Shown: one piece after another, positions 1 through 64,000 of the stretch
Layout of the letters: every line of letters starts with the position of its first letter
Numbering within the stretch: position 1 is the stretch's first letter
NCBI GenBank assembly: GCA_019358895.1
Contig: JAHHIG010000002.1
Span: forward strand, 1 to 64,000
DNA length: 64,000 nucleotides
Source of the DNA: Tildeniella nuda ZEHNDER 1965/U140
GTDB lineage: Bacteria > Cyanobacteriota > Cyanobacteriia > Leptolyngbyales > Leptolyngbyaceae
Direction: 5' to 3'
Notes under the pieces: generated by a model
Told to the model about the DNA's origin: nothing
The model's input: the letters and a program-made list of their open reading frames with translations, nothing else
The model's database searches: none
Translations under genes and position numbers: made by a program

Positions 1-292
1 TGTGGCAAGCTCGACTTTTCCCAGTCTCTAGCGCAACAACCGATATGGTAAAAATACCAAAAGTCTTATTAGACTGCTGTTTCAGCCTATTGTGCTACGC
101 TGCCTAATTGGATAAAGTCGAGCTTAGGTTTAAGGCAGGAGGCAGAAAGAAAACTGTGCTCCTCCTTGCTTTTGCCCTCTGCCTTCTGCTCTTCACAGCT
201 ACACTTCACTTGTTTGGGAACTGCTATGTAGCGCTTCTACAGATAACGAATTCCAGCTTTGGAAGACGAACAATGAAACAGACATCAGTGAT
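1..292. other. Intergenic, no supported gene
   Basis: No convincing gene is visible. A 62-codon open frame on the plus strand starts at 108, but it runs through a pyrimidine-rich CTCCTT/GCCTTCTGC tract (about 159-196) of the kind that recurs elsewhere in this window as non-coding low-complexity DNA, and it has no recognisable domain. Confidence 0.5.
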
Positions 293-1312
293 TTAGCTAT
301 CAATCCTGTTGTCTGGCTCAATCATCTCTCGGACTCGATAAATGGGTCTTCCTTGCGATTCATGATAAGTTCGCATGAGCAGTTCTGCTAACAGCCCCAC
401 GCTGAAAAGTTGCACACCAGCCAGCACTAAAACTACAGCCAGAATCAAAAGTGGACGATTGCCGATGCTAACGCCGTAGGCAATTTTGATCGCTGTGAGG
501 TAGACTCCGATCGCCGTGCCAATGGTAATTGAACCGACACCAAAAAGCCCAAACACGTGCATCGGCTTGGTTAAGAACTTACGCATGAACCAGACCGTCA
601 GCAAATCCATAATGACCCGGAACGTGCGGTCTAAGCCATACTTGCTCTTGCCAAAGCGACGGGCATGATGGCGCACTGGAATTTCGGTAATTCTGGCTCC
701 TTCAATAAACGCAAGGGCAGGCAGAAATCGATGCAGCTCACCATAAAGGTTCATGTCAGCAATGAGTTCTGCCCGATAGGCTTTGAGTGAACAGCCGTAG
801 TCCTTCAGCTTCACACCCGTTACTTGACTAATCAGCCAGTTAGCAATTTTTGAAGGGAGTAATCGAGACAACGCTGCGTCTTGTCGGTCTTTGCGCCAAC
901 CGCTAACCAGATCATATCCCTCTTCTAATTTTGCAAGAAGGATCGGAATGTCAGCGGGATCATTTTGCAAGTCACCATCCAGCGTGACGATCACTTGTCC
1001 TCTGGCACAACTAAAGCCAGCCGCCATCGCTGCCGTTTGACCATAGTTACGGCGCAAAATAACCGCCCGTAGATCACTCCGAGTTTGCACAATCTGTTTG
1101 AGCAAGGTGCCAGAGTCATCAGTCGAGCCATCATCAATGCAAATGATTTCGTAGCGAAGCTGTTCTGCCTGCAAACTAGAGGCGATCGCGTCTACCAAAT
1201 GCGGCAAACTTTCGTACTCATTGTGAATGGGTACGACAACTGAGACTTCAGGACGATGCGTGGCGCTAGAAGTGCGAACGAGGCTACCGTCAGGGTGTAA
1301 TGAAGTACTCAT
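293..1312 (-). CDS. GT2 family glycosyltransferase, polyprenyl-phosphate type
   Basis: Family 2 (GT-A fold) glycosyltransferase resembling the dolichol/undecaprenyl-phosphate sugar transferases (DPM1, GtrB, ArnC class). It would move a sugar from a nucleotide donor to polyprenyl phosphate at the cytoplasmic membrane. The sequence opens the domain with VSVVVPIHNE, followed by CIDDGSTDDS and the metal-binding LDGDLQNDP; RKFLTKPMHVFG leads into two C-terminal transmembrane helices, as in GtrB-like enzymes. I chose ATG at 1312 (339 aa) over an in-frame TTG at 1348, because homology to the family starts only a few residues after the ATG. The NlpC/P60 gene lies upstream on the same strand, so a joint cell-envelope role is possible. 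The donor sugar cannot be read from the sequence. Confidence 0.88.
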   Translation of the reverse strand: MSTSLHPDGSLVRTSSATHRPEVSVVVPIHNEYESLPHLVDAIASSLQAEQLRYEIICIDDGSTDDSGTLLKQIVQTRSDLRAVILRRNYGQTAAMAAGFSCARGQVIVTLDGDLQNDPADIPILLAKLEEGYDLVSGWRKDRQDAALSRLLPSKIANWLISQVTGVKLKDYGCSLKAYRAELIADMNLYGELHRFLPALAFIEGARITEIPVRHHARRFGKSKYGLDRTFRVIMDLLTVWFMRKFLTKPMHVFGLFGVGSITIGTAIGVYLTAIKIAYGVSIGNRPLLILAVVLVLAGVQLFSVGLLAELLMRTYHESQGRPIYRVREMIEPDNRIDS

Positions 1313-1395
1313 TGGCAATAGCGATGGTGTTAGAAAAGCGAGGCTCAAAGCACTGTATCAAAAAACGTCCCCTTCATGAGCGTCCTTCATGAGCT

Positions 1396-2196
1396 TCATT
1401 GAGGCTGATAACAGGCTACAACGCGCCCTGCGCCGCGCAATTGGGCACAGTAGGTCTGGCTGATGCGATCGCCTTCGGAAGACAAGCGATCGATACCAAT
1501 GCCGTTGCGTCCTTGATCCTTGCCAGAACTGTGGATATAGCTGCTTTCCCCCAAATATAGCCCCACGTGGGTCGCTTTTACAGGTGAACCGAAGAACACC
1601 AAATCGCCAGGAAGCAGCTCTGAAGGCGCGATCGCTTGTGTAAAGGCTTCCTGCTGATAGGCATCTCTAGGCAACCAGATACCCACTGAGGCAAAGGCGG
1701 CTTGCATCAAACCAGAACAGTCGTAGTTGGGTGCTACAGTGCCGCCCCAGAGGTACTCGTTGGGTTGTGCCATCGCTGCGTGGGCAAACGCGATCGCACT
1801 GTGTATCCTAGTTTTGATCTCTACTTCAGATAGGACGATTGCCTGATAAGGTTTGTTCGCGATCGTCAGGTACGCCAAGTCACTAACGGCTAACCATCCC
1901 CTATAGTCGTCCTCACAGAGACACACCTCTAGAGCAGGCTGGGTTGTCTGGGCAGCGGCGATCGTTGCTGTCGCTGTGAAGTATAAAGACCGTCCAACGG
2001 CTGCCTGTGTTGCCAGTCGGGCTAAAGCGGGCGAGTCATAGAGGTTCAAATTTGCCAGACTGCGATAGTGAGTATGAGCAGTTTTTGGCGAGTTCGCTGT
2101 TGATTCAGATAATTTTGGGGTCAAAACTGAGAAAACTCCCGATCGTCCTGTGCTTCTGATTTGGGTAGAAGTGTCGATGATTCTACAGCATTTCAA
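1396..2196 (-). CDS. NlpC/P60 family peptidoglycan endopeptidase
   Basis: Probable gamma-D-glutamyl-diamino acid endopeptidase acting on peptide stems of peptidoglycan. The C-terminal half carries the NlpC/P60 signature: YDCSGLMQAAF with the catalytic Cys, HVGLYLG with the catalytic His, and then a polar residue in the IHSSG stretch. The N-terminal part (about residues 40-130) looks like the bacterial SH3-like domain found in cyanobacterial NlpC/P60 proteins such as the Anabaena/Nostoc AvPCP-type enzymes. The annotated start is a TTG at 2196, which is uncertain; no strong ribosome site is visible. No clear signal peptide is seen from this start. It is transcribed in the same direction as the downstream GT2 gene, about 80 bases away. 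Confidence 0.88.
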   Translation of the reverse strand: MKCCRIIDTSTQIRSTGRSGVFSVLTPKLSESTANSPKTAHTHYRSLANLNLYDSPALARLATQAAVGRSLYFTATATIAAAQTTQPALEVCLCEDDYRGWLAVSDLAYLTIANKPYQAIVLSEVEIKTRIHSAIAFAHAAMAQPNEYLWGGTVAPNYDCSGLMQAAFASVGIWLPRDAYQQEAFTQAIAPSELLPGDLVFFGSPVKATHVGLYLGESSYIHSSGKDQGRNGIGIDRLSSEGDRISQTYCAQLRGAGRVVACYQPQ

Positions 2197-2428
2197 CCTC
2201 TACACTCCTGTTACCGTGGAACCTCAGACAAGATCAGTCTCGACAGCTTTCATTTTTCTCCGGATCAAGTAGGGGTATTGGGAATAGTGGAGTGGTAGAT
2301 GCACCCTGATCATGCCCCTGGCTTCTGGCTGGGGGCATTTACTTTTGTAAGGACACAAAACTAAGTGCGTCTGGATCGAATGGTGTCACAGAGTCCAGAA
2401 TACAGGAGTTGTATCGTTTACTGGATGT

Positions 2429-3337
2429 GTGAATAACGGTTGGATGTATCGAGAGCAGGTAGAGCGATCGGCGGCTGGCACAACGGTTCTAGACTATTAC
2501 ACGCAGCGCTATCGCCACTCTAATCGGTCAGAGTGGGCAAGTCGGATTCAGTCAAGACAGGTGTTGCTAGACGACGCTGAAACAACGGTAGAGGCTGTTC
2601 TACTAGCAGGGCAGTGGCTAACCTACCATCGCGCTCCGTGGCAAGAACCGGACGTACCGTTGGCGTTTGAGGTGCTCTATGAGGACGCAGCGCTGACGGT
2701 GGTGGCAAAACCGTCTGGGCTACCAGTGCTGCCGGGAGGTGGTTTCCTGGAGCACACGTTGCTCTGGCAGTTGCAGCAGCGCTATCCACAGGAAACACCG
2801 CTACCGATTCATCGGTTAGGACGGGGTACGTCTGGGCTAATGTTGCTGGCGCGATCGCCCGATGCCCGTGCCCACCTCAGCCAGCAGTTGCGCGATCGCC
2901 AGATGCAGAAAATCTATCGAGCGCTGGCTCAAGGCAACTCCATGCCCGATCGCTTCTCCATTACGGAACCGATCGGCAAGCAGCCCCATCCCGTTTTGGG
3001 CTATGTCTACGCAGCGCATCCTCAAGGCGCATTGGCTCAAAGTGACTGTCAGGTGCTGCGCCGCGATGCTGAAACGGCGTTGCTTGATGTGACCATTCTG
3101 ACAGGCAGACCGCACCAGATCCGCATTCATCTGGCAGCCACTGGCTATCCACTGGTGGGCGACCCGCTCTATGCGATCGGTGGTATGCCCCTCATCCAAC
3201 CTCCGTCTGAAAACGGTAGACTACCTGTACCGGGTGATTGTGGCTATCATCTCCACGCGCTGCACTTAAGCTTTACGCATCCCAATGGGCAGCTAATGAC
3301 GTTTACCTGTTCACCGCCGCCAGTGCTAGCAGTGTGA
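2429..3337 (+). CDS. RluA-family pseudouridine synthase with altered catalytic motif
   Basis: RluA-type RNA pseudouridine synthase, 302 aa from GTG at 2429 (an ATG 15 bases later is an alternative). The N-terminal about 75 residues are S4-like. They are followed by the catalytic core with LTVVAKPSGLPVLPGG, the motif-II region HRLGRGTSGLMLLARS, and the C-terminal TGRPHQIRIHLAATGYPLVGDPLY. The residue after HRL is normally the catalytic Asp (HRLD). Here the codon is GGA, so it is Gly. The rest of the fold motifs are intact, so this is not a decayed gene. From memory, HRLGRGTSG variants also occur in some plant and cyanobacterial homologues. It may act by another residue, or bind RNA without modifying it. 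Confidence 0.85.
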   Translation: MNNGWMYREQVERSAAGTTVLDYYTQRYRHSNRSEWASRIQSRQVLLDDAETTVEAVLLAGQWLTYHRAPWQEPDVPLAFEVLYEDAALTVVAKPSGLPVLPGGGFLEHTLLWQLQQRYPQETPLPIHRLGRGTSGLMLLARSPDARAHLSQQLRDRQMQKIYRALAQGNSMPDRFSITEPIGKQPHPVLGYVYAAHPQGALAQSDCQVLRRDAETALLDVTILTGRPHQIRIHLAATGYPLVGDPLYAIGGMPLIQPPSENGRLPVPGDCGYHLHALHLSFTHPNGQLMTFTCSPPPVLAV

Positions 3338-3423
3338 GAAGAGACCGTTACAGTGAGCCGCCAACACTTCAATTTGGACTAAACTGCCTCTATTTTTGGT
3401 GTTTATCTACGTGCGTCACCCGA

Positions 3424-3512
3424 TCCACCCTCACCCTAGCCCTCTCCCACAGGAGAGGGAACCGGAGGCTCCTTCTCTCTTGGGAGAAGGGGTTGGGGGA
3501 TGAGGGCAAATA
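3424..3512. repeat. REP-like palindromic dispersed repeat
   Basis: Imperfect inverted repeat: a CCCTCACCC-TAGCCCTCTCCC-type arm, an inner pair around GGAGAGGGAACCGGAGGCTCC and a complementary TTCTCTCTTGGGAGAAGG stretch, then GGTTGGGGGATGAGGG. This is the form of a cyanobacterial REP/BIME-like intergenic element. It sits just downstream of the pseudouridine synthase gene and could act as a bidirectional hairpin. Confidence 0.6.
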
Positions 3513-4048
3513 ACATGATGCGTTAAGTATATAAATGCCCTATTTTCAGCCCTATTGTTTAGAAACGCTGACCTTTCGGAACAATAAGTGCACCACTCAT
3601 ACAGAAAGTAAGTGCAGGATGAGTCAGATAGAGGCTGGAAAGCAACTCTATCAAGATTTTGTGAGATCTTGACGACGAATGCCTCAATTGCTACACAAGC
3701 CGCAAAAATTCTGTAGCCTTGAATATGGCTAGTTCCGCACAAATCGTCGTTTGTAGACTGCTTTCCTCCTGATAGACCGACGCATCCTGCTTAATGGTGT
3801 CACCCTGCGCTCAGTCGATCGACCCAGCGATCTTGTTGTCTCTAACAGTTCGCAGTGACGATCGAGGTTGAGGCATGAGTCTGTAACCATTAGACATGAT
3901 TCCAGGATTCTGACTGCAACTTGAATGCCTTTCCGTCGATTGCCCAACGTCTCGCGTCTAACACCGCCCGATCGCACGGGTACATTCAGAATGATCTTGA
4001 GCGTTGCCATCACAAACCTTGTCCTGTTACCCGAAACCTGTGGATCGA
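3513..4048. other. Intergenic, no supported gene
   Basis: About 535 bases between the repeat at 3424-3512 and the glucosidase gene. A minus-strand open frame at 3729-4055 is arginine-rich, without domain resemblance, and overlaps the next gene's start, so I do not call it. No clear promoter was identified. Confidence 0.45.
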
Positions 4049-6328
4049 ATGACACTAGAAACTCTTGAACTGATTGAACTCGACGGTCGAAAGTTTGCCC
4101 CGGCTGACCAGCTACCAGCGGTCGAATGGCCCCCCTGTGTGCTCAGTGAACGTCCTCATACCACCTTGACACTGAAGGATGATGACCTGTTTTTACTGAC
4201 CGATACACTGGGCAATATCGGCGGCTGCATGGACAACGATCGTAGCTCTAGCATGGGCTTGTTTTGCCGCGACACTCGCTTTCTCAGCCGACTGGAACTG
4301 CAAATTGAGGGTCGATCGCCCATCCTTTTGAGCAGTACGGCTGATAAGGGCTTCTTCCTGTCGGTTTTGTGCGCAAACCCGCAGATTGACGATCGCATCC
4401 GTGCTGAGTCGATCGGCATTAAGCGCGAATTGGTGCTCAACGGTGGCTTGTTTGAGGAAATCGAAGTCTCCAACTACACCACCAGCACCGTCAGCTTTGA
4501 ACTAACGTTGAGCTTTGATGCCGACTTTAAAGACCTGTTTGATATTCGGGGCTACGGTCGCGAAAACCACGGTCAACTGTTACGGCTTATCCCTTCTGAA
4601 GGCACAGCGCCTGACCAGATAGAAACAGTTGCGGTGGATGACTTAACCAAACCAACCGCTAAGCCTATAGAACTGACGCTTGCGTACAAAGGGCTAGACG
4701 GTGCGCTGATGGAGTCGCGCCTCTACTTTGTGCATCAGCAGCCCGATTTTCTGAAAGGCTTTACGGCTGTTTGGCAGTTGACGATCGCCTCTCACGAAAC
4801 GCTGAAACTGGGCTATCGCCTGCAAATGTTTAACAACAACAGCGCCATTTCAGTCGTCAGTGCCCCTGTTACCCTCTCTCAGGCAAAAGCGGCTGAAATG
4901 GTGGAGGAGCAAACCTGGCGGCAGCAAGTAACTCGTATTCGATCGGATAAGAACACCTTCAACCAGATCATTGAACGGGCGGAGCAGGATATTTACTTGC
5001 TGCGGCAATCGTTTGGCAAAGGGAAGGCACTCTCGGCTGGAGTGCCCTGGTTCTCGACGCTGTTTGGGCGTGATTCGATCATTGCGGCTTCTCAGGTACT
5101 CATGCTCGATCCGCAGATTGCACGCGAAACGCTCATCATCCTGGCACAGTATCAGGGTAAAAATGAGGATGAATGGCGCGATGAACAACCAGGGAAAATT
5201 CTGCACGAAATTCGCTTTGGCGAAATGGCACGCTGCCAGGAAATTCCCCACACGCCTTACTACGGCACTGTTGATGCCACACCGCTCTGGCTGATGCTCT
5301 ACGCCGAATACTTCGCCTGGACTGCCGATCGCGAAACCCGCGATCATCTGTGGTTGAATGCCCTCACGGCGATGGATTGGATCGATCGCAACTGCAAAGA
5401 AACGGGTTACCTCAGCTACTTCCGCACCTCCAAACGGGGCTTGGCGAACCAAGGCTGGAAAGATTCTGGCGACTGCATCATCAACCGACGCGGACAGCTT
5501 GCAGAAGGCGCGATCGCCCTTTGCGAAGTGCAGGCATACGTCTACGCTGCCAAAATCCGACTGGCGCAAATCGCTCGCATGAAGAAGCGCATTGACCTCG
5601 CCGATCGTTGGGAAGACGAAGCCAAAGACCTCAAAATGCGCTTCAACCGAGACTTCTGGATGGAAGATCAGGATTTTTGTGCGCTAGCTCTGGATGGTGA
5701 TGGCAAACCTGTAGACAGTATCACCTCTAATCCCGGTCACTGTCTCAATCTGGGCATCTTCACGCCCGAAAAGGCATACAGCGTTGCCGAACGCCTGCGG
5801 GCACCCGATATGTTTAACGGCTGGGGCATTCGCACTCTTAGCAGCCTGTCTCCTGCTTACAATCCAATGGGTTACCACATTGGCTCTGTGTGGCCCCACG
5901 ACAATGCCATGACGGCGATCGGTCTGCGATCGCTGGGTCTCATCGACCAGGCACTTGAGGTTGCTAAAGGCATTCTGGATATGACGAAGCGCCAGCCGTA
6001 CCAGCGTCCCCCAGAACTATTTTGTGGCTATGAGCGCACTGACGACAACGATCCGGTGCAATACCCCGTTGCTTGCTCACCCCAGGCATGGGCAACAGGT
6101 AGTGTGTTTCAGCTGATCCAGATGATCGTTAACCTCGTACCTGACGCACCGAACAACTACCTCCGCATCATCGATCCGGCACTGCCTGAATCAATCAACT
6201 ACCTCTCCCTTCAGAACCTCCGTGTCGGACCGACATTATTGGATCTGGAGTTTGAGCGATCGGGTTCGAGCACCGCCTGCCGTGTTTCTAAAAAACGCGG
6301 TAACTTGCGTGTGGTGATTGAAGCGTAG
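4049..6328 (+). CDS. Amylo-alpha-1,6-glucosidase family protein (GDE_N_bis type)
   Basis: Glycogen-debranching-enzyme-like (alpha/alpha)6-barrel glycosidase of the amylo-alpha-1,6-glucosidase family with a bacterial N-terminal GDE domain, 759 aa. The N-terminal beta-rich domain shows the LFCRDTRFLSRLELQ signature. The catalytic half carries WFSTLFGRDSIIAASQ, LANQGWKDSGD and SVWPHDNAMTAIGL, the expected barrel loops with acidic residues. It probably trims alpha-1,6-branched or related glucans or glucosides in the cytoplasm. Substrate specificity in this subfamily is poorly settled. I prefer ATG at 4049 (MTLETLELIELDG) to an in-frame ATG at 4004 that lies in less conserved sequence. It stands alone, followed by a palindromic repeat at 6353-6418. 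Confidence 0.85.
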   Translation: MTLETLELIELDGRKFAPADQLPAVEWPPCVLSERPHTTLTLKDDDLFLLTDTLGNIGGCMDNDRSSSMGLFCRDTRFLSRLELQIEGRSPILLSSTADKGFFLSVLCANPQIDDRIRAESIGIKRELVLNGGLFEEIEVSNYTTSTVSFELTLSFDADFKDLFDIRGYGRENHGQLLRLIPSEGTAPDQIETVAVDDLTKPTAKPIELTLAYKGLDGALMESRLYFVHQQPDFLKGFTAVWQLTIASHETLKLGYRLQMFNNNSAISVVSAPVTLSQAKAAEMVEEQTWRQQVTRIRSDKNTFNQIIERAEQDIYLLRQSFGKGKALSAGVPWFSTLFGRDSIIAASQVLMLDPQIARETLIILAQYQGKNEDEWRDEQPGKILHEIRFGEMARCQEIPHTPYYGTVDATPLWLMLYAEYFAWTADRETRDHLWLNALTAMDWIDRNCKETGYLSYFRTSKRGLANQGWKDSGDCIINRRGQLAEGAIALCEVQAYVYAAKIRLAQIARMKKRIDLADRWEDEAKDLKMRFNRDFWMEDQDFCALALDGDGKPVDSITSNPGHCLNLGIFTPEKAYSVAERLRAPDMFNGWGIRTLSSLSPAYNPMGYHIGSVWPHDNAMTAIGLRSLGLIDQALEVAKGILDMTKRQPYQRPPELFCGYERTDDNDPVQYPVACSPQAWATGSVFQLIQMIVNLVPDAPNNYLRIIDPALPESINYLSLQNLRVGPTLLDLEFERSGSSTACRVSKKRGNLRVVIEA

Positions 6329-6352
6329 ATAAGAGCGCGACTGCCACCGCAC

Positions 6353-6418
6353 AGAAACCGGGTTTCTTCACGATAAGATGCTGTGATCATCCAAGCTGCG
6401 TCTAGAAACCCGGTTTCG
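6353..6418. repeat. Palindromic repeat, AGAAACC family
   Basis: Arms AGAAACCGGGTTTCT (6353-6367) and AGAAACCCGGTTTCG (6404-6418) are complementary at 14 of 15 positions around a 36-base loop; each arm is itself near-palindromic. A second copy with the same arms lies at 23586-23653. It lies 3' of the glucosidase gene, where it could act as a terminator or RNA-stabilising hairpin. Confidence 0.75.
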
Positions 6419-6469
6419 CTTAAACAATCTTTTCGACTAGAAAAGCACTAGACAGACTACAATTTTGGT

Positions 6470-6483
6470 GGTACAAGTGTTCT
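6470..6483 (+). promoter_or_regulatory. Probable LexA (SOS) box
   Basis: GGTACAAGTGTTCT matches the published cyanobacterial SOS-box consensus RGTAC-N3-DGTWCB at every defined position. It lies 22 bases before the lexA start codon, which suggests autoregulation. Confidence 0.75.
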
Positions 6484-6505
6484 AAATACTGACGATCGCT
6501 TAATT

Positions 6506-7126
6506 ATGGCTATGGAAACCCTTACCGATCCCCAACAAGAGCTTTATGACTGGCTGGTAGGCTACATCCGCGAGTACCAGCATTCGCCTTCGATTCGACA
6601 AATGATGAAGGCAATGGGCTTGAAATCTCCGGCTCCCGTCCAAAGCCGTCTAGAGCACTTAAGGACGAAGGGCTACATCGATTGGAACGAAGGTAAAGCC
6701 CGCACTATTCGCCTCACTCAAGCATCGTCTCCAGGTGTGCCCATCTTGGGAGCGATCGCAGCAGGCGGCTTGGTTGAAACCTTTGTGGAGACTGAGGTTG
6801 AGCATCTCGACTTTTCCAACATGCTGTTAAATCCTCGCTTTTTTGCCCTACGGGTACGTGGGCAGAGCATGATTGAGGCGCTCATTGATGATGGAGATGT
6901 CGTCATCATGCAGCCAATTTCTGACCCCAAAGCGCTGAAAAACGGCACGATCGTTGCCGCTAGAGTGGAAGGGCAAACAACACTGAAGTACTTTCATCGC
7001 AAAGGCAGCAGGGTCGTTCTGCAACCTGGCAATCCTGATGCTGAAACGTATCCACCGATTGAAGTGCCTGCTAAAGATATTGATGTTCAGGGCATTCTAG
7101 TCGGTGTCTGGCGAGAAAAGCTGTAG
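6506..7126 (+). CDS. lexA: LexA repressor
   Basis: SOS-response transcriptional repressor and self-cleaving S24 peptidase, 206 aa, the usual length. The N-terminal winged helix (about residues 5-72) contains SPSIRQMMKAMGLKSPAPVQSRLEHL split over the recognition helix. The C-terminal latent protease keeps the scissile Ala86-Gly87 bond (IAAGG), the nucleophile Ser121 (RGQSMIEALIDDGD) and the general base Lys161 (TTLKYF). Some cyanobacterial LexA proteins have lost these residues and no longer self-cleave; this one appears intact. With an SOS-box match 22 bases upstream, a classical RecA-dependent DNA-damage regulon with autoregulation is likely. The downstream AmpG-like gene is separated by a palindromic repeat. 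Confidence 0.96.
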   Translation: MAMETLTDPQQELYDWLVGYIREYQHSPSIRQMMKAMGLKSPAPVQSRLEHLRTKGYIDWNEGKARTIRLTQASSPGVPILGAIAAGGLVETFVETEVEHLDFSNMLLNPRFFALRVRGQSMIEALIDDGDVVIMQPISDPKALKNGTIVAARVEGQTTLKYFHRKGSRVVLQPGNPDAETYPPIEVPAKDIDVQGILVGVWREKL

Positions 7127-7129
7127 CAA

Positions 7130-7194
7130 AGATCCCCGACTTCTTGGTTGATTCCAATTTGATTGGCTAAACGTGGTTCAGAAGTCGGGGATCT
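7130..7194. repeat. Palindromic repeat, AGATCCCCGACTTCT family
   Basis: Perfect 15-base inverted repeat AGATCCCCGACTTCT (7130-7144) and AGAAGTCGGGGATCT (7180-7194) with a 35-base loop, starting three bases after the lexA stop codon. Its architecture (15-base arms, about 36-base loop, 3' of a gene) matches the AGAAACC family, but the arm sequence differs. It probably ends or stabilises the lexA transcript. Confidence 0.75.
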
Positions 7195-7286
7195 GGGAGC
7201 AAAGGGATGCGGGAAACATCGTGTGGCTGTGGCATGATGGCTGAATCTAAAAGCACGTCCTATCGCCTCAATTCCCAGATGCCGCT

Positions 7287-8660
7287 GTGAAACCCTCTCA
7301 ATCTTTCCTACAGGTCTTCCAAAGTCGCAAGATGGCGGCAATTTTACTGCTGGGGTTTGCCTCTGGACTGCCGTTTGCGCTGACGGATGATGCGTTTCGC
7401 GCCTGGATGACGAAAGCTGGATTGGATCTCAGCACGATCGGCTGGTCTAAATTAGTTAGTCTGCCCTATTCGCTCAAATTTATCTGGTCGCCGTTGCTTG
7501 ATCGCTTCGTACCACCTTTTGGGGGACGTAGGCGCGGCTGGATGGTGCTGGCGCAAGTAGGGCTGGTCGTTGGGATTGGAGCGATCGCGCTTCAAATGGG
7601 TCTTATTGCAACGCTAGACCCGCAGCAGCGATCGTTCAGCTTGAAACTACTGGCTCTCACCGCATTGGGAGTGGCGCTATTGAGTGCGACCCAGGATATT
7701 GCGATCGATGCCTACCGTGCTGATGTGGTTTCAGAGCGGGAAGTTGGGGCTAGCGCATCAATGACCATTTTGGGCTACCGAATTGCCCTTCTTGTGACAG
7801 GCTGGATTGCTTTTAACCTTGCTGATCGCATCACCTGGCCATGGGTTTATGGGTTGATGGCGCTACTAATGGGTGCTGGGCTGCTAACGTCTTTTTGGGC
7901 ACCGGAACCAGTAGAGCGCGATCAACCGCCTGAATCGCTGCAACAAGCGGTTGTACTGCCCTTTCTGGAATTTCGTCATCGTCTGGGCTGGCGGCAAGCG
8001 CTCTTGACACTGGTTTTTATTATTGTGTTCAAGTTGGGTGATGCAATGGTTGTCACGATGGCAGTGCCATTTCTGGGTGGCAAGGGGCTTGGTTTTGCCG
8101 ATGCGGATATTGGCAACATTCGGCAGGGTATGGGGCTGATTGCCACGATCGTCGGCACGCTGGCAGGTGGAGCCGTGCTGAGTAAAATTGGCATCAATCG
8201 ATCGCTCTGGGTGTTTGGCGCTCTGCAAGCTGTCAGCAATCTGGGCTACTACGTTCTAGCCGTGGTGGGTAAAGACTACCCAACGATGGTGGTAGCAATT
8301 AATGTTGAGAACTTCTGTGGTGGATTGGGCACGGCTGGCTTTCTGGGTTTTTTGATGAGCCTTTGCAATCCTCGTTTCTCAGCCACTCAGTTTGCGCTGC
8401 TGTCTAGCCTGATGGCAGTGGGTAGAGATTTGCTGGCGGGACCTGCTAGCGGGGAACTGGCGCAACGGCTCCAACCCTTCATTCAGGCGAACTCAGCGAC
8501 ATTGGGTAACGCTTATCTGGCAGGTGCAACCCAGCAGGGATGGGCGCTGTTCTTCTTAATCACACTTGCAGCATCGCTGCCCGGTCTTTTGCTGTTGCCT
8601 CTGTTCGCACCCTGGAACGCTAGGCGATCGAATTTTGCGAATTTGCATGATGAGAATTGA
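7287..8660 (+). CDS. AmpG-like MFS permease
   Basis: Major-facilitator permease of the AmpG/PAT (peptide-acetyl-CoA) branch, 457 aa, about 12 to 14 hydrophobic segments. The N-terminus reads ILLLGFASGLPFALTDDAFRAWM, then WSKLVSLPYSLKFIWSPLLDRF and GGRRRGWM, closely following the AmpG pattern for uptake of muropeptides (GlcNAc-anhydroMurNAc peptides) in peptidoglycan recycling. Cyanobacterial homologues have rarely been tested, so the substrate is inferred. The start is a GTG at 7287; no better start is visible. It lies downstream of lexA but is separated by the hairpin at 7130-7194, so independent transcription is likely. Confidence 0.82.
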   Translation: MKPSQSFLQVFQSRKMAAILLLGFASGLPFALTDDAFRAWMTKAGLDLSTIGWSKLVSLPYSLKFIWSPLLDRFVPPFGGRRRGWMVLAQVGLVVGIGAIALQMGLIATLDPQQRSFSLKLLALTALGVALLSATQDIAIDAYRADVVSEREVGASASMTILGYRIALLVTGWIAFNLADRITWPWVYGLMALLMGAGLLTSFWAPEPVERDQPPESLQQAVVLPFLEFRHRLGWRQALLTLVFIIVFKLGDAMVVTMAVPFLGGKGLGFADADIGNIRQGMGLIATIVGTLAGGAVLSKIGINRSLWVFGALQAVSNLGYYVLAVVGKDYPTMVVAINVENFCGGLGTAGFLGFLMSLCNPRFSATQFALLSSLMAVGRDLLAGPASGELAQRLQPFIQANSATLGNAYLAGATQQGWALFFLITLAASLPGLLLLPLFAPWNARRSNFANLHDEN

Positions 8661-8756
8661 CAATGTCACGTTACGATAAATAAGAAGAACTTCACAAATC
8701 TTGAGTGAGGTCTCAGAATTCTTACCGAATTAAATACTAGTTATACGGCTCCTCCC

Positions 8757-8990
8757 ATGGCGTTCTTCAGGCAGTACATTGCTCCCATTTTTATCTTTTT
8801 AATCTTTTTTGTGGCATTAGCAGCCGTTAGTGCCCGGATCTTTCTGCCCTCTGACATGGCGGCTCCCGCTCCCATAGGGGAAGTCAGTCCGCAAAAGTTG
8901 GAACCCAGTGCAGAGTCGCTTGCTGGTCTGCCACCAGCACTGGCAGCGTTGGTAAAGGGCTTGCCTGATGACCCGGCTCTGTTTCAGTAG
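8757..8990 (+). CDS. Small membrane protein of unknown function
   Basis: 77-residue protein with one strong N-terminal membrane segment (about residues 8-28, APIFIFLIFFVALAAVSARI) and a short hydrophilic, Pro/Ala-rich tail that ends in DDPALFQ. I do not recognise the family. ATG at 8757 is preceded by AT-rich DNA with a TAATACTAGTTATAC stretch that could hold a promoter. It lies between an AmpG-like permease and a GNAT gene on the same strand. Its length, ATG start and membrane segment make it a credible small gene. Confidence 0.6.
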   Translation: MAFFRQYIAPIFIFLIFFVALAAVSARIFLPSDMAAPAPIGEVSPQKLEPSAESLAGLPPALAALVKGLPDDPALFQ

Positions 8991-9064
8991 CCCCAAACTG
9001 TGTTATTCTTCTCAACTACCCATCTCTGCTGCCTTGAAAGCTCAATCTTAACCACCGGATAGTC

Positions 9065-9577
9065 GTGTCTTCATCACACCAGATGCCCGATGGTTACCAG
9101 TTGCGTGTGGGTTCTGGGCTTGATCGCGCCCTGTTGGTGAAGTTCATGCAGCGGACGTATCAGGAGATGGAAGGGGCAGGCGAGTACGCACATCTGGCAC
9201 AGACGGTGGAGCACTATTTGTCAAGCGAAACGCCGCTCTGGTGGGTTTCTTTGTCTACTGACGATCGCTCAGGAAGTTTGCCCAACGTACCGTTACGTCG
9301 ATTGCCCCAACCCATTGCGTGTCTCTGGTTGGGGAGTGCGATCGACCAACTGCATGGCGATCGTCATGCTCATATCTTCTTACTCTACGTACTCCCAGAG
9401 CACCGACGGAAAGGTATTGGTAAAGCGCTTATGCTTCACGCTGAAGCCTGGGCAAAAGCCAGAGGCGATCGCCAAATTGGGCTTCAGGTCTTTCAATCAA
9501 ATCAAGCTGCTCTTAGTCTTTACGATCGCTTAGGCTTTCGTACTCAATCGCTATGGATGGTGAAGTCTTTGTGGTAG
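9065..9577 (+). CDS. GNAT family N-acetyltransferase
   Basis: Acetyl-CoA-dependent N-acetyltransferase of the GNAT superfamily, 170 aa from GTG at 9065. The acetyl-CoA pyrophosphate-binding motif A is LYVLPEHRRKGIGKALMLHAEAWAK split across strand 4 and helix 3 (R-x-x-G-x-G/A pattern in HRRKGIGKAL), followed by LQVFQSNQAALSLYDRLGF, the usual motif B end. The acceptor (amine, peptide N-terminus or small molecule) cannot be inferred. It is a stand-alone gene convergent with the PlsC-type acyltransferase. Confidence 0.88.
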   Translation: MSSSHQMPDGYQLRVGSGLDRALLVKFMQRTYQEMEGAGEYAHLAQTVEHYLSSETPLWWVSLSTDDRSGSLPNVPLRRLPQPIACLWLGSAIDQLHGDRHAHIFLLYVLPEHRRKGIGKALMLHAEAWAKARGDRQIGLQVFQSNQAALSLYDRLGFRTQSLWMVKSLW

Positions 9578-9631
9578 GTGAAGTCTTTATAGTAAGAGTG
9601 CTGACTCAGAACTCGGCTTCTGACGAACGAC

Positions 9632-10306
9632 TCACAAGCCTTTTAACAGCGCTTCTTCAAGGGCTTCGGTGAGCGCTTGAGCAGTCTGCTTATCAGTTCT
9701 CTGTTGATGGTCAACGGTATACAGTGGCGGGCTGATGGTGATGGTGACGTGTGATCGCCAGACTGGTGCGGGCTGATAGTGGATAGCAATGGGCACGATC
9801 GGAATGTGTAGCCGCTCGGATGACAGCGCCTCTGCTTGCAGCACCAGCCGCGCCAAGCCAAGCTTGAGCGACCGCACAGCCTGATCGCGGACGATGCCCC
9901 CTTCTGGAAACAGCATCAGCTTTTTGCCCCTTTGTAGGAGTGCGATCGCATAGCGAAAACTAGCGATTTTAGGCTGGTTTACATCCACTGGAAACGCTCC
10001 CAGTCGAGGTAGTAGCCAGCCCTGCCAGCCCGAAAACTGATTGGCATTCGTCATAAACCAGAGCGGTTCGACGCTTAGCACTGCCAGCACAACCGGATCC
10101 CAACGGCTGTAATGTTTGGGTGCCAGCACCATCGCGCCTTGAGTTGGCAGATGCTTGATGCCTTCAATGACGATCGAACCAAAGAAAAGGCTCAAAAACA
10201 AACGATGCAGTGGCAGCAGCAGCCAGTAAAGCCACGGCTCAACCGACGCATGCACAGGTGGCTCAGATACGGCTTGTGGATCAAGGCTAGCTTGTGGAGT
10301 AGACAT
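9632..10306 (-). CDS. 1-acylglycerol-3-phosphate acyltransferase family (PlsC type)
   Basis: Membrane-associated lysophospholipid acyltransferase of the PlsC/AGPAT family; it would transfer an acyl group from acyl-ACP to a lysophospholipid in membrane lipid synthesis. The HX4D catalytic motif is His65-Asp70 (KHYSRWDP) and the substrate-binding FPEGG lies at 133-137, counted from the ATG at 10306 (224 aa). An in-frame upstream start at 10351 would add 15 hydrophobic residues; neither start has a good ribosome site. Hydrophobic segments lie at about residues 25-45. Cyanobacteria often carry several PlsC paralogues, so a role beyond housekeeping phosphatidic acid synthesis is possible. Confidence 0.87.
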   Translation of the reverse strand: MSTPQASLDPQAVSEPPVHASVEPWLYWLLLPLHRLFLSLFFGSIVIEGIKHLPTQGAMVLAPKHYSRWDPVVLAVLSVEPLWFMTNANQFSGWQGWLLPRLGAFPVDVNQPKIASFRYAIALLQRGKKLMLFPEGGIVRDQAVRSLKLGLARLVLQAEALSSERLHIPIVPIAIHYQPAPVWRSHVTITISPPLYTVDHQQRTDKQTAQALTEALEEALLKGL

Positions 10307-10371
10307 AACATCAGCCAGAAAGAAGTAAGAGATGGGCAAATAGCAGAACAACGGGGCACAGGTACATTAGC

Positions 10372-10488
10372 TCCTGCCTCCTGCCTCTTCGCGGAAGTGA
10401 GGTGTGAGGTGTATTGCTTCTGCCTCCTGCCATCTGCCTCCTGCCTCCTTCCATCTGCCTCCTGCCATCTGCCATCTCCCATTCTTGA
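10372..10488. repeat. Low-complexity CTGCCTCCTGCC repeat
   Basis: Degenerate tandem array of CTGCCTCC, CTGCCATC and CTTCCATC units between the acyltransferase and DUF3370 genes. It is a simple-sequence region of a kind also seen at 21283-21366. Open frames crossing it on both strands are artefacts of the composition. Confidence 0.7.
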
Positions 10489-10500
10489 TCACCATCCCTA

Positions 10501-11970
10501 TCAAGGATTATTCACCGTCTTTACCGTCAAAACCTGTGGTGGGGTCGAATCAGGTGGATAGAGAAAGTCTAGCTGGACGAGGCGACGATCGCCTTTTGGC
10601 ATGGTCAGCGAAATCAACGGTTCGCCCTCTTGTCCGCGCTGAAGGATCAGGTGGACATAACGCGTTTGGGGTGCCCCTCGATCGTCGGTGTAGCGCAAAC
10701 GTACGGGTCCACGAAAGAAAATGCGATCCTCAGGTGGTGTAAAAAACAGTAGCCCACCTTTGGCTCGATCTTCCTTTAAGGGTGTCTGAATTGCCACAGT
10801 CACTGTCTGGCGCTGTCCAGTAGCGTTGTGTAACGGCAACGTCAGGCTGTACTGAATACCATAGTTACCATGCGCCTGGTAAGCCGTATCAGGGTAACGT
10901 ACCAGCAAGGATGCACTCTGCACTTGCCCGGTGCCAAACGTGCCTTGATACAACGTACTCAGCCCGTAAGAAAAGGCACGTCCTCGTTTGGGAATGCTCA
11001 ACGAATCAGCTTTAGGACTATCCGTTAAGTTTGCCTTCCACTCCGAGCCGAGCGCGACACCCGAAACACGTCCATAAATGACACGAGCGTAATCTTTCAG
11101 CCGCTCGATCGGCGTTGGCGGAATATCACGCGGTCCTGCCAAACTACTGTTAAGCAGCAAGTTTTGCCATTCCTCTAAGGTCGGGCTGCGTTCCGTTTTA
11201 TCGGGATTCAACGGTGCAAACATTGCCAGACTTGCCATGTAAACGGGTCCATTGCTCCTGAGCCGCAGCAGCGTTGAGCGACCGTTAGACGAAGGCGTGA
11301 CATTCCCCACGGGGATCGGCAGGTTCATGAGCATCCAGCTTTGTCGGGGTGGGACGACCATCACAGCGGGCCAGTTTCCCTGCCGCCGTCCGCGCAGTAC
11401 ATCATTGACCGTGCGGCTACCGGGTCCTGCATAAACCCTCCCCGTCGGATCATCCACATAAGAGGGCAACTCCACAAACAGCGCATCGGGACGTGTGAGA
11501 TAGCTGGCACCCTGCAAAATGTCGATCGTCACAGGCTGATACGTCGGGTTATACACCAGCACTCCCTGAAAGAGCGTGCGCGTATTATTCGAGCCTTTCG
11601 TTCTTGCAATGTGATGCGAGAATAAATCAAACCGACCCTGAAAGGGAAAGTTGAGATGGGCGAATGCGACTGCCTTGCCCTCTGGCGGAAAGGTCGATAG
11701 CAAAATGCCCTCGGTCTGCACTAGCTCAGGACTGTTACTATTGAAAACCGGAACGGTATCAAGCTGTCCGGGTAAGGGGCGAAGCTCTTGAGGCTCAAAC
11801 ACTTCTTGACGCTGAAGCAATTCCTGAGGCGGTAACCGCTGCTCCTGAAACGGCACAATTTCTTGTGGCGGTGGTACTTTTGGTGGTGTTGAGGTTGGTG
11901 ATGAAGGCGATGGTAAGGGAATCGGAGCCGCGATCGTCTGTGCGAGGGTGAACGATAACAATGAAAACAT
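10501..11970 (-). CDS. DUF3370 domain-containing protein
   Basis: 489-residue protein matching the cyanobacterial DUF3370 family of unknown function. It starts with a hydrophobic, signal-peptide-like stretch (MFSLLSFTLAQTIAAP), then a Pro/Gln-rich linker with PPQE/PQEL repeats (about residues 18-65), then the conserved domain with FAHLNFPFQGRFDLF and the dense NNTRTLFQGVLVYNP and VVPPRQSWMLMNLPIPVG stretches. Likely exported to the periplasm or surface. ATG at 11970 is used; a TTG two codons upstream is possible. No enzymatic motif is apparent. Confidence 0.85.
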   Translation of the reverse strand: MFSLLSFTLAQTIAAPIPLPSPSSPTSTPPKVPPPQEIVPFQEQRLPPQELLQRQEVFEPQELRPLPGQLDTVPVFNSNSPELVQTEGILLSTFPPEGKAVAFAHLNFPFQGRFDLFSHHIARTKGSNNTRTLFQGVLVYNPTYQPVTIDILQGASYLTRPDALFVELPSYVDDPTGRVYAGPGSRTVNDVLRGRRQGNWPAVMVVPPRQSWMLMNLPIPVGNVTPSSNGRSTLLRLRSNGPVYMASLAMFAPLNPDKTERSPTLEEWQNLLLNSSLAGPRDIPPTPIERLKDYARVIYGRVSGVALGSEWKANLTDSPKADSLSIPKRGRAFSYGLSTLYQGTFGTGQVQSASLLVRYPDTAYQAHGNYGIQYSLTLPLHNATGQRQTVTVAIQTPLKEDRAKGGLLFFTPPEDRIFFRGPVRLRYTDDRGAPQTRYVHLILQRGQEGEPLISLTMPKGDRRLVQLDFLYPPDSTPPQVLTVKTVNNP

Positions 11971-12390
11971 CAGCAAAACCGAAAGAATCCTACAGCAAGG
12001 GCATTAACTGGCACAGGTATGAACTGGCAGAGTCATAAGAGCGTCGGGCGGTGTGTACCCGATCGTAGTAACCAACTGCCAGGTCTAAGAGCAGTGTGAG
12101 AAGCCAACGGTACAAAAGCGCTACTCGACTAAAACGGTGCAACTTCAGGTAGAAGGATGACATGAGCAGGAGGTGAGCTACAACACCTGAGCTTTTTAGA
12201 CACACAACATTTATTTAGGAGTCGCAGAATCATACACTAGGTTCAAAACCGCTATCGATGATTACACCCATCCGCAACTAGCGTCAGGAGCTTTAACAGT
12301 TTCTCGTTAAGCGTGAATCCTGACAAGCCAGCATTCACCCTGAACAGAGTAAGCGTTTTAGCCGCTTAGACCAAGAAACCTGTCACAGCA
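11971..12390. other. Intergenic, no supported gene
   Basis: 420 bases between divergent DUF3370 and MORN genes. A 71-codon minus-strand frame (11990-12205) has no domain resemblance and is not called. The divergent arrangement implies promoters for both neighbours here, but I see no consensus pair I would defend. Confidence 0.45.
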
Positions 12391-13170
12391 ATGCAACGAT
12401 CGACACATCTCTTTAAGGAAAGAATTTTGCCTGAACCCCGTTTAGCTCGTCGTTTGAGCCTTACCATACTGTTTTTGGTCAGTATTAATAGTTTTAGCTA
12501 TCTCCATGATGCCCTCTTCGCGCCTGCGATCGCGCAAACGGCTGATGCGGGTAATTACTGCCAAGGGCGATCGCGCGATGGCTTCATTAATGGCAAAGCG
12601 GTCTGCACGTTTCCCAGCGGCAACCGTTATGAAGGCGAACTGCGCGACAGCCGACGACAGGGTAAAGGTGCCTTTATTTTTGCTAACGGCACTCGCTGTG
12701 ACGGTGAGTTTAAGGAGGGTTTGCTCAACGGCAGAGGAGTTTGTACGTTTCCCAGCGGCAATCGCTACGAAGGCGACTTTCGTAACGGCAAACGTGAGGG
12801 TAGAGGCATCTTTAGCTTTGCTGACGGCACTCGTTGTGATGGTGAGTTCCAGAACAATTTGCTCAATGGTACTGGCGTTTGCACGTTTCCTGGTGGGAAC
12901 CGCTTTGAGGGTACCTTTCAGGACAGTCGTCGCCAAGGTAAGGGCGTTTTTGTCTTCGCAAATGGTATTCGCTGCGAGGGGGACTTTCGCAATGAAGTGC
13001 TGAATGGCTTCGGTGTTTGCACGTTTCCCAGCGGTAATCGCTATGAGGGCGAATTTCGTGACGGTAGGCAGAACGGCAGAGGCACTTACGTTTTTGCCGA
13101 TGGCACCCGCATTGAAGGTGTATGGCGAGACGGTAAATATTTCAAAATTCCTAAAGACGGGCGCATGTAA
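12391..13170 (+). CDS. Exported MORN-repeat protein
   Basis: 259 residues. A signal-peptide-like hydrophobic segment (about residues 24-45, ending near AIAQTA) precedes eight regular MORN repeats of about 23 residues that fill the rest. Repeats alternate between two forms, one with (Y/F)EG(D/E)F and one with R-C-(D/E)-G-(D/E)-F, and the linkers alternate VCTFPSGN and FANGT/FADGT, so the true unit is a 46-residue pair with regularly spaced cysteines. MORN arrays form an elongated beta-sheet used in membrane or protein binding. Function is unknown. It is followed by the first copy of a 107-base repeat (13176-13282). Confidence 0.85.
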   Translation: MQRSTHLFKERILPEPRLARRLSLTILFLVSINSFSYLHDALFAPAIAQTADAGNYCQGRSRDGFINGKAVCTFPSGNRYEGELRDSRRQGKGAFIFANGTRCDGEFKEGLLNGRGVCTFPSGNRYEGDFRNGKREGRGIFSFADGTRCDGEFQNNLLNGTGVCTFPGGNRFEGTFQDSRRQGKGVFVFANGIRCEGDFRNEVLNGFGVCTFPSGNRYEGEFRDGRQNGRGTYVFADGTRIEGVWRDGKYFKIPKDGRM

Positions 13171-13175
13171 AGCTA

Positions 13176-13282
13176 AGAGCTTGCTAAAAAATAACGGCAC
13201 ACTTTTGGATCAGCGATCAGCTTTTCGCTGGCGGCTGACGGCTGACAGCTACAGACCCTGCTGGTCTTTCTGTACAACTCCT
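13176..13282 (+). repeat. Direct repeat, copy A
   Basis: About 107 bases beginning AGAGCTTGCTAAAAAATAAC and ending TTTCTGTACAACTCCT. The near-identical copy B is at 13787-13886. The unit includes the imperfect hairpin GATCAGCTTTTCGCTG. Each copy begins shortly after a stop codon, so the unit may be a mobile 3'-end element. Confidence 0.8.
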
Positions 13283-13442
13283 AAGGCACAGTGACAGGTG
13301 TTTTTTTCTTTTGCGAGGTCTTTTGCGTTTTCTTAAGCGCAATGTCTCAATTATTGCTCTTTGTAAGGATTGCTGTATCTCACAGCACATCTTCCCTTAA
13401 ACTAAGCTCTCAGTCTGAGTTTTAAGCGTCTTAGGTAAACAC

Positions 13443-13757
13443 ATGCCGCACTTCTCCTGGCACGATTATTTAATGATTCTTTCGTTCTTTGCGTCGATCG
13501 CGGGTACAGCGCTTCTCTTTAACGGTACCCAAGCAGATGAGAGCGATTGGGAAACCACCGATCGCGTGTTGATGTTGATGACGTTTACCTATTGGATGGT
13601 CTACTGCCTTGCCACGGGCGTACAACATTTTATTTTGCCCCAGTGGGAGGTGCTGCTCTGGAGCGTGAAGCTAACAGGCGTACTTGCGTACTTGCTGACC
13701 GCAGCCTGTATGCTCAGCTTGCCGCTGCACCGTGTTGCTATCCGCCAACCAGAGTAA
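13443..13757 (+). CDS. Three-helix membrane protein of unknown function
   Basis: 104-residue integral membrane protein with three predicted transmembrane segments, at about residues 8-25 (MILSFFASIAGTALLF), 40-62 (MLMTFTYWMVYCLATGV) and 72-93 (WSVKLTGVLAYLLTAACMLS). No family recognised. ATG at 13443 lies directly after the sequence TAAACAC with no strong ribosome site. The gene is bracketed by two copies of a 107-base direct repeat, the second starting 30 bases after its stop codon. Confidence 0.65.
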   Translation: MPHFSWHDYLMILSFFASIAGTALLFNGTQADESDWETTDRVLMLMTFTYWMVYCLATGVQHFILPQWEVLLWSVKLTGVLAYLLTAACMLSLPLHRVAIRQPE

Positions 13758-14270
13758 TGAGTGATGGGGCATGGAAATTAGCGCTTAGAGCTTGCTAAAA
13801 AATAACTGCACGCTTTTGAATCAGCGATCAGCTTTTTGCTGATGGCTGACGGCTATAGACCCTGCTGTTATTTCTGTACAACTCCTTCGTTTCTCGAATT
13901 AGGTTCTCGAAGAAGCGTAGTGCTACTGACTGACGATGCCAGCACATAGGCGCACCAGTTTCCCTCTGTTGAGCTGTTGCGTGTCAATGTAGCGGCTCTA
14001 CAGGTAGCCAACCATAGTGCTGGCACACGTCCCACGAAACCGAGTTTCTGTGGGACGTGTGCAGTCCTACTTTAAAGATTTTGCCCACCGCCCCTGGTTT
14101 GTTCCTAAACTAAGAGCAGATAGACCTTAGATCAACGACTTCCTGGTCGCTAAAGCGGCAAACCAGTACACGTTGAACCTCAGTCTGCCTACTATTGCAT
14201 CTGCCGTTGTCGGTTCATTGGGTCACTTCCGGGTTCCGATCGAACTATTCGCAATTACCTGGCTTTCTGA
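13758..14270. other. Intergenic, mostly repeat sequence
   Basis: 513 bases. The first part holds repeat copy B (13787-13886). The rest (about 13900-14270) has no open frame I would call; short GGGACGTGTG / CCCACGAAACCGAGTTTCTG segments resemble degenerate dispersed repeats. Promoter sequences for the kinase gene at 14271 presumably lie in the right half. Confidence 0.5.
13787..13886 (+). repeat. Direct repeat, copy B
   Basis: Second copy of the unit at 13176-13282, with the same start (AGAGCTTGCTAAAAAATAAC) and the same end (TTTCTGTACAACTCCT), differing by scattered substitutions and a few missing bases. A shorter related piece (GCTGACGGCTGATCGCTGAC) is near 18365-18395. Confidence 0.8.
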
Positions 14271-15374
14271 ATGAATCATTCGGCGACTGATTTACTCAAC
14301 TTTCGTGCTGATCTGCTTAACCAGACATATCTGGGGCAGTTGTGTGGATCGGGACAGCGTTTTCTCGATCGCTATGAGATCCTGAAGATTCTCGGTCGGG
14401 GTGGCTTTGGTATCACTTTTTTGGCGAGGGATGCTTCGCTTCCTGGGCAACCTCTCTGTGTGATCAAGCAACTGTGTCCCAAAGTTAACGATGCGGCTGC
14501 GCTGCAACAGGCTCGTAAGCGGTTTGAGCAGGAAGCTGCAACCCTGAGCAAACTTGGCAGTCATGCTCAGATTCCCCAGTTGCTGAACTATTTTGAAACG
14601 GCTGGTGAATTTTATTTAGTGCAAGAATACGTCCGAGGGTTCACGCTGAGTAAAGCCGTGAAACGCTATGGTCCTTTTTCTGAAACTGGCGTGAAGCAGT
14701 TTCTGCGTGAGTTTTTGCCTCTATTACAGTATGTGCATGGCAATCGTGTCATTCATCGAGACATCAAACCACCTAACCTGATTCGCTGTCGTGATGATGG
14801 CAGGCTGGTACTGATCGATTTTGGCGCGGTTAAACAGATTGCTAAAACCAGCGATTCAGGTGCTAAATCAACGACGACGCAATTTGTGGGTACCGTTGGG
14901 TTTGCGCCACCAGAGCAACTTGCCTCTCGCCCAATTTACTCTAGCGACATCTATGCAGTTGGTGTGACCTGCTTGTATCTGCTGTCGGGTAAACCACCAC
15001 TGGAGTTTGACTACGAATTTCTGACGGGCGATGTGCGCTGGAGTGACTACGTTTCGGTCAGCGAACACTTTGGCACGGTGTTGAGCAAAATGCTGAAAGT
15101 GTCTCCTCAAGAGCGTTTTCAGTCGGTTGATGAGGTCATGCGGGCACTGGAGTTGGAGCCTTACTTCGACAATCTGGTGCATTGTATGAATATTAAGCCC
15201 AAGCCCTTTCCTCATACCGCCCAAAATGAGACCGATGCTGAGAGCTACGTGCCGCCGATGGTGCGAACCGCGATGGCAATTCGAGATTGGCAAGCCAAAC
15301 TGAAGGCTAGACGGCTGCGCGATCGTCTCTACCAGCCCACCATCACCCACAGTGGTTCGAGCTACTTTCGGTAA
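14271..15374 (+). CDS. Serine/threonine protein kinase (Hanks type)
   Basis: Soluble Hanks-type kinase, 367 aa. The glycine loop is ILGRGGFGITFLARD, the VAIK-type lysine lies in CVIKQLCP, the catalytic loop is HRDIKPPNL, the DFG motif is DFGAVK and the APE-like motif is FAPPEQLASRP. The kinase domain spans about residues 30-300. The remaining C-terminal tail of about 65 residues has no membrane helix or sensor domain. The LYLLSGKPPLEF segment is typical of cyanobacterial Spk kinases. It lies 110 bases upstream of an ECF sigma factor and anti-sigma pair on the same strand, so a link in signalling is possible but unproven. Confidence 0.93.
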   Translation: MNHSATDLLNFRADLLNQTYLGQLCGSGQRFLDRYEILKILGRGGFGITFLARDASLPGQPLCVIKQLCPKVNDAAALQQARKRFEQEAATLSKLGSHAQIPQLLNYFETAGEFYLVQEYVRGFTLSKAVKRYGPFSETGVKQFLREFLPLLQYVHGNRVIHRDIKPPNLIRCRDDGRLVLIDFGAVKQIAKTSDSGAKSTTTQFVGTVGFAPPEQLASRPIYSSDIYAVGVTCLYLLSGKPPLEFDYEFLTGDVRWSDYVSVSEHFGTVLSKMLKVSPQERFQSVDEVMRALELEPYFDNLVHCMNIKPKPFPHTAQNETDAESYVPPMVRTAMAIRDWQAKLKARRLRDRLYQPTITHSGSSYFR

Positions 15375-15484
15375 GCAGGCTGAGGTGTGATTCGCTGACT
15401 TATGCTTAAATGACATCATGCTTGTTCTTGCGTAAAGCAGAACATGCCAAAACTGCAAGCGATGCACGATGTCATTACCCCTGA

Positions 15485-16060
15485 ATGGCGACCGAACCAC
15501 CCTCAAATGAAGCCATTCTCCTGATCCGAGTTGCCCAGCGCGATCAGGCGGCTTTGGCAGAACTGTACGATCGCTATGCACGAGTTCTCTACTCCGTTGC
15601 CTTCAGAAGCTTGAGATCTGCTGAAGAAAGCGAAGAAGTTGTTTTAGATGTTTTTGCCCAGGTATGGCGCACGGCAGCCCGCTATGACGCAAGCCGAGGA
15701 CGGGTCGATAGCTGGCTGTTTATGATGACGCGCAGTCGCGTGTTGGATCGGCTCCGCAGTTTACAGCGCACAACCAAGGTTACACTCGCGTCAGAGAATG
15801 TTGCAGAGATCCAAACAACCAATCCTGGCGTAGATCCTATTGAAAACCTCCTGATCTCAGAGCGCCGCGATCGAGTGTTAGCCGCCCTCAGCCAACTTCC
15901 CGAAGAGCAACGCCAGGTAATCGAGTTGGCATACTACAAGGGTCTCACCCAATCGGAAATCGCCGCGCAAACAAACCTTTCCCTCGGTACTGTTAAAACT
16001 CGCGTTCGGTTAGGGTTGAGCAAATTGCGAGTTGCCCTCGGTTACTGGGAGCCAAGCTAG
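15485..16060 (+). CDS. ECF-type RNA polymerase sigma factor
   Basis: Group 4 (ECF) sigma-70 factor, 191 aa. Region 2 is at about residues 18-90, with ALAELYDRYARVLYSVAF and the -10-reading helix near VVLDVFAQVWRTA and WLFMMTRSRVLDRLRS. Region 4 is at about residues 135-190, with LPEEQRQVIELAYYKGLTQ and the helix-turn-helix SEIAAQTNLSLGTVKTRV. There is no region 3, as expected for this group. ATG at 15485. The next gene, 27 bases downstream on the same strand, is its probable membrane anti-sigma factor, the standard arrangement for co-transcribed regulation by sequestration. Confidence 0.94.
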   Translation: MATEPPSNEAILLIRVAQRDQAALAELYDRYARVLYSVAFRSLRSAEESEEVVLDVFAQVWRTAARYDASRGRVDSWLFMMTRSRVLDRLRSLQRTTKVTLASENVAEIQTTNPGVDPIENLLISERRDRVLAALSQLPEEQRQVIELAYYKGLTQSEIAAQTNLSLGTVKTRVRLGLSKLRVALGYWEPS

Positions 16061-16087
16061 GATAGGAATCTAGACCATCAGAATGTA

Positions 16088-16927
16088 ATGAACGCTGAAG
16101 ACCGCTGTTTCTGTGAACTTGCTCCGCTGTATGCACTCAACTTGCTTGACGATGATGAGCGTCACTGGGTTGAGGCACAAATCCTTGAAAATCCAGAGTT
16201 GGCAACTGAGCTGGCAGAGCACCAAACCACAGTGAATGCCCTTCCTTATGGCACACCAGCAGTACCGATGGCAGCAGATCTAAAAGACCGACTGTTTCAA
16301 CGGTTAGCAGAAGAGCCAGCAGATCCACCACCGCTCATTGCTCTTCCCACACGTCCTAACCAATCGTTTCAGGACGAACAATCTATCCCCGCTTCTGCTC
16401 CAATGCCTGTCAGCGGAGTGCGGGACGGTGATTCACGTGTTATGCCGTTCCGTCGCCGCACTGAGGTCTGGTTACAGGCTGCTGGGGCTATTGCCGCACT
16501 GGCAGCGATCGCCCTTTTAGTAGACAACTACCGTCTTCGTCAACGCGTTCAGGCTGATCAGGCGATCGTTGCCACCCTTCAACAGCCCGACAGCATTGTT
16601 TACACACTTAGAGGGACTGAGCAAGCTGCAACTGCCTCTGGTAGCCTGGTGGTTAACCCTGGTGAAAAAACGGCTGTCGTGCTTGTGCAGAATCTGCCCG
16701 CCTTGCCTGAAGGAAAGGCATATCGCCTGTGGGCAATTCCCAAAGGGGCGACTAAACCAACCTATTGCGGAGAGTTTAACAACAGTAGCACTGGTACCGT
16801 TCAATGGTCTCTACCGGAAGTAGAGTGTAGTGCCAGTGCTCCCCAAATGCTCATCACGGCTGAATCGGTGACCGCTCCCCCGGTGCCAGCAGGACCGTTA
16901 GTCATGAAGAGTATGCTGCGATCGTGA
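16088..16927 (+). CDS. Anti-sigma factor, RskA-like
   Basis: Single-pass membrane anti-sigma factor, 279 aa. The cytoplasmic N-terminal domain (about residues 1-70: LAPLYALNLLDDDERHWVEA) resembles the anti-sigma domain of RskA. One transmembrane segment is at about 133-150 (AAGAIAALAAIALLV), and the C-terminal extracytoplasmic RskA domain shows LPALPEGKAYRLWAIP and the PAGPLVMKSM end. It lacks the HxxxCxxC zinc motif of ZAS-type anti-sigma factors. It should bind and hold the ECF sigma factor encoded 27 bases upstream until a signal, probably proteolysis, releases it. Its stop is 5 bases from the stop of the convergent hydrolase gene. Confidence 0.88.
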   Translation: MNAEDRCFCELAPLYALNLLDDDERHWVEAQILENPELATELAEHQTTVNALPYGTPAVPMAADLKDRLFQRLAEEPADPPPLIALPTRPNQSFQDEQSIPASAPMPVSGVRDGDSRVMPFRRRTEVWLQAAGAIAALAAIALLVDNYRLRQRVQADQAIVATLQQPDSIVYTLRGTEQAATASGSLVVNPGEKTAVVLVQNLPALPEGKAYRLWAIPKGATKPTYCGEFNNSSTGTVQWSLPEVECSASAPQMLITAESVTAPPVPAGPLVMKSMLRS

Positions 16928-16932
16928 ATGCC

Positions 16933-18288
16933 TTATTTCAGCGCCCACGCTAGAAAGCGTTCTGTGTAATAGAGCGCTAGCTGGTTGCTCACACCGTTGA
17001 ATACTTTATCAAAGACATGTTCTGCCCAGGGGATTTCGATCCAGACAGCACGTGTACCCGTTGCTTTTAATCGTTCGTAGAGTGCTCGCCCAAACTTCGC
17101 CTGCACCAGATGATCGCGCCCACCATAAATGAGCAACGATGGCACAACTGGACTGGCAGTTACAGAACCTGAAGGGCGATCGCGGCTACCATAGGTGAGC
17201 ATCGGTTGCCCGACATAATTATAGGGAGAAGCCTGTCGATAAAGCTCAGGAAACTGTTCTGGTGTGCCGCCGAGCAGCGCGTTGAGTACAGCGCGACTAT
17301 TAATTGGGTCAGGGCTGGGCAAATCATAGTAGCCCTTCGCCAGGTCAACGGGTCCGTAATAATTTACCACCGCTCGAATTGGGATACGACTGGGTTGGTA
17401 CGCCGCCAGCATTGCCAGATGCGCTCCCGCCGATCGCCCCATCAATGCAAGCCGCTCCAGATCCACTTCCAACTCCGTCGCGTGTTGTTGAATATAGGTC
17501 AGCGCTGTTTTCACATCGTCAAGCTGTGCGGGAAAGCGATATTGGGGTGCATGGCGGTAGTCGATCGCTACCACCGTATAGCCCCGCGCTGCCATGTAGC
17601 GGCTAAACGGCGCATCATCATTGGGGCTACCGCGCTGCCATGCACCACCGTAAATGACTACGATCGTCGGATACAGAGCAAGTTGCTTGTCAACCTGTGG
17701 CGGATGGTAGACTGTCAGCGTTAACGGCACTCCATCAGGTGCGGCAAACTGTATGCCTGCCGTTATGCGTACAGGTTGTTCAGGAATCCCCCGAAAGGCA
17801 TCCATGAGAATAAACGGCTTGGCACGCATGGGTGGCTCAGGCATACTAGCGTCATCGCCAGCGATACTAGTGATTTGTTCTGATGCTTTTTGTTTTGATG
17901 CTTGCGCCAGTGCTGTTTGTAGCCGCAGCAATGCACTTAACCGAGAGACGGATAAGTAATCGGCTCCTAAGGCTGTCTCCATTGATTTGGCTGCTTGTTG
18001 ATTGGCAGCCGCAAACTGGCTCAGCGGTAAGGTGCTAATGATCAGGCTGAAAAAGCTAAAAACAAGCACAAGGCGAAACAACCAACCTTTACGGACAGAC
18101 CGCAACGCAAGTAGAGCCGCGATCGCATTTGCCACAATTAACCAGGGGCTGACCTCTGGCGCACCCACGCCCAACGGCAACAACGCAAAGGTCGGCGCAG
18201 GCACAATAATCCAGGCAGTCAGAAAGCAGGCAACTCCACTGATGAGCAGCGTTAGCCCTCCCAGCAGAGCATTTAGCAGGTTAGGCAT
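16933..18288 (-). CDS. Membrane-anchored alpha/beta hydrolase (esterase/lipase family)
   Basis: 451 residues. The N-terminal part has three to four hydrophobic segments (residues about 8-110), then an alpha/beta-hydrolase domain of the carboxylesterase/hormone-sensitive-lipase type: oxyanion region VIYGGAWQRGSPNDD, nucleophile elbow GRSAGAHLAML with the catalytic Ser, the acid near LLIYGGRDHLV, and the His in PWAEHVFDKV. It probably hydrolyses an ester substrate at the membrane or in the periplasm; the substrate is unknown. ATG at 18288. It is convergent with the anti-sigma gene, five bases apart, with no terminator between them. Confidence 0.87.
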   Translation of the reverse strand: MPNLLNALLGGLTLLISGVACFLTAWIIVPAPTFALLPLGVGAPEVSPWLIVANAIAALLALRSVRKGWLFRLVLVFSFFSLIISTLPLSQFAAANQQAAKSMETALGADYLSVSRLSALLRLQTALAQASKQKASEQITSIAGDDASMPEPPMRAKPFILMDAFRGIPEQPVRITAGIQFAAPDGVPLTLTVYHPPQVDKQLALYPTIVVIYGGAWQRGSPNDDAPFSRYMAARGYTVVAIDYRHAPQYRFPAQLDDVKTALTYIQQHATELEVDLERLALMGRSAGAHLAMLAAYQPSRIPIRAVVNYYGPVDLAKGYYDLPSPDPINSRAVLNALLGGTPEQFPELYRQASPYNYVGQPMLTYGSRDRPSGSVTASPVVPSLLIYGGRDHLVQAKFGRALYERLKATGTRAVWIEIPWAEHVFDKVFNGVSNQLALYYTERFLAWALK

Positions 18289-18450
18289 TAAAAAAATTGT
18301 TAAGAACTAAACTCATGGTTGAGGGCTATGGTTAGCGATCGAGCAACCAAACCATTCTGCATTTATAGCTGACGGCTGATCGCTGACTGCTAATAGCTCT
18401 GCTCACCCCAATTCTGACTGAAAGGCTATTTACTTATAGCATCAAGCCTC

Positions 18451-18480
18451 AAAAAAGCCCCCGATCGCGCGATCGGGGGC
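18451..18480 (-). terminator. Rho-independent terminator for the DUF4912 gene
   Basis: Perfect 24-base palindrome (arm GCCCCCGATCGC) at 18457-18480, followed on the minus strand by six T residues (AAAAAA at 18451-18456 on the plus strand). It lies 31 bases past the stop codon at 18512. The stem centre is made of overlapping HIP1-like CGATCG sites. Confidence 0.85.
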
Positions 18481-18511
18481 AAGGGGGTACGAAACGTTGA
18501 AGTTGATCAGG

Positions 18512-19771
18512 CTATACAAGCCACTCTTGAACGGCTTCTTCTTTGGTGTTGGTTCTCCGTTCAGGAGTTTCGCGGGTAAACGACATGTGGATCGCGCGGT
18601 TTTGCTCACCGTCAGCCGCAACTGCCAGAATGGGGTAGTCGATCAAGCCATCCTGGAAAGACATTTGAAAGCGGAAGGTGCCATCGGAGTTGAGCTGAAT
18701 AGGGCGACCACCGATCGTTACCGTTGCATCCGGTTCCGTTGCGCCATAAACGATCAGCTCTGCGTCAGCAACGAGCCAAAACTGGCGAGGACGAATCGGT
18801 GGCGCGGAAGCAGAGAACCCAACACCAGACATACCAATACCTGATGCCGTCAGACCCGATGTGGTCGGTAGCGCCCACAAACCAGCGCCTGAGGGGAAGA
18901 CGTAGGAACTGACTGACTGCTCGTGGACAGGTACCTGCTGCATCGAGCCATATAGAGAACCTGCCACTCGCTGCGCTTCAGTGGTTTCTGCCAGACCAAA
19001 AATCTGGTCGTAGATCGCATTGCCTGTAGCTGTGCCCATGCCTGTACCAGTACCAACACCAACGCCAGGTGCTTGATGACTGGGCGGCACCAGCTCCAGG
19101 AAGGTTTTACTGACCAGTGTTTCCTCCCACCCAACCGTGATGAACTGGTCATCAATCCAGTCAGAGGGGTAGACGGGGGGAACCCGCACCGGAGCAGAAC
19201 GAGCGAGAACCAACCAGCGTCCATCAGCACATCGATAGCCGATGTCTACTACGTAGTCACGATCGCTCACCGGAATCGGCAAATACCACTCCCGCGACAG
19301 CTCGTCAGCAGGATATTCCTGGATGCTGTGAGGCGACTGATAAGCCAGACTGACATCCGTGACATCGTAGAGGCGTAGGGCAATCTGTAGCCCACCTTGA
19401 CGGCGTAGAGCTTCTTTGTGCTCATTGGGAATATCCCAGTACGTGTAAGCCCACTGTGGATCACGCGGCATGAGGACAATGCGGCTTTCGCCGTAACCAG
19501 CCGGAAGATCAACCAACCCTTCATCGACAGCAGACAGCGAACCACCGACACGATCGTCCTGTCCAAGATCAAATTTTGCTGCTTCCACTTCTGCTTGAGC
19601 CTCCAATGGTCTGGCTGGGGTAGATGAACCTTGACTACGCTGAATTTCCTGAATCGACGCGAGGAGTTGCTCTTTACGCATACGGCTATAGCGAGAAACA
19701 CCGTATTCACTGGCAACTCGGCGAAGCTGCCGTAGCGTCATGTCTTCAAGCGGCGGACGTTCTTTTGTCAT
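18512..19771 (-). CDS. DUF4912 protein with Rho N-terminal domain
   Basis: 419 residues. Residues 1-45 form a Rho_N/SAP-like fold (LEDMTLRQLRRVASEYGV, then RMRKEQLLASIQEIQ), a nucleic-acid-binding module. Residues about 85-215 carry the DUF4912 signature (MPRDPQWAYTYWDIP; YVVDIGYRCADGRWLVLARS). A Gly/Thr/Ser-rich linker (about 235-255) precedes a C-terminal region with a second carbohydrate-binding-like beta stretch (FWLVADAELIVYGATEPDA; FRFQMSFQDG). Function is unknown; the family is widespread in cyanobacteria. A strong terminator follows it. The 606-base intergenic region upstream separates it from the divergent LmeA-like gene. Confidence 0.87.
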   Translation of the reverse strand: MTKERPPLEDMTLRQLRRVASEYGVSRYSRMRKEQLLASIQEIQRSQGSSTPARPLEAQAEVEAAKFDLGQDDRVGGSLSAVDEGLVDLPAGYGESRIVLMPRDPQWAYTYWDIPNEHKEALRRQGGLQIALRLYDVTDVSLAYQSPHSIQEYPADELSREWYLPIPVSDRDYVVDIGYRCADGRWLVLARSAPVRVPPVYPSDWIDDQFITVGWEETLVSKTFLELVPPSHQAPGVGVGTGTGMGTATGNAIYDQIFGLAETTEAQRVAGSLYGSMQQVPVHEQSVSSYVFPSGAGLWALPTTSGLTASGIGMSGVGFSASAPPIRPRQFWLVADAELIVYGATEPDATVTIGGRPIQLNSDGTFRFQMSFQDGLIDYPILAVAADGEQNRAIHMSFTRETPERRTNTKEEAVQEWLV

Positions 19772-20377
19772 GATCGTTAGGTCTCCGGGTTAAGTCTTTG
19801 TTAATGATCATTTCTGCTTTAAACAGTTACTTCTGATACGTCTTGGGATCACGCAGGCTTATGCGAGGGGATCACATCTCTAGGCTTATGTTGCGGCAAC
19901 TTAAAAGTTGGGTCAAGAGTTTAAAACACCGATTTTAGGCATATATACGTATTTTCAGGCATGATGGGGATCGTTATGTCATGATTTTGTGACATTTGCG
20001 TGACGAGGGGGATCGCAATCTCACGATCTGCTGATTGCTGATCCCGTCTCTAGGGCGCGTCATCAATTAGCTCCAAAACCTTGCGGTATCAGCCTGATCG
20101 CGCCCGCCCCAACATACCAGGTTAGGGGCTGGAACCCTTGCTGCAAGTCATGTGTAGTTGTAATTGATAGCAGCCCCTAAACCATTTATGGCTTTGGGAG
20201 ACTGTCTAACTGAGTCCAGTTCGGCGGTCTGATTTTGGTAGGGCGTGTTGTGTCGGTATACTCGGTGTAGTTTGGCAGCGATTGAGAGCCTCGATCGTTC
20301 TCAGGCGCTCTCAGGTTGTTTTCAAAACGCGCTCATAGCTTTGTCCAACTACTGGAGGCATTGCAATTGAAGGCAAG
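19772..20377. other. Intergenic with a long-stem inverted repeat
   Basis: 606 bases between divergent genes with no credible gene. Inside lies a perfect 10-base inverted repeat, TTAGGGGCTG (20122-20131) and CAGCCCCTAA (20171-20180), with a 39-base spacer; it may be extended by GG/CC with one bulged base. AT-rich sequence with TATATACGTATTTT near 19940-19955 could hold promoters. Dispersed ATGATTTTGTGACATTTGCG sequence near 19980 is unexplained. Confidence 0.5.
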
Positions 20378-21157
20378 ATGTTCGCTAAAGGCTCAACGTT
20401 TTCTATGTCCAACCAAAGCCGTTTGATCAGCACGGTTCTGTCTCCAGCCGTCCGGCTTTGGCTGCGATCGCAACTTGAGCATGTAGACGACCTCCACCTC
20501 ACTATTGAAGCGGGCGATCGTCAGATTTTGTCCGGCTGCATCAATGGGGTCTCTGTTTCTGCCCGCAATGCTGTCTATCGAGGGTTGCACCTCAGCGAGG
20601 TGTCTCTCGTGGGGGAGCAGATTTGTACAAATTTTGCTCAAGTATTACGGGGTAAACCGCTGCGCTTAACGAAAGCCTTTCCCATCACGGGGGATGTGCT
20701 GGTCTATGAAGCCGATTTGAATCAGTCACTGCAAGCGCCGTTGCTCGCGCAGGGCGTAATCGAATTTTTGTTGACCTTGCTGCGATCGGACAGCGAAGCG
20801 GGCGATACAGCCAAAGACGACGATCTAACGCAGCGTAATTCGCAAGACATTCAACTAAAAGATCCGCAGGTCGTCCTGGGAGACGGTCAAGTCACGTTGG
20901 CAGCAACTCTGGTAACGGTCAGCAACCAGCCGACGACCGTGATCATTCGTACAGGCTTGCGTTTAAGCAGCGGCAATCAACTGCATCTCGATCGTCCCCA
21001 TTGGCTTCCTCACGCCAAAGCCCGTCAAGGTATGCCCCTTCGTGACCTGGACGGCTTTGCCTTCGATCTTGGCTCCGATGTTTCCCTGCAAACACTCAGC
21101 GTGGAACCGGGTCAGATTCGCTGCCAGGGGCAAATTATGGTGACACCAGAGGATTAG
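20378..21157 (+). CDS. LmeA/DUF2993 family lipid-binding protein
   Basis: 259-residue protein of the DUF2993 (LmeA-like) family, thought to be phospholipid- or glycolipid-binding and envelope-related. Conserved stretches include SPAVRLWLRSQLEHVDDLHLTIEAGDRQ broken over two motifs, GVSVSARNAVYRGLHLSEVSL and AFPITGDVLVYEADLNQSL. No clear signal peptide or membrane helix is visible from ATG at 20378; ATG at 20405 (MSNQSRL) is an equally possible start. It is followed by a polypurine tract (21158-21215) and the subtilase gene on the same strand. Confidence 0.82.
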   Translation: MFAKGSTFSMSNQSRLISTVLSPAVRLWLRSQLEHVDDLHLTIEAGDRQILSGCINGVSVSARNAVYRGLHLSEVSLVGEQICTNFAQVLRGKPLRLTKAFPITGDVLVYEADLNQSLQAPLLAQGVIEFLLTLLRSDSEAGDTAKDDDLTQRNSQDIQLKDPQVVLGDGQVTLAATLVTVSNQPTTVIIRTGLRLSSGNQLHLDRPHWLPHAKARQGMPLRDLDGFAFDLGSDVSLQTLSVEPGQIRCQGQIMVTPED

Positions 21158-21366
21158 CAAGGGGAGGCAGGGGGAGGCAAGGGAAGCAAAGGGAGGCAAG
21201 GGGCAGGCAGGGGAGGATGTTTTGAGTTTTGCTTTCGACCTGAGCTCAAGCCGAAGAGAGTTTTGAGTTGATTGTGATCTTCTACTCCCTCCGCTTCCCC
21301 TACTTCCTCTGCCTCCCCTACTCCCTCCGCTTCCCCTACTCCCTCTGCCTCCCCTGCTCCCCTCTT
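21158..21366. repeat. Facing polypurine and polypyrimidine tracts
   Basis: A GGGGAGGCA-type purine tract (about 21158-21215) and a CTCCCTCTGCCTCCCCTA-type tract (about 21283-21366, roughly 18-base units) lie on the same strand as imperfect inverted repeats around a 67-base spacer. RNA across the region could fold into a long hairpin between the LmeA-like gene and the subtilase gene. A minus-strand Gly-Glu-Ala-Val repeat frame here is low-complexity and not called. Confidence 0.6.
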
Positions 21367-21449
21367 AACCATCTGCAACATTAAGCCCTCCACATTCAAC
21401 CTGGGCTTAAGCTATGGTGGTAGTCAAATCTTGACCGTTGCGGGACGTT

Positions 21450-23309
21450 ATGAGAAAACTTTTGCTGCTGGGTTTGTTCCTGATCGGGCTGGGCTGGGCG
21501 CTTTCCAACTTTAGTGGCTTGGCGGCTCGCGGCACCTACGACTCGCTGATCCTGGATTTTCGTGAGGATCTTGGGGCGGCGCAGATTGAGAGTCAGGTGC
21601 AAGCGATCGCCCAGAAGTATAACGTCACCCCTCGGTTGAACAGTGCGTTCTCCTTTGCAGATCATATTTTTATTGTGAAAGGCGATCGCGCCACGCTGGA
21701 TGCGCTGAAAAAATCCGAGGTCAAGAAATATACCGAATTTATCGAGCCTGATTATATCTACAGTGCTTTCACGCCGCCCAATGACCCTGACTACGGCAAG
21801 CAGTGGAACCTGCGTAGCATCAACATTGAGTCTGCATGGGAAGATACTCAGGGCGAAGGCAGCACAGTTGCGGTGATTGATACGGGTGTGAGCCAGGTTC
21901 CAGACTTAAAAGAAACCAAGTTTGTCAAAGGCTACGACTTTGTTAACGATCAGGCAGAAGCCAATGACGACAATGGTCATGGTACCCACGTTGCAGGCAC
22001 GATCGCCCAATCGACCAATAACGAGTACGGGGTTGCAGGGATTGCGTACAAGGCGAATCTCATGCCGCTCAAAGTGCTGTCAGGTGGCGGCGGTGGTACG
22101 GTGGCAGACATTGCCGAGTCGATTCGCTTTGCCGCAGACAATGGGGCTGATGTGATCAACATGAGCCTGGGTGGTGGCGGTGAGAGTCAATTGATGCAGG
22201 AGGCGATCGACTACGCCCACCAAAAAGGAGTCGTGATTATTGCCGCAGCGGGTAACGCGGGTGAGAATGCTGCCTCCTACCCCGCACGCTATCCTCATGT
22301 AATCGGTGTCTCTGCCTTGAGTCCAGCGGGGACAAAAGCGCCTTACTCCAACTTTGGCGCTGGTATTGACCTTGCTGCACCTGGTGGGATGAAGGAGGGC
22401 GACGATCCAACGGGCGGTATTTTGCAGAATACGATCGACCCGACAACAGGCGAACCGATTTTTGAATCCTATCAAGGCACCAGCATGGCAGCGCCTCACG
22501 TAGCAGGTGTGGCAGCCTTGGTGAAAGCAGCGGGGATTAAAGAGCCTGACGCGATCGAAAATGTGCTGAAGCAATCGGCGTTGCAGGTCAACGATGATGC
22601 GCTGAACCATTACGGTGCAGGCAAGTTAGATGCAGCGGCAGCCGTAAAGCTGGCAGCCCGTGGACAAATCACCTTCCATGACTTCTTCCGCTGGTTGCGC
22701 GACAACGGCTACCTCAACCCCCGCTTCTGGATTGATGGTGGCGTGATTGCACTGTGGCCCAAGCTGGCGATGGTGCTTGGCTCCTACCTTCTGGCATGGT
22801 TCTTGCGTAACTACTTTCCGTTTGCCTGGGGCTGGTCACTTTCGACGGGCTTAATCGCAGGCAGTTCTGGTCTCTTCTTCCTAAAAGGCTTTTATCTGTT
22901 CGATGCACCTCAGTTCCCTTTCCGGCTTTTGGGTAGTTCGATTCCAGAGTTGGGTGGTGCCATTCAGGGAACCAGTCTGCTGAATCCAATTTTTGCTAGC
23001 GCACTCATTCCGCTGGCGTTGATGGCTCTGCTCTTGGGGCACGCACAATGGAAATGGTTTGCGATCGGTACTACGATCGGTGTAGCCGCTTGCCTTGGTG
23101 TGAGTGCTGCTATGTTCCCGTTACATGATTTGGGTCGAGCTTGTTTAGCTTATCAGGTTACTCCTTGCCTTGGCTTGAGCGCAGTAATGTCTCCATCCGT
23201 GATGTGGTTGGGCGATGGCACGATCGCCTGTAGCTTTTTGATTGTCAACGCGTTGTTCTGTTTCGCACTGGCACGTCTTGCCGTTAAACCAGGAGTTCAA
23301 TCGACATGA
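21450..23309 (+). CDS. S8 subtilase with C-terminal membrane domain
   Basis: Subtilisin-like serine protease, 619 aa from ATG at 21450 (an upstream in-frame TTG at 21438 is less likely). A hydrophobic signal/anchor (residues 3-18) is followed by an I9-like propeptide region (about 28-85). The S8 domain has the triad Asp144 (VIDTGV), His177 (NGHGTHVAGT) and Ser345 (GTSMAAPHVAG), with the oxyanion Asn in AAAGNAG. Residues about 420-619 form five or six hydrophobic segments, which is unusual for a subtilase and would anchor it in the membrane. The stop overlaps the start of the next small gene by four bases, so the two are translationally coupled. It may be a regulated membrane protease; the substrate is unknown. 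Confidence 0.92.
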   Translation: MRKLLLLGLFLIGLGWALSNFSGLAARGTYDSLILDFREDLGAAQIESQVQAIAQKYNVTPRLNSAFSFADHIFIVKGDRATLDALKKSEVKKYTEFIEPDYIYSAFTPPNDPDYGKQWNLRSINIESAWEDTQGEGSTVAVIDTGVSQVPDLKETKFVKGYDFVNDQAEANDDNGHGTHVAGTIAQSTNNEYGVAGIAYKANLMPLKVLSGGGGGTVADIAESIRFAADNGADVINMSLGGGGESQLMQEAIDYAHQKGVVIIAAAGNAGENAASYPARYPHVIGVSALSPAGTKAPYSNFGAGIDLAAPGGMKEGDDPTGGILQNTIDPTTGEPIFESYQGTSMAAPHVAGVAALVKAAGIKEPDAIENVLKQSALQVNDDALNHYGAGKLDAAAAVKLAARGQITFHDFFRWLRDNGYLNPRFWIDGGVIALWPKLAMVLGSYLLAWFLRNYFPFAWGWSLSTGLIAGSSGLFFLKGFYLFDAPQFPFRLLGSSIPELGGAIQGTSLLNPIFASALIPLALMALLLGHAQWKWFAIGTTIGVAACLGVSAAMFPLHDLGRACLAYQVTPCLGLSAVMSPSVMWLGDGTIACSFLIVNALFCFALARLAVKPGVQST

Positions 23310-23536
23310 GCGACAGCATCAAGGTAGAAGGCACGATCGAGCGGAAGGGCTTTGGTACGGGCACCTGGGCACTCGTCAGCACCAACGGCGAAACGTACGA
23401 ACTCCACAAAGCCCCTAAAGAACTCCAAAAAGCAGGACTAACCGTCAGCGTTGACGGTCAGATCCGAAAGGATGTGATGACGATCGCCATGATTGGTCCC
23501 GTCTTAGAAGTCAAGCATTACGAGATTAAGAGCTAG
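23306..23536 (+). CDS. Small soluble protein coupled to the subtilase
   Basis: 76 residues, beta-rich, with alternating pattern IKVEGTIERKGFGTGTWAL, YELHKAPKELQKAG and LTVSVDGQIRKDVMTI. It looks like a small OB-fold or beta-barrel domain; no motif gives a function. The ATG overlaps the subtilase TGA (ATGA at 23306-23309), so co-translation is expected. A role as an inhibitor, chaperone or substrate-handling partner of the protease is possible from the coupling alone. Confidence 0.75.
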   Translation: MSDSIKVEGTIERKGFGTGTWALVSTNGETYELHKAPKELQKAGLTVSVDGQIRKDVMTIAMIGPVLEVKHYEIKS

Positions 23537-23585
23537 AGGGTTATTAAGAATGTGACGTGCAACGTCCCTACAGAACACCTAATAC

Positions 23586-23653
23586 AGAAACCGGGTTTCT
23601 TCACGAGTGGATGTCATTTGAGCATCCAGGTATTGTTCAGAAACCCGGTTTCT
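23586..23653. repeat. Palindromic repeat, AGAAACC family, second copy
   Basis: Arms AGAAACCGGGTTTCT (23586-23600) and AGAAACCCGGTTTCT (23639-23653), perfectly complementary over 15 bases with a 38-base loop. The first 21 bases of arm and flank match the copy at 6353. It lies between the stop codons of two convergent genes, where it can work as a bidirectional terminator. Confidence 0.8.
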
Positions 23654-23677
23654 CTCAAAACTCAAAGCTTGCCCGAT

Positions 23678-23992
23678 CTAATTCGTCTCTGCCAATACTT
23701 CCTGTAGACGGCTGCGGAATTCGCCTTTGGGATGCCCGCCTTTGACTTCGCCCAAAATTTTGAAATCGCTTTCAGGATCATCGCAGATCAGGTACGTGGG
23801 CCAACCCATATCGGCTTTGTCAGGGTACTGCGCCAGCAAAATCTTGCGGTATTTGCGGTAGGTCGTCGTATCCTGCATTTTCACGCTGACGAACTCAAGC
23901 CCCAGTTCTTCAACGACCTTCTGGTCATAGAACGACATTTTGTGGCACACGCCGCAGTCTTCAGACGAAAATTTGATGACAGCTCGAGTCAT
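23678..23992 (-). CDS. Thioredoxin-family protein
   Basis: 104-residue thioredoxin-fold protein with the redox motif Cys13-Gly-Val-Cys16 (SEDCGVCHKM), a late cis-Pro region (WPTYLICDD) and a C-terminal helix. Thioredoxin usually has WCGPC, so the unusual CGVC and missing Trp suggest a thioredoxin-like or small disulphide reductase role rather than a general thioredoxin. Cytoplasmic, no signal peptide. ATG at 23992. It is convergent with the subtilase-coupled small gene. Confidence 0.87.
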   Translation of the reverse strand: MTRAVIKFSSEDCGVCHKMSFYDQKVVEELGLEFVSVKMQDTTTYRKYRKILLAQYPDKADMGWPTYLICDDPESDFKILGEVKGGHPKGEFRSRLQEVLAETN

Positions 23993-24650
23993 AGTACCAG
24001 CCTTTTTAACACGTGAGCGATCGCCAGCAATCGCGATTAAGCATCTCTACATTTTACGGTGGAATGTCGATCGACCTTGCGTTCGGACTGTTGCAAATCT
24101 TGTCGAGGGGGTGTCGTCTCCCCATGCTTGCGCTCGAAATCTCTAGAATGAACGTATCTGATGAGTGCGACGACTGAGCCAGAAGCAGTGCGTTTTGCAT
24201 GTGAACTGGGCGTACAGGCACGATCGCTAGTTCCGATTGCGCAATCAGCGTTCTAAGTAGCTTTGCGCTGATTTCTTGAAGAGATTCGGAAACTGTTTGA
24301 AGTTTCGGTAACTTTTCCGGCTCCAGCACGTCCACTTAGGTAGCTCATGCAATGATCGATAAGACTTAACAAAGCCAAGTTCGCTCACTCCGTGCATTTA
24401 CCGAATTGCTAGTCTGTTAGCCGTCAGTCCGTTCCTGAAGTCAATCGTCACTCAGTCAATCTCCTCAAAAAATAAAGCAATAGCGTTGCCACTGTCTTTG
24501 TAGGGCAACCTAAAAACGAGTGAGCATGATCAAGATCACAATTATTTCCCCTGATGCTGCTGTGCGATCGTTGCTTAAGAAGGGTAGCCCCCATGCGATC
24601 GTACTTTAGACCACCAGGGGATTGCATCTATAGTCTTCTGGAGAATAGCT
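23993..24650. other. Intergenic, no strongly supported gene
   Basis: 658 bases between divergent thioredoxin-like and CHAT genes. A 93-codon minus-strand frame (24054-24335) has ordinary composition (VSESLQEISAKLLRTLIAQ) and could be a small gene, but it has no recognised domain and no clear ribosome site. The rest holds no open frame I would defend. CHAT promoter sequence probably lies after 24480. Confidence 0.4.
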
Positions 24651-27614
24651 GTGACCCAGGAATTTCATATTTCTGTGACTCCGATAGGGGAAGACGACTA
24701 CCTTGTACGGACTGAACGGGTAGCGCCAGGCGTGCCGTTGGCAGAGGAACAGGTGACTTGGCCCGTTGACGAATGGTTGTCCCAGGCAAGCCTCTTGATG
24801 AATGACCCTTTGCAAGGGCTGCTGCGTGGCGATATCCTTCATACGTTTCCAGACGCGTCAACGTTGCCCCCAAAACAGCCGATCGAGGCACAAGGAACCC
24901 TGGTTGCGCTTGGGCAACAACTTTACAATGCGCTGTTTCAAGGCACCATTCGCGATAGCTGGATGACTGCTCAGGGCATTGCTCAGCATCGTCAGGAAGT
25001 GTTGCGCCTGCGCCTGGGGCTAAAAGATACGCGCCTACCGCGCCTACCGTGGGAAGTACTTCATGCGGGCGATCGCTCCATTGCGACTGGCACCGACGTT
25101 GTCTTCTCGCGCTATCATTCCAGCTTTGCGGCGATGGCATCGCTATTGCCATTTCAGCCTACGAGCGCGATCGATGCCAAACAGCCACTCAAAATTCTCA
25201 TGGTGTTGGCAGCACCCACCGATCAGGAAATGCTGGCGCTTAAGCAAGAAGCCTTGCATCTTCAGGAGGAACTGCAAGCCGCTGTGCAGAACGGCAGTCG
25301 CAATGGCAGCAAGAAGTACAACTCAGATGTGCAACTGACGATTTTGGAACAACCTGGGCGTGAGCAACTCACTCAGGCACTGGAACACAATCATTACCAC
25401 GTGCTGCACTATGCAGGACATAGCAATTTAGGGACGGCTGGCGGCAAACTCTATCTAGTCAGCAGCAAAACGGGGCTGACTGAAACCCTGAGTGGCGACG
25501 ATCTGGCAGGTCTTCTGGTGAACAATGGCATTCGCATGGCGGTCTTCAATTCCTGCCGGGGTGTCTATACAGCAACAACCGAGGTTCTGAGCGAGACGGG
25601 TGACGGCAATTTGGCAGAAGCGTTGGTCAAACGCGGCATCCCGGCGGTGCTGGCAATGGCGGAGCGCATTCCAGATGATGTGGCGCTCAATCTGAGTCGC
25701 TTGTTCTATCGAAATTTGAAACAAGCTTACGCGGTTGATCTGAGCTTGAATCGCGCCCGTCAGGGATTGGTTTCCTCCTATAGCTCGAGTCAACTGTACT
25801 GGGCACTGCCGATTCTTTATCTGCATCCAGAGTTTGATGGCAATCTTCAGTTGCTGGATGGTCTAGGTGAACAAGCCAATGGTGCGGTCGATCGCCCGGT
25901 TGATTTACCTGAAACCGAAACCGCTTTCGTTGAAGCGATGCTACCGACGACGCTACATGAAGGACAGGCTACGGCATTGCTCCCACTGGAGGCTCGTGAG
26001 CTTGTTCATCACGCCGCTATTGATGAGTCTGCTTTAGACGATGTGGAACTGGACGACTCAGAGTACCAGAGCGAGATGGAGACCGTTGCCTACCTGGTCG
26101 ATCAGCTATCGCATGGCACAACGGCTGATGCTGCCGACGATCGCCCACTCCCAGCCTCTCCCTCAGAAAGCCTCTTGCCCGAAGCGGCTTATACCTTCAA
26201 TGCAGACGATTATTTGATTTTGCCTGATTACCCCAACGATGCTGCCTCAGAACCATCAGAGGCGGTCTCTGCGAAGGAGCCTGTACAGCCTGGAGGGGCG
26301 CTAGCAGCCACTGCGGTTGAGGCAAGTGAGGTTGAGGTGTATGCAGAACTGACAAGAATGCTGGCAGAGACAGGTAAGCTCACAGAAGCGATCGCCACCT
26401 GCCATCAAGCCGTGCGAGATAATCCCAATGACGCTCATGCGTACTACCGTTTGGGCGTGGCGCTGAACCAGCAAGGCTATGTTGCAGAAGCGATCGCAGC
26501 CTACCATCAGGCGCTACGCATCGACCCTGCGTTGGCTGAAGCGCACAACCAACTAGGATTAGCGCTCTACCAACAAGGCAATCTCAGCGATGCGGTGCGG
26601 TCATATGACCATGCCATTCAGCTTGATCCGGGTCTCACCAGCGCCAAGCGTAACTTAGAAGCCACACTCCAGCGCCAGGGCAATCTGGGCACAGCAAAGC
26701 AAGCCTTGCTGGATGCTACACCCGCCGTTCGTCGGGGAACAGGACACGTAGCACTCGATGATGCCGATAGCAATTTCCGTCTGGCAGCGGCTGGTGCGCC
26801 GACTCGATCGCTTGTTCGCAGTAAACCGCTCTGGCAGCGCCAACCGCTGCTGTGGGTTAGCGCTGGTATGGTTGCAACGCTGCTCTTGGGCACCTGGGCT
26901 TTGCGCGATCGCTGGTTGCCCAGTACGCCTCAGCTACCACCCTCTGAGTCTGCCTTCAATACCGTCAATAGTGCGGGTGATTTGAAGCGGGTGAGTACCA
27001 ATGTGGTCGCTGCCCTGGCAACCGAGCAACTCAGCCAAGGTAAAATTACGGATGCTCAAGCGGCGATCGAAACGCTCCTCGATCGGGGCGCACTTGCTCA
27101 GGCTGCCGCCGTCCTCACACCCGCTCTTGGTCGCCAAGCTGATAATGCAACCGTGAGCTTTCTCATGGGTCGTGTTGCGTGGCAGTCCATTAAGGTCGGC
27201 AACAACGATTACAGTGTGGATGATGTCCGGCGATATTGGGAAACTGCTGTCAAGCAAAAACCCAGTGCCGAATATCAGAATGCCTTGGGCTTTGCTTATT
27301 ACACCGAAGGTAAAATCGATCGTGCCAGTCGAGCGTGGATGCAGGCGCTGAAGTCAGGGAATGGACAAAATGGCTCTGCATCCTCCGTCCCACAAGCACT
27401 TACTGCTTACGCTGGACTCGCACTCGTAGCGGCAAAATCGTCTACCAATCAACCGCCCACGCAACAGGCAAACCTGCAAACCGAAGCGATTAAGCTCCGT
27501 CAAAAAGTGCTGACTGACGATCCGATCGCCTTTCAACCCGAAGAACTGGCGAAAAATTGGATGTGGTCTGAAACAGCGATTCGAGATTGGCGATCAATTC
27601 TTGCGCTGAAGTAA
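24651..27614 (+). CDS. CHAT-domain protease-like protein with TPR repeats
   Basis: 987-residue protein starting at GTG 24651. A CHAT (caspase-HetF-associated) domain lies at about residues 75-405; the caspase-like dyad is His257 in HVLHYAGH and Cys302 in VFNSCRG. An acidic, low-complexity linker (about 405-560, LDDVELDDSEY) leads to three or four TPRs at about 562-690 (HAYYRLGVALNQQGYVAEA; LAEAHNQLGLALYQQG). One transmembrane segment is at about 734-750 (GMVATLLLGTWAL), followed by a further helical, TPR-like region. The layout places the CHAT and TPRs on one side of the membrane. CHAT proteins are proteases or inactive relatives in heterocyst, programmed-death and defence contexts. No partner gene is adjacent. 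The dyad suggests an active enzyme. Confidence 0.87.
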   Translation: MTQEFHISVTPIGEDDYLVRTERVAPGVPLAEEQVTWPVDEWLSQASLLMNDPLQGLLRGDILHTFPDASTLPPKQPIEAQGTLVALGQQLYNALFQGTIRDSWMTAQGIAQHRQEVLRLRLGLKDTRLPRLPWEVLHAGDRSIATGTDVVFSRYHSSFAAMASLLPFQPTSAIDAKQPLKILMVLAAPTDQEMLALKQEALHLQEELQAAVQNGSRNGSKKYNSDVQLTILEQPGREQLTQALEHNHYHVLHYAGHSNLGTAGGKLYLVSSKTGLTETLSGDDLAGLLVNNGIRMAVFNSCRGVYTATTEVLSETGDGNLAEALVKRGIPAVLAMAERIPDDVALNLSRLFYRNLKQAYAVDLSLNRARQGLVSSYSSSQLYWALPILYLHPEFDGNLQLLDGLGEQANGAVDRPVDLPETETAFVEAMLPTTLHEGQATALLPLEARELVHHAAIDESALDDVELDDSEYQSEMETVAYLVDQLSHGTTADAADDRPLPASPSESLLPEAAYTFNADDYLILPDYPNDAASEPSEAVSAKEPVQPGGALAATAVEASEVEVYAELTRMLAETGKLTEAIATCHQAVRDNPNDAHAYYRLGVALNQQGYVAEAIAAYHQALRIDPALAEAHNQLGLALYQQGNLSDAVRSYDHAIQLDPGLTSAKRNLEATLQRQGNLGTAKQALLDATPAVRRGTGHVALDDADSNFRLAAAGAPTRSLVRSKPLWQRQPLLWVSAGMVATLLLGTWALRDRWLPSTPQLPPSESAFNTVNSAGDLKRVSTNVVAALATEQLSQGKITDAQAAIETLLDRGALAQAAAVLTPALGRQADNATVSFLMGRVAWQSIKVGNNDYSVDDVRRYWETAVKQKPSAEYQNALGFAYYTEGKIDRASRAWMQALKSGNGQNGSASSVPQALTAYAGLALVAAKSSTNQPPTQQANLQTEAIKLRQKVLTDDPIAFQPEELAKNWMWSETAIRDWRSILALK

Positions 27615-27660
27615 AAAGCAGGTTCTCTGCCGATCAATTTTGTCTTGACTACTTACAGCG

Positions 27661-28221
27661 TTACTTTTCATCCTCAAGCTCATCAAACTGTGGTGACCAG
27701 AGGTCTTCAATCTTTACCTGCCAGCCGGGAAGAATATCAGGCACAGTTAGCGCGTCTCCGTCTCGTAGCGTCATTGGCTCTTGCTCGGTGCGACGAATCT
27801 CAACCCAGCGCTGCTCGGGGTGAATCAGGATGCCGACTCGTGTACCCTGCGCCAGGAAGCTATCGATCTTCTCTCGCAGCCCTTTCAGGCTATCAGTAGG
27901 AGATTTCACTTCCACCATCAAATCAGGCGCTAGTTCGGCAAAGCTGCGAGGACTTGTCCGTAACCGCTGTGCCTGAACAAAGGACACATCAGGGGCGCGA
28001 GTATCAGAGTTGGGCAAGGTAAAACCAGCGCTGGAACCCGTCACGCGACCCAGTTTGCGTGGACGCACCCAATTAGAGATTTGCCGCCCAACCTCGAAAG
28101 CGACCTCATCAGACTCATAGCCAGATGGACTCATAACCGTGATGCTCCCATTCACCAGCTCCATGCGGTAGTCAGGTGCCTGCGCTTGCAGCTTCTCCAG
28201 ATCTTTGATGGTGAGAGACAT
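27661..28221 (-). CDS. Uma2 family (DUF820) endonuclease-like protein
   Basis: 186-residue Uma2/DUF820 protein, a PD-(D/E)XK nuclease-fold family very abundant in cyanobacteria. ATG at 28221 is preceded by GGAGGTTCT, a good ribosome site, which excludes an upstream in-frame start. Motifs are YRMELVNGSITVMSPSG, the acidic PDVSFV, and DLMVEVKSPTDSL with the E-x-K core. The family's biological role is unsettled. It lies convergent with the CHAT gene (46 bases between stops) and downstream of a hypothetical membrane protein on the same strand. Confidence 0.88.
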   Translation of the reverse strand: MSLTIKDLEKLQAQAPDYRMELVNGSITVMSPSGYESDEVAFEVGRQISNWVRPRKLGRVTGSSAGFTLPNSDTRAPDVSFVQAQRLRTSPRSFAELAPDLMVEVKSPTDSLKGLREKIDSFLAQGTRVGILIHPEQRWVEIRRTEQEPMTLRDGDALTVPDILPGWQVKIEDLWSPQFDELEDEK

Positions 28222-28299
28222 AGAACCTCCACAGTTTCTACCGATCGTTTCTAGCCGATGCCAATGCCACAACGGATGGAAACGATTCTGTTGACAGCA

Positions 28300-29073
28300 T
28301 CATAGTAATGACGACACCGATCGCTGTTTGCGAAGATCCAGCTTGTCTGCCAGACTGGCTTTGCCCCAGTCGAGGGGATGCGTGTCTTCAGAGGAGACGG
28401 TTGCTGACACATCGGTTTGCGCGATCGCACCCTGAGACTCTTGATGCGCCAGTTGCATCAATGTGGCAGGAGCCATGAATGGCGTAGGGGCTGTAGAAAG
28501 AGACTGACTGTACGCTGGGTTTAGATTGTGCGCTGGGTTTAGATTGTGCGCTGGGTTTAGATTGTGCGCTGGGTTTAGCACAAACGATGGTACGACTGGA
28601 GGATAGGTTGGTTGGGGCTGTGGTGCAGGGGAAGGCGCTGGCTGCGGTAGGGTTGAAGCTGCATAGGGCGCTAACCGCTTCACCTTGGTGCTTTTGCGAG
28701 GACGTGACGGACGATTTGCCTGCTTTGCGATCAGCATCGAACCAGCCGCACAGCTAAGCGCGATCGCCCCAAAGAGCCACAGCGGGAGGCGAGTCTGGCT
28801 GTTTCTTTGCGCCGTTTCACTGGTCTCCCGAATCACGGCTGCTCCTGGAGGTCGCTTACCAGTGGATGCATTCGGACTCAGCAAGCCACTGACAGCCGTG
28901 AGCGCAATCACAGCTACAACAATCCATGCGCCACCCAAAACCACTAGCGCTAACGTCCACCCAGGTTTGCCAAGGCTCAATGTTGCCTTCGACGTTCGTC
29001 GCTGCTGGTGCGATCGCGCTGTTAGCGGTGGTCGCGGCTGCTTTGCCCTGTGCTGATGTTGCTGCCTTTGCAT
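28300..29073 (-). CDS. Membrane protein of unknown function with in-frame tandem repeat
   Basis: 257-residue protein with two transmembrane segments (about residues 35-65 LALVVLGGAWIVVAVIALTA and 100-118 LWLFGAIALSCAAGSMLI), a basic N-terminus (HRAKQPR, QQRR) and a Pro/Ala-rich tail. The tail carries three perfect 18-base units plus a partial (28514-28578), giving the peptide repeat NPAHNL. The tail sequence is otherwise unrelated to any family I know. The start MQRQQHQHRAK at 29073 is the best one. The short tandem array can change length by slippage without breaking the frame. Confidence 0.6.
   Translation of the reverse strand: MQRQQHQHRAKQPRPPLTARSHQQRRTSKATLSLGKPGWTLALVVLGGAWIVVAVIALTAVSGLLSPNASTGKRPPGAAVIRETSETAQRNSQTRLPLWLFGAIALSCAAGSMLIAKQANRPSRPRKSTKVKRLAPYAASTLPQPAPSPAPQPQPTYPPVVPSFVLNPAHNLNPAHNLNPAHNLNPAYSQSLSTAPTPFMAPATLMQLAHQESQGAIAQTDVSATVSSEDTHPLDWGKASLADKLDLRKQRSVSSLL
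28514..28578. repeat. 18-base in-frame tandem repeat
   Basis: Unit GCTGGGTTTAGATTGTGC repeated exactly at 28514, 28532 and 28550 with an 11-base partial at 28568. It lies within the minus-strand membrane protein gene and encodes NPAHNL units. Confidence 0.9.
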
Positions 29074-29301
29074 ACCATTTCCAGGTTATGAACCACCATC
29101 TCTCTAAATTTTACTCAAAGCGCTCGACAAGCAACATTAATCTCCAAGAGTCAGGCTAGATCTGGGTCATTCTACGTACAGGTGACGCGATAATGGAGGT
29201 TGCTATATGTGAAGCGATCGGGTGTGAAGCGATCGCGGCTGAAACGATCCAGCCATCAAGCAGCGCTTCCAACTGGCACAGCCATCATTTACAAGTTCCG
29301 T

Positions 29302-29727
29302 ATGATCTCATTGCCACTCTTACCAATCTCGACACCCACACTCCTGCTGTACGCCATTGCAGCGGCAGCAGCGTTGGTTTACCTGCCCTTTATGGTCGTT
29401 GTCTATGGTCGCGTTCAAGCTGGGTTTGATCTGGCATCGCCACGAGCGCTCTTTGACAAGCTGCCTGCCTACGCTCAACGAGCTACCTGGGCACACGAAA
29501 ATGCGTTTGAGTCCTTTGTGTTATTTGCGGCAGCGGCACTGATGGCATACGTCACGAGCCAACAGTCAGCAGTGGCAGGTTGGGCTGCGATCGCCTATGT
29601 CACTGCGCGTCTGCTCTATCCTTTGTTCTACATTTTGAATGTGCCCATTGGTCGATCGCTCATGTTTGCTACTGGTTCACTCAGTATTGCAACGCTCATT
29701 GGTTTAAGCTTGCTCACGGTCAATTAG
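29302..29727 (+). CDS. MAPEG family membrane protein
   Basis: 141-residue membrane protein of the MAPEG superfamily (eicosanoid/glutathione metabolism-type integral proteins). Four transmembrane helices are spread over about residues 8-30, 60-85, 90-110 and 117-138. The conserved loop ATWAHENAFESFVLFAAAALM carries the ENxFE motif of MAPEG proteins. I use ATG at 29302; an upstream open frame back to 29200 is HIP1-rich, with no signs of protein coding. A bacterial enzyme role such as glutathione-dependent peroxidase or transferase is possible but undetermined. The deoC gene follows after 72 bases. Confidence 0.82.
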   Translation: MISLPLLPISTPTLLLYAIAAAAALVYLPFMVVVYGRVQAGFDLASPRALFDKLPAYAQRATWAHENAFESFVLFAAAALMAYVTSQQSAVAGWAAIAYVTARLLYPLFYILNVPIGRSLMFATGSLSIATLIGLSLLTVN

Positions 29728-29799
29728 TCGAGCATTCAAGTTACCACCGCGGTCAGAATACTGCGGTCAAAATACTAAAAAGACGTTTGGGAGAATTGT

Positions 29800-30495
29800 A
29801 TGGCAGAGCGATCGAATGCAGGGCGATCGAGTTCAGAGATTGATCTTGCTCCATTGATCGATCACGCGTTGCTGACTCCAACGGCAACGTCAGAGCACGT
29901 CGAGCAATGGTGCGCGGATGCAGACCAATTTAACTTTGCGGCGGTGTGTCTTCATCCAACCTATGTCCGGCAAGCTGCTGCGTTATTGCATGGCAAGCGA
30001 CCCAAGGTATGCGCTGTGATTGGGTTTCCCTATGGTGCTACCACATCAGCCGTCAAGCTCTATGAAGCGCAGGAGGCAGTCGAGCATGGCGCGACAGAAC
30101 TAGACGTTGTGATCAACATCGGCTGGTTAAAAGCGGGTGACCTTGATGCTGTCCACCGCGAAATTGCCGAAATCTACGATGCTACGGGTCAAACCATCAA
30201 GGCAATTTTGGAAACCGCGTTGCTCACCGATCTAGAAAAGCGGCAAGCGGCTGAAGTTTGCATGGAGGCAGGCGTAGCGTTCCTGAAAACCAGTACAGGC
30301 TTGTATGGTGGTGCTACAGTCGCTGATGTCCGTTTGCTCAAAGACGTAACCAAAGACAGAGTCGGTATTAAGGCTTCTGGAGGCATTCGCACAGTAGAGC
30401 AAGCGTTAGAGTTAGTTATGGCTGGAGCCACTCGTCTGGGAACCTCGCGCGGTCCTGAACTCATCCGACAGCGAGAAGGTATGGCAGTAGGCTAG
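29800..30495 (+). CDS. deoC: Deoxyribose-phosphate aldolase
   Basis: Class I aldolase that splits 2-deoxy-D-ribose 5-phosphate into glyceraldehyde 3-phosphate and acetaldehyde in deoxynucleoside salvage. 231 aa. The Schiff-base Lys is Lys163 (AFLKTSTG), with the second catalytic Lys at 191 ([10 protein letters not shown]) and the acidic residue in [12 protein letters not shown]. The TIM barrel motifs are in normal order. ATG at 29800 is preceded by TTTGGGAGAAT, a plausible ribosome site. It begins a same-strand run with recO 70 bases downstream. Confidence 0.95.
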
Positions 30496-30565
30496 AAAGC
30501 AGCGGTCAGCATCAACTCAAAAGCCCCCATCATCTTCTGCTCCCCCATCCCTCATCTTTCTTTTC

Positions 30566-31534
30566 ATGAGCCGCACCTACAAAGCTACTGGAATCAATCT
30601 TAAAAGTATGCCAATGGGGGAGTCCGATCGCCTGCTGACAATTTTGACACGCGAGTTTGGCTTAGTGCGAGCGATCGCTATGGGGTCGCGGAAGCACAAT
30701 TCACGCTTGGGTGGACGAAGCGAACTCTTTGTGGTGAATGAGCTGATGATTGCCAAGGGGCGATCGCTCGACAAAATTACGCAGGCAGAAACGCTAGAGT
30801 CTTACCCACGCCTGGGGCAGGATTTAAAAAAGCTGATCGCCAGCCAGTATCTTGCCGAACTGTGTCTCCATCAGGCATTAAGCGATCAGCCGCAAGAAGA
30901 CCTGTTTTGCCTGCTCAATGAACATCTGGCACGTTTGGAGCGATCGCCCGCTTCGCAGGTACTGGCTCATTTAACCCACGCGATCTTTCAATTACTTGTG
31001 CTGGCAGGCGTTGCGCCCCAGGTGCATCTCTGTTGCGTTACACGCCAGTTGTTGCCGCCTGACTTGACCGATCGCGATTGGCGCGTTGGGTTTAGTATTC
31101 CGGCAGGTGGAACAGTCACACTGGTAGCATTGGAACGGTTGCGTGCTGAGAAACCATCGCTGCGCCAGCAGCGGGTCTCTGAGGCGCGACCGACATCAGT
31201 GCTTCACGCTAACGTGACCGCAACTGAAACCAGCGCAACTGAAAACAGGCAAACTAGCCTTGTCCAATCGCCGCGAACCTCGATCGCAGGCTTGCATCGA
31301 CGACTGAGCGCTCCTGAACTCATGCTTTTGCAGCACCTCGCTGACGCAGAATTGCCTGCACCGGAAGCGCTATTGGCTTGTATGCAGCCAGGTGGTGGTT
31401 CTCAGGGAGCGCTCGATCGCCTCTGGCAGTCGGTTGAACAGGCGCTGCGATCGTATGCTCAATATTATTTCGATCGACCGATTCGCTCTGCCACTCTCAT
31501 TGATGCCTGCTTTGCGACCGCTGAACCTGTCTAA
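30566..31534 (+). CDS. recO: DNA repair protein RecO
   Basis: RecFOR-pathway protein that loads RecA on SSB-coated single-stranded DNA. 322 aa. The N-terminal OB-fold is at about residues 1-80 ([42 protein letters not shown]) and the C-terminal helical domain runs from 90 to 320. The zinc-binding cysteine cluster of some RecO proteins is reduced here: only CCVTRQ is visible. The segment at about 200-240 is low-complexity ([12 protein letters not shown]), an insert typical of cyanobacterial RecO. The next gene is 24 bases downstream. Confidence 0.93.
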
Positions 31535-31558
31535 GATCTCCAAACACCTCTTCAAGCT

Positions 31559-33328
31559 ATGATGCGATTGTCCCACTCTGACCTGGAAGCAACGGTGATG
31601 TTGTCTTTGAATCCAACGAACACAAGTGACAATGTCAACGATGAGTCGCGTAAAGCAGAAGCTGATGCTTTCTTGTCGAAGCGGGAGCTGTATCCGTCAG
31701 ATACCTCTATGCAACCCATGACGAGCCAGGATGCTCATCGACCCAGGTTGGCAGAGGACATTTTTCACTCTGAGGCTAACCCCTCCTCCTCAGACCCACT
31801 GGAGCAAGGTACTGCTGAGCAAATTGATGCCCAGGCAATCCCGCTGTCCCCTTTAGAGCCGTTGCGCCCAGAGGAGACGTTGCACCAAAATGGTCGAGGT
31901 ACAGCCGTTGCAACGGCGGGAGAATCAACAGCAGACACTTTTGCTCAAGTCAATGGTGCTCAGATAAATGGTGCTCAGACGAATGGGCAAAAGCCGGAAT
32001 CAGAGCGGGGTTTCTTTCCTGTCTTGAAGAATCGCAATTTTCTCATTCTGTGGAGCGGTCAGGTTTTTTCGCAGCTGGCGGACAAGGTATACCTGGTGCT
32101 GATGATTGCACTGATTGCCAGCCGTTTTCAGAGTGGCGACCAATCCATTAGCGGCTGGGTGTCGTCGATCATGATTGCGTTTACGATCCCAGCCGTGCTG
32201 TTTGGCTCGATCGCGGGTGTCTTTGTCGATCGCTGGTCTAAGAAAACAGTGCTGGTGCTGACGAATCTACTGCGCGGCGGACTGGTTTTTGCACTGCCGC
32301 CCTTGCTCTGGTTGTCAAAGGGTTGGTCGCCTTTAGCAGGCTTGCCAGTTGGCTTCTGCGTTCTCCTCGGCATCACGTTTCTAGTCTCCACGCTGACGCA
32401 ATTCTTCGCGCCAGCCGAGCAATCAACGTTGCCGCTAGTAGTGGAGCGTCGGCATCTACTGTCTGCGAACTCTCTCTACACCACTACCATGATGGCATCG
32501 GTGATTATTGGCTTTGCGGTGGGTGAACCGCTACTAGCCCTGGCAGACACCTTGATCAGTAAGCTGGGTTGGACGGCGATCGGGCTGGGCAAAGAGCTGG
32601 TTGTTGCCAGTGGCTATACGATCGCGGGTGTGATTTTGCTGCTGCTACGAACTGGTGAAAAGAATCTTAATGTGGCGGCATCAACTGTTGAAGGGACTGA
32701 AACCAGCGTCGAAACGCCCCACGTATGGCAGGATATCCGCGACGGCTTGCGCTTTCTAGCAGAGCAGGGTCGGGTGCGGAGTGCGTTGATTCAACTGGTG
32801 ATTCTCTTCTCGGTCTTTGCGGCGCTGGCTGTGCTTTCGGTGCGTCTAGCAGAGGTTACGCCAGAGATTAAATCCTCTCAGTTTGGCTTTTTGCTAGCGA
32901 TGGGTGGGGTTGGTATGGCGATCGGGGCAACGTTTATCGGGCAATTTGGACAGCGGTTTCCTCATGCACTGCTTAGTCTTGTTGGTTCGCTGGGTATGGC
33001 AGCGTCGCTGATTGGCATCTCCCTTTCGGTAACGCGGTTGGTGCCGACATTACTACTGATTGCAGCGCTGGGTGGCTTTGCGGCGATCGTTGGTGTACCG
33101 ATGCAGACGGCGATTCAAGAAGAAACACCAGAAGCCATGCGTGGCAAGGTCTTTGGGCTGCAAAACAATGCGATTAACATTGCACTCAGTTTGCCTCTAG
33201 CACTGGCAGGAGTCGCCGAGACGTTCTTCGGTTTGCGAGTCGTTTTTCTGGGTCTTGCTGGCTTGGTCGTCGCAGGAGGGGTCTTAACCTGGTATATTTC
33301 CCGTACAGGATTAAACCACCAGCGTTAG
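31559..33328 (+). CDS. MFS transporter with long acidic N-terminus
   Basis: 589-residue major-facilitator protein. The first about 150 residues are polar and low-complexity, with a NGAQINGAQTNG repeat, and are not part of a transporter fold. The 12-helix domain starts near FFPVLKNRNFLILWSGQVFSQLADKVYLVLM and resembles the MFS_3/TetA-like (enterobactin exporter-like) branch, with GSIAGVFVDRWSKK as the loop 2-3 signature. Start codon ATG 31559 is uncertain; ATG at 31598 is in frame. Substrate unknown. It overlaps the end of a tight same-strand series (deoC, recO, MFS, GT4, amidase), which could be co-transcribed. Confidence 0.85.
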   Translation: MMRLSHSDLEATVMLSLNPTNTSDNVNDESRKAEADAFLSKRELYPSDTSMQPMTSQDAHRPRLAEDIFHSEANPSSSDPLEQGTAEQIDAQAIPLSPLEPLRPEETLHQNGRGTAVATAGESTADTFAQVNGAQINGAQTNGQKPESERGFFPVLKNRNFLILWSGQVFSQLADKVYLVLMIALIASRFQSGDQSISGWVSSIMIAFTIPAVLFGSIAGVFVDRWSKKTVLVLTNLLRGGLVFALPPLLWLSKGWSPLAGLPVGFCVLLGITFLVSTLTQFFAPAEQSTLPLVVERRHLLSANSLYTTTMMASVIIGFAVGEPLLALADTLISKLGWTAIGLGKELVVASGYTIAGVILLLLRTGEKNLNVAASTVEGTETSVETPHVWQDIRDGLRFLAEQGRVRSALIQLVILFSVFAALAVLSVRLAEVTPEIKSSQFGFLLAMGGVGMAIGATFIGQFGQRFPHALLSLVGSLGMAASLIGISLSVTRLVPTLLLIAALGGFAAIVGVPMQTAIQEETPEAMRGKVFGLQNNAINIALSLPLALAGVAETFFGLRVVFLGLAGLVVAGGVLTWYISRTGLNHQR

Positions 33329-33432
33329 TAGGCTATAGGCTTTACGGTTGCGTTTTGTTGGACTCATGCCAGTGGCTCACTAACGACTGACCGTTAATCA
33401 CCTTACTCTTACCCTTTTGCTTGAGACCCTGA

Positions 33433-34584
33433 ATGCATATCGCTTGGCTCGGAAAAAAGTCGCCGTTCTGCGGCAATGTCACTTACGGTCGAGAAGTGAC
33501 CAATGCACTGCTCGATCGAGGTCATCAGGTTAGTTTTTTCCACTTTGCCCAGGCAGAGCCACCACCCGATAACTGGCCCGATTTTCAGGAGATTTCGATT
33601 CCGTTTCTCTACAAATCGCAAATCTACACCATTCCCACATTCAAATCGAGCAAGATTCTGGCGCAAGCGCTTTACAGACTCAGACCAGATGTGGTTCATG
33701 CTTCGCTCACCCTATCGCCGCTAGACTTTCTGCTGCCGGAAATCTGTCTCGATCTAGGCATTCCGCTGGTGGCAACGTTCCATCCACCCTTCGATCGCAA
33801 GCCGCGTAATTTGACATCGGGCACACAGCACCTGATGTATCAGCTTTATGCCCCGTTTCTTGCCAAGTACGATCGCGTCATTATTTTCTCTCACATTCAA
33901 GAAGAATTGTTGATCCGCCTTGGTGTACCTGCATCCAAGCTGGCAGTGATTCCCAATGGTGTGGATGTGCAGAAATATTCCCCTGGTGCGTCGAGTTTGA
34001 AGGCGGAATTAGATGCCGATCGCATCTTTGTCTACCAGGGACGCATTGCCCCAGAAAAAAACATTGAATCGCTGCTCAAAGCCTGGAAGCAGTGTCGCAT
34101 GGACGATCGTACCAAACTGGTCATTGTGGGCAATCATGGCTCTTTGGCTGCTTCCCTCATCCCGTTTTATGGTCCTGAGCATGGCATCATCTGGCTTGGT
34201 TTCATTGCCGATGAGCAGCAACGCATCAATATCCTGCGCGGCTCCGATGTGTTTGTGCTGCCGTCGCTGGTCGAAGGGCTGTCGCTCTCTCTGCTCGAAG
34301 CAATGGCGTGTGGCTTAGCCTGCGTTGCTACCGATGCGGGGGCTGATGGTGAAGTGTTGGAACATGAAGCGGGTGTGATCTTGAAGACTCAAAGCGTAGC
34401 GATCCAGCTTAAGACGCTGCTGCCCCAACTGTGCGAACACACTGGCTGGACAACGCTACTGGGACAAAACGCCCGACAGCGGGTCAAAGAGCGCTACACG
34501 CTGACCGATAACATTACGCATTTAGAGAGCCTCTACGACGAAGTTTTGCGGCATCAGCCAGCACCACTGAGACGGGTTTCGTAA
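33433..34584 (+). CDS. GT4 family glycosyltransferase
   Basis: 383-residue GT-B-fold family 4 glycosyltransferase. The N-terminal Rossmann domain has GNVTYGREVTNALLDRGHQV, and the C-terminal donor-binding domain has VFVYQGRIAPEKNIESLLKAW and the EX7E motif in LVEGLSLSLLEAMACG. Retaining mechanism expected; donor and acceptor unknown. ATG at 33433. Its stop is one base from the start of the amidase gene, so the two are almost certainly co-transcribed. This is unlike a typical glycan cluster; the link to the amidase could be incidental. Confidence 0.9.
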   Translation: MHIAWLGKKSPFCGNVTYGREVTNALLDRGHQVSFFHFAQAEPPPDNWPDFQEISIPFLYKSQIYTIPTFKSSKILAQALYRLRPDVVHASLTLSPLDFLLPEICLDLGIPLVATFHPPFDRKPRNLTSGTQHLMYQLYAPFLAKYDRVIIFSHIQEELLIRLGVPASKLAVIPNGVDVQKYSPGASSLKAELDADRIFVYQGRIAPEKNIESLLKAWKQCRMDDRTKLVIVGNHGSLAASLIPFYGPEHGIIWLGFIADEQQRINILRGSDVFVLPSLVEGLSLSLLEAMACGLACVATDAGADGEVLEHEAGVILKTQSVAIQLKTLLPQLCEHTGWTTLLGQNARQRVKERYTLTDNITHLESLYDEVLRHQPAPLRRVS

Positions 34585-34585
34585 C

Positions 34586-36037
34586 ATGAACCTGACTGAT
34601 CTGGCATTTGCGCCTGCGTTAGAACAAGCACGGTTGATTCGTCAGCGAGAAATCTCGCCGTTGGAGCTAGTAGAGCTTTACTTGCAGCGTATTGAGCAAC
34701 TGAATGGGCAGTTGGGCAGCTACGTCACAGTGGCAGCTGAGCAAGCGATCGCCGAAGCAAACGCTAAAACAGAGGCGATCGCACGCAGTACTGCCGACCT
34801 GCCGCCCTTTTTTGGCGTACCGATTTCGATCAAAGACCTCAATGCAGTGGCTGGACTGACGTGTGCTTACGGGGTCAAAATCCTGAAGAAGCGCATCGCC
34901 GCTGAAGACGATGGTGTTGTGACCCGCATCAGACAAGCTGGTTTCATCATTTTAGGAAAGACTGCCACATCAGAGGTGGGCACACTGCCTTACACCGAAC
35001 CTGATGGCTTCCCCCCTGCTCGTAACCCCTGGAATCTAGACTACACGCCTGGTGGCTCCAGTGGCGGTGCCGCAGCAGCTTTGGCAGCGGGACTGTGCGC
35101 GATCGCGCAGGGATCAGATGGCGGCGGCTCGATTCGAGGACCGGCATCCTGCTGTGGTTTGGTTGGGATCAAACCATCAAGGGGACGTGTCACCCATGCG
35201 CCCCACGGCGATCGACTAAGTGGTATCGCTACCAGTGGACCGATCGGTCGCACTGTTGCTGATGCCGCTGCTTTATTAGATGCGATGTCGGGCTATGTCA
35301 GCGGCGATCCTTACTGGTTGCCTGATCCCGTCCCCTCTTTTCTAGCAGCGACTCAAACCGCTCCTGGTCAACTGCGGATTGCCTTTGCGACTGCCATTGA
35401 ACCGATCGGAGCCGCAGATGCAAGCTGCGAGCAAGCCGTTTTGGAGACAGTGAATCTGCTTCAATCATTGGGTCACATCGTCGAACCGGGTTGCCCTGAC
35501 GTAAGCGATCTCGTTGAGCCATTTAGTATCGTCTGGCAGTCCGTTTTAAGCGAAGCGGGCATTCCCTTCATTTTTCTCGGCAAGATGAATCGCTGGTTGC
35601 TCAATCGATCGCGCTTCGACTCGAGCGGCAAATATCTAAGAGCCGTCGGCAAAATGCAGACGATCGCGCGTCGCATTGTAACCTTTTTTGACACAGTGGA
35701 TGTGCTGGTACTGCCAACCTATCTGCACTCCACCATTCGCGTTGGCGAGTGGGCAAGGCTTCGACCGAGCCAAACATTAGAAAAAATTATCCGTTGGGTT
35801 GCACCCTGTCCACCGTTTAATGCCACTGGGCAGCCAGTGATGACGATTCCCGCTGGCTTCGACCAGAACGGTCTCCCGATCGGCATTCAGCTCATTGGTC
35901 GTCCAGCGGCTGAAACCACCCTCATTGCGCTGGCAGCCCAAATTGAAGCAGCAAAACCCTGGAGTCAGTACCGTCCACCCTTCGCGGCTGAAACTGAGCA
36001 ACCTAGCAAGTCGATCGCGTTTGAGGGCAGCGCTTAG
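34586..36037 (+). CDS. Amidase (amidase signature family)
   Basis: Amidase-signature hydrolase, 483 aa. The Ser-cisSer-Lys triad is complete: Lys83 (PISIKDLNAVAG), cis-Ser158 in the GGSSGGAAAAL glycine-rich loop, and nucleophile Ser182 (GGSIRGPASCCG). Spacing (75 and 24 residues) matches other family members. The family includes GatA, fatty-acid amide hydrolase and nitrilase-type amidases; GatA is usually found with GatC/GatB, absent here, so this is more likely a catabolic amidase. ATG at 34586 lies one base after the glycosyltransferase stop. A weak hairpin (36082-36113) follows. Confidence 0.92.
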   Translation: MNLTDLAFAPALEQARLIRQREISPLELVELYLQRIEQLNGQLGSYVTVAAEQAIAEANAKTEAIARSTADLPPFFGVPISIKDLNAVAGLTCAYGVKILKKRIAAEDDGVVTRIRQAGFIILGKTATSEVGTLPYTEPDGFPPARNPWNLDYTPGGSSGGAAAALAAGLCAIAQGSDGGGSIRGPASCCGLVGIKPSRGRVTHAPHGDRLSGIATSGPIGRTVADAAALLDAMSGYVSGDPYWLPDPVPSFLAATQTAPGQLRIAFATAIEPIGAADASCEQAVLETVNLLQSLGHIVEPGCPDVSDLVEPFSIVWQSVLSEAGIPFIFLGKMNRWLLNRSRFDSSGKYLRAVGKMQTIARRIVTFFDTVDVLVLPTYLHSTIRVGEWARLRPSQTLEKIIRWVAPCPPFNATGQPVMTIPAGFDQNGLPIGIQLIGRPAAETTLIALAAQIEAAKPWSQYRPPFAAETEQPSKSIAFEGSA

Positions 36038-36081
36038 CGGGTGGATCGCTAGACTTAACTGGCTTTGCGTAGACCAAGCGA

Positions 36082-36113
36082 GACAAGAAGGACCTGTAGA
36101 AAATTCTCTTGTC
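36082..36113 (+). terminator. Weak candidate terminator after the amidase gene
   Basis: GACAAGA (36082-36088) and TCTTGTC (36107-36113) form a 7-base stem with an 18-base loop, followed by AATTTCTTATTT. Stem and T-tract are both modest. Confidence 0.35.
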
Positions 36114-36315
36114 AATTTCTTATTTCCAAGTAAAGACATACGCCAAAAGATTCGATATGATATTCGAGAAATGTATTCGACAGCACAAAACACTCTTGCC
36201 GCAGAAATTAATCTGAATTACGCTTGAGTGCGTCAGCTTGTTGAAGAATCTGAGTGTAACGATAAAAGACGCTGATGGTCTTTCCATATCGGTGTGAGGA
36301 GAATAAATTAAAGTC

Positions 36316-38214
36316 ATGTCCAACGCTTTTTTGAAATCGCTGCTAGTCAGCCCTGCAATTCTTGCTGCTGCTCTAACGGTCTCTGCTTCTGCGATCGCAG
36401 CCGAAGCTAAAGCAACGAACGAAGTTGTTCAGCCTCAAGCTTCTGCCTTGCAGCCCCTCTCGATGGCTGCTGATCTAACGATCGCTTCGCCTGAAGTTAC
36501 CGCACTAGACGCTGCACCAGCATCGGTTACGCGCTCTGTTAACCTGACTGAAAAGCAACTGCCCATGCAGATCGCTTCGACCCCAGTTGACAAGTCCAGT
36601 GATGATGATGCGCCCGCTCCTGTGACAGTTGGGGCATCGGAAAACTCTCTGAAACAGATCAATCGCTACACCCGTGAGGGTCGCTCAAGTGCTAGCCAGG
36701 TAACGTCTGTCTCTCAACTGTCTGACGTAAAGCCAACTGATTGGGCGTTTCAGGCATTGCAATCACTGGTAGAACGCTACGGCTGTATTGCTGGTTATCC
36801 TGACAGAACTTACAGAGGTAACCGCGCGACCACTCGCTACGAATTTGCGGCTGGCTTGAATGCGTGTCTCGATCGTGTGAACGAACTCATTGCTGCTGGC
36901 ACCGCTGATCTAGTCAAGAAAGAAGATCTGGCAGTCCTGCAAAAGCTGCAAGAAGAGTTCGCTGCTGAACTGGCAACCCTTCGCGGTCGCGTTGATTCTC
37001 TAGAAGCTCGTACAGCTACTCTTGAGAAACAGCAATTCTCCACCACCACCAAGCTGGCGGGTGAGGTGATCTTTGCTATCACGGACGAGTTCTTCCAGCC
37101 GAACAATAACGAAACCGTGTTTCAAGACCGGATTCGTCTGTCCCTCAACACCAGCTTTACGGGTAAGGACTTGCTCATCACCCGTCTTGCGGCTGGTAAC
37201 TTTGTTCCCTTTACGCTTCAAGACCCTGTTGGCGGTATTGGTCTACAGTCGTTCCAGTTTGGTAGCACTGGTGGAAATTCAGTCTTCGCTGACTGGGTGG
37301 CTTACTACTTCCCACTGGGCGACAAAATCAGCGTTTACATTCCAGCTTTCGCTGGCTTGCAGTACGACTATGCGCCAACTCAGGCAGGTCTGCTAGAAGG
37401 CTTTGATGGCGGTAATGGTCCCCTTAGTATCTTTGCTCAACGCAACCCGATTTATGACATCGGTGGTGGTTCGGGTATTGGTCTAAACTTTGACCTTACA
37501 AGCAACTTCAAGATCAGCCTTGGCTACCTGGCAAACAACTCTAGCTTGAGTGCAACTGGTGGACAGCTAAACGCTCCGCAGACGTTCTTTGGAGCAAACA
37601 ACCCTGCTGACAAAGCTGGTTTGTTTAATGGTAACTATGCCGCTCTTGCTCAGATCGCTTTTAAGAACGACACCTTCTCGATCGGTGCCACCTACGTTAA
37701 CGCTTACGCCCGCGGTGCCATCTTTGATACTGGTAGCGGCGGTGCCGTTGTGGGTTCAAGCGCTAGTAACTTTGCCTTCGTTAACGCTGCGGGCAGTGGC
37801 GTTGGACAATTTACGTCCACCACCCTGAACGCCTACGGTATTTCAGGTTCGCTCAACCTGGGTAAAACCATTTCGATCAACGCCTTTGGCTCATACATTG
37901 AAGCGAACAAGCCCGATGATGGCGTTGGCAAAGGTGAAATCTGGACGTATGGAGTTGGTCTTGCGTTTGCTGACTTCCTCAAGAAAGGCAACTTGCTCGG
38001 ACTCACTGCTGGTGTTGAACCCTACTTGGGCAACTCAAGAAAGTTTGGTCAGGGTCAAAACGATCTGCCACTTCACTTTGAAGCGTTTTACAGATATCAG
38101 TTGAGTGACAATATCTCCATCACACCTGGTGTCATTTATGTCATCAACCCCGGTCAAAGCGATGCTAATGAGGACATCCTCATTGGCACGTTGAGAACCA
38201 CCTTTACCTTCTAG
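36316..38214 (+). CDS. Iron-uptake porin, paralogue 1 (SLH plus OprB-type barrel)
   Basis: 632-residue outer-membrane protein of the cyanobacterial iron-uptake porin family (SLH domain plus OprB-type barrel). Order: signal peptide (about residues 1-28, SLLVSPAILAAALTVSASA), a low-complexity Ala/Thr linker, an SLH domain (about 130-190, SDVKPTDWAFQALQSLVERYGC) that binds cell-wall polymers, a coiled-coil segment (LQKLQEEFAAELATLRGRVDSLE), then a beta-barrel ending TTFTF with the typical C-terminal Phe. It is expected to pass inorganic iron or small solutes across the outer membrane. First of four tandem paralogues; a strong terminator follows. Confidence 0.93.
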   Translation: MSNAFLKSLLVSPAILAAALTVSASAIAAEAKATNEVVQPQASALQPLSMAADLTIASPEVTALDAAPASVTRSVNLTEKQLPMQIASTPVDKSSDDDAPAPVTVGASENSLKQINRYTREGRSSASQVTSVSQLSDVKPTDWAFQALQSLVERYGCIAGYPDRTYRGNRATTRYEFAAGLNACLDRVNELIAAGTADLVKKEDLAVLQKLQEEFAAELATLRGRVDSLEARTATLEKQQFSTTTKLAGEVIFAITDEFFQPNNNETVFQDRIRLSLNTSFTGKDLLITRLAAGNFVPFTLQDPVGGIGLQSFQFGSTGGNSVFADWVAYYFPLGDKISVYIPAFAGLQYDYAPTQAGLLEGFDGGNGPLSIFAQRNPIYDIGGGSGIGLNFDLTSNFKISLGYLANNSSLSATGGQLNAPQTFFGANNPADKAGLFNGNYAALAQIAFKNDTFSIGATYVNAYARGAIFDTGSGGAVVGSSASNFAFVNAAGSGVGQFTSTTLNAYGISGSLNLGKTISINAFGSYIEANKPDDGVGKGEIWTYGVGLAFADFLKKGNLLGLTAGVEPYLGNSRKFGQGQNDLPLHFEAFYRYQLSDNISITPGVIYVINPGQSDANEDILIGTLRTTFTF

Positions 38215-38680
38215 GTATCGCTGAAGTCCTTTTCTAGCGTGCAAAAAATCACGCTTTAGTCTGCAAGCGCTCTCCATATAGTAGGAGAGCGCTTTTTTTT
38301 GGTGTCAGCCATTACATAAAACACGGAGTCGTTGCCGATAGCATCAAATGTGACGCTTGCTACTTAAAAAACTCAGGTTTTGCTGTTTTTTTGACGCGAC
38401 TGCTAGAAATAAGTCTAGAAAAGGTGTATACCTTTAAAGTCATGTTAACCATTGCCTCTGATAATCAGATGAGTATAGATTCCGAGCTTCGATCGCTGGG
38501 TAGTGCATTGCCCTAAGGGTTAACCTTCTAGTAATGTACGAAAGCGTTCTTAGAGGTGCCTAAACTTCAAGAACAGCTGGCAAATGTGTGGAATTAGCAT
38601 GGTAAAGCTCCCTTTCTTGAGCTTTGATCGCAATCTGTACATCGATCCGTTTGTAATAAGGTGTGAGTGTGAAAGCAATG
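38215..38680. other. Intergenic between porin genes 1 and 2
   Basis: 466 bases without a gene. The terminator of porin 1 is at 38266-38300. The rest presumably holds the promoter for porin 2; a minus-strand open frame at 38560-38985 overlaps the porin 2 start and is an artefact. Confidence 0.5.
38266..38300 (+). terminator. Rho-independent terminator of porin 1
   Basis: AGCGCTCTCC / GGAGAGCGCT, 10-base perfect stem with an 8-base loop, followed by TTTTTTTT. It ends the first porin transcript 51 bases after the stop codon. Confidence 0.92.
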
Positions 38681-40567
38681 ATGTCAAAAACAATCTGGAA
38701 GTCTTTGTTAGCGGCTCCAGCGCTCCTAGGCGCTACGGTCGCAATGTCTGCGATCGTGAATGTAAGTGCAAGTGTGAATGCTGCTGAAGCAACTGATGCT
38801 GCATCCCAAGTGACGGCTACAGACCGCTTAGCTACTTCAGCACCGTCTCTTCCGGTCGTGCCTGTGACTGTAGCGGATGCTTCGACTGCTGTAACTCCGG
38901 CTGCTGTAACTCCGGCTGTTACGACTTCGACGGCTACAACACAGTCGGCTACAACACAGTCGGCTACTCCAGCCGCTCCTGTCAATCAGATGGCGGTCTA
39001 CAGCACCGAAGGCACGCCTTCTACAGGTATTGTTGGTCAGGTGACTTCTGTTTCGCAGCTTTCGGACGTAAAGCCGACTGACTGGGCGTTTCAGGCACTG
39101 CAATCACTGGTTGAGCGCTACGGCTGTATTGTTGGTTATCCTGACAAGACCTATCGTGGTAATCGGGCGCTGACTCGTTACGAGTTCGCTGCTGGTCTGA
39201 ACGCCTGCATGGATCGAATCAACGAACTGATTGCAGCAGGCACCGCTGACCTGGTGAAGAAAGAAGACTTGCTGGCAGTACAAAGGCTGCAAGAAGAGTT
39301 TGCGGCTGAGCTGGCAACCCTGCGTGGACGGGTCGATGCTTTGGAAGCGCGGACGGCGACCCTTGAGAAGCAGCAGTTTTCTACCACGACCAAGTTAAAT
39401 GCTGAAGTAATTTTCGCTATTTCTGATACGTTTGGCGATCGTGCTACCCGAAATGGTAGTGGTGGATTCCTTGGTGGCATTAACGCTGGTAACGAAGGTC
39501 GGTTAAGAGACGACCAGACCCAAACCATTTTTTCTGATCGTGTTCGCCTTAACTTCGACAGCAGCTTTACCGGCAAGGATCAACTGAGAATCCGCCTGCA
39601 AGCACGAAACATTACCCCTTATTCTGGTGCCTTCACGGGAACCAACGAAACCCGATTTGGCTTCGATGGCAATGAAAGTAACCAGTTTGGCATTGACAAG
39701 CTGTTCTACCGCTTTCCCCTGGGTGACAACCTTAGGATTCAAATCGATGCTACGCAAATGAACTTCTACAACGGACTGATCAGCACACTCAGTCCGTTCC
39801 AATCCAGTGGTAGTGGTGCACTCTCGCGGTTTGGACGGTTTAGCCCTGTGTATCGGAGCGGTGCAGCAGGTGCTGGCTTCACGTTCGATTACAAATTTGG
39901 TAATTTTCTCTCGTTGCAGGGAGGCTACCTCTCTGACACCAATAGCAATGACCCAGGCTTGGAGAATGGTCTTTTCAACGGTGCCTACACTGCTATAGGA
40001 CAAGTTGTTTTAAGACCAGCTAGAGCGATTGAGGTTGCGTTGACCTACGCTCACTCCTACTACCCTGGTGGTGAGGTCAACGTTACATCGAGTACTGGCA
40101 GCGGCTTCGCTTCCAACCCCTTTAACTCGAGTGCGGCAACCCCTCGTCCAACGTCGTCAGATACGTTCTCGGCTGCAGTACAGTTTCGTCTCAGCCCCCA
40201 ATTCATCATCGGCGGCAACTTTGGCTACACCGAAGCCTATCAAGGTAGAAGCGATAACGAGGCAACTATCCTGAATGGCAGTGTCTTCTTGGCTTTCCCT
40301 GACTTGGGTAAGAAAGGCAACTTGGGTGGCATCATCGTCGGTATTCCACCGAAAGTGACTGGCAGCGATTTCCGTGGTGCTACGGGTGCTGCGGGTGCTC
40401 GCCGCTTTGATAACGACACCACATATCATGTAGAGGCGCTGTATCGCTATCAACTGACGAAAAACATTGCGCTTACACCAGGCATTATCGTGATCTTCAA
40501 TCCAGAAGGAAACGAAGATAATGCGACTCAGTATGTTGGCGTACTTCGGACGACATTCTCATTCTAG
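38681..40567 (+). CDS. Iron-uptake porin, paralogue 2
   Basis: 628-residue porin from ATG at 38681 (MSKTIWKSLLAAPALLGA), preferred over a GTG at 38663. Domain order and core sequence match paralogue 1: signal peptide, linker rich in TPAAVTPAVTTST repeats, SLH domain, coiled coil (LQRLQEEFAAELATLRGRVDALE), beta-barrel, C-terminal RTTFSF. The SLH and coiled-coil region is nearly identical to the other copies and the barrel is much more divergent, consistent with selection for different substrates. The signal peptide has an unusual AVTPAVTTSTATTQSATTQS linker with a direct repeat at the DNA level (GGCTACAACACAGTC). Confidence 0.92.
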   Translation: MSKTIWKSLLAAPALLGATVAMSAIVNVSASVNAAEATDAASQVTATDRLATSAPSLPVVPVTVADASTAVTPAAVTPAVTTSTATTQSATTQSATPAAPVNQMAVYSTEGTPSTGIVGQVTSVSQLSDVKPTDWAFQALQSLVERYGCIVGYPDKTYRGNRALTRYEFAAGLNACMDRINELIAAGTADLVKKEDLLAVQRLQEEFAAELATLRGRVDALEARTATLEKQQFSTTTKLNAEVIFAISDTFGDRATRNGSGGFLGGINAGNEGRLRDDQTQTIFSDRVRLNFDSSFTGKDQLRIRLQARNITPYSGAFTGTNETRFGFDGNESNQFGIDKLFYRFPLGDNLRIQIDATQMNFYNGLISTLSPFQSSGSGALSRFGRFSPVYRSGAAGAGFTFDYKFGNFLSLQGGYLSDTNSNDPGLENGLFNGAYTAIGQVVLRPARAIEVALTYAHSYYPGGEVNVTSSTGSGFASNPFNSSAATPRPTSSDTFSAAVQFRLSPQFIIGGNFGYTEAYQGRSDNEATILNGSVFLAFPDLGKKGNLGGIIVGIPPKVTGSDFRGATGAAGARRFDNDTTYHVEALYRYQLTKNIALTPGIIVIFNPEGNEDNATQYVGVLRTTFSF

Positions 40568-40588
40568 TTAGCTGAATTTTCAAGCTGA

Positions 40589-40615
40589 AAAGACCCCGTG
40601 AAAACGGGGTCTTTT
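40589..40615 (+). terminator. Rho-independent terminator of porin 2
   Basis: AAGACCCCGT / ACGGGGTCTT stem with a GAAA loop and a short T-run (TTTTT), 22 bases after the stop codon. The flank TTTCAAGCTGAAAA is shared with the segment after porin 3. Confidence 0.92.
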
Positions 40616-40978
40616 TGTGTATCAATTCATATCAACGGCTCAGGTTTTTAGCAGCAGCAAACATGCGATCGCCCTTCAAACTATCGCCCTTCAAACTGTT
40701 GCTTCCACTGAGCGCCCTACAAATCCTATAGCTAACCCTCCAGTGAGATGTTGTACAGCACATTTGACAACGTTTGTCATTGTGTTGATGCTGCCTTTGA
40801 GTAAGGTCTTAACGTTACCCGTAGGGCTATAAGCGTTGAGTGTAATCACCGAAAATCTCCGGATCATTAAGTGCAAGAAGCGTAAGGTGAATAGGTCAAG
40901 AACACCCTTGGTTGATTCAAAAACCTGCGTGTAACGTTTGCATCTTGACGCGGACGGTGATGGAGATGAGGGTTAACC
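40616..40978. other. Intergenic between porin genes 2 and 3
   Basis: About 363 bases without a gene. It contains tandem CAAACTATCGCCCTTCAAACT sequence near 40678-40700. It presumably holds the porin 3 promoter. Open frames crossing it lack any domain. Confidence 0.45.
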
Positions 40979-42781
40979 ATGTCAAACCAGTCTTGGAAGT
41001 TACTGACGACTCCAGCGCTTTTGAGTGCTACCGCTGCGTCTGCGATCGCTGGTGCAAGTACGGCTGTGAATGCCGCTGAAGCAATTGATGCTACTCTGCC
41101 AGCAACGACGCTCGACCACTCTACAGATGTAGCGAATGCAGCATCTTTGCTGCCGACGAACCCGGTGACTGTGGCAGCTGCTTCAGCCGCATTGCCTCAA
41201 CCATCGCCCCCGGCGGCTACGCTCAATCAGGTAGCGGCTTACAGCGTCGAAAGCAATGCTTCTACAGATATCCTTGGTCAAGTGACCTCTGTCTCTCAGC
41301 TTTCAGACGTGAAGCCTTCTGACTGGGCGTTCCAGGCTTTGCAATCGTTGGTGGAACGCTATGGTTGCATCGTCGGCTATCCCGACAAGACCTATCGCGG
41401 AAATCGAGCACTCACTCGCTATGAGTTTGCGGCGGGTCTGAACGCTTGCATGGACCGGGTGAATGAGCTGATTGCGGCTGGCACTGCTGATTTAGTCAAA
41501 AAAGAGGATCTGCTTGCCGTTCAAAAACTGCAAGAAGAATTTGCGGCTGAGCTAGCCACCTTGCGGGGTCGCGTGGATGCAGTGGAAGCACGTACAGCCA
41601 CATTGGAAAAGCAGCAGTTTTCGACCACTACCAAGCTGAGCGGCGAAGTCATTTTCTCGATCGCGGATACGGGTGGTAACAGTGCCACCGTCAACGGAGC
41701 GGGTGGAGCGATCGCCAACACAACGAAAAATGACAATACAAACACGATTTTTTCCGATCGCGTGCGCCTAGCGCTTGATACAAGCTTCACGGGTAAAGAT
41801 CGCCTGCGTACTCGACTACAGGCTCGTAACACCACTCCGTTTAATGGTTCCTTTACAGGCACAAACGAAACCCGCCTGGGCTTCGACGGTAGCGAAAACA
41901 ATGCCGTGCAAATCGATAAGCTGTTCTACCGCTTTCCCGTGGGTGACAAACTTACCGTGCAAATTGATGCGCTGAATGACGAGCTTCAAGATACAGTAGT
42001 GAGCAATCTAAGCCCCTTTGAAAGTAGTGGCGCTGGCGCTGTGTCTCGCTTTGGGCGTTTCAACACCTTCTACCGACTTAACAACCCTAACAATATTGGC
42101 TCTGCTGGCATCACGTTTGCCTACAAGGTGAGTGATGCCTTGCGATTGGAAGGCGGCTATCTCGCTGGTGGCAGCAGCAATAACCCATCTGCGAAGGGAG
42201 GCTTATTTAATGGTTCTAATGCCGCCGTGGCTCAGGTCGTTTTTCAACCGAGTAAGGCGCTCACACTGGGTCTTGCGTATGCTCACTCGTACTACACGGG
42301 AGCAGAACCGAATGGTGGCGGCATTAATATCACAGGCAGTACAGGCACTAGCTTTGCCGCCAACCCGTTTAATGGCGCTGCGACATCGGCAGACTCCGTT
42401 GCGGGTGCTGTGCAGCTTCAGCTCAGTCCGAAGTTTCTTGTCGGTGGCTGGGCATCGGCTTCGTTTGCTCATCGCCGCAGCAACAGCGACAACGCAACGA
42501 TCTTAAGTGCTGTAGGTTATCTGGCGTTCCCCGATTTAGGTAAGAAGGGTAATTTGGGCGGACTCCTATTTGGTATGGCACCCACTGTCATTAGCAACAG
42601 CGGTCTTACAAATAATCGGACTGATACAAGCACGCCCCTCCACCTGGAAGCCTTCTACCGCTATCGTTTGACGGATAATATTGCCATTACACCGGGTGTC
42701 TTTGTCCTGTTCAACCCAGAAGGGAACAGCCGCAATGACACTCAATATGTGGGTGTCATACGGACCACGTTCACTTTCTAA
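40979..42781 (+). CDS. Iron-uptake porin, paralogue 3
   Basis: 600-residue member of the same family, the shortest of the four. Signal peptide (SWKLLTTPALLSATAAS), Ala/Pro-rich linker, SLH domain (SDVKPSDWAFQALQSLVERYGC), coiled coil (LQKLQEEFAAELATLRGRVDAVE) and beta-barrel ending TTFTF. The barrel is closest to paralogue 2: both keep TNETRxGFDG, IDKLFYRFP and LSPFxSSGxGAxSRFGRF. ATG at 40979 follows a TGAGGG ribosome site-like stretch. Confidence 0.92.
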   Translation: MSNQSWKLLTTPALLSATAASAIAGASTAVNAAEAIDATLPATTLDHSTDVANAASLLPTNPVTVAAASAALPQPSPPAATLNQVAAYSVESNASTDILGQVTSVSQLSDVKPSDWAFQALQSLVERYGCIVGYPDKTYRGNRALTRYEFAAGLNACMDRVNELIAAGTADLVKKEDLLAVQKLQEEFAAELATLRGRVDAVEARTATLEKQQFSTTTKLSGEVIFSIADTGGNSATVNGAGGAIANTTKNDNTNTIFSDRVRLALDTSFTGKDRLRTRLQARNTTPFNGSFTGTNETRLGFDGSENNAVQIDKLFYRFPVGDKLTVQIDALNDELQDTVVSNLSPFESSGAGAVSRFGRFNTFYRLNNPNNIGSAGITFAYKVSDALRLEGGYLAGGSSNNPSAKGGLFNGSNAAVAQVVFQPSKALTLGLAYAHSYYTGAEPNGGGINITGSTGTSFAANPFNGAATSADSVAGAVQLQLSPKFLVGGWASASFAHRRSNSDNATILSAVGYLAFPDLGKKGNLGGLLFGMAPTVISNSGLTNNRTDTSTPLHLEAFYRYRLTDNIAITPGVFVLFNPEGNSRNDTQYVGVIRTTFTF

Positions 42782-42810
42782 TGGGCTGGTTTTCAAGCTG
42801 AAAAACTAAA

Positions 42811-42835
42811 AAGCTCCGTAAAAACGGGACTTTCT
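42811..42835 (+). terminator. Degenerate terminator of porin 3
   Basis: AAGCTCCGT-AAAA-ACGGGACTT followed by TCT. Relative to the intact terminator after porin 2 it shares the TTTCAAGCTGAAAA flank but two stem pairs are broken and the T-run is weak. It appears to be a decayed copy. Confidence 0.6.
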
Positions 42836-43110
42836 GCGCGCAATTTTTGCAGAATGAATGGCGCGATTTTTGCCCGTGGTAACCGTACGATCGCTCCCCT
42901 TAAAAAGCGATTGACAACCCTTCAAGATGAATCAAGGCTCATAGTTCGGCTCTAATATGAAACTTATGCGTAAATAGCATCAGCCTCAAGAATTTTTAAC
43001 CAATTGAGTGTAAGATTTTAAGCAAGTAAAAAAGCCTTTGGCGGTTTGCTGGTTTGTGTGCTGCTTTTGTGTCTTGAGTGTTGTGTGTCTTGAGTGTGAG
43101 GATAAAAATA
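42836..43110. other. Intergenic between porin genes 3 and 4
   Basis: About 275 bases without a gene. A GTGTCTTGAGTGTTGTGTGTCTTGAGTGTGAGG direct repeat (two copies of GTGTCTTGAGTGT, near 43068-43096) directly precedes porin 4. Confidence 0.5.
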
Positions 43111-44979
43111 ATGTCAAAACAGTTCTGGAAGTCTTTGCTGGTGGCTCCTGCTCTTCTCAGCAGTGCCGTTGTGATGTCTACGATCGCAAGTACAGCCTCG
43201 ACTGTGAAAGCGACTGAAGCGGCTGATGCCGTTCCTCAAACTATTGCTGCTACGCGGTCAGACAAAGTCATGTCTACGCTCCCCGCTAGTCCAGTGCTTT
43301 TAGCAGAGGCTACGCCTGCTGCACCCCAGTCGGTTGCGCCAACGGCTCCTATGAGCCAACTGACGATTTACAGTACTGAAGGTACCGTTGCGCCAAATAG
43401 TGCCAGTCAGGTGACATCTGTTTCTCAACTTGCGGATGTAAAGCCAACCGATTGGGCATTTCAAGCGCTGCAATCGCTGGTTGAACGTTATGGCTGTATT
43501 GTTGGCTATCCTGACAAAACCTATCGCGGTAACCGTGCCACTACTCGTTACGAGTTTGCGGCAGGTCTGAACGCTTGCTTAGATCGAGTCAATGAGTTGA
43601 TTGCCGCAGGTACGGCTGATCTAGTTAAAAAGGAAGATTTGGCAACGTTGCAAAAGCTGCAAGAGGAATTTGCGGCTGAGCTAGCCACCTTGCGGGGTCG
43701 CGTGGATGCACTCGAATCGCGGACGGCAACCATAGAGAAGCAGCAGTTTTCGACCACGACCAAGCTTTCGGGTGAAGTGATTTTCACGATCGCCGACGCG
43801 TTTGGTGACTACCCACCACAGGGTGGCACAAATACTGTTTTCAACGATCGCATTCGACTAAACCTGCTCACCAGCTTTACAGGCAAGGATCGCTTGAGAG
43901 TGCGCCTCCAGGCTGGTAACGCCACTCGACTTCTGAGCAACGGCACCATCCCAAACGCACAGAACAACTACCAGCGCACAAACGAAGCAAACCTTCCCTA
44001 TGACGGTGCGAACCCTGCTGCGGATGGCACGATTACGGATTCCAACAACGGCGGTAACAGTATCTTTCTCGACGTGTTGGATTACCGCTTTCCCATTGGC
44101 AGCAACCTGACCGTTAATCTGTTTGCGAATGGTGCCTTACATCACTATTACGCCGATACAATTAACCCCTTCTTTGAAGGCAATGGTGGCGGTCAAAATG
44201 CGATTTCTCGCTTTGCCGAGCGCAACCCACTCTATCGCATTGGTCCTCTGGGTGCTGGGCTTGGTATTAACTATAAGTTCAACAATAACTTTAAGCTTGA
44301 TCTGGGCTACCTGTCTAATACTGCTAGCAACCCTGGCATTGATGGCGGGGTGTTTAATGGTAACTACTCCGCGTTGGCGCAGTTAGTCTTTAGCACGGGC
44401 GGCTTTAAGCTTGGTTTGACCTATGTGCGTGGCTACGAGCGTAACAATGCGGCTCTAACGGCTGGTAATAACTTCAACCTCGGCGGTACGGGTACAACGT
44501 TTGCTAACTTAAACAACAATTCCCTGTTGCGGGGACGATCGTTCCCAGTTGAAAGCAACTCATTCGGGGTTGAAGCGTCTTTCCGACCCGCTCCTGGCTT
44601 CATCGTCAACGGTTGGGTTGGTTACAGCGATGCAGAAATCATCGGCTTAGGCGATGCTGATATCTGGAACTTTGCAGTTGCGGTTGGTTTCCCAGATCTG
44701 GGTAAAAAAGGTAATTTCCTGGGTATCGTTGCGGGGGCAGAGCCTACGCTAAGAGGGATTGACGTTGGTAATGCTAACTTAAGTCCAGCCTTTGCTAGTC
44801 GAAGCCAAGACTTCGCTTACCATATCGAAGTCTTTTACAAGTACCAACTCACGGATAACATTTCGATCACTCCAGGTCTCATTTACCTGCCGAGTGTGAA
44901 CCAAAACGCGGGCATCCCTGGTGACAATTCCAATGAGGATGTTTTTGTTGGGGTTTTACGGACAACCTTTACCTTCTAG
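43111..44979 (+). CDS. Iron-uptake porin, paralogue 4
   Basis: 622-residue porin from ATG at 43111 (MSKQFWKSLLVAPALLSS), chosen over an upstream in-frame start at 43078 that would be non-conserved. The same layout: signal peptide, linker, SLH domain (ADVKPTDWAFQALQSLVERYGC), coiled coil and beta-barrel ending TTFTF. The barrel resembles paralogue 1 more than 2 and 3 (for example SRFAERNPLYRIGPLG against IFAQRNPIYDIGGG). It is followed by an intact terminator at 45029-45053 and the Rrf2 gene. Confidence 0.92.
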   Translation: MSKQFWKSLLVAPALLSSAVVMSTIASTASTVKATEAADAVPQTIAATRSDKVMSTLPASPVLLAEATPAAPQSVAPTAPMSQLTIYSTEGTVAPNSASQVTSVSQLADVKPTDWAFQALQSLVERYGCIVGYPDKTYRGNRATTRYEFAAGLNACLDRVNELIAAGTADLVKKEDLATLQKLQEEFAAELATLRGRVDALESRTATIEKQQFSTTTKLSGEVIFTIADAFGDYPPQGGTNTVFNDRIRLNLLTSFTGKDRLRVRLQAGNATRLLSNGTIPNAQNNYQRTNEANLPYDGANPAADGTITDSNNGGNSIFLDVLDYRFPIGSNLTVNLFANGALHHYYADTINPFFEGNGGGQNAISRFAERNPLYRIGPLGAGLGINYKFNNNFKLDLGYLSNTASNPGIDGGVFNGNYSALAQLVFSTGGFKLGLTYVRGYERNNAALTAGNNFNLGGTGTTFANLNNNSLLRGRSFPVESNSFGVEASFRPAPGFIVNGWVGYSDAEIIGLGDADIWNFAVAVGFPDLGKKGNFLGIVAGAEPTLRGIDVGNANLSPAFASRSQDFAYHIEVFYKYQLTDNISITPGLIYLPSVNQNAGIPGDNSNEDVFVGVLRTTFTF

Positions 44980-45028
44980 CCACTACAAGTAAGCGAATTG
45001 CTTCTAGAGCTGTATTGGTACATGACTT

Positions 45029-45053
45029 AGCCCTGCGATCGTGGGGCTTTTTT
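45029..45053 (+). terminator. Rho-independent terminator of porin 4
   Basis: AGCCC / GGGCT stem around TGCGATCGTG (an embedded HIP1 core), followed by TTTTTTG. It lies 50 bases after the stop codon. A short stem, but the T-run is good. Confidence 0.75.
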
Positions 45054-45094
45054 GTTTTCTCCCTTCCTCGCAAAACCCTAGTAGCGAACCGTAG

Positions 45095-45100
45095 TATAAT
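45095..45100 (+). promoter_or_regulatory. Candidate -10 box for the Rrf2-cysK transcript
   Basis: TATAAT in GTAGTATAATAGTC, 52 bases before the GTG start codon at 45153. No good -35 box is seen 17 bases upstream, which is common in cyanobacterial type 2 promoters. Confidence 0.4.
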
Positions 45101-45152
45101 AGTCAATGACGGCTCTTTAACCGACTTGACTACTGTTCATTGAATCTTACCC

Positions 45153-45590
45153 GTGGAAATTTCTAGCAAGAATGAGTACGCTATCCTGGCGCTCATTGAG
45201 TTAACTGCACATTATGCTAGTGGAGAACCGCTGCAAATTCGCCAGATCGCTGCTCAGCAGCAAATTCCCGATCGCTATCTGGAGCAATTATTGGCTACAC
45301 TCAGACGGTGTGGTCTGGTGCGATCGCAGCGCGGGGCAAAAGGCGGCTACATTCTGTCGCGTGAACCCTGGAAAATTAATCTGTTAGAGGTACTGCAATG
45401 TCTAGAGGGTGCCGAGGCTCAATCGGCTGAATCGCATGTAGTGCCTAAAACCGTAGAAAGCGCTGTTATTTGGGATGTTTGGCAAGAGACGCACCAGGCT
45501 GCAAATGCGGTCTTGCAGCGCTGCACCTTGCAAGACCTCTGCGACAAATGCAGCGCCAGACGACAGCTCGACATCATGTACTACATTTAA
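45153..45590 (+). CDS. Rrf2 family transcriptional regulator
   Basis: 145-residue winged-helix regulator of the Rrf2 family (IscR, CymR, NsrR relatives), from GTG at 45153. The N-terminal winged helix contains [20 protein letters not shown], then [20 protein letters not shown]-terminal cysteines ([10 protein letters not shown]) could bind an Fe-S cluster, though their spacing differs from IscR. It is followed four bases later by cysK, so the two are co-transcribed. In Firmicutes CymR-CysK pairs form a complex that represses cysteine metabolism genes; a similar link here is inference from the gene order. Confidence 0.93.
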
Positions 45591-45594
45591 GCTC

Positions 45595-46560
45595 ATGCGT
45601 ATTGCTCAAAACATAACTGAATTGATTGGTCATACGCCCCTGGTGCAGTTGAATCGGATTCCTCAGGCGGATGGGTGCGTCGCACAGATCTTAGTGAAGC
45701 TTGAAGGCATGAATCCATCTGCTTCAGTGAAAGACCGTATTGGCATCAGCATGATTCATGCCGCAGAAAAAGACGGCTTAATTACACCGGGTAAAACCGT
45801 GCTGGTAGAGCCTACCTCCGGCAACACGGGCATTGCGTTGGCGATGGCAGCAGCAGCTAAGGGCTATCATCTGATTCTGACTATGCCAGAAACGATGAGT
45901 TCGGAACGGCGAGCGATGTTACGTGCCTATGGTGCACAGCTAGAATTAACGCCCGGCATCGAAGGCATGAGTGGCTGCATTCAGCGGGCGCAGCAAATTG
46001 TTGAAACGCTGCCCAATGCCTATATGCTGCAACAGTTTCGTAACCCAGCGAATCCTCAGATTCACAGGGAAACAACGGCAGAAGAACTCTGGGCAGATAC
46101 TGATGGTCAAATTGATGCGGTGATCGCTGGGGTTGGCACAGGTGGTACCATCACAGGGATTGCCGACGTGATCAAGTCCCGTAAGCCTGAGTTTACAGCG
46201 ATCGCGGTCGAGCCAGCCAACAGCCCCGTCTTATCGGGCGGTCGTCCGGGCGCTCACAAAATTCAGGGGATTGGTGCTGGCTTTGTACCGCCAGTGCTCA
46301 ACGTCAACCTGATTGACGAAGTGATTACGGTTTCAGATGACGAGGCGATCGCCTATGGTCGGCGGTTGGCGCGTGAAGAAGGGATACTTTCTGGTATTTC
46401 TAGCGGCGCTGCCCTCTACGCAGCCATTCAGGTCGGTCGTCGTCCTGAGTATGCAGGAAAGCTCATTGTGATGATTCAGCCCAGTTTTGGTGAGCGCTAT
46501 CTCAGTACGCCCCTCTTCCAGGACTCTGAGCTAAACATGCCAGCCATGCTTGGAGGGTGA
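45595..46560 (+). CDS. cysK: Cysteine synthase A
   Basis: O-acetylserine (thiol)-lyase, a PLP enzyme that makes cysteine from O-acetylserine and sulphide. 321 aa. The PLP Lys is Lys46 ([11 protein letters not shown]), the substrate loop is [12 protein letters not shown], and the phosphate-binding loop is [11 protein letters not shown] set the start at ATG 45595, four bases after the Rrf2 stop codon; a longer frame reads back into the Rrf2 gene and would add a non-homologous head. The C-terminus ends in [15 protein letters not shown], unlike the family, and is probably disordered. The DnaJ-like gene follows 15 bases downstream. Confidence 0.95.
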
Positions 46561-46575
46561 CGCTGAAGCAGCAGA

Positions 46576-47292
46576 ATGAGGTCTGATCACTACCGCACTT
46601 TAAACGTGGCTCCCACAGCAACGCAGGCGGAGATTAAACAGGCATACCGTCAGTTAGCCAAACAATTTCACCCCGACAGTAACCGGGAAACCGCTAACCA
46701 CGAGAAAATCGCCAGGGTTAACGCTGCCTACGAAGTTCTGGGCGATCCCGAACATCGCAAATCTTACGACCAACAGTTACGGTACCTGACACAGCTTGAA
46801 GACGCTGGCTTTTCAGCAGGTAGAGGTAACCGACAGCAACGGACTGCCGCAGCCCAAGCGCGCCATCGCAAGCCACAGCAGACAGCCCAAAAAGCCGATG
46901 AGCATCTGCAACAGTGGCTGACTCAAGTTTACACACCCGTCAGTCAGCTAGTACTGCAAATTCTCAAACCATTGAAGGAGCAAATTGACGCGCTTGCGGC
47001 TGATCCGTTTGATGATTTCCTGATGGCAGATTTTCAAGAGTATTTGGAGGACTGCCGCGATCGCCTCAGTCATGCTGAAACCATCTTTCACTCGCTCCCC
47101 AATCCCAAAAGTCTGGCTGGCGTTGCAGCACATCTCTACTACTGCCTCAACCAGGTTGATGATGGGATTGAGCAGCTAGAGTTTTTCACGCTCAATTACG
47201 ATGACTCTTATCTGCATACAGGGCAAGAACTTTTTCGGATTGCCTCTGGGCTGCGTCGAGAGGCACAAGCCGCCGTGAAGGAAGTCACGTAA
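46576..47292 (+). CDS. DnaJ-domain protein
   Basis: 238 residues. An N-terminal J-domain (about residues 3-70) carries the HPD motif at 32-34 (AKQFHPDSN), followed by a basic, Gln-rich linker (about 75-110) and an alpha-helical C-terminal domain with LKPLKEQIDALAADPFDDFLMADFQ split into two helices. It lacks the Gly/Phe region and the zinc-finger of full DnaJ, so it is a specialised J-protein that recruits an Hsp70 to an unknown client. Same strand as cysK with 15 bases between them, so it is probably part of that operon. ATG at 46576. Confidence 0.85.
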   Translation: MRSDHYRTLNVAPTATQAEIKQAYRQLAKQFHPDSNRETANHEKIARVNAAYEVLGDPEHRKSYDQQLRYLTQLEDAGFSAGRGNRQQRTAAAQARHRKPQQTAQKADEHLQQWLTQVYTPVSQLVLQILKPLKEQIDALAADPFDDFLMADFQEYLEDCRDRLSHAETIFHSLPNPKSLAGVAAHLYYCLNQVDDGIEQLEFFTLNYDDSYLHTGQELFRIASGLRREAQAAVKEVT

Positions 47293-47338
47293 AGAGCTGC
47301 GGACGGTTAAGCCATTATGTTATAGTAGGCAGGCACAT

Positions 47339-47412
47339 CGGGGCGTAGCGCAGCTTGGTAGCGCACTACTTTGGGGTAGTAGGGGTCGTGAGTTCGAATC
47401 TCGCCGCTCCGA
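47339..47412 (+). tRNA. tRNA-Pro (anticodon GGG)
   Basis: Full cloverleaf: 7-base acceptor stem CGGGGCG/CGCTCCG (one G-U), D arm GCGC/GCGC, anticodon stem CTACT/AGTAG with loop TTGGGGT and anticodon GGG, T arm GTGAG/CTCGC with loop TTCGAAT, discriminator A, and no encoded CCA. It lies directly before the integrase gene, and its 3' half is the likely attachment site of the element. Confidence 0.93.
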
Positions 47413-47421
47413 TGGCATAAA

Positions 47422-47444
47422 ACCCGCTCTAGTAGCGGGTTTTT
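47422..47444 (+). terminator. Terminator after tRNA-Pro
   Basis: ACCCGCT / AGCGGGT stem with a CTAGT loop, followed by TTTTT, about 10 bases after the tRNA end. If the tRNA 3' end is the crossover site, this hairpin is on the element side. Confidence 0.8.
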
Positions 47445-47585
47445 GCGTTTTAAAGAAAGCCGGGTCTAGAGTCACCATTCTCAATAAGGTATCTCAACCT
47501 TACACATCCTGACACGGTTTCAAGCATTGATTGAGATACGATTGCGATACTGAATTCCACTGATAGCGACCTTTCAGGAGGGTAT

Positions 47586-48752
47586 GTGGTCAGAGCTGAT
47601 ATATCGAAATCGCCCAAACCGTTATCTCAATTAGGGAGGCGCAAGAAATCTCCGAAGGGGACGGTTGCAGTGCAGGCATTCAAAGGACGACTGCGTTTGT
47701 GTTGGAGCTATCAAAGTAAGCGGTACTTTCTGTATTTGGAACTGCCAGAGGGCAAGACCAATCGAACTGTGGCGGAGGGGAAGGCGAAGCAGATTGAGGG
47801 TGATATTGCGACAGGGAACTTCGATCGCACGTTGGTGAAGTACAAACCGGAGCGCCCCATCAGCGACCACATTACAGTAGCGGCATTGTTTGAGAAATTC
47901 ATCAGCTACAAAACGAAGCAGGTTTACAAACAGACGCTGGCAAAGTACACGGCACTGCTGGGCTATATCAATCAGTTCTTTAGGGGTAAAGCAGCGATCG
48001 CTCTAAGGGAGACTGAAGCTGAGGCGTTCAAAGTCTGGTTAGCGAAGCGAATCGCACCCATTACCCTACACGAGCGGATTACCTTGATGCGCGCCTGCTG
48101 GGAATGGGGAATGAAGCAGAAGCTGGTGGATAACAATCTGTGGGTGGACGTTCTAAAGACAGTGAAGGTGCCGCCCCGCCAGAAGGCAAAACCGTTTACC
48201 AAGGCGGAAATTGAGAAAATTCTGGAGGGTTTCAGGAGCGATCGCTACTACGCGCATTATTCAGGCTACGTAGAGTTTCTGCTATCAACGGGCTGTCGAA
48301 CAGGCGAAGCGATCGGGCTGCGGTGGGTACATCTCAACCATGATTGCTCCGTGGTTTGGATTGGAGAGAGTCTGAGCCGGGGGCATCGGAAAGAGGTGAA
48401 GAACAATCGAGCCAGGTTTGTATCTCTGACTCCGAGACTACAAGCAATGCTTCTCAGTCGAAAGCCTGCCGATGCAAAGCCGGATGATTTGGTGTTCCCG
48501 TCTCCTAAAGGTCGGGCGATCGACGATCACAACTTTAGGAACCGTGCCTGGAAAGCGGTACTGTCTAAGGTGGAGGTAGAGTACCGTAAGCCTTACACCA
48601 CCCGCAGCACCTTGATCTCTCATGCGCTGGATATGGGACTGAACCCGGCGATGATTGCAGAGATGACCGGACACGAGATTCAAACGCTCTTTCGAGATTA
48701 CGCGGGCAATGTTCAGGGAAGACCGAAACTACCGGAATTGATTGGTACTTGA
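47586..48752 (+). CDS. int: Tyrosine recombinase / integrase
   Basis: Phage-type site-specific tyrosine recombinase, 388 aa, from GTG at 47586 with an AGGAGGG ribosome site just before it. The N-terminal DNA-binding region (about residues 20-190) has the SAM-like core-binding helices (LRETEAEAFKVWLAKR). The catalytic domain has Arg238 (TGCRTGEAIGLRW), the TTRSTLISHAL box, TGHEIQTLF, and the nucleophile Tyr372 (FRDYAG). The box has Ser-Thr-Leu after the second Arg, a slight variant of the consensus HxxR. It lies 174 bases from the tRNA-Pro end and should mediate integration there. It ends overlapping the convergent excisionase-like gene by 24 bases. Confidence 0.93.
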   Translation: MVRADISKSPKPLSQLGRRKKSPKGTVAVQAFKGRLRLCWSYQSKRYFLYLELPEGKTNRTVAEGKAKQIEGDIATGNFDRTLVKYKPERPISDHITVAALFEKFISYKTKQVYKQTLAKYTALLGYINQFFRGKAAIALRETEAEAFKVWLAKRIAPITLHERITLMRACWEWGMKQKLVDNNLWVDVLKTVKVPPRQKAKPFTKAEIEKILEGFRSDRYYAHYSGYVEFLLSTGCRTGEAIGLRWVHLNHDCSVVWIGESLSRGHRKEVKNNRARFVSLTPRLQAMLLSRKPADAKPDDLVFPSPKGRAIDDHNFRNRAWKAVLSKVEVEYRKPYTTRSTLISHALDMGLNPAMIAEMTGHEIQTLFRDYAGNVQGRPKLPELIGT

Positions 48753-49019
48753 TTGGTTCTTCTTCTTAGACTGGTTGCCTAAGAGGGAAGCCAGGTAGAC
48801 TTCGATCGCTCGACGGTGGGCTGCTGGGTCGTCACGGTTGATGACCCAGTCTTCTAATAAGGCTTTGTTGTACCGAATGGTCTGGGAACTGAGGCGGGTA
48901 TAGTGAACGCCCTCAATCAGTTTCCCTTCCTGACGATATCGGTTGAGGGTGCCAGGGTGAACTTTGAGAAGTGCGGCGGCTTCGTGCTTGTCGATAAATT
49001 CAAACCGGATAGCGGTCAC
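48729..49019 (-). CDS. Excisionase-like HTH protein
   Basis: 96-residue DNA-binding protein with a MerR/excisionase-type winged helix at residues 7-60 (FIDKHEAAALLKVHPGTLNRYRQEG). The rest is a helical tail with lysine/asparagine-rich end. Start is GTG 49019, overlapping the upstream gene's TGA as GTGA (49016-49019), so the two are coupled. Convergent with int by 24 bases. It could direct excision or regulate the element; a helix-turn-helix transcription factor is the other possibility. Confidence 0.75.
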   Translation of the reverse strand: MTAIRFEFIDKHEAAALLKVHPGTLNRYRQEGKLIEGVHYTRLSSQTIRYNKALLEDWVINRDDPAAHRRAIEVYLASLLGNQSKKKNQSSTNQFR

Positions 49020-49990
49020 GATGCTTCACCTCTATTGCTTGACGCTTGAGTGCTCTGGTCTTGCCTATCCTCCACACCGCTGTTGGTGATGATGAAACCC
49101 CATTCCTGGTAGAGTTTGCAAAGGTCTTGGACTAAATCAGTCCAGCCTTCAGCCCAGAGCTGCCGTAGTTTGCCGAGTGCCCAAGCCCGATCACCATTGA
49201 GTACCGCTTGAGCACACGCCATTTCAATTTGAAAGCGATCTGGAACGGGCGGCGGAACGTTTACCCCCTTTTTGGATTCGAGGTGGTTGAGAAAGTCTTT
49301 TTGGTTCGCTTCAACGGTTGCCTGTATTTCGACCCACTGCTCGATGAGAGCTGGATATTGCGGTAGTTGTTTGGCTCGGTCTAGTAACCACTCTCGGAAG
49401 GCTGGCAGAAAATCTTCGTTGAGTAAAAATTGACTGTTTTTTCCTGTTCTTTCTGCCTGTCTCTCTCTCGCATGTATGAGAGAGTGTGGATCAGTATGAA
49501 GAGTATGAGGAGGCTCAGAACCCTCTGCCTGCAAAGGTCTTAGCTCCTCATTTGGATCGTTTGATCCCGTTGATGGCAGGGAGATCTGGTTGGTGGCAAC
49601 GGGATCGTTCTGTCGCCCTTTGGATCGTTTTGTCGGAAGGCGGATCTCTTTGCCCGTAGAATGATCGCGGGTTTTGACTGAAATGGTTGTATTGCGGCAC
49701 TTCCAGCGCTCAATCTGGAAGTCAAACAGGTCGCAGTCTTCTAGTCGGCGGGCGGCTCTTTGCACGGTGCGAGGGTCTACGGACAGCAGAGCGGCAATTT
49801 CAACAGGTGGGGGAATGTCTACCCAGCGATCGCCATAGGGGTCAAGTTCCCAGAGGTAAAGCCAGAGGTCATATTGAGTCCCTGTGAGCTTTAGGGTTCG
49901 GGCATACCGAATTAAGTCTTTGGGAATCTGCACGAACTGGGGAGGCTTTTGTATCCCTGATGCTTCAGAAGGTGAGGCTGGATTTGTCAT
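49016..49990 (-). CDS. Winged-helix protein, replication-initiator-like
   Basis: 324-residue protein from ATG at 49990 (MTNPASP). The N-terminal half holds a winged helix (residues about 25-100: LTGTQYDLWLYLWELDP; VEIAALLSVDPRTVQRAARRLE) of the type common in phage and plasmid replication proteins of cyanobacteria. The middle (about 110-190) is low-complexity and basic (TKRSKGRQNDP). The C-terminal half (about 200-324) has helical sequence with no known motif (ALGKLRQLWAEGWTDLVQDL). A role in replication or partition of the element is inferred. It is coupled to the excisionase-like gene by a 4-base overlap. Confidence 0.62.
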   Translation of the reverse strand: MTNPASPSEASGIQKPPQFVQIPKDLIRYARTLKLTGTQYDLWLYLWELDPYGDRWVDIPPPVEIAALLSVDPRTVQRAARRLEDCDLFDFQIERWKCRNTTISVKTRDHSTGKEIRLPTKRSKGRQNDPVATNQISLPSTGSNDPNEELRPLQAEGSEPPHTLHTDPHSLIHARERQAERTGKNSQFLLNEDFLPAFREWLLDRAKQLPQYPALIEQWVEIQATVEANQKDFLNHLESKKGVNVPPPVPDRFQIEMACAQAVLNGDRAWALGKLRQLWAEGWTDLVQDLCKLYQEWGFIITNSGVEDRQDQSTQASSNRGEAS

Positions 49991-50046
49991 GATGCAGATA
50001 AGTACAAGTAGATGCCCCGCTGCTGGCTGTAGATGGGGCATTTTTC

Positions 50047-50211
50047 CTATGCAGGCTTTTGTTGTTCTAGGTAGAGAAGGGCAGCTTGTTCAATGAGGTC
50101 GGAGAGGTGACACCGCTCTTTAATCGCTTTGATCTGTAGTTGCTCCTTTAAGTCAGGGTTCATGCGAATCGTGACGTTTTCGCGTTGCTTAGGCAGAGAG
50201 GATTGGCTCAT
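50047..50211 (-). CDS. Ribbon-helix-helix DNA-binding protein
   Basis: 54-residue CopG/Arc-type protein from ATG at 50211 (MSQSSLPKQRENVTIRMN). The RHH fold is clear: strand VTIRMNPDLKEQLQIKA, then helix IKERCHLSDLIEQAALLYLEQ. It could be an antitoxin or a transcriptional repressor; no toxin gene is adjacent, so a repressor of the divergent promoter is favoured. It lies divergent from the XRE gene; the inverted repeat at 50218-50247 between the two is a candidate operator. Confidence 0.75.
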   Translation of the reverse strand: MSQSSLPKQRENVTIRMNPDLKEQLQIKAIKERCHLSDLIEQAALLYLEQQKPA

Positions 50212-50217
50212 GGCTTT

Positions 50218-50247
50218 GAACAAAACTATGTTCGCTTTTGAACGAAC
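50218..50247. promoter_or_regulatory. Inverted-repeat operator in divergent promoter
   Basis: GTTC-N6-GAAC at 50230-50243 (GTTCGCTTTTGAAC), flanked by an additional GAAC at 50218-50221 and GAAC at 50244-50247, so three or four GAAC/GTTC half-sites are spaced 10-12 bases apart. It overlaps the -35 box of the plus-strand promoter at 50238. Confidence 0.6.
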
Positions 50248-50266
50248 TATCATTCAATAGGATAAT
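50238..50266 (+). promoter_or_regulatory. Promoter of the XRE-ATPase-STAND operon
   Basis: TTGAAC (50238-50243), a 17-base spacer, then GATAAT (50261-50266): a good sigma-70-type promoter, about 65 bases before the GTG at 50337. The -35 box lies within the GTTC/GAAC inverted repeat. Confidence 0.65.
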
Positions 50267-50336
50267 ACATGATTAAGCAATCATTTGATTGTGTGAGAGT
50301 TAATTCTGTGTTTCCTTAGAGTGAGGGTTCGTTGCG

Positions 50337-50783
50337 GTGTTTGTGGACGAAAACGTACTGAAACGATTAGCGGCTGCAACGTTGGAGGCAAGGGGTGAGT
50401 TGTCCCAGCGTGAATTTGCCCAACTACTAGATGTGTCGCAATCGACGGTGCAATCGTGGGAGAACGGCAAGAATTTGCCGAACCTGGAGAATCTAGAGAA
50501 GCTTGCCCGGAGGCGGGGGATGCTGGTTGAGGACTTTGTCGCTTACCTGTATGGGCGAAATCGGGGACTAACGAGCAAGGACATCCTGGATCGAGTTGAG
50601 GTGATGCCATCGCGGGATTTTGCCCAGGTAATGCGGGTGATGGCGGATCGGTTGGATACGGCGAAGGATGCACCGCCCGTGGTGAAGCGGGAGAAGGTGG
50701 CGGGGAAGGAGGAGCCGCGAATCAGGTTGGAGTTGCCGCAGAAAACAGAAAGTTCTGAATTAAATAAGCTTCGAGAAGAATAA
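50337..50783 (+). CDS. XRE family regulator of the NTPase operon
   Basis: 148-residue protein with an N-terminal Cro/CI-type helix-turn-helix at about residues 10-62 (ELSQREFAQLLDVSQSTVQSWENGKNLPNLENLEKL). Residues about 65-148 are a basic/acidic helical tail without known motif. GTG start at 50337 follows a GAGTGAGGG sequence that may be the ribosome site. It is the first gene of a same-strand run with the ATPase (42 bases downstream) and the STAND-WD40 gene. It probably represses or senses, controlling the run, as in many regulated conflict systems. Confidence 0.85.
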   Translation: MFVDENVLKRLAAATLEARGELSQREFAQLLDVSQSTVQSWENGKNLPNLENLEKLARRRGMLVEDFVAYLYGRNRGLTSKDILDRVEVMPSRDFAQVMRVMADRLDTAKDAPPVVKREKVAGKEEPRIRLELPQKTESSELNKLREE

Positions 50784-50825
50784 AGAGAGTTGCCCGCCTC
50801 GCAGTTGATCAGAGAGAAACGCGTT

Positions 50826-52178
50826 ATGAGTCTTGATCGAGCTAAATTTCGCAGAGCGTGTGACCCCAGTAAGACGCTGGTGTTTAAAAACCCTGAAGAC
50901 AAAAAATACTACATTGACTTTGCTTCAGTGCGAGGCAGCGAAGTTATCGAGGAGCTGAAAGGCAACATTGTTGATTTCTTTGATGTGCCGACCTGTGCCT
51001 TGTTCACGGGGCATATTGGGTGTGGTAAATCAACGGAACTGCTGCGGCTGAAAGCGGAACTAGAGGATGACGGTTTCCATGTGGTCTACTTTGTATCGAG
51101 TGATGATCTGGAAATGGCAGATGTTGATATTAGTGATGTGCTCTTAGCGATCGCGCGTCGGATTAGTGAGAGCCTGGAAAACATTCAACTCAGTCCTCAA
51201 GCCACTGGCTTTCGAGGGTTACTGGATGCCACCAAGAAAGTGCTCATGACCGAAGTAGAGGTGAAGGCAGGCGCGAGTCTTTTTGGTGGCAAAGTGGGGG
51301 TGGACACCACCAAGCGAGAGGTTTCTCTATCGGCTGGCATTGCCGAGCTGACTGTAACTGCCAAGAATGATCAGGGTTTGCGGGAGAAGCTGAATCAGTT
51401 CCTGGGTCCTCAAAAGAATAAGCTGCTGGAGACGATTAACCAGGAGTTGATTGCACCCGCGATCGCCCAACTTCAGCAAACGGGCAAAAAGGGTTTGGTC
51501 GTGATTATCGACAACCTGGATCGGATTGATAACCGTCAGAAGTCAGCCAGTCGATCGCAGCAGGAGTACCTGTTTATCGACCAAAACGAGTGTTTGCTCG
51601 GCTTACACTGTCATGTGGTGTACACCATGCCGCTGGCACTCAAATTCTCGCCCGATTACGAGACGCTGAAGCAGTGGTTTGGGGAAGAACCCAAGATGCT
51701 GCCGATGGTGCCAGTGCAGTATCGAGACGGCAGTGACTGTGAGACAGGTATGAACCTATTGCGTCAGATGGTGCTGGCGAGAGCATTTCCAGAACTCAGC
51801 CATGAGGAGCGGTTCAGCCAGATCACAGAGGTGTTTGACAGTGTAGAGAGTCTCGATCGGCTGTGCCGCATTTGTGGTGGGCACGTCCGGGATCTACTGC
51901 GACTCTTGAGTGAATGGATTGCCAAAGGGAAGCAACTGCCGCTAGCGGGTGATGTACTGGAGAGGCTCATTCGTGCCAGCCACAATGATACGACCATGAC
52001 CATTGCTAAAGAGGAATGGGAACTTTTGCGGCAAGTGCACCAGTCGCGGCGGGTCGGTCCTGATTTGGGCTACCAAACCTTGATTCGACGGCGGCTGGTC
52101 TTTGAGTACCGTGACAGCGATGGTTCCTGGTTCACAGTCAATCCCATTTTGCTGGGAGCAAGTGAGTTGCAGGTATGA
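50826..52178 (+). CDS. P-loop ATPase partner of the STAND protein
   Basis: 450 residues from ATG at 50826 (MSLDRAKFRRACDPSKTLVF). An upstream frame extension to 50790 is not supported. AAA-like P-loop ATPase: Walker A GHIGCGKST with Lys68, Walker B LVVIIDNLDRID at about residues 224-236, an insert at 125-200 rich in Gly/Val (VEVKAGASLFGGKVGVD), then a C-terminal helical, winged-helix-like part (about 380-450, LRQVHQSRRVGPDLGYQTLIRRRLV). No membrane segment. Its stop overlaps the STAND gene start as ATGA (52175-52178), so the two proteins are made together and probably act as a pair. Confidence 0.82.
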   Translation: MSLDRAKFRRACDPSKTLVFKNPEDKKYYIDFASVRGSEVIEELKGNIVDFFDVPTCALFTGHIGCGKSTELLRLKAELEDDGFHVVYFVSSDDLEMADVDISDVLLAIARRISESLENIQLSPQATGFRGLLDATKKVLMTEVEVKAGASLFGGKVGVDTTKREVSLSAGIAELTVTAKNDQGLREKLNQFLGPQKNKLLETINQELIAPAIAQLQQTGKKGLVVIIDNLDRIDNRQKSASRSQQEYLFIDQNECLLGLHCHVVYTMPLALKFSPDYETLKQWFGEEPKMLPMVPVQYRDGSDCETGMNLLRQMVLARAFPELSHEERFSQITEVFDSVESLDRLCRICGGHVRDLLRLLSEWIAKGKQLPLAGDVLERLIRASHNDTTMTIAKEEWELLRQVHQSRRVGPDLGYQTLIRRRLVFEYRDSDGSWFTVNPILLGASELQV

Positions 52179-55100
52179 GCGATCTCCCCTCGCAAGCGTT
52201 GATTGTGCATAACCAGTCGGAACTGGAGGATCTTGCCTGGGAACTTGAGTCGGCAGAGGGACAGTTTTCGCTGATGCTCGCGCGTTGCAACTATGCTCGC
52301 TTGCGGGACGAGTTGGTGGAACATCTGCGGCAGATTTGCTTTGTGGTGATCCGGGTCATGGTGTTGCAGCCCTCAGAAACAGCACTTTATACCCGGATTC
52401 AGAGTGAACTCAAGGGAGAACAACCCGGTGCGTTGATGGTGTTTGGCTTGGAGACGGTGGCTGACCTAGCGCAACTGCTATCCAACGCTAATCAAGTGCG
52501 GGAGGAGTTTCGCAAAAACTGTTCGTTCCCGATCGTGCTGTGGGTGACGGATGACGTGATGAAGGGGTTAGTTCATGCCGCTCCTGATCTGGAAAGCTGG
52601 TCAACCAAAACGCACTTTACACTACCGCTAGAAGCCCTCACACGATCACTAAAGCAAGCCGCAGATCATCTCTTCACTACCTTATTAGCTCCAGTAGCTC
52701 ACACATCCTTCGATGCATGGCGGCAAACCCTTGACTTAGGATTTCTGCAACCTTCAGAAGTGCGGTCTGCTATGCAAGATCTCCAACTTCAGGGAGAGAC
52801 TCTCGATCTAAGCCTGCAAGCCAGCCTAGATTTTGCGAAAGGCTTAAATGCCACAAATCTAACTGAGGCATTGGTGTTCTTTGAGCAGAGCTTACGATTT
52901 TGGCAGGAAGAAGAGAAGAGGGGAGAGGACGAACTGCCTAGCCTGAAAGTTGGCTTGCTGCTGATGCATATTGGGCGTGCCAAGGTTGCGATCGCGGAGA
53001 CTGCATCGCAGCAGCCCCCGGACTGGGAACCCATTCGGCAAACGTTGCAGCAGGCGATCGCCCGGTTTGAGCAGGCGGATCGTCTCGACCTGGTAGCGCT
53101 TTGCATTCCTCAACTGGAACGGGTGTTGCAGAAATTGCAGGCGTGGAATGAACTAGAGAGTGCTGCTAGAAAGGGTCTGGAACTGCATAAGGTCTACAGG
53201 AACCAGACACGCCTCTCTCAAGATTACGGCTTCCTGGCACGAGCCCTGCTGGAACGGCAGCAGTGGGCAGCAGCACGGGAGGCAGCGAACCAGGCACTAA
53301 CGGAGCTAGCAGGCGAACCAGACGATCGAAACTGGTTACGAGGACTCTATCGATTGTTTTTGGCACAAGCAGAGCAGCAATTGAGAGACCCTAAAACAGC
53401 GATCGCTCACCTGGAAGAAGCAAATGCTAGGGACGTGAGCGATCGCGGTTATCCGAAAATTGCCATCCAAATTTTGCGGAAACTGCGGGAACTGCACTTT
53501 GAGCAGAAGGATTACGTAGAGGCATTTCAGGCAAAACAAGAGCGTTTATCGATTGAGCAACAGTATGGGATTCGGGCATTTGTGGGCGCTGGACGATTGC
53601 GACCGCAGCGGCAAGCGGTGGTAACAGAGTTTCAGGCACCAACAGAAGGCATGGTTGCTCCCGAAATCGCGGCGGCTGGACGGCAACGGGATTTGGAGCG
53701 ACTGATCGAACGGGTGGAATTACGGGAATATCGCTTGATTGTGATTCACGGTAGCTCCGGAGTGGGCAAGAGTTCACTGGTCAATGCAGGACTAATACCA
53801 GCGCTACAGAAGCCAATTGCCGCACGCGATAATGTGCCGATCGTGATGCGAGTGTATACCCAATGGGTGAATGAGTTAGAAAGGCTACTGAGTGAGAGGT
53901 TGGGGGATCAGGCAGCAGCAGACATTCAAACCTTAGAAAGCAGCATTCAAACCTTACTCGCCCAATTGCGGCAACTCGATCAACGCAACCTGCGAACGGT
54001 GCTGATCTTCGATCAGTTTGAAGAGTTCTTTTTCACCTATCCCAAACCAGAAGACCGTAAACCGTTCTTTGACTTCCTGGTCAAATGTTTGCAGATTTTG
54101 TCAATCAAAGTGTTCCTGTCGCTTCGTGAGGACTACCTACACTTGCTGCTGGAATTTAATCGTTTGTTGGCAACAGTGAAAGAGCCTAAAACTGGCATTG
54201 ATGTTTTGAGCCGTAATGTGCTCTATAGTTTGGGCAATTTCTCGCTTGAAGACACGAGGGCAATTATTCATAGTCTGACAAATCGTGCTCACTTTTACCT
54301 GGAGCCAGCATTAGTCGATCAACTGGTAGTCGATCTGGCGGGTGATTTAGGGGAGGTGCGCCCGATCGAGCTTCAAGTGGTAGGGGCACAGTTGCAGGCA
54401 GATATGGTTACGACCCTGCCTCAATACCAGGCATTGGGCAGCAAACCCAAGGAAACATTGGTCGATCGCTACCTCTCGGAAGTGATTGCCGACTGTGGCG
54501 CTGAAAATCAGCAGTTAGCAGAACTGGTGCTATACCTGCTGACTGACGAAAAGGATACCCGTCCTCTTAAAACCAGAGTGGAGTTAGAGAAGGAATTGCA
54601 GGTACTAGAAGTGCTGGCAGAGACAACCACTTCCCTGGATCTAGTGCTGACGATCATTGTGAAATCTGGGTTAGTGGTGTTGCTTCCAGAAGCCCCTCAA
54701 GATCGTTACCAACTGGTGCACGACTACCTCGCGGCGTTTATCCGGCAGAAGCAGAAGGCAGATCTTGTCGAGGCACTGAAGCGCAGCAAGGAGGAGTTAA
54801 ATCAGGTTCTCAAGCGAAAATTGCGAGACTCCCGGATTGCAGGAGGCATTATGGGAGTGCTGACAGTTTTGGCGATCGGGCTGGGAATCAAATTCGCCTT
54901 CAACGCAGCCGATGCCAAATTAGACGCTCTTGCCCAATCCTCAGGATCGTTATTTAATGCCAATCGAAACTTTGATGCCTTGATAATCAGCATCAAAGCT
55001 GGGAAACAATTGAAGGGATCGTTGGACGTGAACCCAGATACTCGAATGAAGGTTATCACCTCTTTGCAACAGGCAATTCACGGCGTTAAAGAATTAAATA

Positions 55101-57826
55101 GCCTGGAAGGACATGGTAGCGGTGTTTCTAGCATTAGTATCAGTCCAAATGGTAAAACCATTGCCTCAATCGGTAAGGATAATACCATCAAGCTATGGAG
55201 TAGTGATGGGAAAGAGTTAAGGACGTTACAACAAGGCAAAGACAACAAGAATTCCCGCTTCAGTGGCATCCAATTTAGTCCAGATGGTCAATTGCTTGCT
55301 GCGGCAGATAAAGAGAACACAATTGCACTTTGGGAGCTTAGCGGAGAAAGACGACGGCTCTTCAAGGGACACACCGAGTGGGTATATGGGTTAAGCTTCA
55401 GTCCAGACGGGAAGATGCTTGCCTCAGCCAGTGTGGACAAAACGATTAAGCTCTGGAGTATCAACAACGGCAAGGAACTTAAAACGCTTAGGGGACATAC
55501 TGATGCTGTTACTGATGTTAGCTTTAGCCCTGATGGGAAAACGATTGCTTCAGCTAGTGACGACAAAACGATTAAGCTCTGGAGTCTTGATGGAAAAGAA
55601 CAGCGAACCCTGAAAAGTCATACGTTTGGGATTGTGACTGTCCGATTCAGCCCGAACAGTAAGCTGCTTGTTTCAGCGAGTCATGACAAGACCATCAAAC
55701 TTTGGAGTCTTGACGGTAAAGAACCGCAAACCTTCAGCGGACATAGTCAGGCTGTTCAAGCAGCTATTTTCAGCCCAGATGGCAGGACAATTGCTTCAAC
55801 CAGTGCTGATAAAACTATTAAACTATGGAACCTCTTTGGAGAGGAACTCCAGACTTTTAAGGGGCATAGTGACCAAATCAACGATATAGTTTTTAGCCCG
55901 GATGCTAAGACGATCATTTCAGCAAGCGATGACAGAGCTATTAAGCAATGGACCGTTGATTCAAAGAACTTCTACCCCATCAGAGGGCACACAGATATCG
56001 TTTCCAGCGCAAATCTTAGCCCGGATGGCACAACGATTGCCTCAGGTAGTAGGGATGGGACTATGAAGCTGTGGAAGGTTTCTGGGAAGGGACTAAAGAC
56101 GTTTGGAGGCTATGACGGTTGGATCAATGGCATCAGTTTCAGCCCAGATGGGAAGACGATCGCAGTAGGCAGTTCAGACAACTCGATTAAGTTGTGGAAT
56201 CTGGATGGGAAAGAACTCAAAACTCTCACGGGACATACTGGCTCTGTCTGGGGTGTCAGTTTTAGCCCTGATGGTAGCCTGATTGCCTCAGCTAGTGCCG
56301 ATAAGACGGTTAAGCTGTGGAATCTTAATGGAGATATGCTAAAAACATTTAAGGGACACACGGATGTAATATTGGGTGTCAGTTTCAGCCCTGATGGTAG
56401 CCTGATTGCCTCAGCTAGTGCCGATAAGACGGTTAAGCTGTGGAATCTGGATGGCGATTTGCTGACAACCTTCAAGGGACATACTGATGCACTTCATAGC
56501 GCCAGTTTCAGCCCGGATGGGAAATTACTCGTTTCGGGCAGTTCCGATAAAACTGTAAGACTCTGGACGGTTGATGGTTCGTTGAAATGGCTTAAAACCA
56601 TAGAATTTGACGATTGGATTACAACAGCTCGTTTCAGCCCAGATGGAAAATCCATTATTGCCGCCTGTGGAAACGGTACCATCCGTCTTTTCAGCCTTGA
56701 TGGCAAAGTAATTCACACATTTCGGGGACATTCTAGCGATGGAGTTCTCAGTGCCAACTTCAGCTCCGATGGGCAGACTCTTGTTTCTGGCGGAGATGAC
56801 CATTTGGTTAAGCTCTGGAAGCTTAATGGCGTGTTGCTCCAGACTTTTCCAGAGCAGAAGTATCGTAGGCATACTGCTGTGAACCGCGCCAGTTTCAGCC
56901 CCGATGGTAGAACCATTGCTTCAGCAGGAGAGGATAGTACCATTAAGCTGTGGAATCTTGAGCGAAAAGAACTTCAGACATTGAGAGGGCATAGTGATAG
57001 TATAACGGCTGTTAGCTTTAGCCCCGATGGCGCGTTGTTGGCTTCAGCTAGTCGAGATGGCACGATTAAGCTGTGGGATGCACAGGGAAAGGTATTGCAA
57101 ACCCTCGTAGGGCATGATGATGTAGTTTACGATGTCAGTTTCAGTCCAAATGGCAAACTGATTGCTTCAGCGAGTGGAGACAAAACAATTAAGCTTTGGA
57201 ACCTGGATGGAAAAAATCTACAAACTTTTGTGGAGGCGGATGAAGTATATGGCATCAGCTTTAGCCCTGATAGCAAATTGATTGCCTCTGCCAGTAGGGA
57301 TCGGACTGTAAAACTTCGGAATCTGGATGGCATAGTAATTCACACGATGAGTAAGCATTCTAGCTGGGTCAGCCAAGTTAGTTTTAGTCCCGATGGTAAA
57401 CTGATTGCCTCAGCTAGTTGGGATAATACTGTTAAGCTTTGGGACTTAAATGGGCGTGAACTTAGAACGCTTAAGGGGCACAGCAGCAACGTAAGTTCTG
57501 CCTACTTCAGCCCTGATGGGAAGAAACTTATCTCTAGTAGCAGTGATGGAACCGTTAAATTCTGGAGTATAGATGGCACGCTTCTACAAAGTATTTCTGA
57601 TTCTGAAACTGTAAACAGCACCTTATCAGCTCTTGACGCAAGGCTTAGCCCAGATGGTCTAACGATCGCCGTTGCTACTGATAGTGATGGGTTAGTTCTA
57701 TGGAATATGAGCCTGGACACTCTTCTTGTAGAAGCCTGCACCAAAGCTCGTGCTTATTTGAGGACCAGCAGCAATCTTGAAAAGAGCGATCGAACTCTCT
57801 GCGATGACGTTAGCACTCAAAAATAG
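52175..57826 (+). CDS. STAND NTPase with 21 WD40 blades
   Basis: 1883-residue protein. Residues about 1-175 form a domain found at the start of cyanobacterial conflict NTPases (ALIVHNQSELEDLAWELESA). A helical TPR-like region (about 215-485) follows. The nSTAND NTPase has Walker A GSSGVGKSS with Lys532 and Walker B LIFDQFEEFFF at about 609-620. A transmembrane-like helix is at about 889-910 (GGIMGVLTVLAIGLGIKF). Residues about 974-1848 contain 21 WD40 repeats with GH and LW marks, enough for three seven-bladed propellers, then a Cys-containing tail. A ligand-sensing, NTP-driven oligomeric switch is the likely role. The membrane helix suggests the effector acts at the membrane. I infer an anti-phage or conflict function from architecture. 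Confidence 0.87.
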   Translation: MSDLPSQALIVHNQSELEDLAWELESAEGQFSLMLARCNYARLRDELVEHLRQICFVVIRVMVLQPSETALYTRIQSELKGEQPGALMVFGLETVADLAQLLSNANQVREEFRKNCSFPIVLWVTDDVMKGLVHAAPDLESWSTKTHFTLPLEALTRSLKQAADHLFTTLLAPVAHTSFDAWRQTLDLGFLQPSEVRSAMQDLQLQGETLDLSLQASLDFAKGLNATNLTEALVFFEQSLRFWQEEEKRGEDELPSLKVGLLLMHIGRAKVAIAETASQQPPDWEPIRQTLQQAIARFEQADRLDLVALCIPQLERVLQKLQAWNELESAARKGLELHKVYRNQTRLSQDYGFLARALLERQQWAAAREAANQALTELAGEPDDRNWLRGLYRLFLAQAEQQLRDPKTAIAHLEEANARDVSDRGYPKIAIQILRKLRELHFEQKDYVEAFQAKQERLSIEQQYGIRAFVGAGRLRPQRQAVVTEFQAPTEGMVAPEIAAAGRQRDLERLIERVELREYRLIVIHGSSGVGKSSLVNAGLIPALQKPIAARDNVPIVMRVYTQWVNELERLLSERLGDQAAADIQTLESSIQTLLAQLRQLDQRNLRTVLIFDQFEEFFFTYPKPEDRKPFFDFLVKCLQILSIKVFLSLREDYLHLLLEFNRLLATVKEPKTGIDVLSRNVLYSLGNFSLEDTRAIIHSLTNRAHFYLEPALVDQLVVDLAGDLGEVRPIELQVVGAQLQADMVTTLPQYQALGSKPKETLVDRYLSEVIADCGAENQQLAELVLYLLTDEKDTRPLKTRVELEKELQVLEVLAETTTSLDLVLTIIVKSGLVVLLPEAPQDRYQLVHDYLAAFIRQKQKADLVEALKRSKEELNQVLKRKLRDSRIAGGIMGVLTVLAIGLGIKFAFNAADAKLDALAQSSGSLFNANRNFDALIISIKAGKQLKGSLDVNPDTRMKVITSLQQAIHGVKELNSLEGHGSGVSSISISPNGKTIASIGKDNTIKLWSSDGKELRTLQQGKDNKNSRFSGIQFSPDGQLLAAADKENTIALWELSGERRRLFKGHTEWVYGLSFSPDGKMLASASVDKTIKLWSINNGKELKTLRGHTDAVTDVSFSPDGKTIASASDDKTIKLWSLDGKEQRTLKSHTFGIVTVRFSPNSKLLVSASHDKTIKLWSLDGKEPQTFSGHSQAVQAAIFSPDGRTIASTSADKTIKLWNLFGEELQTFKGHSDQINDIVFSPDAKTIISASDDRAIKQWTVDSKNFYPIRGHTDIVSSANLSPDGTTIASGSRDGTMKLWKVSGKGLKTFGGYDGWINGISFSPDGKTIAVGSSDNSIKLWNLDGKELKTLTGHTGSVWGVSFSPDGSLIASASADKTVKLWNLNGDMLKTFKGHTDVILGVSFSPDGSLIASASADKTVKLWNLDGDLLTTFKGHTDALHSASFSPDGKLLVSGSSDKTVRLWTVDGSLKWLKTIEFDDWITTARFSPDGKSIIAACGNGTIRLFSLDGKVIHTFRGHSSDGVLSANFSSDGQTLVSGGDDHLVKLWKLNGVLLQTFPEQKYRRHTAVNRASFSPDGRTIASAGEDSTIKLWNLERKELQTLRGHSDSITAVSFSPDGALLASASRDGTIKLWDAQGKVLQTLVGHDDVVYDVSFSPNGKLIASASGDKTIKLWNLDGKNLQTFVEADEVYGISFSPDSKLIASASRDRTVKLRNLDGIVIHTMSKHSSWVSQVSFSPDGKLIASASWDNTVKLWDLNGRELRTLKGHSSNVSSAYFSPDGKKLISSSSDGTVKFWSIDGTLLQSISDSETVNSTLSALDARLSPDGLTIAVATDSDGLVLWNMSLDTLLVEACTKARAYLRTSSNLEKSDRTLCDDVSTQK
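56251..56448. repeat. Near-identical WD40 repeats (recent duplication)
   Basis: The 75-base blocks at 56251-56325 and 56374-56448 differ at a single position (GTCAGTTTTAGCCC versus GTCAGTTTCAGCCC). Other blades are more divergent, so this pair (blades 10 and 11) arose by a recent tandem duplication or gene conversion. Confidence 0.9.
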
Positions 57827-57832
57827 ATTGAA

Positions 57833-57956
57833 CTAGAACTCTGCAACCTCCTCTAAAAACGATCGCACCTTTTCGTTTCTCGTCTTACCGTATGCCCGGT
57901 AGAGTTTAAATTTAGCAATTGTGCCTGCGAGAAAGGCACGATCGCCGCTCCTATGT
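57833..57956 (-). pseudogene. C-terminal remnant of an unknown gene
   Basis: A minus-strand frame of about 40 codons without a start, ending with the motif KTRNEKVRSFLEEVAEF and a stop at 57833. Amino-acid composition looks coding (Lys/Glu/Arg alternation and helix-like). It overlaps the 3' end of the VapC gene in another frame. It could be a leftover of a gene cut by arrival of the VapBC module, or a chance frame. Confidence 0.3.
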
Positions 57957-58358
57957 CTCTAACTCCCAATCTTCCATCTGCAACGCCTCAACCCGGCTAA
58001 ACTCACGAGTATTGTGGGTAACGAGCGTCAGATGATGGGCGATCGCGATCGCCGCAATCTGAACATCATAGGGACCAATGGGAATTCCTTGAGTCGCAAG
58101 CTGACCTCGGATACGACCGCAGATGAGCGCTACCTGATCATCAAACGGTAGAGACACAAATTGCGCCACAAATGCTTGCTGGATGCGGAGACTACGGGTT
58201 GGATCGCGGCTCAACATCGCTCCGTAAAACAACTCTGTTTTGACAATGGAGCAGAGCGCGATATCGCTGGGAGGTAATGCTGCCAGCCTGCGAATAAGCC
58301 CTGCATTCTGTCCGCGTAAGTAGACAATGCAGGCATTGGTGTCTAGTAAATAGATCAT
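57951..58358 (-). CDS. vapC: PIN-domain toxin VapC
   Basis: 135-residue PIN-domain ribonuclease, the toxin of a type II VapBC toxin-antitoxin pair. The acidic Mg2+ site is Asp6 (LLDTNA), Glu42 (KTELFYGA), Asp98 (GPYDVQIAA) and Asn116 (VTHNTREF), in the order of the family. ATG at 58358 overlaps the VapB stop by four bases (58355-58358). The same-strand partner and overlap identify the pair. The target RNA (tRNA or rRNA) cannot be inferred. Confidence 0.93.
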   Translation of the reverse strand: MIYLLDTNACIVYLRGQNAGLIRRLAALPPSDIALCSIVKTELFYGAMLSRDPTRSLRIQQAFVAQFVSLPFDDQVALICGRIRGQLATQGIPIGPYDVQIAAIAIAHHLTLVTHNTREFSRVEALQMEDWELET

Positions 58359-58606
58359 TCCAGAAGCACTCGCGCTTCATACTCTCCCTGAGGCTGGCGA
58401 ACAAATGAGTCATCATCCGCGAAAGCGCCCGCAGTCTCGGCAAAAAAACCTTCGGGCCAGCCCAACTCTACACCCAGCTTCCTGTCCAAATTGGCAGGAA
58501 TGGGCTGAATCGTAATACTGACATCCTGATCCTTCAGGTCGTCTGGGACTTGCAGGTGCAGAACACCATCTGATCCAACATGAGAGCGGAGAGTAATACG
58601 TTGCAT
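58355..58606 (-). CDS. VapB-type antitoxin
   Basis: 83-residue small protein directly upstream of VapC, overlapping by four bases. The N-terminal about 30 residues (RITLRSHVGSDGVLHLQVP) suggest a beta-rich AbrB-like or related DNA-binding end, and the C-terminal part is acidic (ADDDSFVRQPQGEYEA) as expected for a toxin-binding tail. It would neutralise VapC and autoregulate the pair. Confidence 0.75.
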   Translation of the reverse strand: MQRITLRSHVGSDGVLHLQVPDDLKDQDVSITIQPIPANLDRKLGVELGWPEGFFAETAGAFADDDSFVRQPQGEYEARVLLE

Positions 58607-58715
58607 AGTTGAGTTGAAGTAATGATCAAAAATATCTGAGTCTAGAACAATATTGAGGACTTCAATCCAGGTTGACGTTCAGCCTTTTGTCAGCCTTTGC
58701 ATTGGTCATGCTCTC

Positions 58716-59309
58716 TTATCCTGCCTGAATTCCTTTACGGAACTCGCGCATTGCCTCCAGTCTAGAAGTCTCACCCATCAACACACAGCGGGTCAGCAAC
58801 TCAACGTCAAGCCCTGTCAATTCAGGAATCTCACTGCGGTTAACCTGATCGTACCCATTTCCACGCAAGCGATACAGCGTAAACACCCCATCCTGCCAGA
58901 ACCACACCTCCGGTACGCCTAATGCCTGATAGCGCTGCAATTTGCTGGATCCACCGCTGGTAAAGACGACTTCGATTGACAGGTCTGGAACAGGCTTGGA
59001 TGCTCCGATGCAGTAAGATTCATCTGCCTGAGCCGATGCGGTTCCTTCCCGTTCCTGCGTCATCGAACCAGTGGGCTCAAACTCAATGCCATGCTCTTCA
59101 AAGTAGATGCCTAACAGTAAGGCAATGATGCTTTTGAACACTTCATGGTCACGTCCCGGCATAAGAATCTCGATCGTACCGTCGTAATAGAACAAGCGAG
59201 TACCTGGGGAGTCCTCAAGCCCCTGCTGAATCAGCTTGAATTGCTCCCAGGAACGTCCTGACAGCACAATCCGTTGATCAGTTGTTTGGGGTGCCGTTGC
59301 AATCGTCAT
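58716..59309 (-). CDS. Uma2 family (DUF820) endonuclease-like protein, second copy
   Basis: 197-residue Uma2 protein, related in fold but not in detail to the one at 27661-28221. Motifs: SWEQFKLIQQGLEDSPGTR, YDGTIEILMPG, PDLSIEVVFTSG with the acidic core, and VPEVWFWQDG. It has a good ribosome site (GAGAGGTGA before ATG at 59309). In this element it could be cargo or a passenger nuclease; function is unknown. Confidence 0.86.
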   Translation of the reverse strand: MTIATAPQTTDQRIVLSGRSWEQFKLIQQGLEDSPGTRLFYYDGTIEILMPGRDHEVFKSIIALLLGIYFEEHGIEFEPTGSMTQEREGTASAQADESYCIGASKPVPDLSIEVVFTSGGSSKLQRYQALGVPEVWFWQDGVFTLYRLRGNGYDQVNRSEIPELTGLDVELLTRCVLMGETSRLEAMREFRKGIQAG

Positions 59310-59485
59310 CGTTCACCTCTCTCGCTACGTTCACACAGCATCTCTAAAAGCATCACCAACGCCCTTGGGAACCGTTATAGCTGATATGCTTCCTATCACT
59401 ATGCTATCAATGCTGACCGCTCCTTTAAGCGTACATTCTTTGCCAGGGAGGCAGACTACGCTGGCGATCGATCTTTTTCGGCTGG

Positions 59486-59791
59486 CTACAGGTCTACAAC
59501 CTCGACACTCGTACAAGCCATCTGAAACCGACAGCCGACCGCAGCAGCCAACGCGATCGCGGTATCCAGGGTGCAGCTCCCCACCTTAAATGCTCGCTCA
59601 ACTTGAGGGCGGCGATTGACCGTAGTGGCGACCTGATCGCCATTAGCCTTACTAATCTCAACATATTCCCGTACTAATTCGGCTATCCATTTCTTCTCAC
59701 CCCATTTAGCAACTGCACGGGCTTTGATGGCTTCCAGTATGGCGTTAGCGCTTGTTGTCTCCATGAAGTCAAGGCAGAACAGCATAGCCAT
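59486..59791 (-). CDS. Small protein of unknown function in the phage-like block
   Basis: 101-residue protein, helical (ILEAIKARAVAKWGEKKWIAELVREYVEISK), followed by QVERAFKVGSCTLDTAIALAAAVG, a segment that resembles a short DNA-binding helix-turn-helix. The start could be ATG 59791 or ATG 59764. It is 18 bases after the ATPase stop on the same strand, so it belongs to the same minus-strand block. Confidence 0.6.
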   Translation of the reverse strand: MAMLFCLDFMETTSANAILEAIKARAVAKWGEKKWIAELVREYVEISKANGDQVATTVNRRPQVERAFKVGSCTLDTAIALAAAVGCRFQMACTSVEVVDL

Positions 59792-59809
59792 CTTAGTTTA
59801 ATCCTGCTC

Positions 59810-60673
59810 TTAACTGTGAGTGTGAGCCGCCATCTTTGCAAGCTCATCAATGAGTTCATTGACTTGCTGAGACGATAACTGCATCGGGTCTGCAACCTCG
59901 AAACGATTTTTTAGCAGCACTTTCACTGATTCGACATCTAAGCCGATCGCTGTCCTTGCCGCCTTTACCCGATCGCGTTTTGATTGTCCGGTTTCTGGCA
60001 TTTCAACGCCATCTGTGAGCCACATTAGGAGCAGTTCAGCCAACTCTCGACCAGGATTAAGGTGAGTTGTGTTGCTCAAGCCGGGACACCGAGATTTTGA
60101 GATGTTGAGAACGTGATCGCTGTTAAGTTCTCCAGCTAAATCAAACTCGTATTCGATACCTGCCGCTTGCATAGGGGCAGTACCAACCTTTGTAGGTGAT
60201 AGAGTCTCCTTACCGCTTTTGTTGGTCGTTGTAGTCATAATCCATTCAGTCTTGCTCCGCATTGTCCCAATCAGATGGGCACTGCTACTGAGCATCGCAT
60301 CGACTAGGGCACGTTCCAGAGGCTTGATTTTTGCCCAATTGCTAAAGTTACCGCCTGCCATATCAAGCTCTGCGAACCAGGCATGAGAGAGCGAATCAAT
60401 GATAATCACGTCATAGCCTGCTGCATCGGCTGCTTTGATTGCCTCCACGTAGCGAGAGGGGTGAAAGTCGGTCAAGTTGCAGACATCGAAATTGAAGCGA
60501 TCGGCGTACTTACTGGCAGATCCTCTTTCGGAGTCGATGACTGCGATTGACTGCCCCAAATGGGAAGCGATCGCCAAGGCTGAATAAGTTTTGCCTGAGC
60601 CACTGGCACCGGACAAGGCAAGACGCAAGCGTGATTGAATTTTGGTCGCTTTTTGAAACATTGGAGTACTCAC
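59810..60673 (-). CDS. RecA/Sak4-like ATPase, phage type
   Basis: 287-residue P-loop ATPase of the phage nucleotide-binding (AAA_24/Sak4-like) type, which act in single-strand annealing or recombination. Walker A is LALSGASGSGKTYSALAIA, and Walker B is YDVIIIDSLSHAWF. The middle has KPLERALVDAMLSSSAHLIGTMRSKTEW, the sensor-like region. The start is ATG 60673. It is co-directional with small unknown genes on both sides, and suggests phage ancestry for this part of the element. Confidence 0.83.
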   Translation of the reverse strand: MSTPMFQKATKIQSRLRLALSGASGSGKTYSALAIASHLGQSIAVIDSERGSASKYADRFNFDVCNLTDFHPSRYVEAIKAADAAGYDVIIIDSLSHAWFAELDMAGGNFSNWAKIKPLERALVDAMLSSSAHLIGTMRSKTEWIMTTTTNKSGKETLSPTKVGTAPMQAAGIEYEFDLAGELNSDHVLNISKSRCPGLSNTTHLNPGRELAELLLMWLTDGVEMPETGQSKRDRVKAARTAIGLDVESVKVLLKNRFEVADPMQLSSQQVNELIDELAKMAAHTHS

Positions 60674-60722
60674 TAGAGAAATGTGCAGTGAGCCTTTTTG
60701 AAGACTTGCTCAGGTCAGATTC

Positions 60723-60893
60723 TTAGTTCCAGGATTCGATTAGCTCTTCTGCGTAAAACTCTGCTTCCTCCTGACTCATGGCTGTTTGAGTGACCGTAAT
60801 GCGGTTATTCCCCTCATTCACAATCGCTTCCCATAACTCATTAGGAAGCTCACAAATTTCGACTAGAAAACCTTTGTAGAGATAGTTGTGCAT
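60723..60893 (-). CDS. Small protein of unknown function
   Basis: 56-residue acidic protein from ATG at 60893 (MHNYLYKGFLVEICELPN). It contains ITVTQTAMSQEEAEFYAEELIESWN, helical and acidic, without recognised domain. No good ribosome site is visible. It lies 49 bases upstream of the RecA/Sak4-like gene on the same strand, in a run of small phage-type genes, which supports it weakly. Confidence 0.5.
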   Translation of the reverse strand: MHNYLYKGFLVEICELPNELWEAIVNEGNNRITVTQTAMSQEEAEFYAEELIESWN

Positions 60894-60994
60894 AGTTCGT
60901 ATGAGCAAAAGGGTTAAAAGTTCTCACTGGGCAGTTTTTGGCACTGCCCCAGCCATTGAGTTAGCGGTTATCAATAAACCATCTGCCACACCCC

Positions 60995-61261
60995 TTACAA
61001 TTCGTCGCGGTGGTCGGGGTCGGGGCTATCCACATACCCGAAAGCAAAGTGCTGATAATGGCTGTAGTGCTGAATCCTACCGTCGCTATCGGTGGGCAAC
61101 GTCCGAATCGTGGCAAGGTAGCCGCCAAGATAAGCCTCATCCTGGTACTGAGGCAGTTTCCCAAACCCTGCATCGTTGCAACCGTCTAAGTGGCGCTCTT
61201 CCGCTATCTGTTGCTGAGTGCGATCGCGTTGCTCTAGTGCTTGTAAATCTTGAGGTGACAT
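60995..61261 (-). CDS. Small protein of unknown function
   Basis: 88 residues from ATG at 61261, preceded by GGAGA (in TGGAGATTTAATT) as a plausible ribosome site. The sequence is rich in Gln, Asp and Tyr (QALEQRDRTQQQIAEERHLD; IQHYSHYQHFAFGYVDSPD). No known domain. Same strand as its neighbours in the minus-strand block; a frame on the opposite strand overlaps but looks like an artefact. Confidence 0.55.
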   Translation of the reverse strand: MSPQDLQALEQRDRTQQQIAEERHLDGCNDAGFGKLPQYQDEAYLGGYLATIRTLPTDSDGRIQHYSHYQHFAFGYVDSPDPDHRDEL

Positions 61262-61347
61262 AATTAAATCTCCATCTATGTTCTGGGTGGAAAGCCTCCC
61301 TAGTTCGCGCTAGGGGGGTAGTTTTGCGCCATACCCAGGGCAGGAAG

Positions 61348-61770
61348 CTAACGAGCTAAATACTCGCGTAATGAGCCATAACCGAGATGCCCTAGCACTG
61401 CATAGGCGTGTTTGCAGCAGGCTAGACCGTTGAGAAACTGGATCTGATTGTTGAAGTCATCGCAAGAGCAGATAGGCTGACCAGAGCCAATGTTGATTTG
61501 ATAGGCAGTGCCTTTGCTCTCGTTGCGAACGCTGTAGATATGCCCCTGAAAGACGCTCTTAGTCACGGTTAGCGCCTTTGCTGCTGCCTTGCGATGCTCA
61601 ACAAAATGAGCCTTGAATGCTGACTTGCTGATGAACGTGGGGCGGCGACCAGCCACATGAACCCAAATGACGTAGAAGAACTTTTGAATGCGAATAGAAA
61701 CGCCAACCGCTAGACCCAACAGGCGACGAATGGCAGAAACGGAATAGATGAGATTGAAAGCTGTGACCAT
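61348..61770 (-). CDS. SWIM zinc-finger protein
   Basis: 140-residue protein from ATG at 61770, basic N-terminal half (IRRLLGLAVGVSIRIQKFF; AKALTVTKSVF) and a SWIM-type zinc finger at the C-terminus: Cys101-Ser-Cys103 and Cys119-Lys-His121 (CxCx15CxH). SWIM fingers occur in DNA-binding, transposase-related and Shu-type recombination proteins. It is the first gene of the minus-strand block; AT-rich iterated TAGTATA motifs in its upstream region (61787-61842) are likely control sites. Confidence 0.65.
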   Translation of the reverse strand: MVTAFNLIYSVSAIRRLLGLAVGVSIRIQKFFYVIWVHVAGRRPTFISKSAFKAHFVEHRKAAAKALTVTKSVFQGHIYSVRNESKGTAYQINIGSGQPICSCDDFNNQIQFLNGLACCKHAYAVLGHLGYGSLREYLAR

Positions 61771-61786
61771 GCGAGAAACCAAACTC

Positions 61787-61842
61787 TACTAAAATTAGTA
61801 TATCAAAATAGCCTAGTTAGTATACCAATTCTAGTATGATTT
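61787..61842. promoter_or_regulatory. AT-rich iterated TTAGTATA motifs before the SWIM gene
   Basis: Perfect inverted repeat TACTAA-AA-TTAGTA at 61787-61800, then GTTAGTATACC (about 61815-61825) and CTAGTATGA (about 61831-61839). Similar motif ACCATACTAATTATGGT occurs at 62223-62239. On the minus strand the TATACT sequences look like -10 boxes, so these are candidate operators over the promoter. They could instead be iterons. Confidence 0.5.
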
Positions 61843-61860
61843 CATCATTTCTTTACACAA

Positions 61861-61890
61861 GAAAAAGCCCCTCTGATCTAGCAGAAGGGC
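61861..61890 (-). terminator. Minus-strand terminator at the end of the T-poor region
   Basis: On the minus strand: GCCCTTCTGC-TAGATC-AGAGGGGC, one mismatch in the stem, then TTTTTC. It would stop transcription coming leftward from about 62230. Confidence 0.6.
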
Positions 61891-62222
61891 AGTGGTGACA
61901 CAGCCTAAACTGACTACCAGGGCAGTAACGACCCAGCCGTGCGTGACCCGTGAGCCACTGGACGAGGCACGGCAGACAGCAACGCAGACGACAACCACAC
62001 TAGCGGACAGGACAGCAGCACAGCCGTAGAACCACCACAGGGAGCTGAAGCTAACAACGAACCGCCGGAGGAGTGCAACCAGAGAGCAAAACCACAGGGC
62101 AAGGCTGCGCTAGCTGGGAGCCATAGCACTACGCAACCAGACCGATGAGAAGCTGGACGGCACCATGAGCCAGAGGGAAAGGTAAAAGGACAAAGCAAGG
62201 GCATAGGTAGAAAACAAGCTCA
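61891..62222 (-). ncRNA. Possible non-coding RNA in a T-depleted segment
   Basis: The plus strand between about 61921 and 62220 has 22 T in 300 bases (about 7 percent), against about a quarter in neighbouring DNA. On the minus strand this is an A-poor, U/G/C-rich transcript. It is followed on the minus strand by a terminator (61861-61890) and preceded by a promoter-like TTACGA-18-TATACC (near 62260-62235) that overlaps the palindrome at 62223-62239. The long minus-strand frame 61914-62204 lacks Asp, Glu, Lys, Asn and Ile, which is not protein-like. A plus-strand frame also exists only because stop codons need T. Confidence 0.35.
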
Positions 62223-62239
62223 ACCATACTAATTATGGT
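62223..62239. promoter_or_regulatory. Palindromic operator ACCATACTAATTATGGT
   Basis: Inverted repeat ACCATA-CTAAT-TATGGT, overlapping a minus-strand -10-like TATACC. It shares the TACTAAT motif with the sites before the SWIM gene. Candidate binding site of an element-encoded regulator. Confidence 0.5.
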
Positions 62240-62709
62240 ATAAAAACGAGGCATGGAAAATCGTAAAAAACCTCTTGACAGCTAGACCGAGCCGGGGCAT
62301 TTTCTCTATATGTTCATCTCCGGGTTTGCTCCAGAATCCTGCTTTCTTCTTCCTACGCGATGGCTGAGGATTAAAACTTTCACTAGATGCAGATAACCCT
62401 GTGAGGGGCTGCTATCTCTTGAAATAGTGCGAAGCGCTGCTGATGGAGGTAGCGAGACACGAACGAGCAATCTCTTACCGCTTTTTAGACTTCCGATGTT
62501 CCTAACAGAAAGTAGCTTTTGTGGTGGAATTTCTTAATTAGAAGGCAAGAAACTTTTTTGAAAGTAGTTTGGCTTCCTGGCTCCCGCACGGCTGACCAAC
62601 GGAAAGCGGTGCTCTTCCTAAAGCCCTCGGCGCTTCGCGGAGGTCGGCGAGGTTATAAGCTTCAGCCACTGGTTCGGATCAGGAGGAATGATGTGACTAG
62701 GCACGACAC
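62240..62709. other. Intergenic, no supported gene
   Basis: About 470 bases between the T-poor segment and the NACHT leader. A plus-strand TTGACA at 62275-62280 has no -10 box at the usual distance. A stem CCTCG...CGAGG is near 62625-62655. A 64-codon frame (62519-62713) has no domain and ends in a 4-base overlap with the next mini-frame, so it is listed only as part of that chain. Confidence 0.4.
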
Positions 62710-62850
62710 ATGAGCGAGAAAGCGATCGCACATCTGGCAGAAAGCGTCCTATGAGACAACCTGTGACCGTCCTACAGGACAAAGCGCTTGTGGAGGATTA
62801 AGATGCAAGCAGGAGTCACACCTGAGCGGTCAGTATGTTGGAATGGTTAG
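62710..62850 (+). other. Chain of three overlapping mini-frames before NACHT
   Basis: 62710-62754 (ATG, 14 codons), 62751-62801 (ATG, 16 codons, starting in the ATGA overlap) and 62803-62850 (ATG, 15 codons, GGAGGA ribosome site at 62792-62797). The last overlaps the NACHT start codon (62835). The order resembles a translationally coupled leader; chance is possible because such short frames are common. Confidence 0.35.
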
Positions 62851-64000
62851 CCACGATCGGCGCAGCAGAACTGGGAAAAGTGGTGTTTGAGCAAGTCCTC
62901 AAGCTAGGACAAGCGGCGGCTGAGGACTACGTGAAAGACTTTTTCAAGGGCTGTCTCAAGGGCGGGATGCTGGCAGCGAAACCGGAGGTGGCGAGGAAGG
63001 CAGCAGCGGCAGCGGTGCAAGCGTTTTTACTGTTGGTGGTGGATGAACTCGAAGACCAGGACATCGCCAAAGCTGAGATCCGCGATCGCTACGACCAGCC
63101 AATGGTGCAGTTTGTGAAAGATGAGACGGTCAAGCCCATCCTGGGAAGTGCTTTTGAGAAAGACTGTCGAGCGATCGACGTGGCAGCCCTAGCCACTCTC
63201 TGGCAGCGATCGACCTTCAAAGGGCAACCGTTTCCGACTTTACCAGAAGGGTTTGACTGGGCGCATATTGGCAATGAGTACTTGAGAAGAGTACGACGAC
63301 TGGTGCGTGAGACTCCAGAACTAAAAGCGCTCCTAGAAACAGAACTACTGGAAGACATTGCCCGCAACACGGCTCAAGTTTCTCCAGGCTTTGATGTTGC
63401 TAAGTATCGGGAAAGCCTGCAAACCAGTTATGGCTATCTGAAGCTTTACACTCTCGACAGTACCGATCGGGTTGATGCGATCAGGTTATGGCAGATGTTC
63501 ATCGAGCAGACGGTACGGGAAGCGTTGCCGCCGATGCGGTATGACTTGCCCCTGGATCTGAAACGTCAATTGCAAGAACAGGGGCAACTGGAGGCAGATC
63601 TTTCGCCTGAGTCGTTGGAGCACTATCGGCGGGAGTATTTCCAGCAACCTTCACGGAAAGCCTTTGAGGCGATCGCCGCTTCTCCACGGGCTGTCATCCT
63701 GGGTGATCCGGGGGCTGGGAAATCTAGCCTATTACAGTATCTCGCCCTGGAGTGGGTAGAGGGCAAAACTGAGATGTTACCGTTACTGATTGAGTTGCGA
63801 GAGTATGCCATCGCCCACGCAAACGGGTTTTTGGAATTCCTGCACAAAGGACGGGGTGCTGATTGGCAGTTTGACCAGCAACAGTTGCATCAGTACCTAT
63901 TGGAGCATCCGACTCTGGTGATGTTTGACGGGCTGGATGAGGTGTTTGATCGCGCTACTCAATCTACGGTCACTGATGACATCATCCGCTTTGCCCAGCA
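62835..64000 (+). CDS. NACHT NTPase, partial (right end outside window)
   Basis: 388 codons of an open frame from ATG at 62835 that runs off the window edge. N-terminal about 270 residues, helical (LEWLATIGAAELGKVVFEQVLKLGQAA), with no recognised domain. The NACHT/STAND P-loop has VILGDPGAGKSSLLQYLAL with Lys296, and Walker B is LVMFDGLDEVFD with Asp365, the NACHT-type pattern of small acidic residues. Downstream sensor repeats are not visible. bNACHT proteins are known anti-phage NTPases. No strong ribosome site lies directly before the ATG; the nearby GGAGGA serves the preceding mini-frame. Confidence 0.85.
   Translation, partial: MLEWLATIGAAELGKVVFEQVLKLGQAAAEDYVKDFFKGCLKGGMLAAKPEVARKAAAAAVQAFLLLVVDELEDQDIAKAEIRDRYDQPMVQFVKDETVKPILGSAFEKDCRAIDVAALATLWQRSTFKGQPFPTLPEGFDWAHIGNEYLRRVRRLVRETPELKALLETELLEDIARNTAQVSPGFDVAKYRESLQTSYGYLKLYTLDSTDRVDAIRLWQMFIEQTVREALPPMRYDLPLDLKRQLQEQGQLEADLSPESLEHYRREYFQQPSRKAFEAIAASPRAVILGDPGAGKSSLLQYLALEWVEGKTEMLPLLIELREYAIAHANGFLEFLHKGRGADWQFDQQQLHQYLLEHPTLVMFDGLDEVFDRATQSTVTDDIIRFAQ

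Follow-up and report, generated by a model that had tools for sequence, protein, structure and literature searches.

Candidate operators and a bidirectionally readable -10-like box between divergent RHH and XRE regulator genes of a cyanobacterial tRNA-Pro island

How might transcription be controlled between two small regulator genes that diverge from one short intergenic region, and which of the repeats lying between them is the likely operator? The region in question (50212 to 50342, 131 nt) is part of a 64,000-nucleotide stretch of Tildeniella nuda DNA that was analyzed as a whole and is referred to here as the window. A sequence-only reading had placed at 50218 to 50266 a promoter with its -35 box buried in a GTTC/GAAC inverted repeat. 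As that reading stated, an RHH gene and an XRE gene flank the span in opposite directions, RHH leftward and XRE rightward. The RHH (CopG/Arc-like) regulator of 54 amino acids is encoded at 50047 to 50211 on the minus strand and matched Pfam RHH_1 (E = 3.9e-5), the PHROG Arc-like repressor (E = 6.1e-5), and, among solved structures, 2kel (E = 0.0065). The first base of its start codon, 50211, was picked from orthologue N termini. A longer form starting at 50253 was rejected; the compared orthologues start at the shorter form. The XRE regulator (50343 to 50783, plus strand) matched Pfam HTH_3 (E = 1.6e-12), and its profile matched a designed DNA binder among the solved structures (E = 2.2e-8). 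Its conserved start is the GTG at 50343, with a second GTG at 50337, and most orthologues have a V/L/M-D-E or -D-D/-N-E N terminus at the 50343 position. PADLOC matched the XRE helix-turn-helix to RmrA (E = 5.4e-8) by the common domain only and gave no match for the RHH protein or for the replication-like protein encoded behind it (for the latter, none at 0.1). The two divergent regulator genes have one common control region, as do those of CI/Cro-like switches.

The pair is carried by an integrative island. A tyrosine integrase gene (47586 to 48752, plus strand; Pfam Phage_integrase, E = 1.4e-17; PHROG integrase, E = 4.4e-42) adjoins a tRNA-Pro gene at 47338 to 47413 (47339 to 47412 according to Rfam, which found nothing else in 47000 to 58000). 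The 3' 48 nt of this tRNA-Pro(ggg) gene, attL (47366 to 47413, plus strand), recur identically at G000:C11:89596-89643. The att repeats are thus approximately 42 kb apart, and the island runs past the end of the window. Behind RHH lies a gene for a replication-initiation-like protein (49016 to 49990, minus strand) with a weak match to PHROG O-like proteins (E = 0.0085) and no Pfam match at 0.01; its likely start, 49990, was chosen by comparison with L060 and L055, and the open reading frame extends to 50041. It is followed by a gene for an excisionase-like HTH protein (48729 to 49019, minus strand; PHROG excisionase and transcriptional regulator, E = 1.2e-6; HTH_17). By eye, a recombinase-like open reading frame was also noticed within the island, near 68620 to 69225. 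The same genome harbors a decayed second island at a tRNA-Val gene (L003:10934-12673; G000:C11, approximately 568.9 to 570.7 kb) that contains a truncated integrase, a rep fragment, an RHH gene 96% identical to that of the window, the control region, and a WD40 fragment nearby. Its identity to window positions 49710 to 50319 is 94%, and it ends before XRE. Compared with 50212 to 50319, it shows eight differences, all of them left of 50267.

On the other side, XRE is followed by genes for an AAA/KAP-like NTPase (50826 to 52178, plus strand; Pfam AAA_22, E = 1.8e-6) and for a large protein in which WD40 propellers were identified by domain matches (52175 to 57826, plus strand). The PADLOC matches of the NTPase (PDC-S20, E = 5.7e-6) and of the WD40 region (HEAT-ARM_XIII, E = 1.4e-69) reflect common domains only. 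The NTPase ATG at 50826 starts 42 nt behind XRE. Compared with L154, the closest relative of the NTPase, homology sets in at about 50823, three nucleotides upstream of this ATG. Because the upstream DNA of that relative is missing here, cotranscription of the NTPase gene with XRE is plausible. Further downstream, at 57951 to 58606, we noticed by eye an open reading frame for a PIN-domain-like toxin preceded by a small minus-strand partner, resembling a VapBC pair.

Other cargo follows XRE in other islands: CHAT-TPR in Elainella, Uma2 and nSTAND1 in G015, and a VMAP-C/trypsin-like protein together with an AAA protein in MO_188.B28; in G011, a NACHT gene is found on the opposite strand. Relatives of the NTPase occur at 50 places in 26 of the 42 genomes of the order (L154 to L172 among them). 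In 20 of these 50 loci, the window's included, the surroundings of the gene were compared. A relative of the N-terminal part of the large protein stood beside the NTPase in 14, whereas RHH/XRE was found near it in the window's locus only; the other 19 were without the pair over 0.6 to 1.5 kb upstream, a contig end lying less than 1.5 kb upstream in four of the loci (the shortest, about 0.6 kb). G035 lies outside these 20 loci, and its truncated NTPase gene likewise follows XRE. Since the islands differ in their cargo and RHH/XRE is missing upstream in all but one of the 20 NTPase loci, we assign the hub, on the basis of these comparisons, to the island backbone and not to regulation of the NTPase system. 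The region had been described as the promoter of an NTPase operon; this holds in that it is a control region with two regulators from which the NTPase gene is plausibly cotranscribed, but the hub is not tied to an immune system. Repression to suit a costly immune system is too narrow a purpose for a hub that does not accompany the NTPase pair.

The RHH/XRE pair has a divergent arrangement in 11 loci, in which the window and G035, as well as G011a and G011b, are near-copies. These loci derive from genomes of the order and of the phylum, from a scan of named genomes (Stenomitos rutilans, Elainella saxicola, a Leptolyngbya, and two Leptolyngbyaceae records), and from one viral-collection contig. 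G035 and G011b were left out of the nine-locus footprint, which includes the window. Further loci were obtained by a later class-wide profile search, in which the RHH profile matched 21 places in 17 of 329 genomes, 17 of the 21 beside an XRE match; the places without one were the decayed copy in the same genome, G011:C66, G531, and G095. The held-out set of nine loci excludes L113 to L115 (near-copies of L112), L107 (identical to Elainella), and the more distant L126 and L127. In L116, no RHH start was found, and the comparison took the 190 nt preceding XRE. Searching 386 genomes of the phylum with the single RHH sequence (1e-6) matched the own genome only. Plasmids gave no XRE match at 1e-6, and viral contigs yielded one clear XRE relative and three short partial ones, with no RHH relative. 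XRE relatives at 33 to 41% identity (L023 to L050) were left out as footprint partners; their recognition helix is mostly different. By eye, AGTAAACTTGTAA-type repeats were common to several of the regions upstream of XRE relatives in other families (among L026 to L047). Upstream of XRE in L119 (G576:C526), tandem 8-bp ACGTAATT repeats adjoin a CATAAT box and recall tandem met-box-like RHH arrays.

Conservation was scored as summed mismatches across the eight loci besides the window. The lowest sums were obtained for O2, TGATTAAGCAATCATTTGATT, which reads TGATT-N4-AATCA-N2-TGATT and lies at 50270 to 50290, just outside the span flagged earlier. AATCA-N2-TGATT gave 9 mismatches against 22.4 expected and TGATT-N4-AATCA gave 11 against 22.6, each reached by 0 of 1,000 shuffles. 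The loci of this test had also served to define O1 and O2, and only the nine later loci are held out. There, the two O2 patterns scored 16 versus 27.4 and 15 versus 27.7 (0 of 1,000 shuffles each). Without L120 and L121, which represent one genus and supply the strongest O2 matches of the held-out set, the values were 16 versus 21.5 (5 of 1,000) and 14 versus 21.5 (0 of 1,000). Of the first nine loci, several were not significant alone. A dyad search without prior motif found TGAT-N6-ATCA in five of nine loci; in 200 shuffled sets, no 4-bp dyad reached more than three. O2 does not keep one position: the end of AATCA-N2-TGATT is 50 to 60 nt from the XRE start in six of the nine loci and 90 to 136 nt in G034, G011, and L064, and in L120 and L121, AATCA dyads of both spacings are exact and lie close to the RHH start, at 143 to 166 nt from XRE. 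In L119, L123, L124, and L125, ACGT-rich stretches were seen by eye at the expected place of O2; a test with TTACGTAA gave P = 0.058. With at most one mismatch, O2 occurs at two places in the 6.1-Mb genome, both at copies of the RHH hub. Over 42 genomes, this one included, such matches were found in 31 (71 matches versus 14 for a reversed control). Because only 3 of the 71 are exact (two in this genome and one in G035), the one-mismatch pattern is not specific.

The second dyad, O1 (GAACTATCATTC, GAAC-N4-RTTC, 50244 to 50255), includes the half-site at 50244 of the sequence-only reading. GAAC-N4-GTTC accumulated 13 mismatches versus 20.2 expected in the eight loci besides the window (0 of 1,000 shuffles), and the O1 end precedes the TGATT-N4-AATCA end by 28 nt in the window, Elainella, G040, and G015. 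As a set, it was not kept in the nine further loci (24 versus 23.7; P = 0.67), and O1 was rejected as a general operator. On these alignments, O2 is the widely conserved site and O1 a feature of the closest relatives.

Which protein would bind which dyad is a closer question. We give about an even chance to the candidate assignment of XRE to O2 and RHH to O1. It places each site next to its own gene, O2 adjoining the XRE side and O1 the RHH side, and in size the 14-bp TGATT-N4-AATCA corresponds to 434-type XRE operators. TGAACG was present in all five loci with the RHH strand ENxTIRM and in none of the other four among the first nine, in most of which the XRE helix hardly differs; this correlation was drawn post hoc and follows phylogeny, and it mildly favors RHH for the GAAC sites. 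TGAACG was absent from all nine later loci, including L112, L120, and L121 with RHH strand QNxTIRM. Covariation of helix or strand with O2 gives conflicting signals as to its owner. The swapped arrangement, with RHH on the AATCA array of O2 and XRE on the GAAC or other sites, we consider a serious but less probable alternative. The hub would be the same with its wiring reversed, RHH being the repressor of XRE and cargo. Exact AATCA dyads adjoin the RHH gene in L120 and L121, where the RHH strand (QNxTIRMN) is nearly as in the window and the XRE helix is changed. In the decayed copy, which has no XRE, O2 is intact in every letter, although that copy decayed recently. The RHH protein here has a T-x-R strand, as does the omega repressor. 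According to the extract of PMC4803016 available, omega, itself an RHH protein, binds NATCACN heptads. The NATCACN sequence resembles AATCA. However, the O2 half-sites start 9 and 7 nt apart and do not form contiguous heptads. G011:C66, G531, and G095, which have no XRE match in approximately 3 kb, also speak against the swap, as by eye they are without an exact AATCA-N2-TGATT or TGATT-N4-AATCA upstream (their RHH strands differ too, and G531 has a lone AATCATATGAC), and so does the 434-type size of the dyad.

Between O1 and O2 lies a -10-like box, GATAAT (50261 to 50266), whose position is kept in the window, Elainella, G040, and G015. Read rightward with TTGAAC (50238 to 50243) at a distance of 17 nt, it matches the promoter consensus at 9 of 12 positions. 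The letters and spacing had been read correctly, but the putative -35 is weakly supported: the hexamer 17 nt upstream of the box is TTGAAC in the window and G035 only (4/6 each), and the best -35 in Elainella, G040, and G015 scores 3/6. Across the window, Elainella, G040, and G015, rightward -10 scores are 5, 5, 4, and 4 and -35 scores 4, 3, 3, and 3, and the conserved -35 plus -10 of a sigma70 type 1 promoter was not found in this direction. On the opposite strand, the complement of 50262 to 50267 is TATTAT, and the corresponding hexamers in the same four loci are TATTAT, TATTAT, TATAAT, and TATAAT (5, 5, 6, and 6 of 6). With these leftward hexamers and TTTACA-16-TATAAT in G015, an 11/12 match, the box may fire in either direction; a -10-only cyanobacterial promoter and a bidirectional promoter would both fit it. 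Promoter-like matches as such were not above shuffles (2 versus 2.6 in 4 kb; 1 versus 0.6 in 711 bp). The stronger leftward hexamers and the G015 promoter, set beside the weaker rightward -10 and -35 scores, could mean that the box serves the leftward RHH-rep-xis promoter only and that XRE and its cargo start elsewhere. We regard this as unlikely, since leftward -35 scores are poor in the window, Elainella, and G040 (3, 2, and 1 of 6) and two-way use of one promoter is common in bacteria, as stated in the extracts of PMC12825309 and PMC10268837.

The reading that we prefer, and hold to be reasonably probable, is an autoregulated CI/Cro-like divergent switch of the tRNA-Pro island whose rightward transcript now includes immune-type cargo. 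The sequences show the genes, the island ends, a -10-like box and an O1 conserved among close relatives, an O2 conserved more widely, and cargo that is exchanged. We infer that the region is transcribed leftward or rightward and bound by the regulators, which of them takes which dyad, and how the switch behaves. Leftward, RHH would head a set with the replication-like gene and xis; rightward, XRE would head a transcript running into the exchangeable NTPase and WD40 cargo. The -10-like box, readable both ways, sits between O1 on the RHH side and O2 on the XRE side. If both directions are used, the coordinates would put the start of the leftward transcript and the spacer of the rightward promoter under O1, with the opposite holding for O2. 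Each dyad would thus cover the start of its nearer transcript as well as the other one's spacer or -35 region, so that occupancy of one dyad should impede both promoters. With XRE most likely holding O2 and RHH holding O1, XRE would keep the island quiet and curb both its own level and the cargo's, and RHH would limit the replication/excision side. Tight repression, as expected earlier, is doubtful in this arrangement. XRE is the first gene of the rightward transcript, and repression by XRE would therefore amount to negative autoregulation and not to a shut-off.

The GAAC/GTTC words themselves form a cluster. Four half-sites are found within 50218 to 50247 (GAAC at 50218 to 50221, GTTC at 50230 to 50233, and GAAC at 50240 to 50243 and 50244 to 50247), and a fifth word of the intergenic region occurs at 50327. 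Five words in 131 nt compare with 1.14 expected and were reached in 2 of 1,000 dinucleotide shuffles, as was the count of four within one 49-nt stretch; the word was picked post hoc, after looking. The letters are as had been read and the cluster is above chance, but the half-sites are not regularly spaced (steps of 12, 10, and 4 nt), and GTTC-N6-GAAC is not an operator kept in relatives. Its summed mismatches were 21 versus 20.2 expected in the eight loci besides the window (P = 0.76) and 24 versus 23.7 in the nine held-out loci (P = 0.67). GTTCG-N8-CGAAC was not conserved either (34 versus 31.1), and GAAC-N8-GTTC was weak (16 versus 20.3; P = 0.017). A perfect inverted repeat with 5-bp arms 3 to 10 nt apart, such as GTTCG-N8-CGAAC, is present in 61% of shuffles. 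GTTC-N6-GAAC occurs three times in the 64-kb window, compared with 0.92 expected, and 3 of 100 shuffles reach this number. The GAAC at 50240 has become GAGC in the second copy within the same genome, and that at 50244 is GAAA in G035, from a species of the same genus. The leftward hairpin at 50230 to 50247 was rejected as a terminator; the terminator scans gave 1 match versus 4.4 expected (4 kb) and 1 versus 0.4 (711 bp).

Because of the mismatch tests in both sets of loci, we take O2 to be the widely conserved site and the GTTC/GAAC repeat to be confined to the window and near copies of it; GTTC-N6-GAAC is probably not the main operator. What survives of the flagged span is the half-site at 50244 as part of the conserved O1 dyad, whereas the more widely conserved O2 lies outside it. 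That the repeat at 50230 to 50243 is the main operator over a true -35 and tightly represses a costly immune operon is accordingly improbable in our view: the cluster, the 9/12 promoter score, and the NTPase gene directly behind XRE speak for it, but the repeat is not conserved, its half-sites drift in near copies, the -35 is not conserved, and the hub is not tied to the NTPase pair. That AT-rich intergenic DNA without specific operators produced all of this by chance is highly improbable: shuffles often contain a single inverted repeat with 5-bp arms and are not exceeded by the promoter scans, but the O2 patterns recur in held-out loci at 0 of 1,000 shuffles and the full pattern occurs in this genome at two hub copies only. 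An eye-catching repeat can mislead; the relatives point to a neighboring site.

A broader and rather speculative idea, to which we assign a low probability, is that cyanobacterial tRNA islands carry the hub as a portable control cassette, with a bidirectional -10 box between unlike RHH and XRE operators, and that successive immune-type cargos dock behind its XRE gene and lose their own promoters. If this were true, immune gene expression would depend on whether the island stays quiet or is close to moving. The preferred reading itself, if right, would make the regulator pair with its operators the mark of a family of cyanobacterial islands with a slot for exchangeable cargo behind XRE, and would couple the expression of that cargo to the state of the island.

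Several known systems invite comparison. CI/Cro-type divergent repressor switches occur in temperate phages and integrative elements, including Stl/Str of SaPIs. The hub resembles them in having two small divergent DNA-binding regulators with candidate operators between them that would overlap the putative promoters, and replication/excision-like genes behind one regulator (xis-like, E = 1.2e-6; O-like, weak, E = 0.0085). Unlike in those switches, one regulator is an RHH and not an HTH protein, the two dyads differ in sequence, immune-type cargo lies behind the XRE side, and binding and mutual repression are putative. The island likewise resembles phage satellites, PICIs, and P4-like elements, as described in the extract of PMC9122126, in its integrase, tRNA attachment site, xis-like and replication-like genes, divergent regulators, and exchangeable defense-type cargo. 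Phage satellites measure 7 to 20 kb according to the part of PMC13376191 available. With approximately 42 kb between its att repeats, the island exceeds this compact size and is possibly composite, and it differs further in that no helper is known for it.

At the level of sites, the likeness to the omega repressor of pSM19035 (extract of PMC4803016) consists in the RHH fold and the repeated AATCA-like boxes in both orientations. Omega operators are contiguous NATCACN heptads, whereas the boxes here are spaced at 9 and 7 nt and are without the terminal C of ATCAC; the contiguous heptads of an omega-type RHH operator were not found. Cyanobacterial type 2 promoters have a -10 only, as set out in the extract of PMC2758279, and the conserved -10-like box with its unconserved -35 resembles them, with the difference that no activator site was found here. 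In the literature searched, the extracts contained no description of such an RHH/XRE hub, and those of PMC9499535 and PMC7159879 had no bearing on it. A divergent repressor switch is a known kind of control; here it comes with the pairing of an RHH and an XRE regulator and with exchangeable immune-type cargo.

What the first reader, a model, noticed from the sequence alone, without database searches (positions are those of the whole stretch)
62835..64000. NACHT NTPase gene truncated by the window edge
The frame has P-loop Lys296 and NACHT-type Walker B FDGLDE but no stop inside the window. Together with the STAND gene 5 kb away, it makes a second NTPase immune receptor on the same element, suggesting a defence island.
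Basis: partly seen in the sequence, partly recalled or inferred. Interest (0 to 1): 0.6.

Follow-up and report, generated by a model that had tools for sequence, protein, structure and literature searches.

The report
Cyanobacterial NLR-like receptor with swappable sensor
The cut-off gene is an intact bacterial relative of our NOD-like immune receptors, carried on a mobile DNA element, and near-identical relatives show that its sensing end is swapped wholesale while the rest stays the same, which suggests a way for bacteria to re-aim an immune receptor.

Summary
The contig continues past the window edge and the gene is complete: 62835-65966, 1043 aa, no internal stop. It is NNH2 - NACHT - winged helix - HEAT repeats - short conserved C-terminal cap, so the 'unknown' N-terminus is Pfam NNH2. 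Its predicted fold matches NLRC4, NLRP3 and NOD2. It lies, with the nSTAND1-WD40 gene, in a 42.2-kb integrative element at tRNA-Pro (48-bp repeat at both ends; empty site in a relative).

The unexpected part is how the sensor evolves. Among 23 full-length relatives the NACHT core is 83% identical (median pairwise), the HEAT sensor 24%, the cap 63%. A Stenomitos relative is 89-93% identical in DNA over about 10 kb of the same element, except for about 1 kb of sensor that does not align. Synonymous divergence is low in the core, lower again in the cap, and near-saturated in the sensor. So the sensor was replaced, not merely mutated fast.

In 11 of 22 loci the cap DNA recurs downstream, same strand, between toxin-antitoxin genes; essentially no other part of the gene does.

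Protein: new member of a known kind. Cassette-like sensor exchange: new variant. Phage defence is inferred, not shown.

The parts
62835..64000 (+). 5' part of the NNH2-NACHT-HEAT gene; it continues to C11:65966 (L016:835-3966), 1043 aa
62907..63458 (+). NNH2 (PF22734) N-terminal helical domain, residues 25-208, E 1e-58
63693..64000 (+). NACHT domain (PF05729), residues 287-435, continuing to C11:64139
63702..63725 (+). Walker A GDPGAGKS (residues 290-297, Lys296)
63924..63941 (+). Walker B FDGLDE (residues 364-369)
47338..47413 (+). tRNA-Pro(GGG) used as attachment site; 48-bp att core 47366-47413 repeated exactly at C11:89596-89643
47586..48752 (+). tyrosine integrase of the element (PF00589)
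47366..64000 (.). left part of the 42.2-kb integrative element (ends at about C11:89643)
   Evidence: 48-bp repeats 42,230 bp apart; G036 runs from the tRNA directly into the sequence right of the second repeat
50337..50783 (+). HTH regulator (PF01381) at the head of the neighbouring STAND operon
50790..52178 (+). AAA-type NTPase in the STAND operon
58716..59309 (-). Uma2-like gene, PADLOC candidate PDC-S17 (E 3e-70)

Best explanation
It is a single-protein bacterial NLR-like (STAND/NACHT) immune receptor. By analogy with NLRs, the HEAT array at the C-terminus binds a trigger, probably a phage product; the NACHT-winged-helix core then exchanges ADP for ATP and oligomerises; and the clustered NNH2 helical domain carries out or recruits a cell-killing response. 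Its target range is reset by recombination: the HEAT sensor (left breakpoint between about residues 520 and 656, right breakpoint near residue 998, roughly 0.8-1.3 kb) is replaced as a block by exchange between homologues that share a conserved core on the left and a conserved 3' cap of about 95 bp on the right. Shown here: the architecture, the intact gene, the NLR-like predicted fold, carriage on an integrative element, and block replacement of the sensor. Inferred: phage sensing, nucleotide-driven oligomerisation, NNH2 as the killing module, and homologous recombination as the route.
For: Domains NNH2, NACHT, HEAT. Full-length AlphaFold2 model aligns to NLRC4 (Z 18.7, 428 residues, 4.6 A), NLRP3 and NOD2 (Z 16-17); the sequence search of solved structures gives NOD2 alone, weakly (E 0.011). 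Sensor replacement: median pairwise identity in 23 homologues NNH2 54, NACHT 83, sensor 24, cap 63%. For the window gene, L068 (same element) matches 58716-64804 at 89-93% and 65830-69672 at 93% DNA identity, with only the sensor unmatched. dS against L068 and L098 is 0.4-0.85 in NNH2/NACHT, 1.8 to saturated from about residue 520 to 995, and about 1.0 in the cap. In four other pairs dS is 0-0.33 in the core, 2.5 or saturated in the sensor, 0.26-0.59 in the cap. L087/L088 are 98.9% identical over 2862 bp, then about 830 bp unalignable, then 89%.
Against: No functional test of any kind. NNH2 has no match of known function, so the output is unknown. PADLOC hits are weak. L068 and L098 carry frameshifts, so the closest comparisons are with broken copies. 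Cap dS for the window gene (about 1.0) is higher than in NNH2/NACHT, so the right edge is less clean by dS than the L068 flank match suggests.
Confidence: 0.75

Rival explanations
1. The sensor is not replaced. It evolves very fast by point mutation and repeat gain or loss under positive selection.
For: In pairs that kept their sensor, sensor dN is 2-5 times core dN at similar or lower dS (L071/L072, L074/L082). HEAT arrays differ in length among homologues.
Against: Synonymous sites are saturated in the sensor while dS is 0-0.33 in the adjacent core and 0.26-0.59 in the cap; selection on protein sequence does not do that. DNA identity falls from about 99% to unalignable and back to 89% within one gene.
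Confidence: 0.08
2. The sensor is diversified by a diversity-generating retroelement, as reported for NACHT targets in multicellular bacteria (PMC10907252).
For: Same class of receptor, and cyanobacteria are among hosts of such systems.
Against: Those targets have a short variable repeat in a C-type lectin fold changed at adenines; here about 1 kb of HEAT coding DNA is replaced, with synonymous sites saturated. I saw no reverse transcriptase among the ORFs read around the gene, but did not search for one by profile.
Confidence: 0.02
3. The apparent swaps are assembly chimaeras between similar genes.
For: L088 is a 3.9-kb contig in a bin labelled Planctomycetaceae, probably mis-binned, and many loci are MAGs.
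Against: The pattern holds on long contigs and non-MAG records (Tychonema BBK16 78.8 kb, Stenomitos frigidus ULC18 77 kb, Nodosilinea P-1105 149 kb, Nodosilinea nodulosa PCC 7104 6.1 Mb). In L068 identity resumes beyond the sensor for 3.8 kb.
Confidence: 0.04
4. It is a STAND-type switch for something other than phage defence, such as developmental signalling or kin recognition in filamentous cyanobacteria.
For: STAND proteins include regulators as well as immune receptors (established knowledge); the relatives are nearly all filamentous cyanobacteria.
Against: Carriage on an integrative element absent from a sister genome, patchy occurrence (16 of 42 genomes), frequent broken copies and sensor replacement fit a conflict system better than a core regulator.
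Confidence: 0.12

Closest known systems
Bacterial NLR-related bNACHT proteins (e.g. bNACHT25/32 and bNACHT02/12; PMC12169576)
   Same: Single protein with a central NACHT module between an N-terminal module and a C-terminal sensing part; bNACHT proteins defend against phage.
   Different: bNACHT25/32 have a PD-(D/E)XK nuclease N-terminus and an NCH1 domain, bNACHT02/12 a SNaCT domain; this one has NNH2 and HEAT repeats, and was not tested against phage.
Animal NLRs (NLRC4, NLRP3, NOD2)
   Same: Predicted fold of the NACHT, helical and winged-helix part (Z 16-19); tripartite logic.
   Different: HEAT repeats instead of leucine-rich repeats; NNH2 instead of CARD or pyrin; sequence identity only 14-18%.
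Avs antiviral STAND receptors (Avs4, 8dgf)
   Same: STAND NTPase with a long C-terminal repeat sensor; Avs4 appears among fold matches.
   Different: Weak match (rank 25, TM 0.13), no Avs name among the PADLOC hits at E 0.01 or better, different effector and sensor repeats.
NACHT proteins with retroelement-diversified sensors (PMC10907252)
   Same: NACHT receptor with a sensor that is diversified apart from the rest of the protein.
   Different: Here about 1 kb of HEAT coding DNA is exchanged as a block; no lectin fold and no reverse transcriptase seen.
Rhs/CDI toxins with exchangeable C-terminal tips and orphan tips downstream (recalled, not tested)
   Same: Conserved core with an exchangeable 3' module, and remnants downstream on the same strand.
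   Different: The exchanged part is a sensor; downstream copies hold only the cap DNA, with toxin-antitoxin genes between them.

Membership tests
NACHT clade of STAND NTPases | Pfam NACHT match over the curated cut-off | tested here: met
   48.5 bits against 26.7
NACHT clade of STAND NTPases | intact Walker A lysine and acidic Walker B of NACHT type | tested here: met
   GDPGAGKS with K296 and FDGLDE, conserved in 30 homologues
NACHT clade of STAND NTPases | NLR-like NACHT, helical and winged-helix fold | tested here: met
   NLRC4 Z 18.7, NLRP3 Z about 17, NOD2 Z 16.4; predicted model, pLDDT 74.6
NNH2 (NACHT N-terminal helical domain 2) | Pfam PF22734 match over the curated cut-off in front of a NACHT domain | tested here: met
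   198.3 bits against 27, residues 25-208
Bacterial NLR-related immune receptors | N-terminal module, central STAND, C-terminal repeat sensor in one protein | tested here: met
   NNH2 - NACHT - HEAT
Bacterial NLR-related immune receptors | protects against phage, dependent on the P-loop | not testable with these tools
   needs an experiment
Avs (antiviral STAND) types 1-5 | sequence match to an Avs family model | tested here: inconclusive
   no Avs name among PADLOC hits at E 0.01 or better, but PADLOC names and coverage for distant members were not checked; weak fold match to Avs4
Integrative element at a tRNA gene | integrase next to a tRNA gene, direct repeat at both ends, empty site in a relative | tested here: met
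Retroelement-diversified NACHT receptor | reverse transcriptase and template repeat beside a variable lectin-fold C-terminus | not tested
   no profile search for a reverse transcriptase was run; the C-terminus is HEAT, not a lectin fold

The most novel reading that the evidence does not exclude
The 3' cap of the receptor gene, about 95 bp, is a cassette boundary. Its DNA recurs in same-strand arrays downstream of the gene in relatives (up to 5 copies about 650 bp apart), separated by toxin-antitoxin modules. Recombination at the cap lets the HEAT sensor be exchanged while toxin-antitoxin modules are gained or left behind, making a sensor-exchange locus for a bacterial NLR-like receptor that needs no reverse transcriptase.
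Probability: 0.3. Interest if true: 0.8.

Novelty: new variant of a known kind. Interest (0 to 1): 0.58.

Why it matters
How bacterial NLR-like receptors change what they recognise is poorly understood. Here natural genes with nearly identical effector and NTPase parts carry unrelated sensors, in one case at the same place in the same element. They are ready-made swap experiments: moving one sensor block between two such genes should move specificity. If the cap repeat proves to be the exchange point, it gives a searchable signature of receptor re-aiming in cyanobacteria and links NLR-like genes to toxin-antitoxin arrays.

Tried and rejected
Silent full-length sensor cassettes downstream of the gene: rejected; the downstream copies are cap-only DNA (roughly 35-155 bp), some with an insertion inside the repeat. 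Dispersed repeat in the window's own genome: none, a single cap copy. Special DNA-level conservation of the cap: four-fold-site identity is 53%, only slightly above parts of the NACHT domain (46-51%), so not convincing on its own. Upstream mini-ORF at 62803 overlapping the start: not visible in homologues. NNH2 as a known enzyme: no significant Foldseek match in the PDB (best E 1.2) and no VIA-align Z of 5 or more among Foldseek's candidates; this does not prove a new fold. Phage-borne copies: none in 50,697 phage records. Literature: no paper in the held library uses the phrase 'NACHT N-terminal helical', and searches for sensor swapping in NLR-like proteins found no report of this pattern; the library lacks most subscription papers, so this is weak evidence.

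Full report
Observation. The frame at 62835-64000 is real. The window is C11:1-64000 of a 6.08-Mb assembly, and the contig continues: the gene closes at C11:65966 with 1043 codons and no internal stop. The host is a filamentous cyanobacterium of the Leptolyngbya/Stenomitos kind, judged from the closest named relatives.

Anatomy. Pfam gives NNH2 at residues 25-208 (E 1e-58), NACHT at 287-435 and HEAT repeats in the C-terminal part. An AlphaFold2 model of the whole protein (30 homologues, mean pLDDT 74.6, pTM 0.56) aligns best to NLRC4, NLRP7, NLRP3 and NOD2 (Z 16-19 over about 400 residues) and, in its C-terminal part, to generic HEAT proteins. The model of residues 1-290 (59 homologues; pLDDT about 90 in residues 51-160) is nearly all helical and has no significant PDB match. 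The killing step is therefore unknown; an adaptor or membrane-acting helical bundle is my inference.

The element. A tRNA-Pro(GGG) gene at 47338-47413 is followed by a tyrosine integrase (47586-48752). The last 48 bp of the tRNA gene recur 42,230 bp downstream at C11:89596-89643. In G036, a genome of the same genus, the sequence passes from this tRNA directly into what lies right of the second copy: an empty site. The NACHT gene and the STAND-WD40 gene with its HTH and AAA partners (50337-57826) both sit inside. So do a PDC-S17/Uma2 gene and a PD-Lambda-2_B-like HTH-ImmA gene, a DUF559 gene and, near the right end, a T4SS-coupling-type ATPase. 'Defence-rich mobile element' is fair; protection is not shown.

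Relatives. Close relatives occur in 16 of 42 genomes of the family, own genome included, and in 80 fetched loci, nearly all filamentous cyanobacteria. One cyanobacterial plasmid has a relative (Gloeocapsa PCC 7428, 41.5%); no phage record does. Several copies are broken by frameshifts or insertions. In L096 and L100 the NNH2 part is replaced by an unrelated N-terminus of about 100 aa while the rest stays 64-79% identical, so the effector end is exchangeable too.

Sensor replacement. Across 23 full-length homologues, mean pairwise identity is 0.5-0.9 up to residue 650, 0.1-0.3 from there to about 1000, and 0.5-0.7 in the last 43 residues. Medians of pairs: NNH2 54%, NACHT 83%, sensor 24%, cap 63%. 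Individual pairs show the cause. L087 and L088 are 98.9% identical over 2862 bp, ending near codon 644; then about 830 bp do not align; then 227 bp match at 89%. For the window's own gene, the Stenomitos rutilans contig L068 is the same element: it matches 58716-64804 at 89-93% and 65830-69672 at 93%, and only the sensor DNA between is unmatched. Synonymous divergence separates replacement from fast mutation. In four pairs dS is 0-0.33 in NNH2 and NACHT, 2.5 or saturated in the sensor, and 0.26-0.59 in the cap. In two pairs that kept their sensor, sensor dS is no higher than core dS, while sensor dN is 2-5 times core dN. The window gene shows the same step against L068 and L098: dS 0.4-0.85 in NNH2/NACHT, 1.8 to saturated from about residue 520 to 995, about 1.0 in the cap. 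Sensors are also shared across unlike N-termini (L069/L087: NNH2 49%, sensor 52%). I take block replacement as shown. Homologous recombination through the flanking conserved DNA is the simplest route, but is inferred.

Cap repeats. Tiling the gene in 43-codon pieces against the flanks of 22 loci (105 kb upstream, 120 kb downstream), only the cap tile (residues 990-1032) has repeated extra copies: 15 downstream on the same strand, none upstream, none reversed, in 11 loci (in L078 the copy abuts the gene). All other tiles give none, except one upstream match at L069. The copies begin near the same point and span about 95 bp. The spacers carry HigB, PIN, ParE and Y1-transposase genes. One genome has five copies at about 650-bp spacing, and two genomes (G026, G028) keep a cap beside small toxin-antitoxin-like genes with no receptor gene in the stretch fetched. 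The window genome has one cap copy only. Whether the cap is a recombination site, a left-over of past exchanges or a mobile repeat is open.

How it probably works. By comparison with NLRs: the HEAT array senses a phage product, NACHT switches and oligomerises, NNH2 acts. Exchange of the sensor would change what is sensed and keep the output. No functional step has been tested here.

Verdict. Observation confirmed; interpretation partly supported. The protein is a new member of a known kind. Block exchange of the sensor with cap repeats is, as far as the held literature shows, an undescribed variant.

Noticed in passing
L077:8883-11836, L129:8658-10490, L202:3735-6154, L197:5593-8245: Downstream of the receptor gene (or of a HEAT gene fragment in L197), copies of the cap repeat of about 95 bp alternate with toxin-antitoxin genes (HigB, PIN, ParE) and a Y1 transposase, like a cassette array; origin unexplained.
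   Followed up: partly
L198:3376-3612 and L199:3168-3362: Cap repeat followed by small toxin-antitoxin-like genes with no receptor gene in the fetched stretch.
   Followed up: partly
L096:5701-8097, L100: Same NACHT-HEAT protein with an unrelated N-terminus of about 100 aa (no Pfam match) in place of NNH2: an effector swap.
   Followed up: partly
window 52175-57826: Large STAND protein (1883 aa) with 19 WD40 repeat matches, preceded by an HTH and an AAA NTPase gene in apparent operon; possibly a separate conflict system on the same element.
   Followed up: no
window 59813-60673: AAA_24 (phage-type) NTPase gene inside the element; with the integrase it hints at a phage- or plasmid-derived backbone.
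   Followed up: no
L063:8932-12741 (C11:90932-94741): Another WD40 protein with an AAA-like N-terminus (1269 aa) just outside the right end of the element, also present at the empty site in G036.
   Followed up: no
L016:6154-6534 and L063:7745-8119: Two similar cupin-like genes, one inside the element and one just outside its right end, suggesting past exchange between element and host.
   Followed up: no
window 36316-44979: Four tandem porin-like genes (S-layer-homology type, similar N-termini) left of the element.
   Followed up: no
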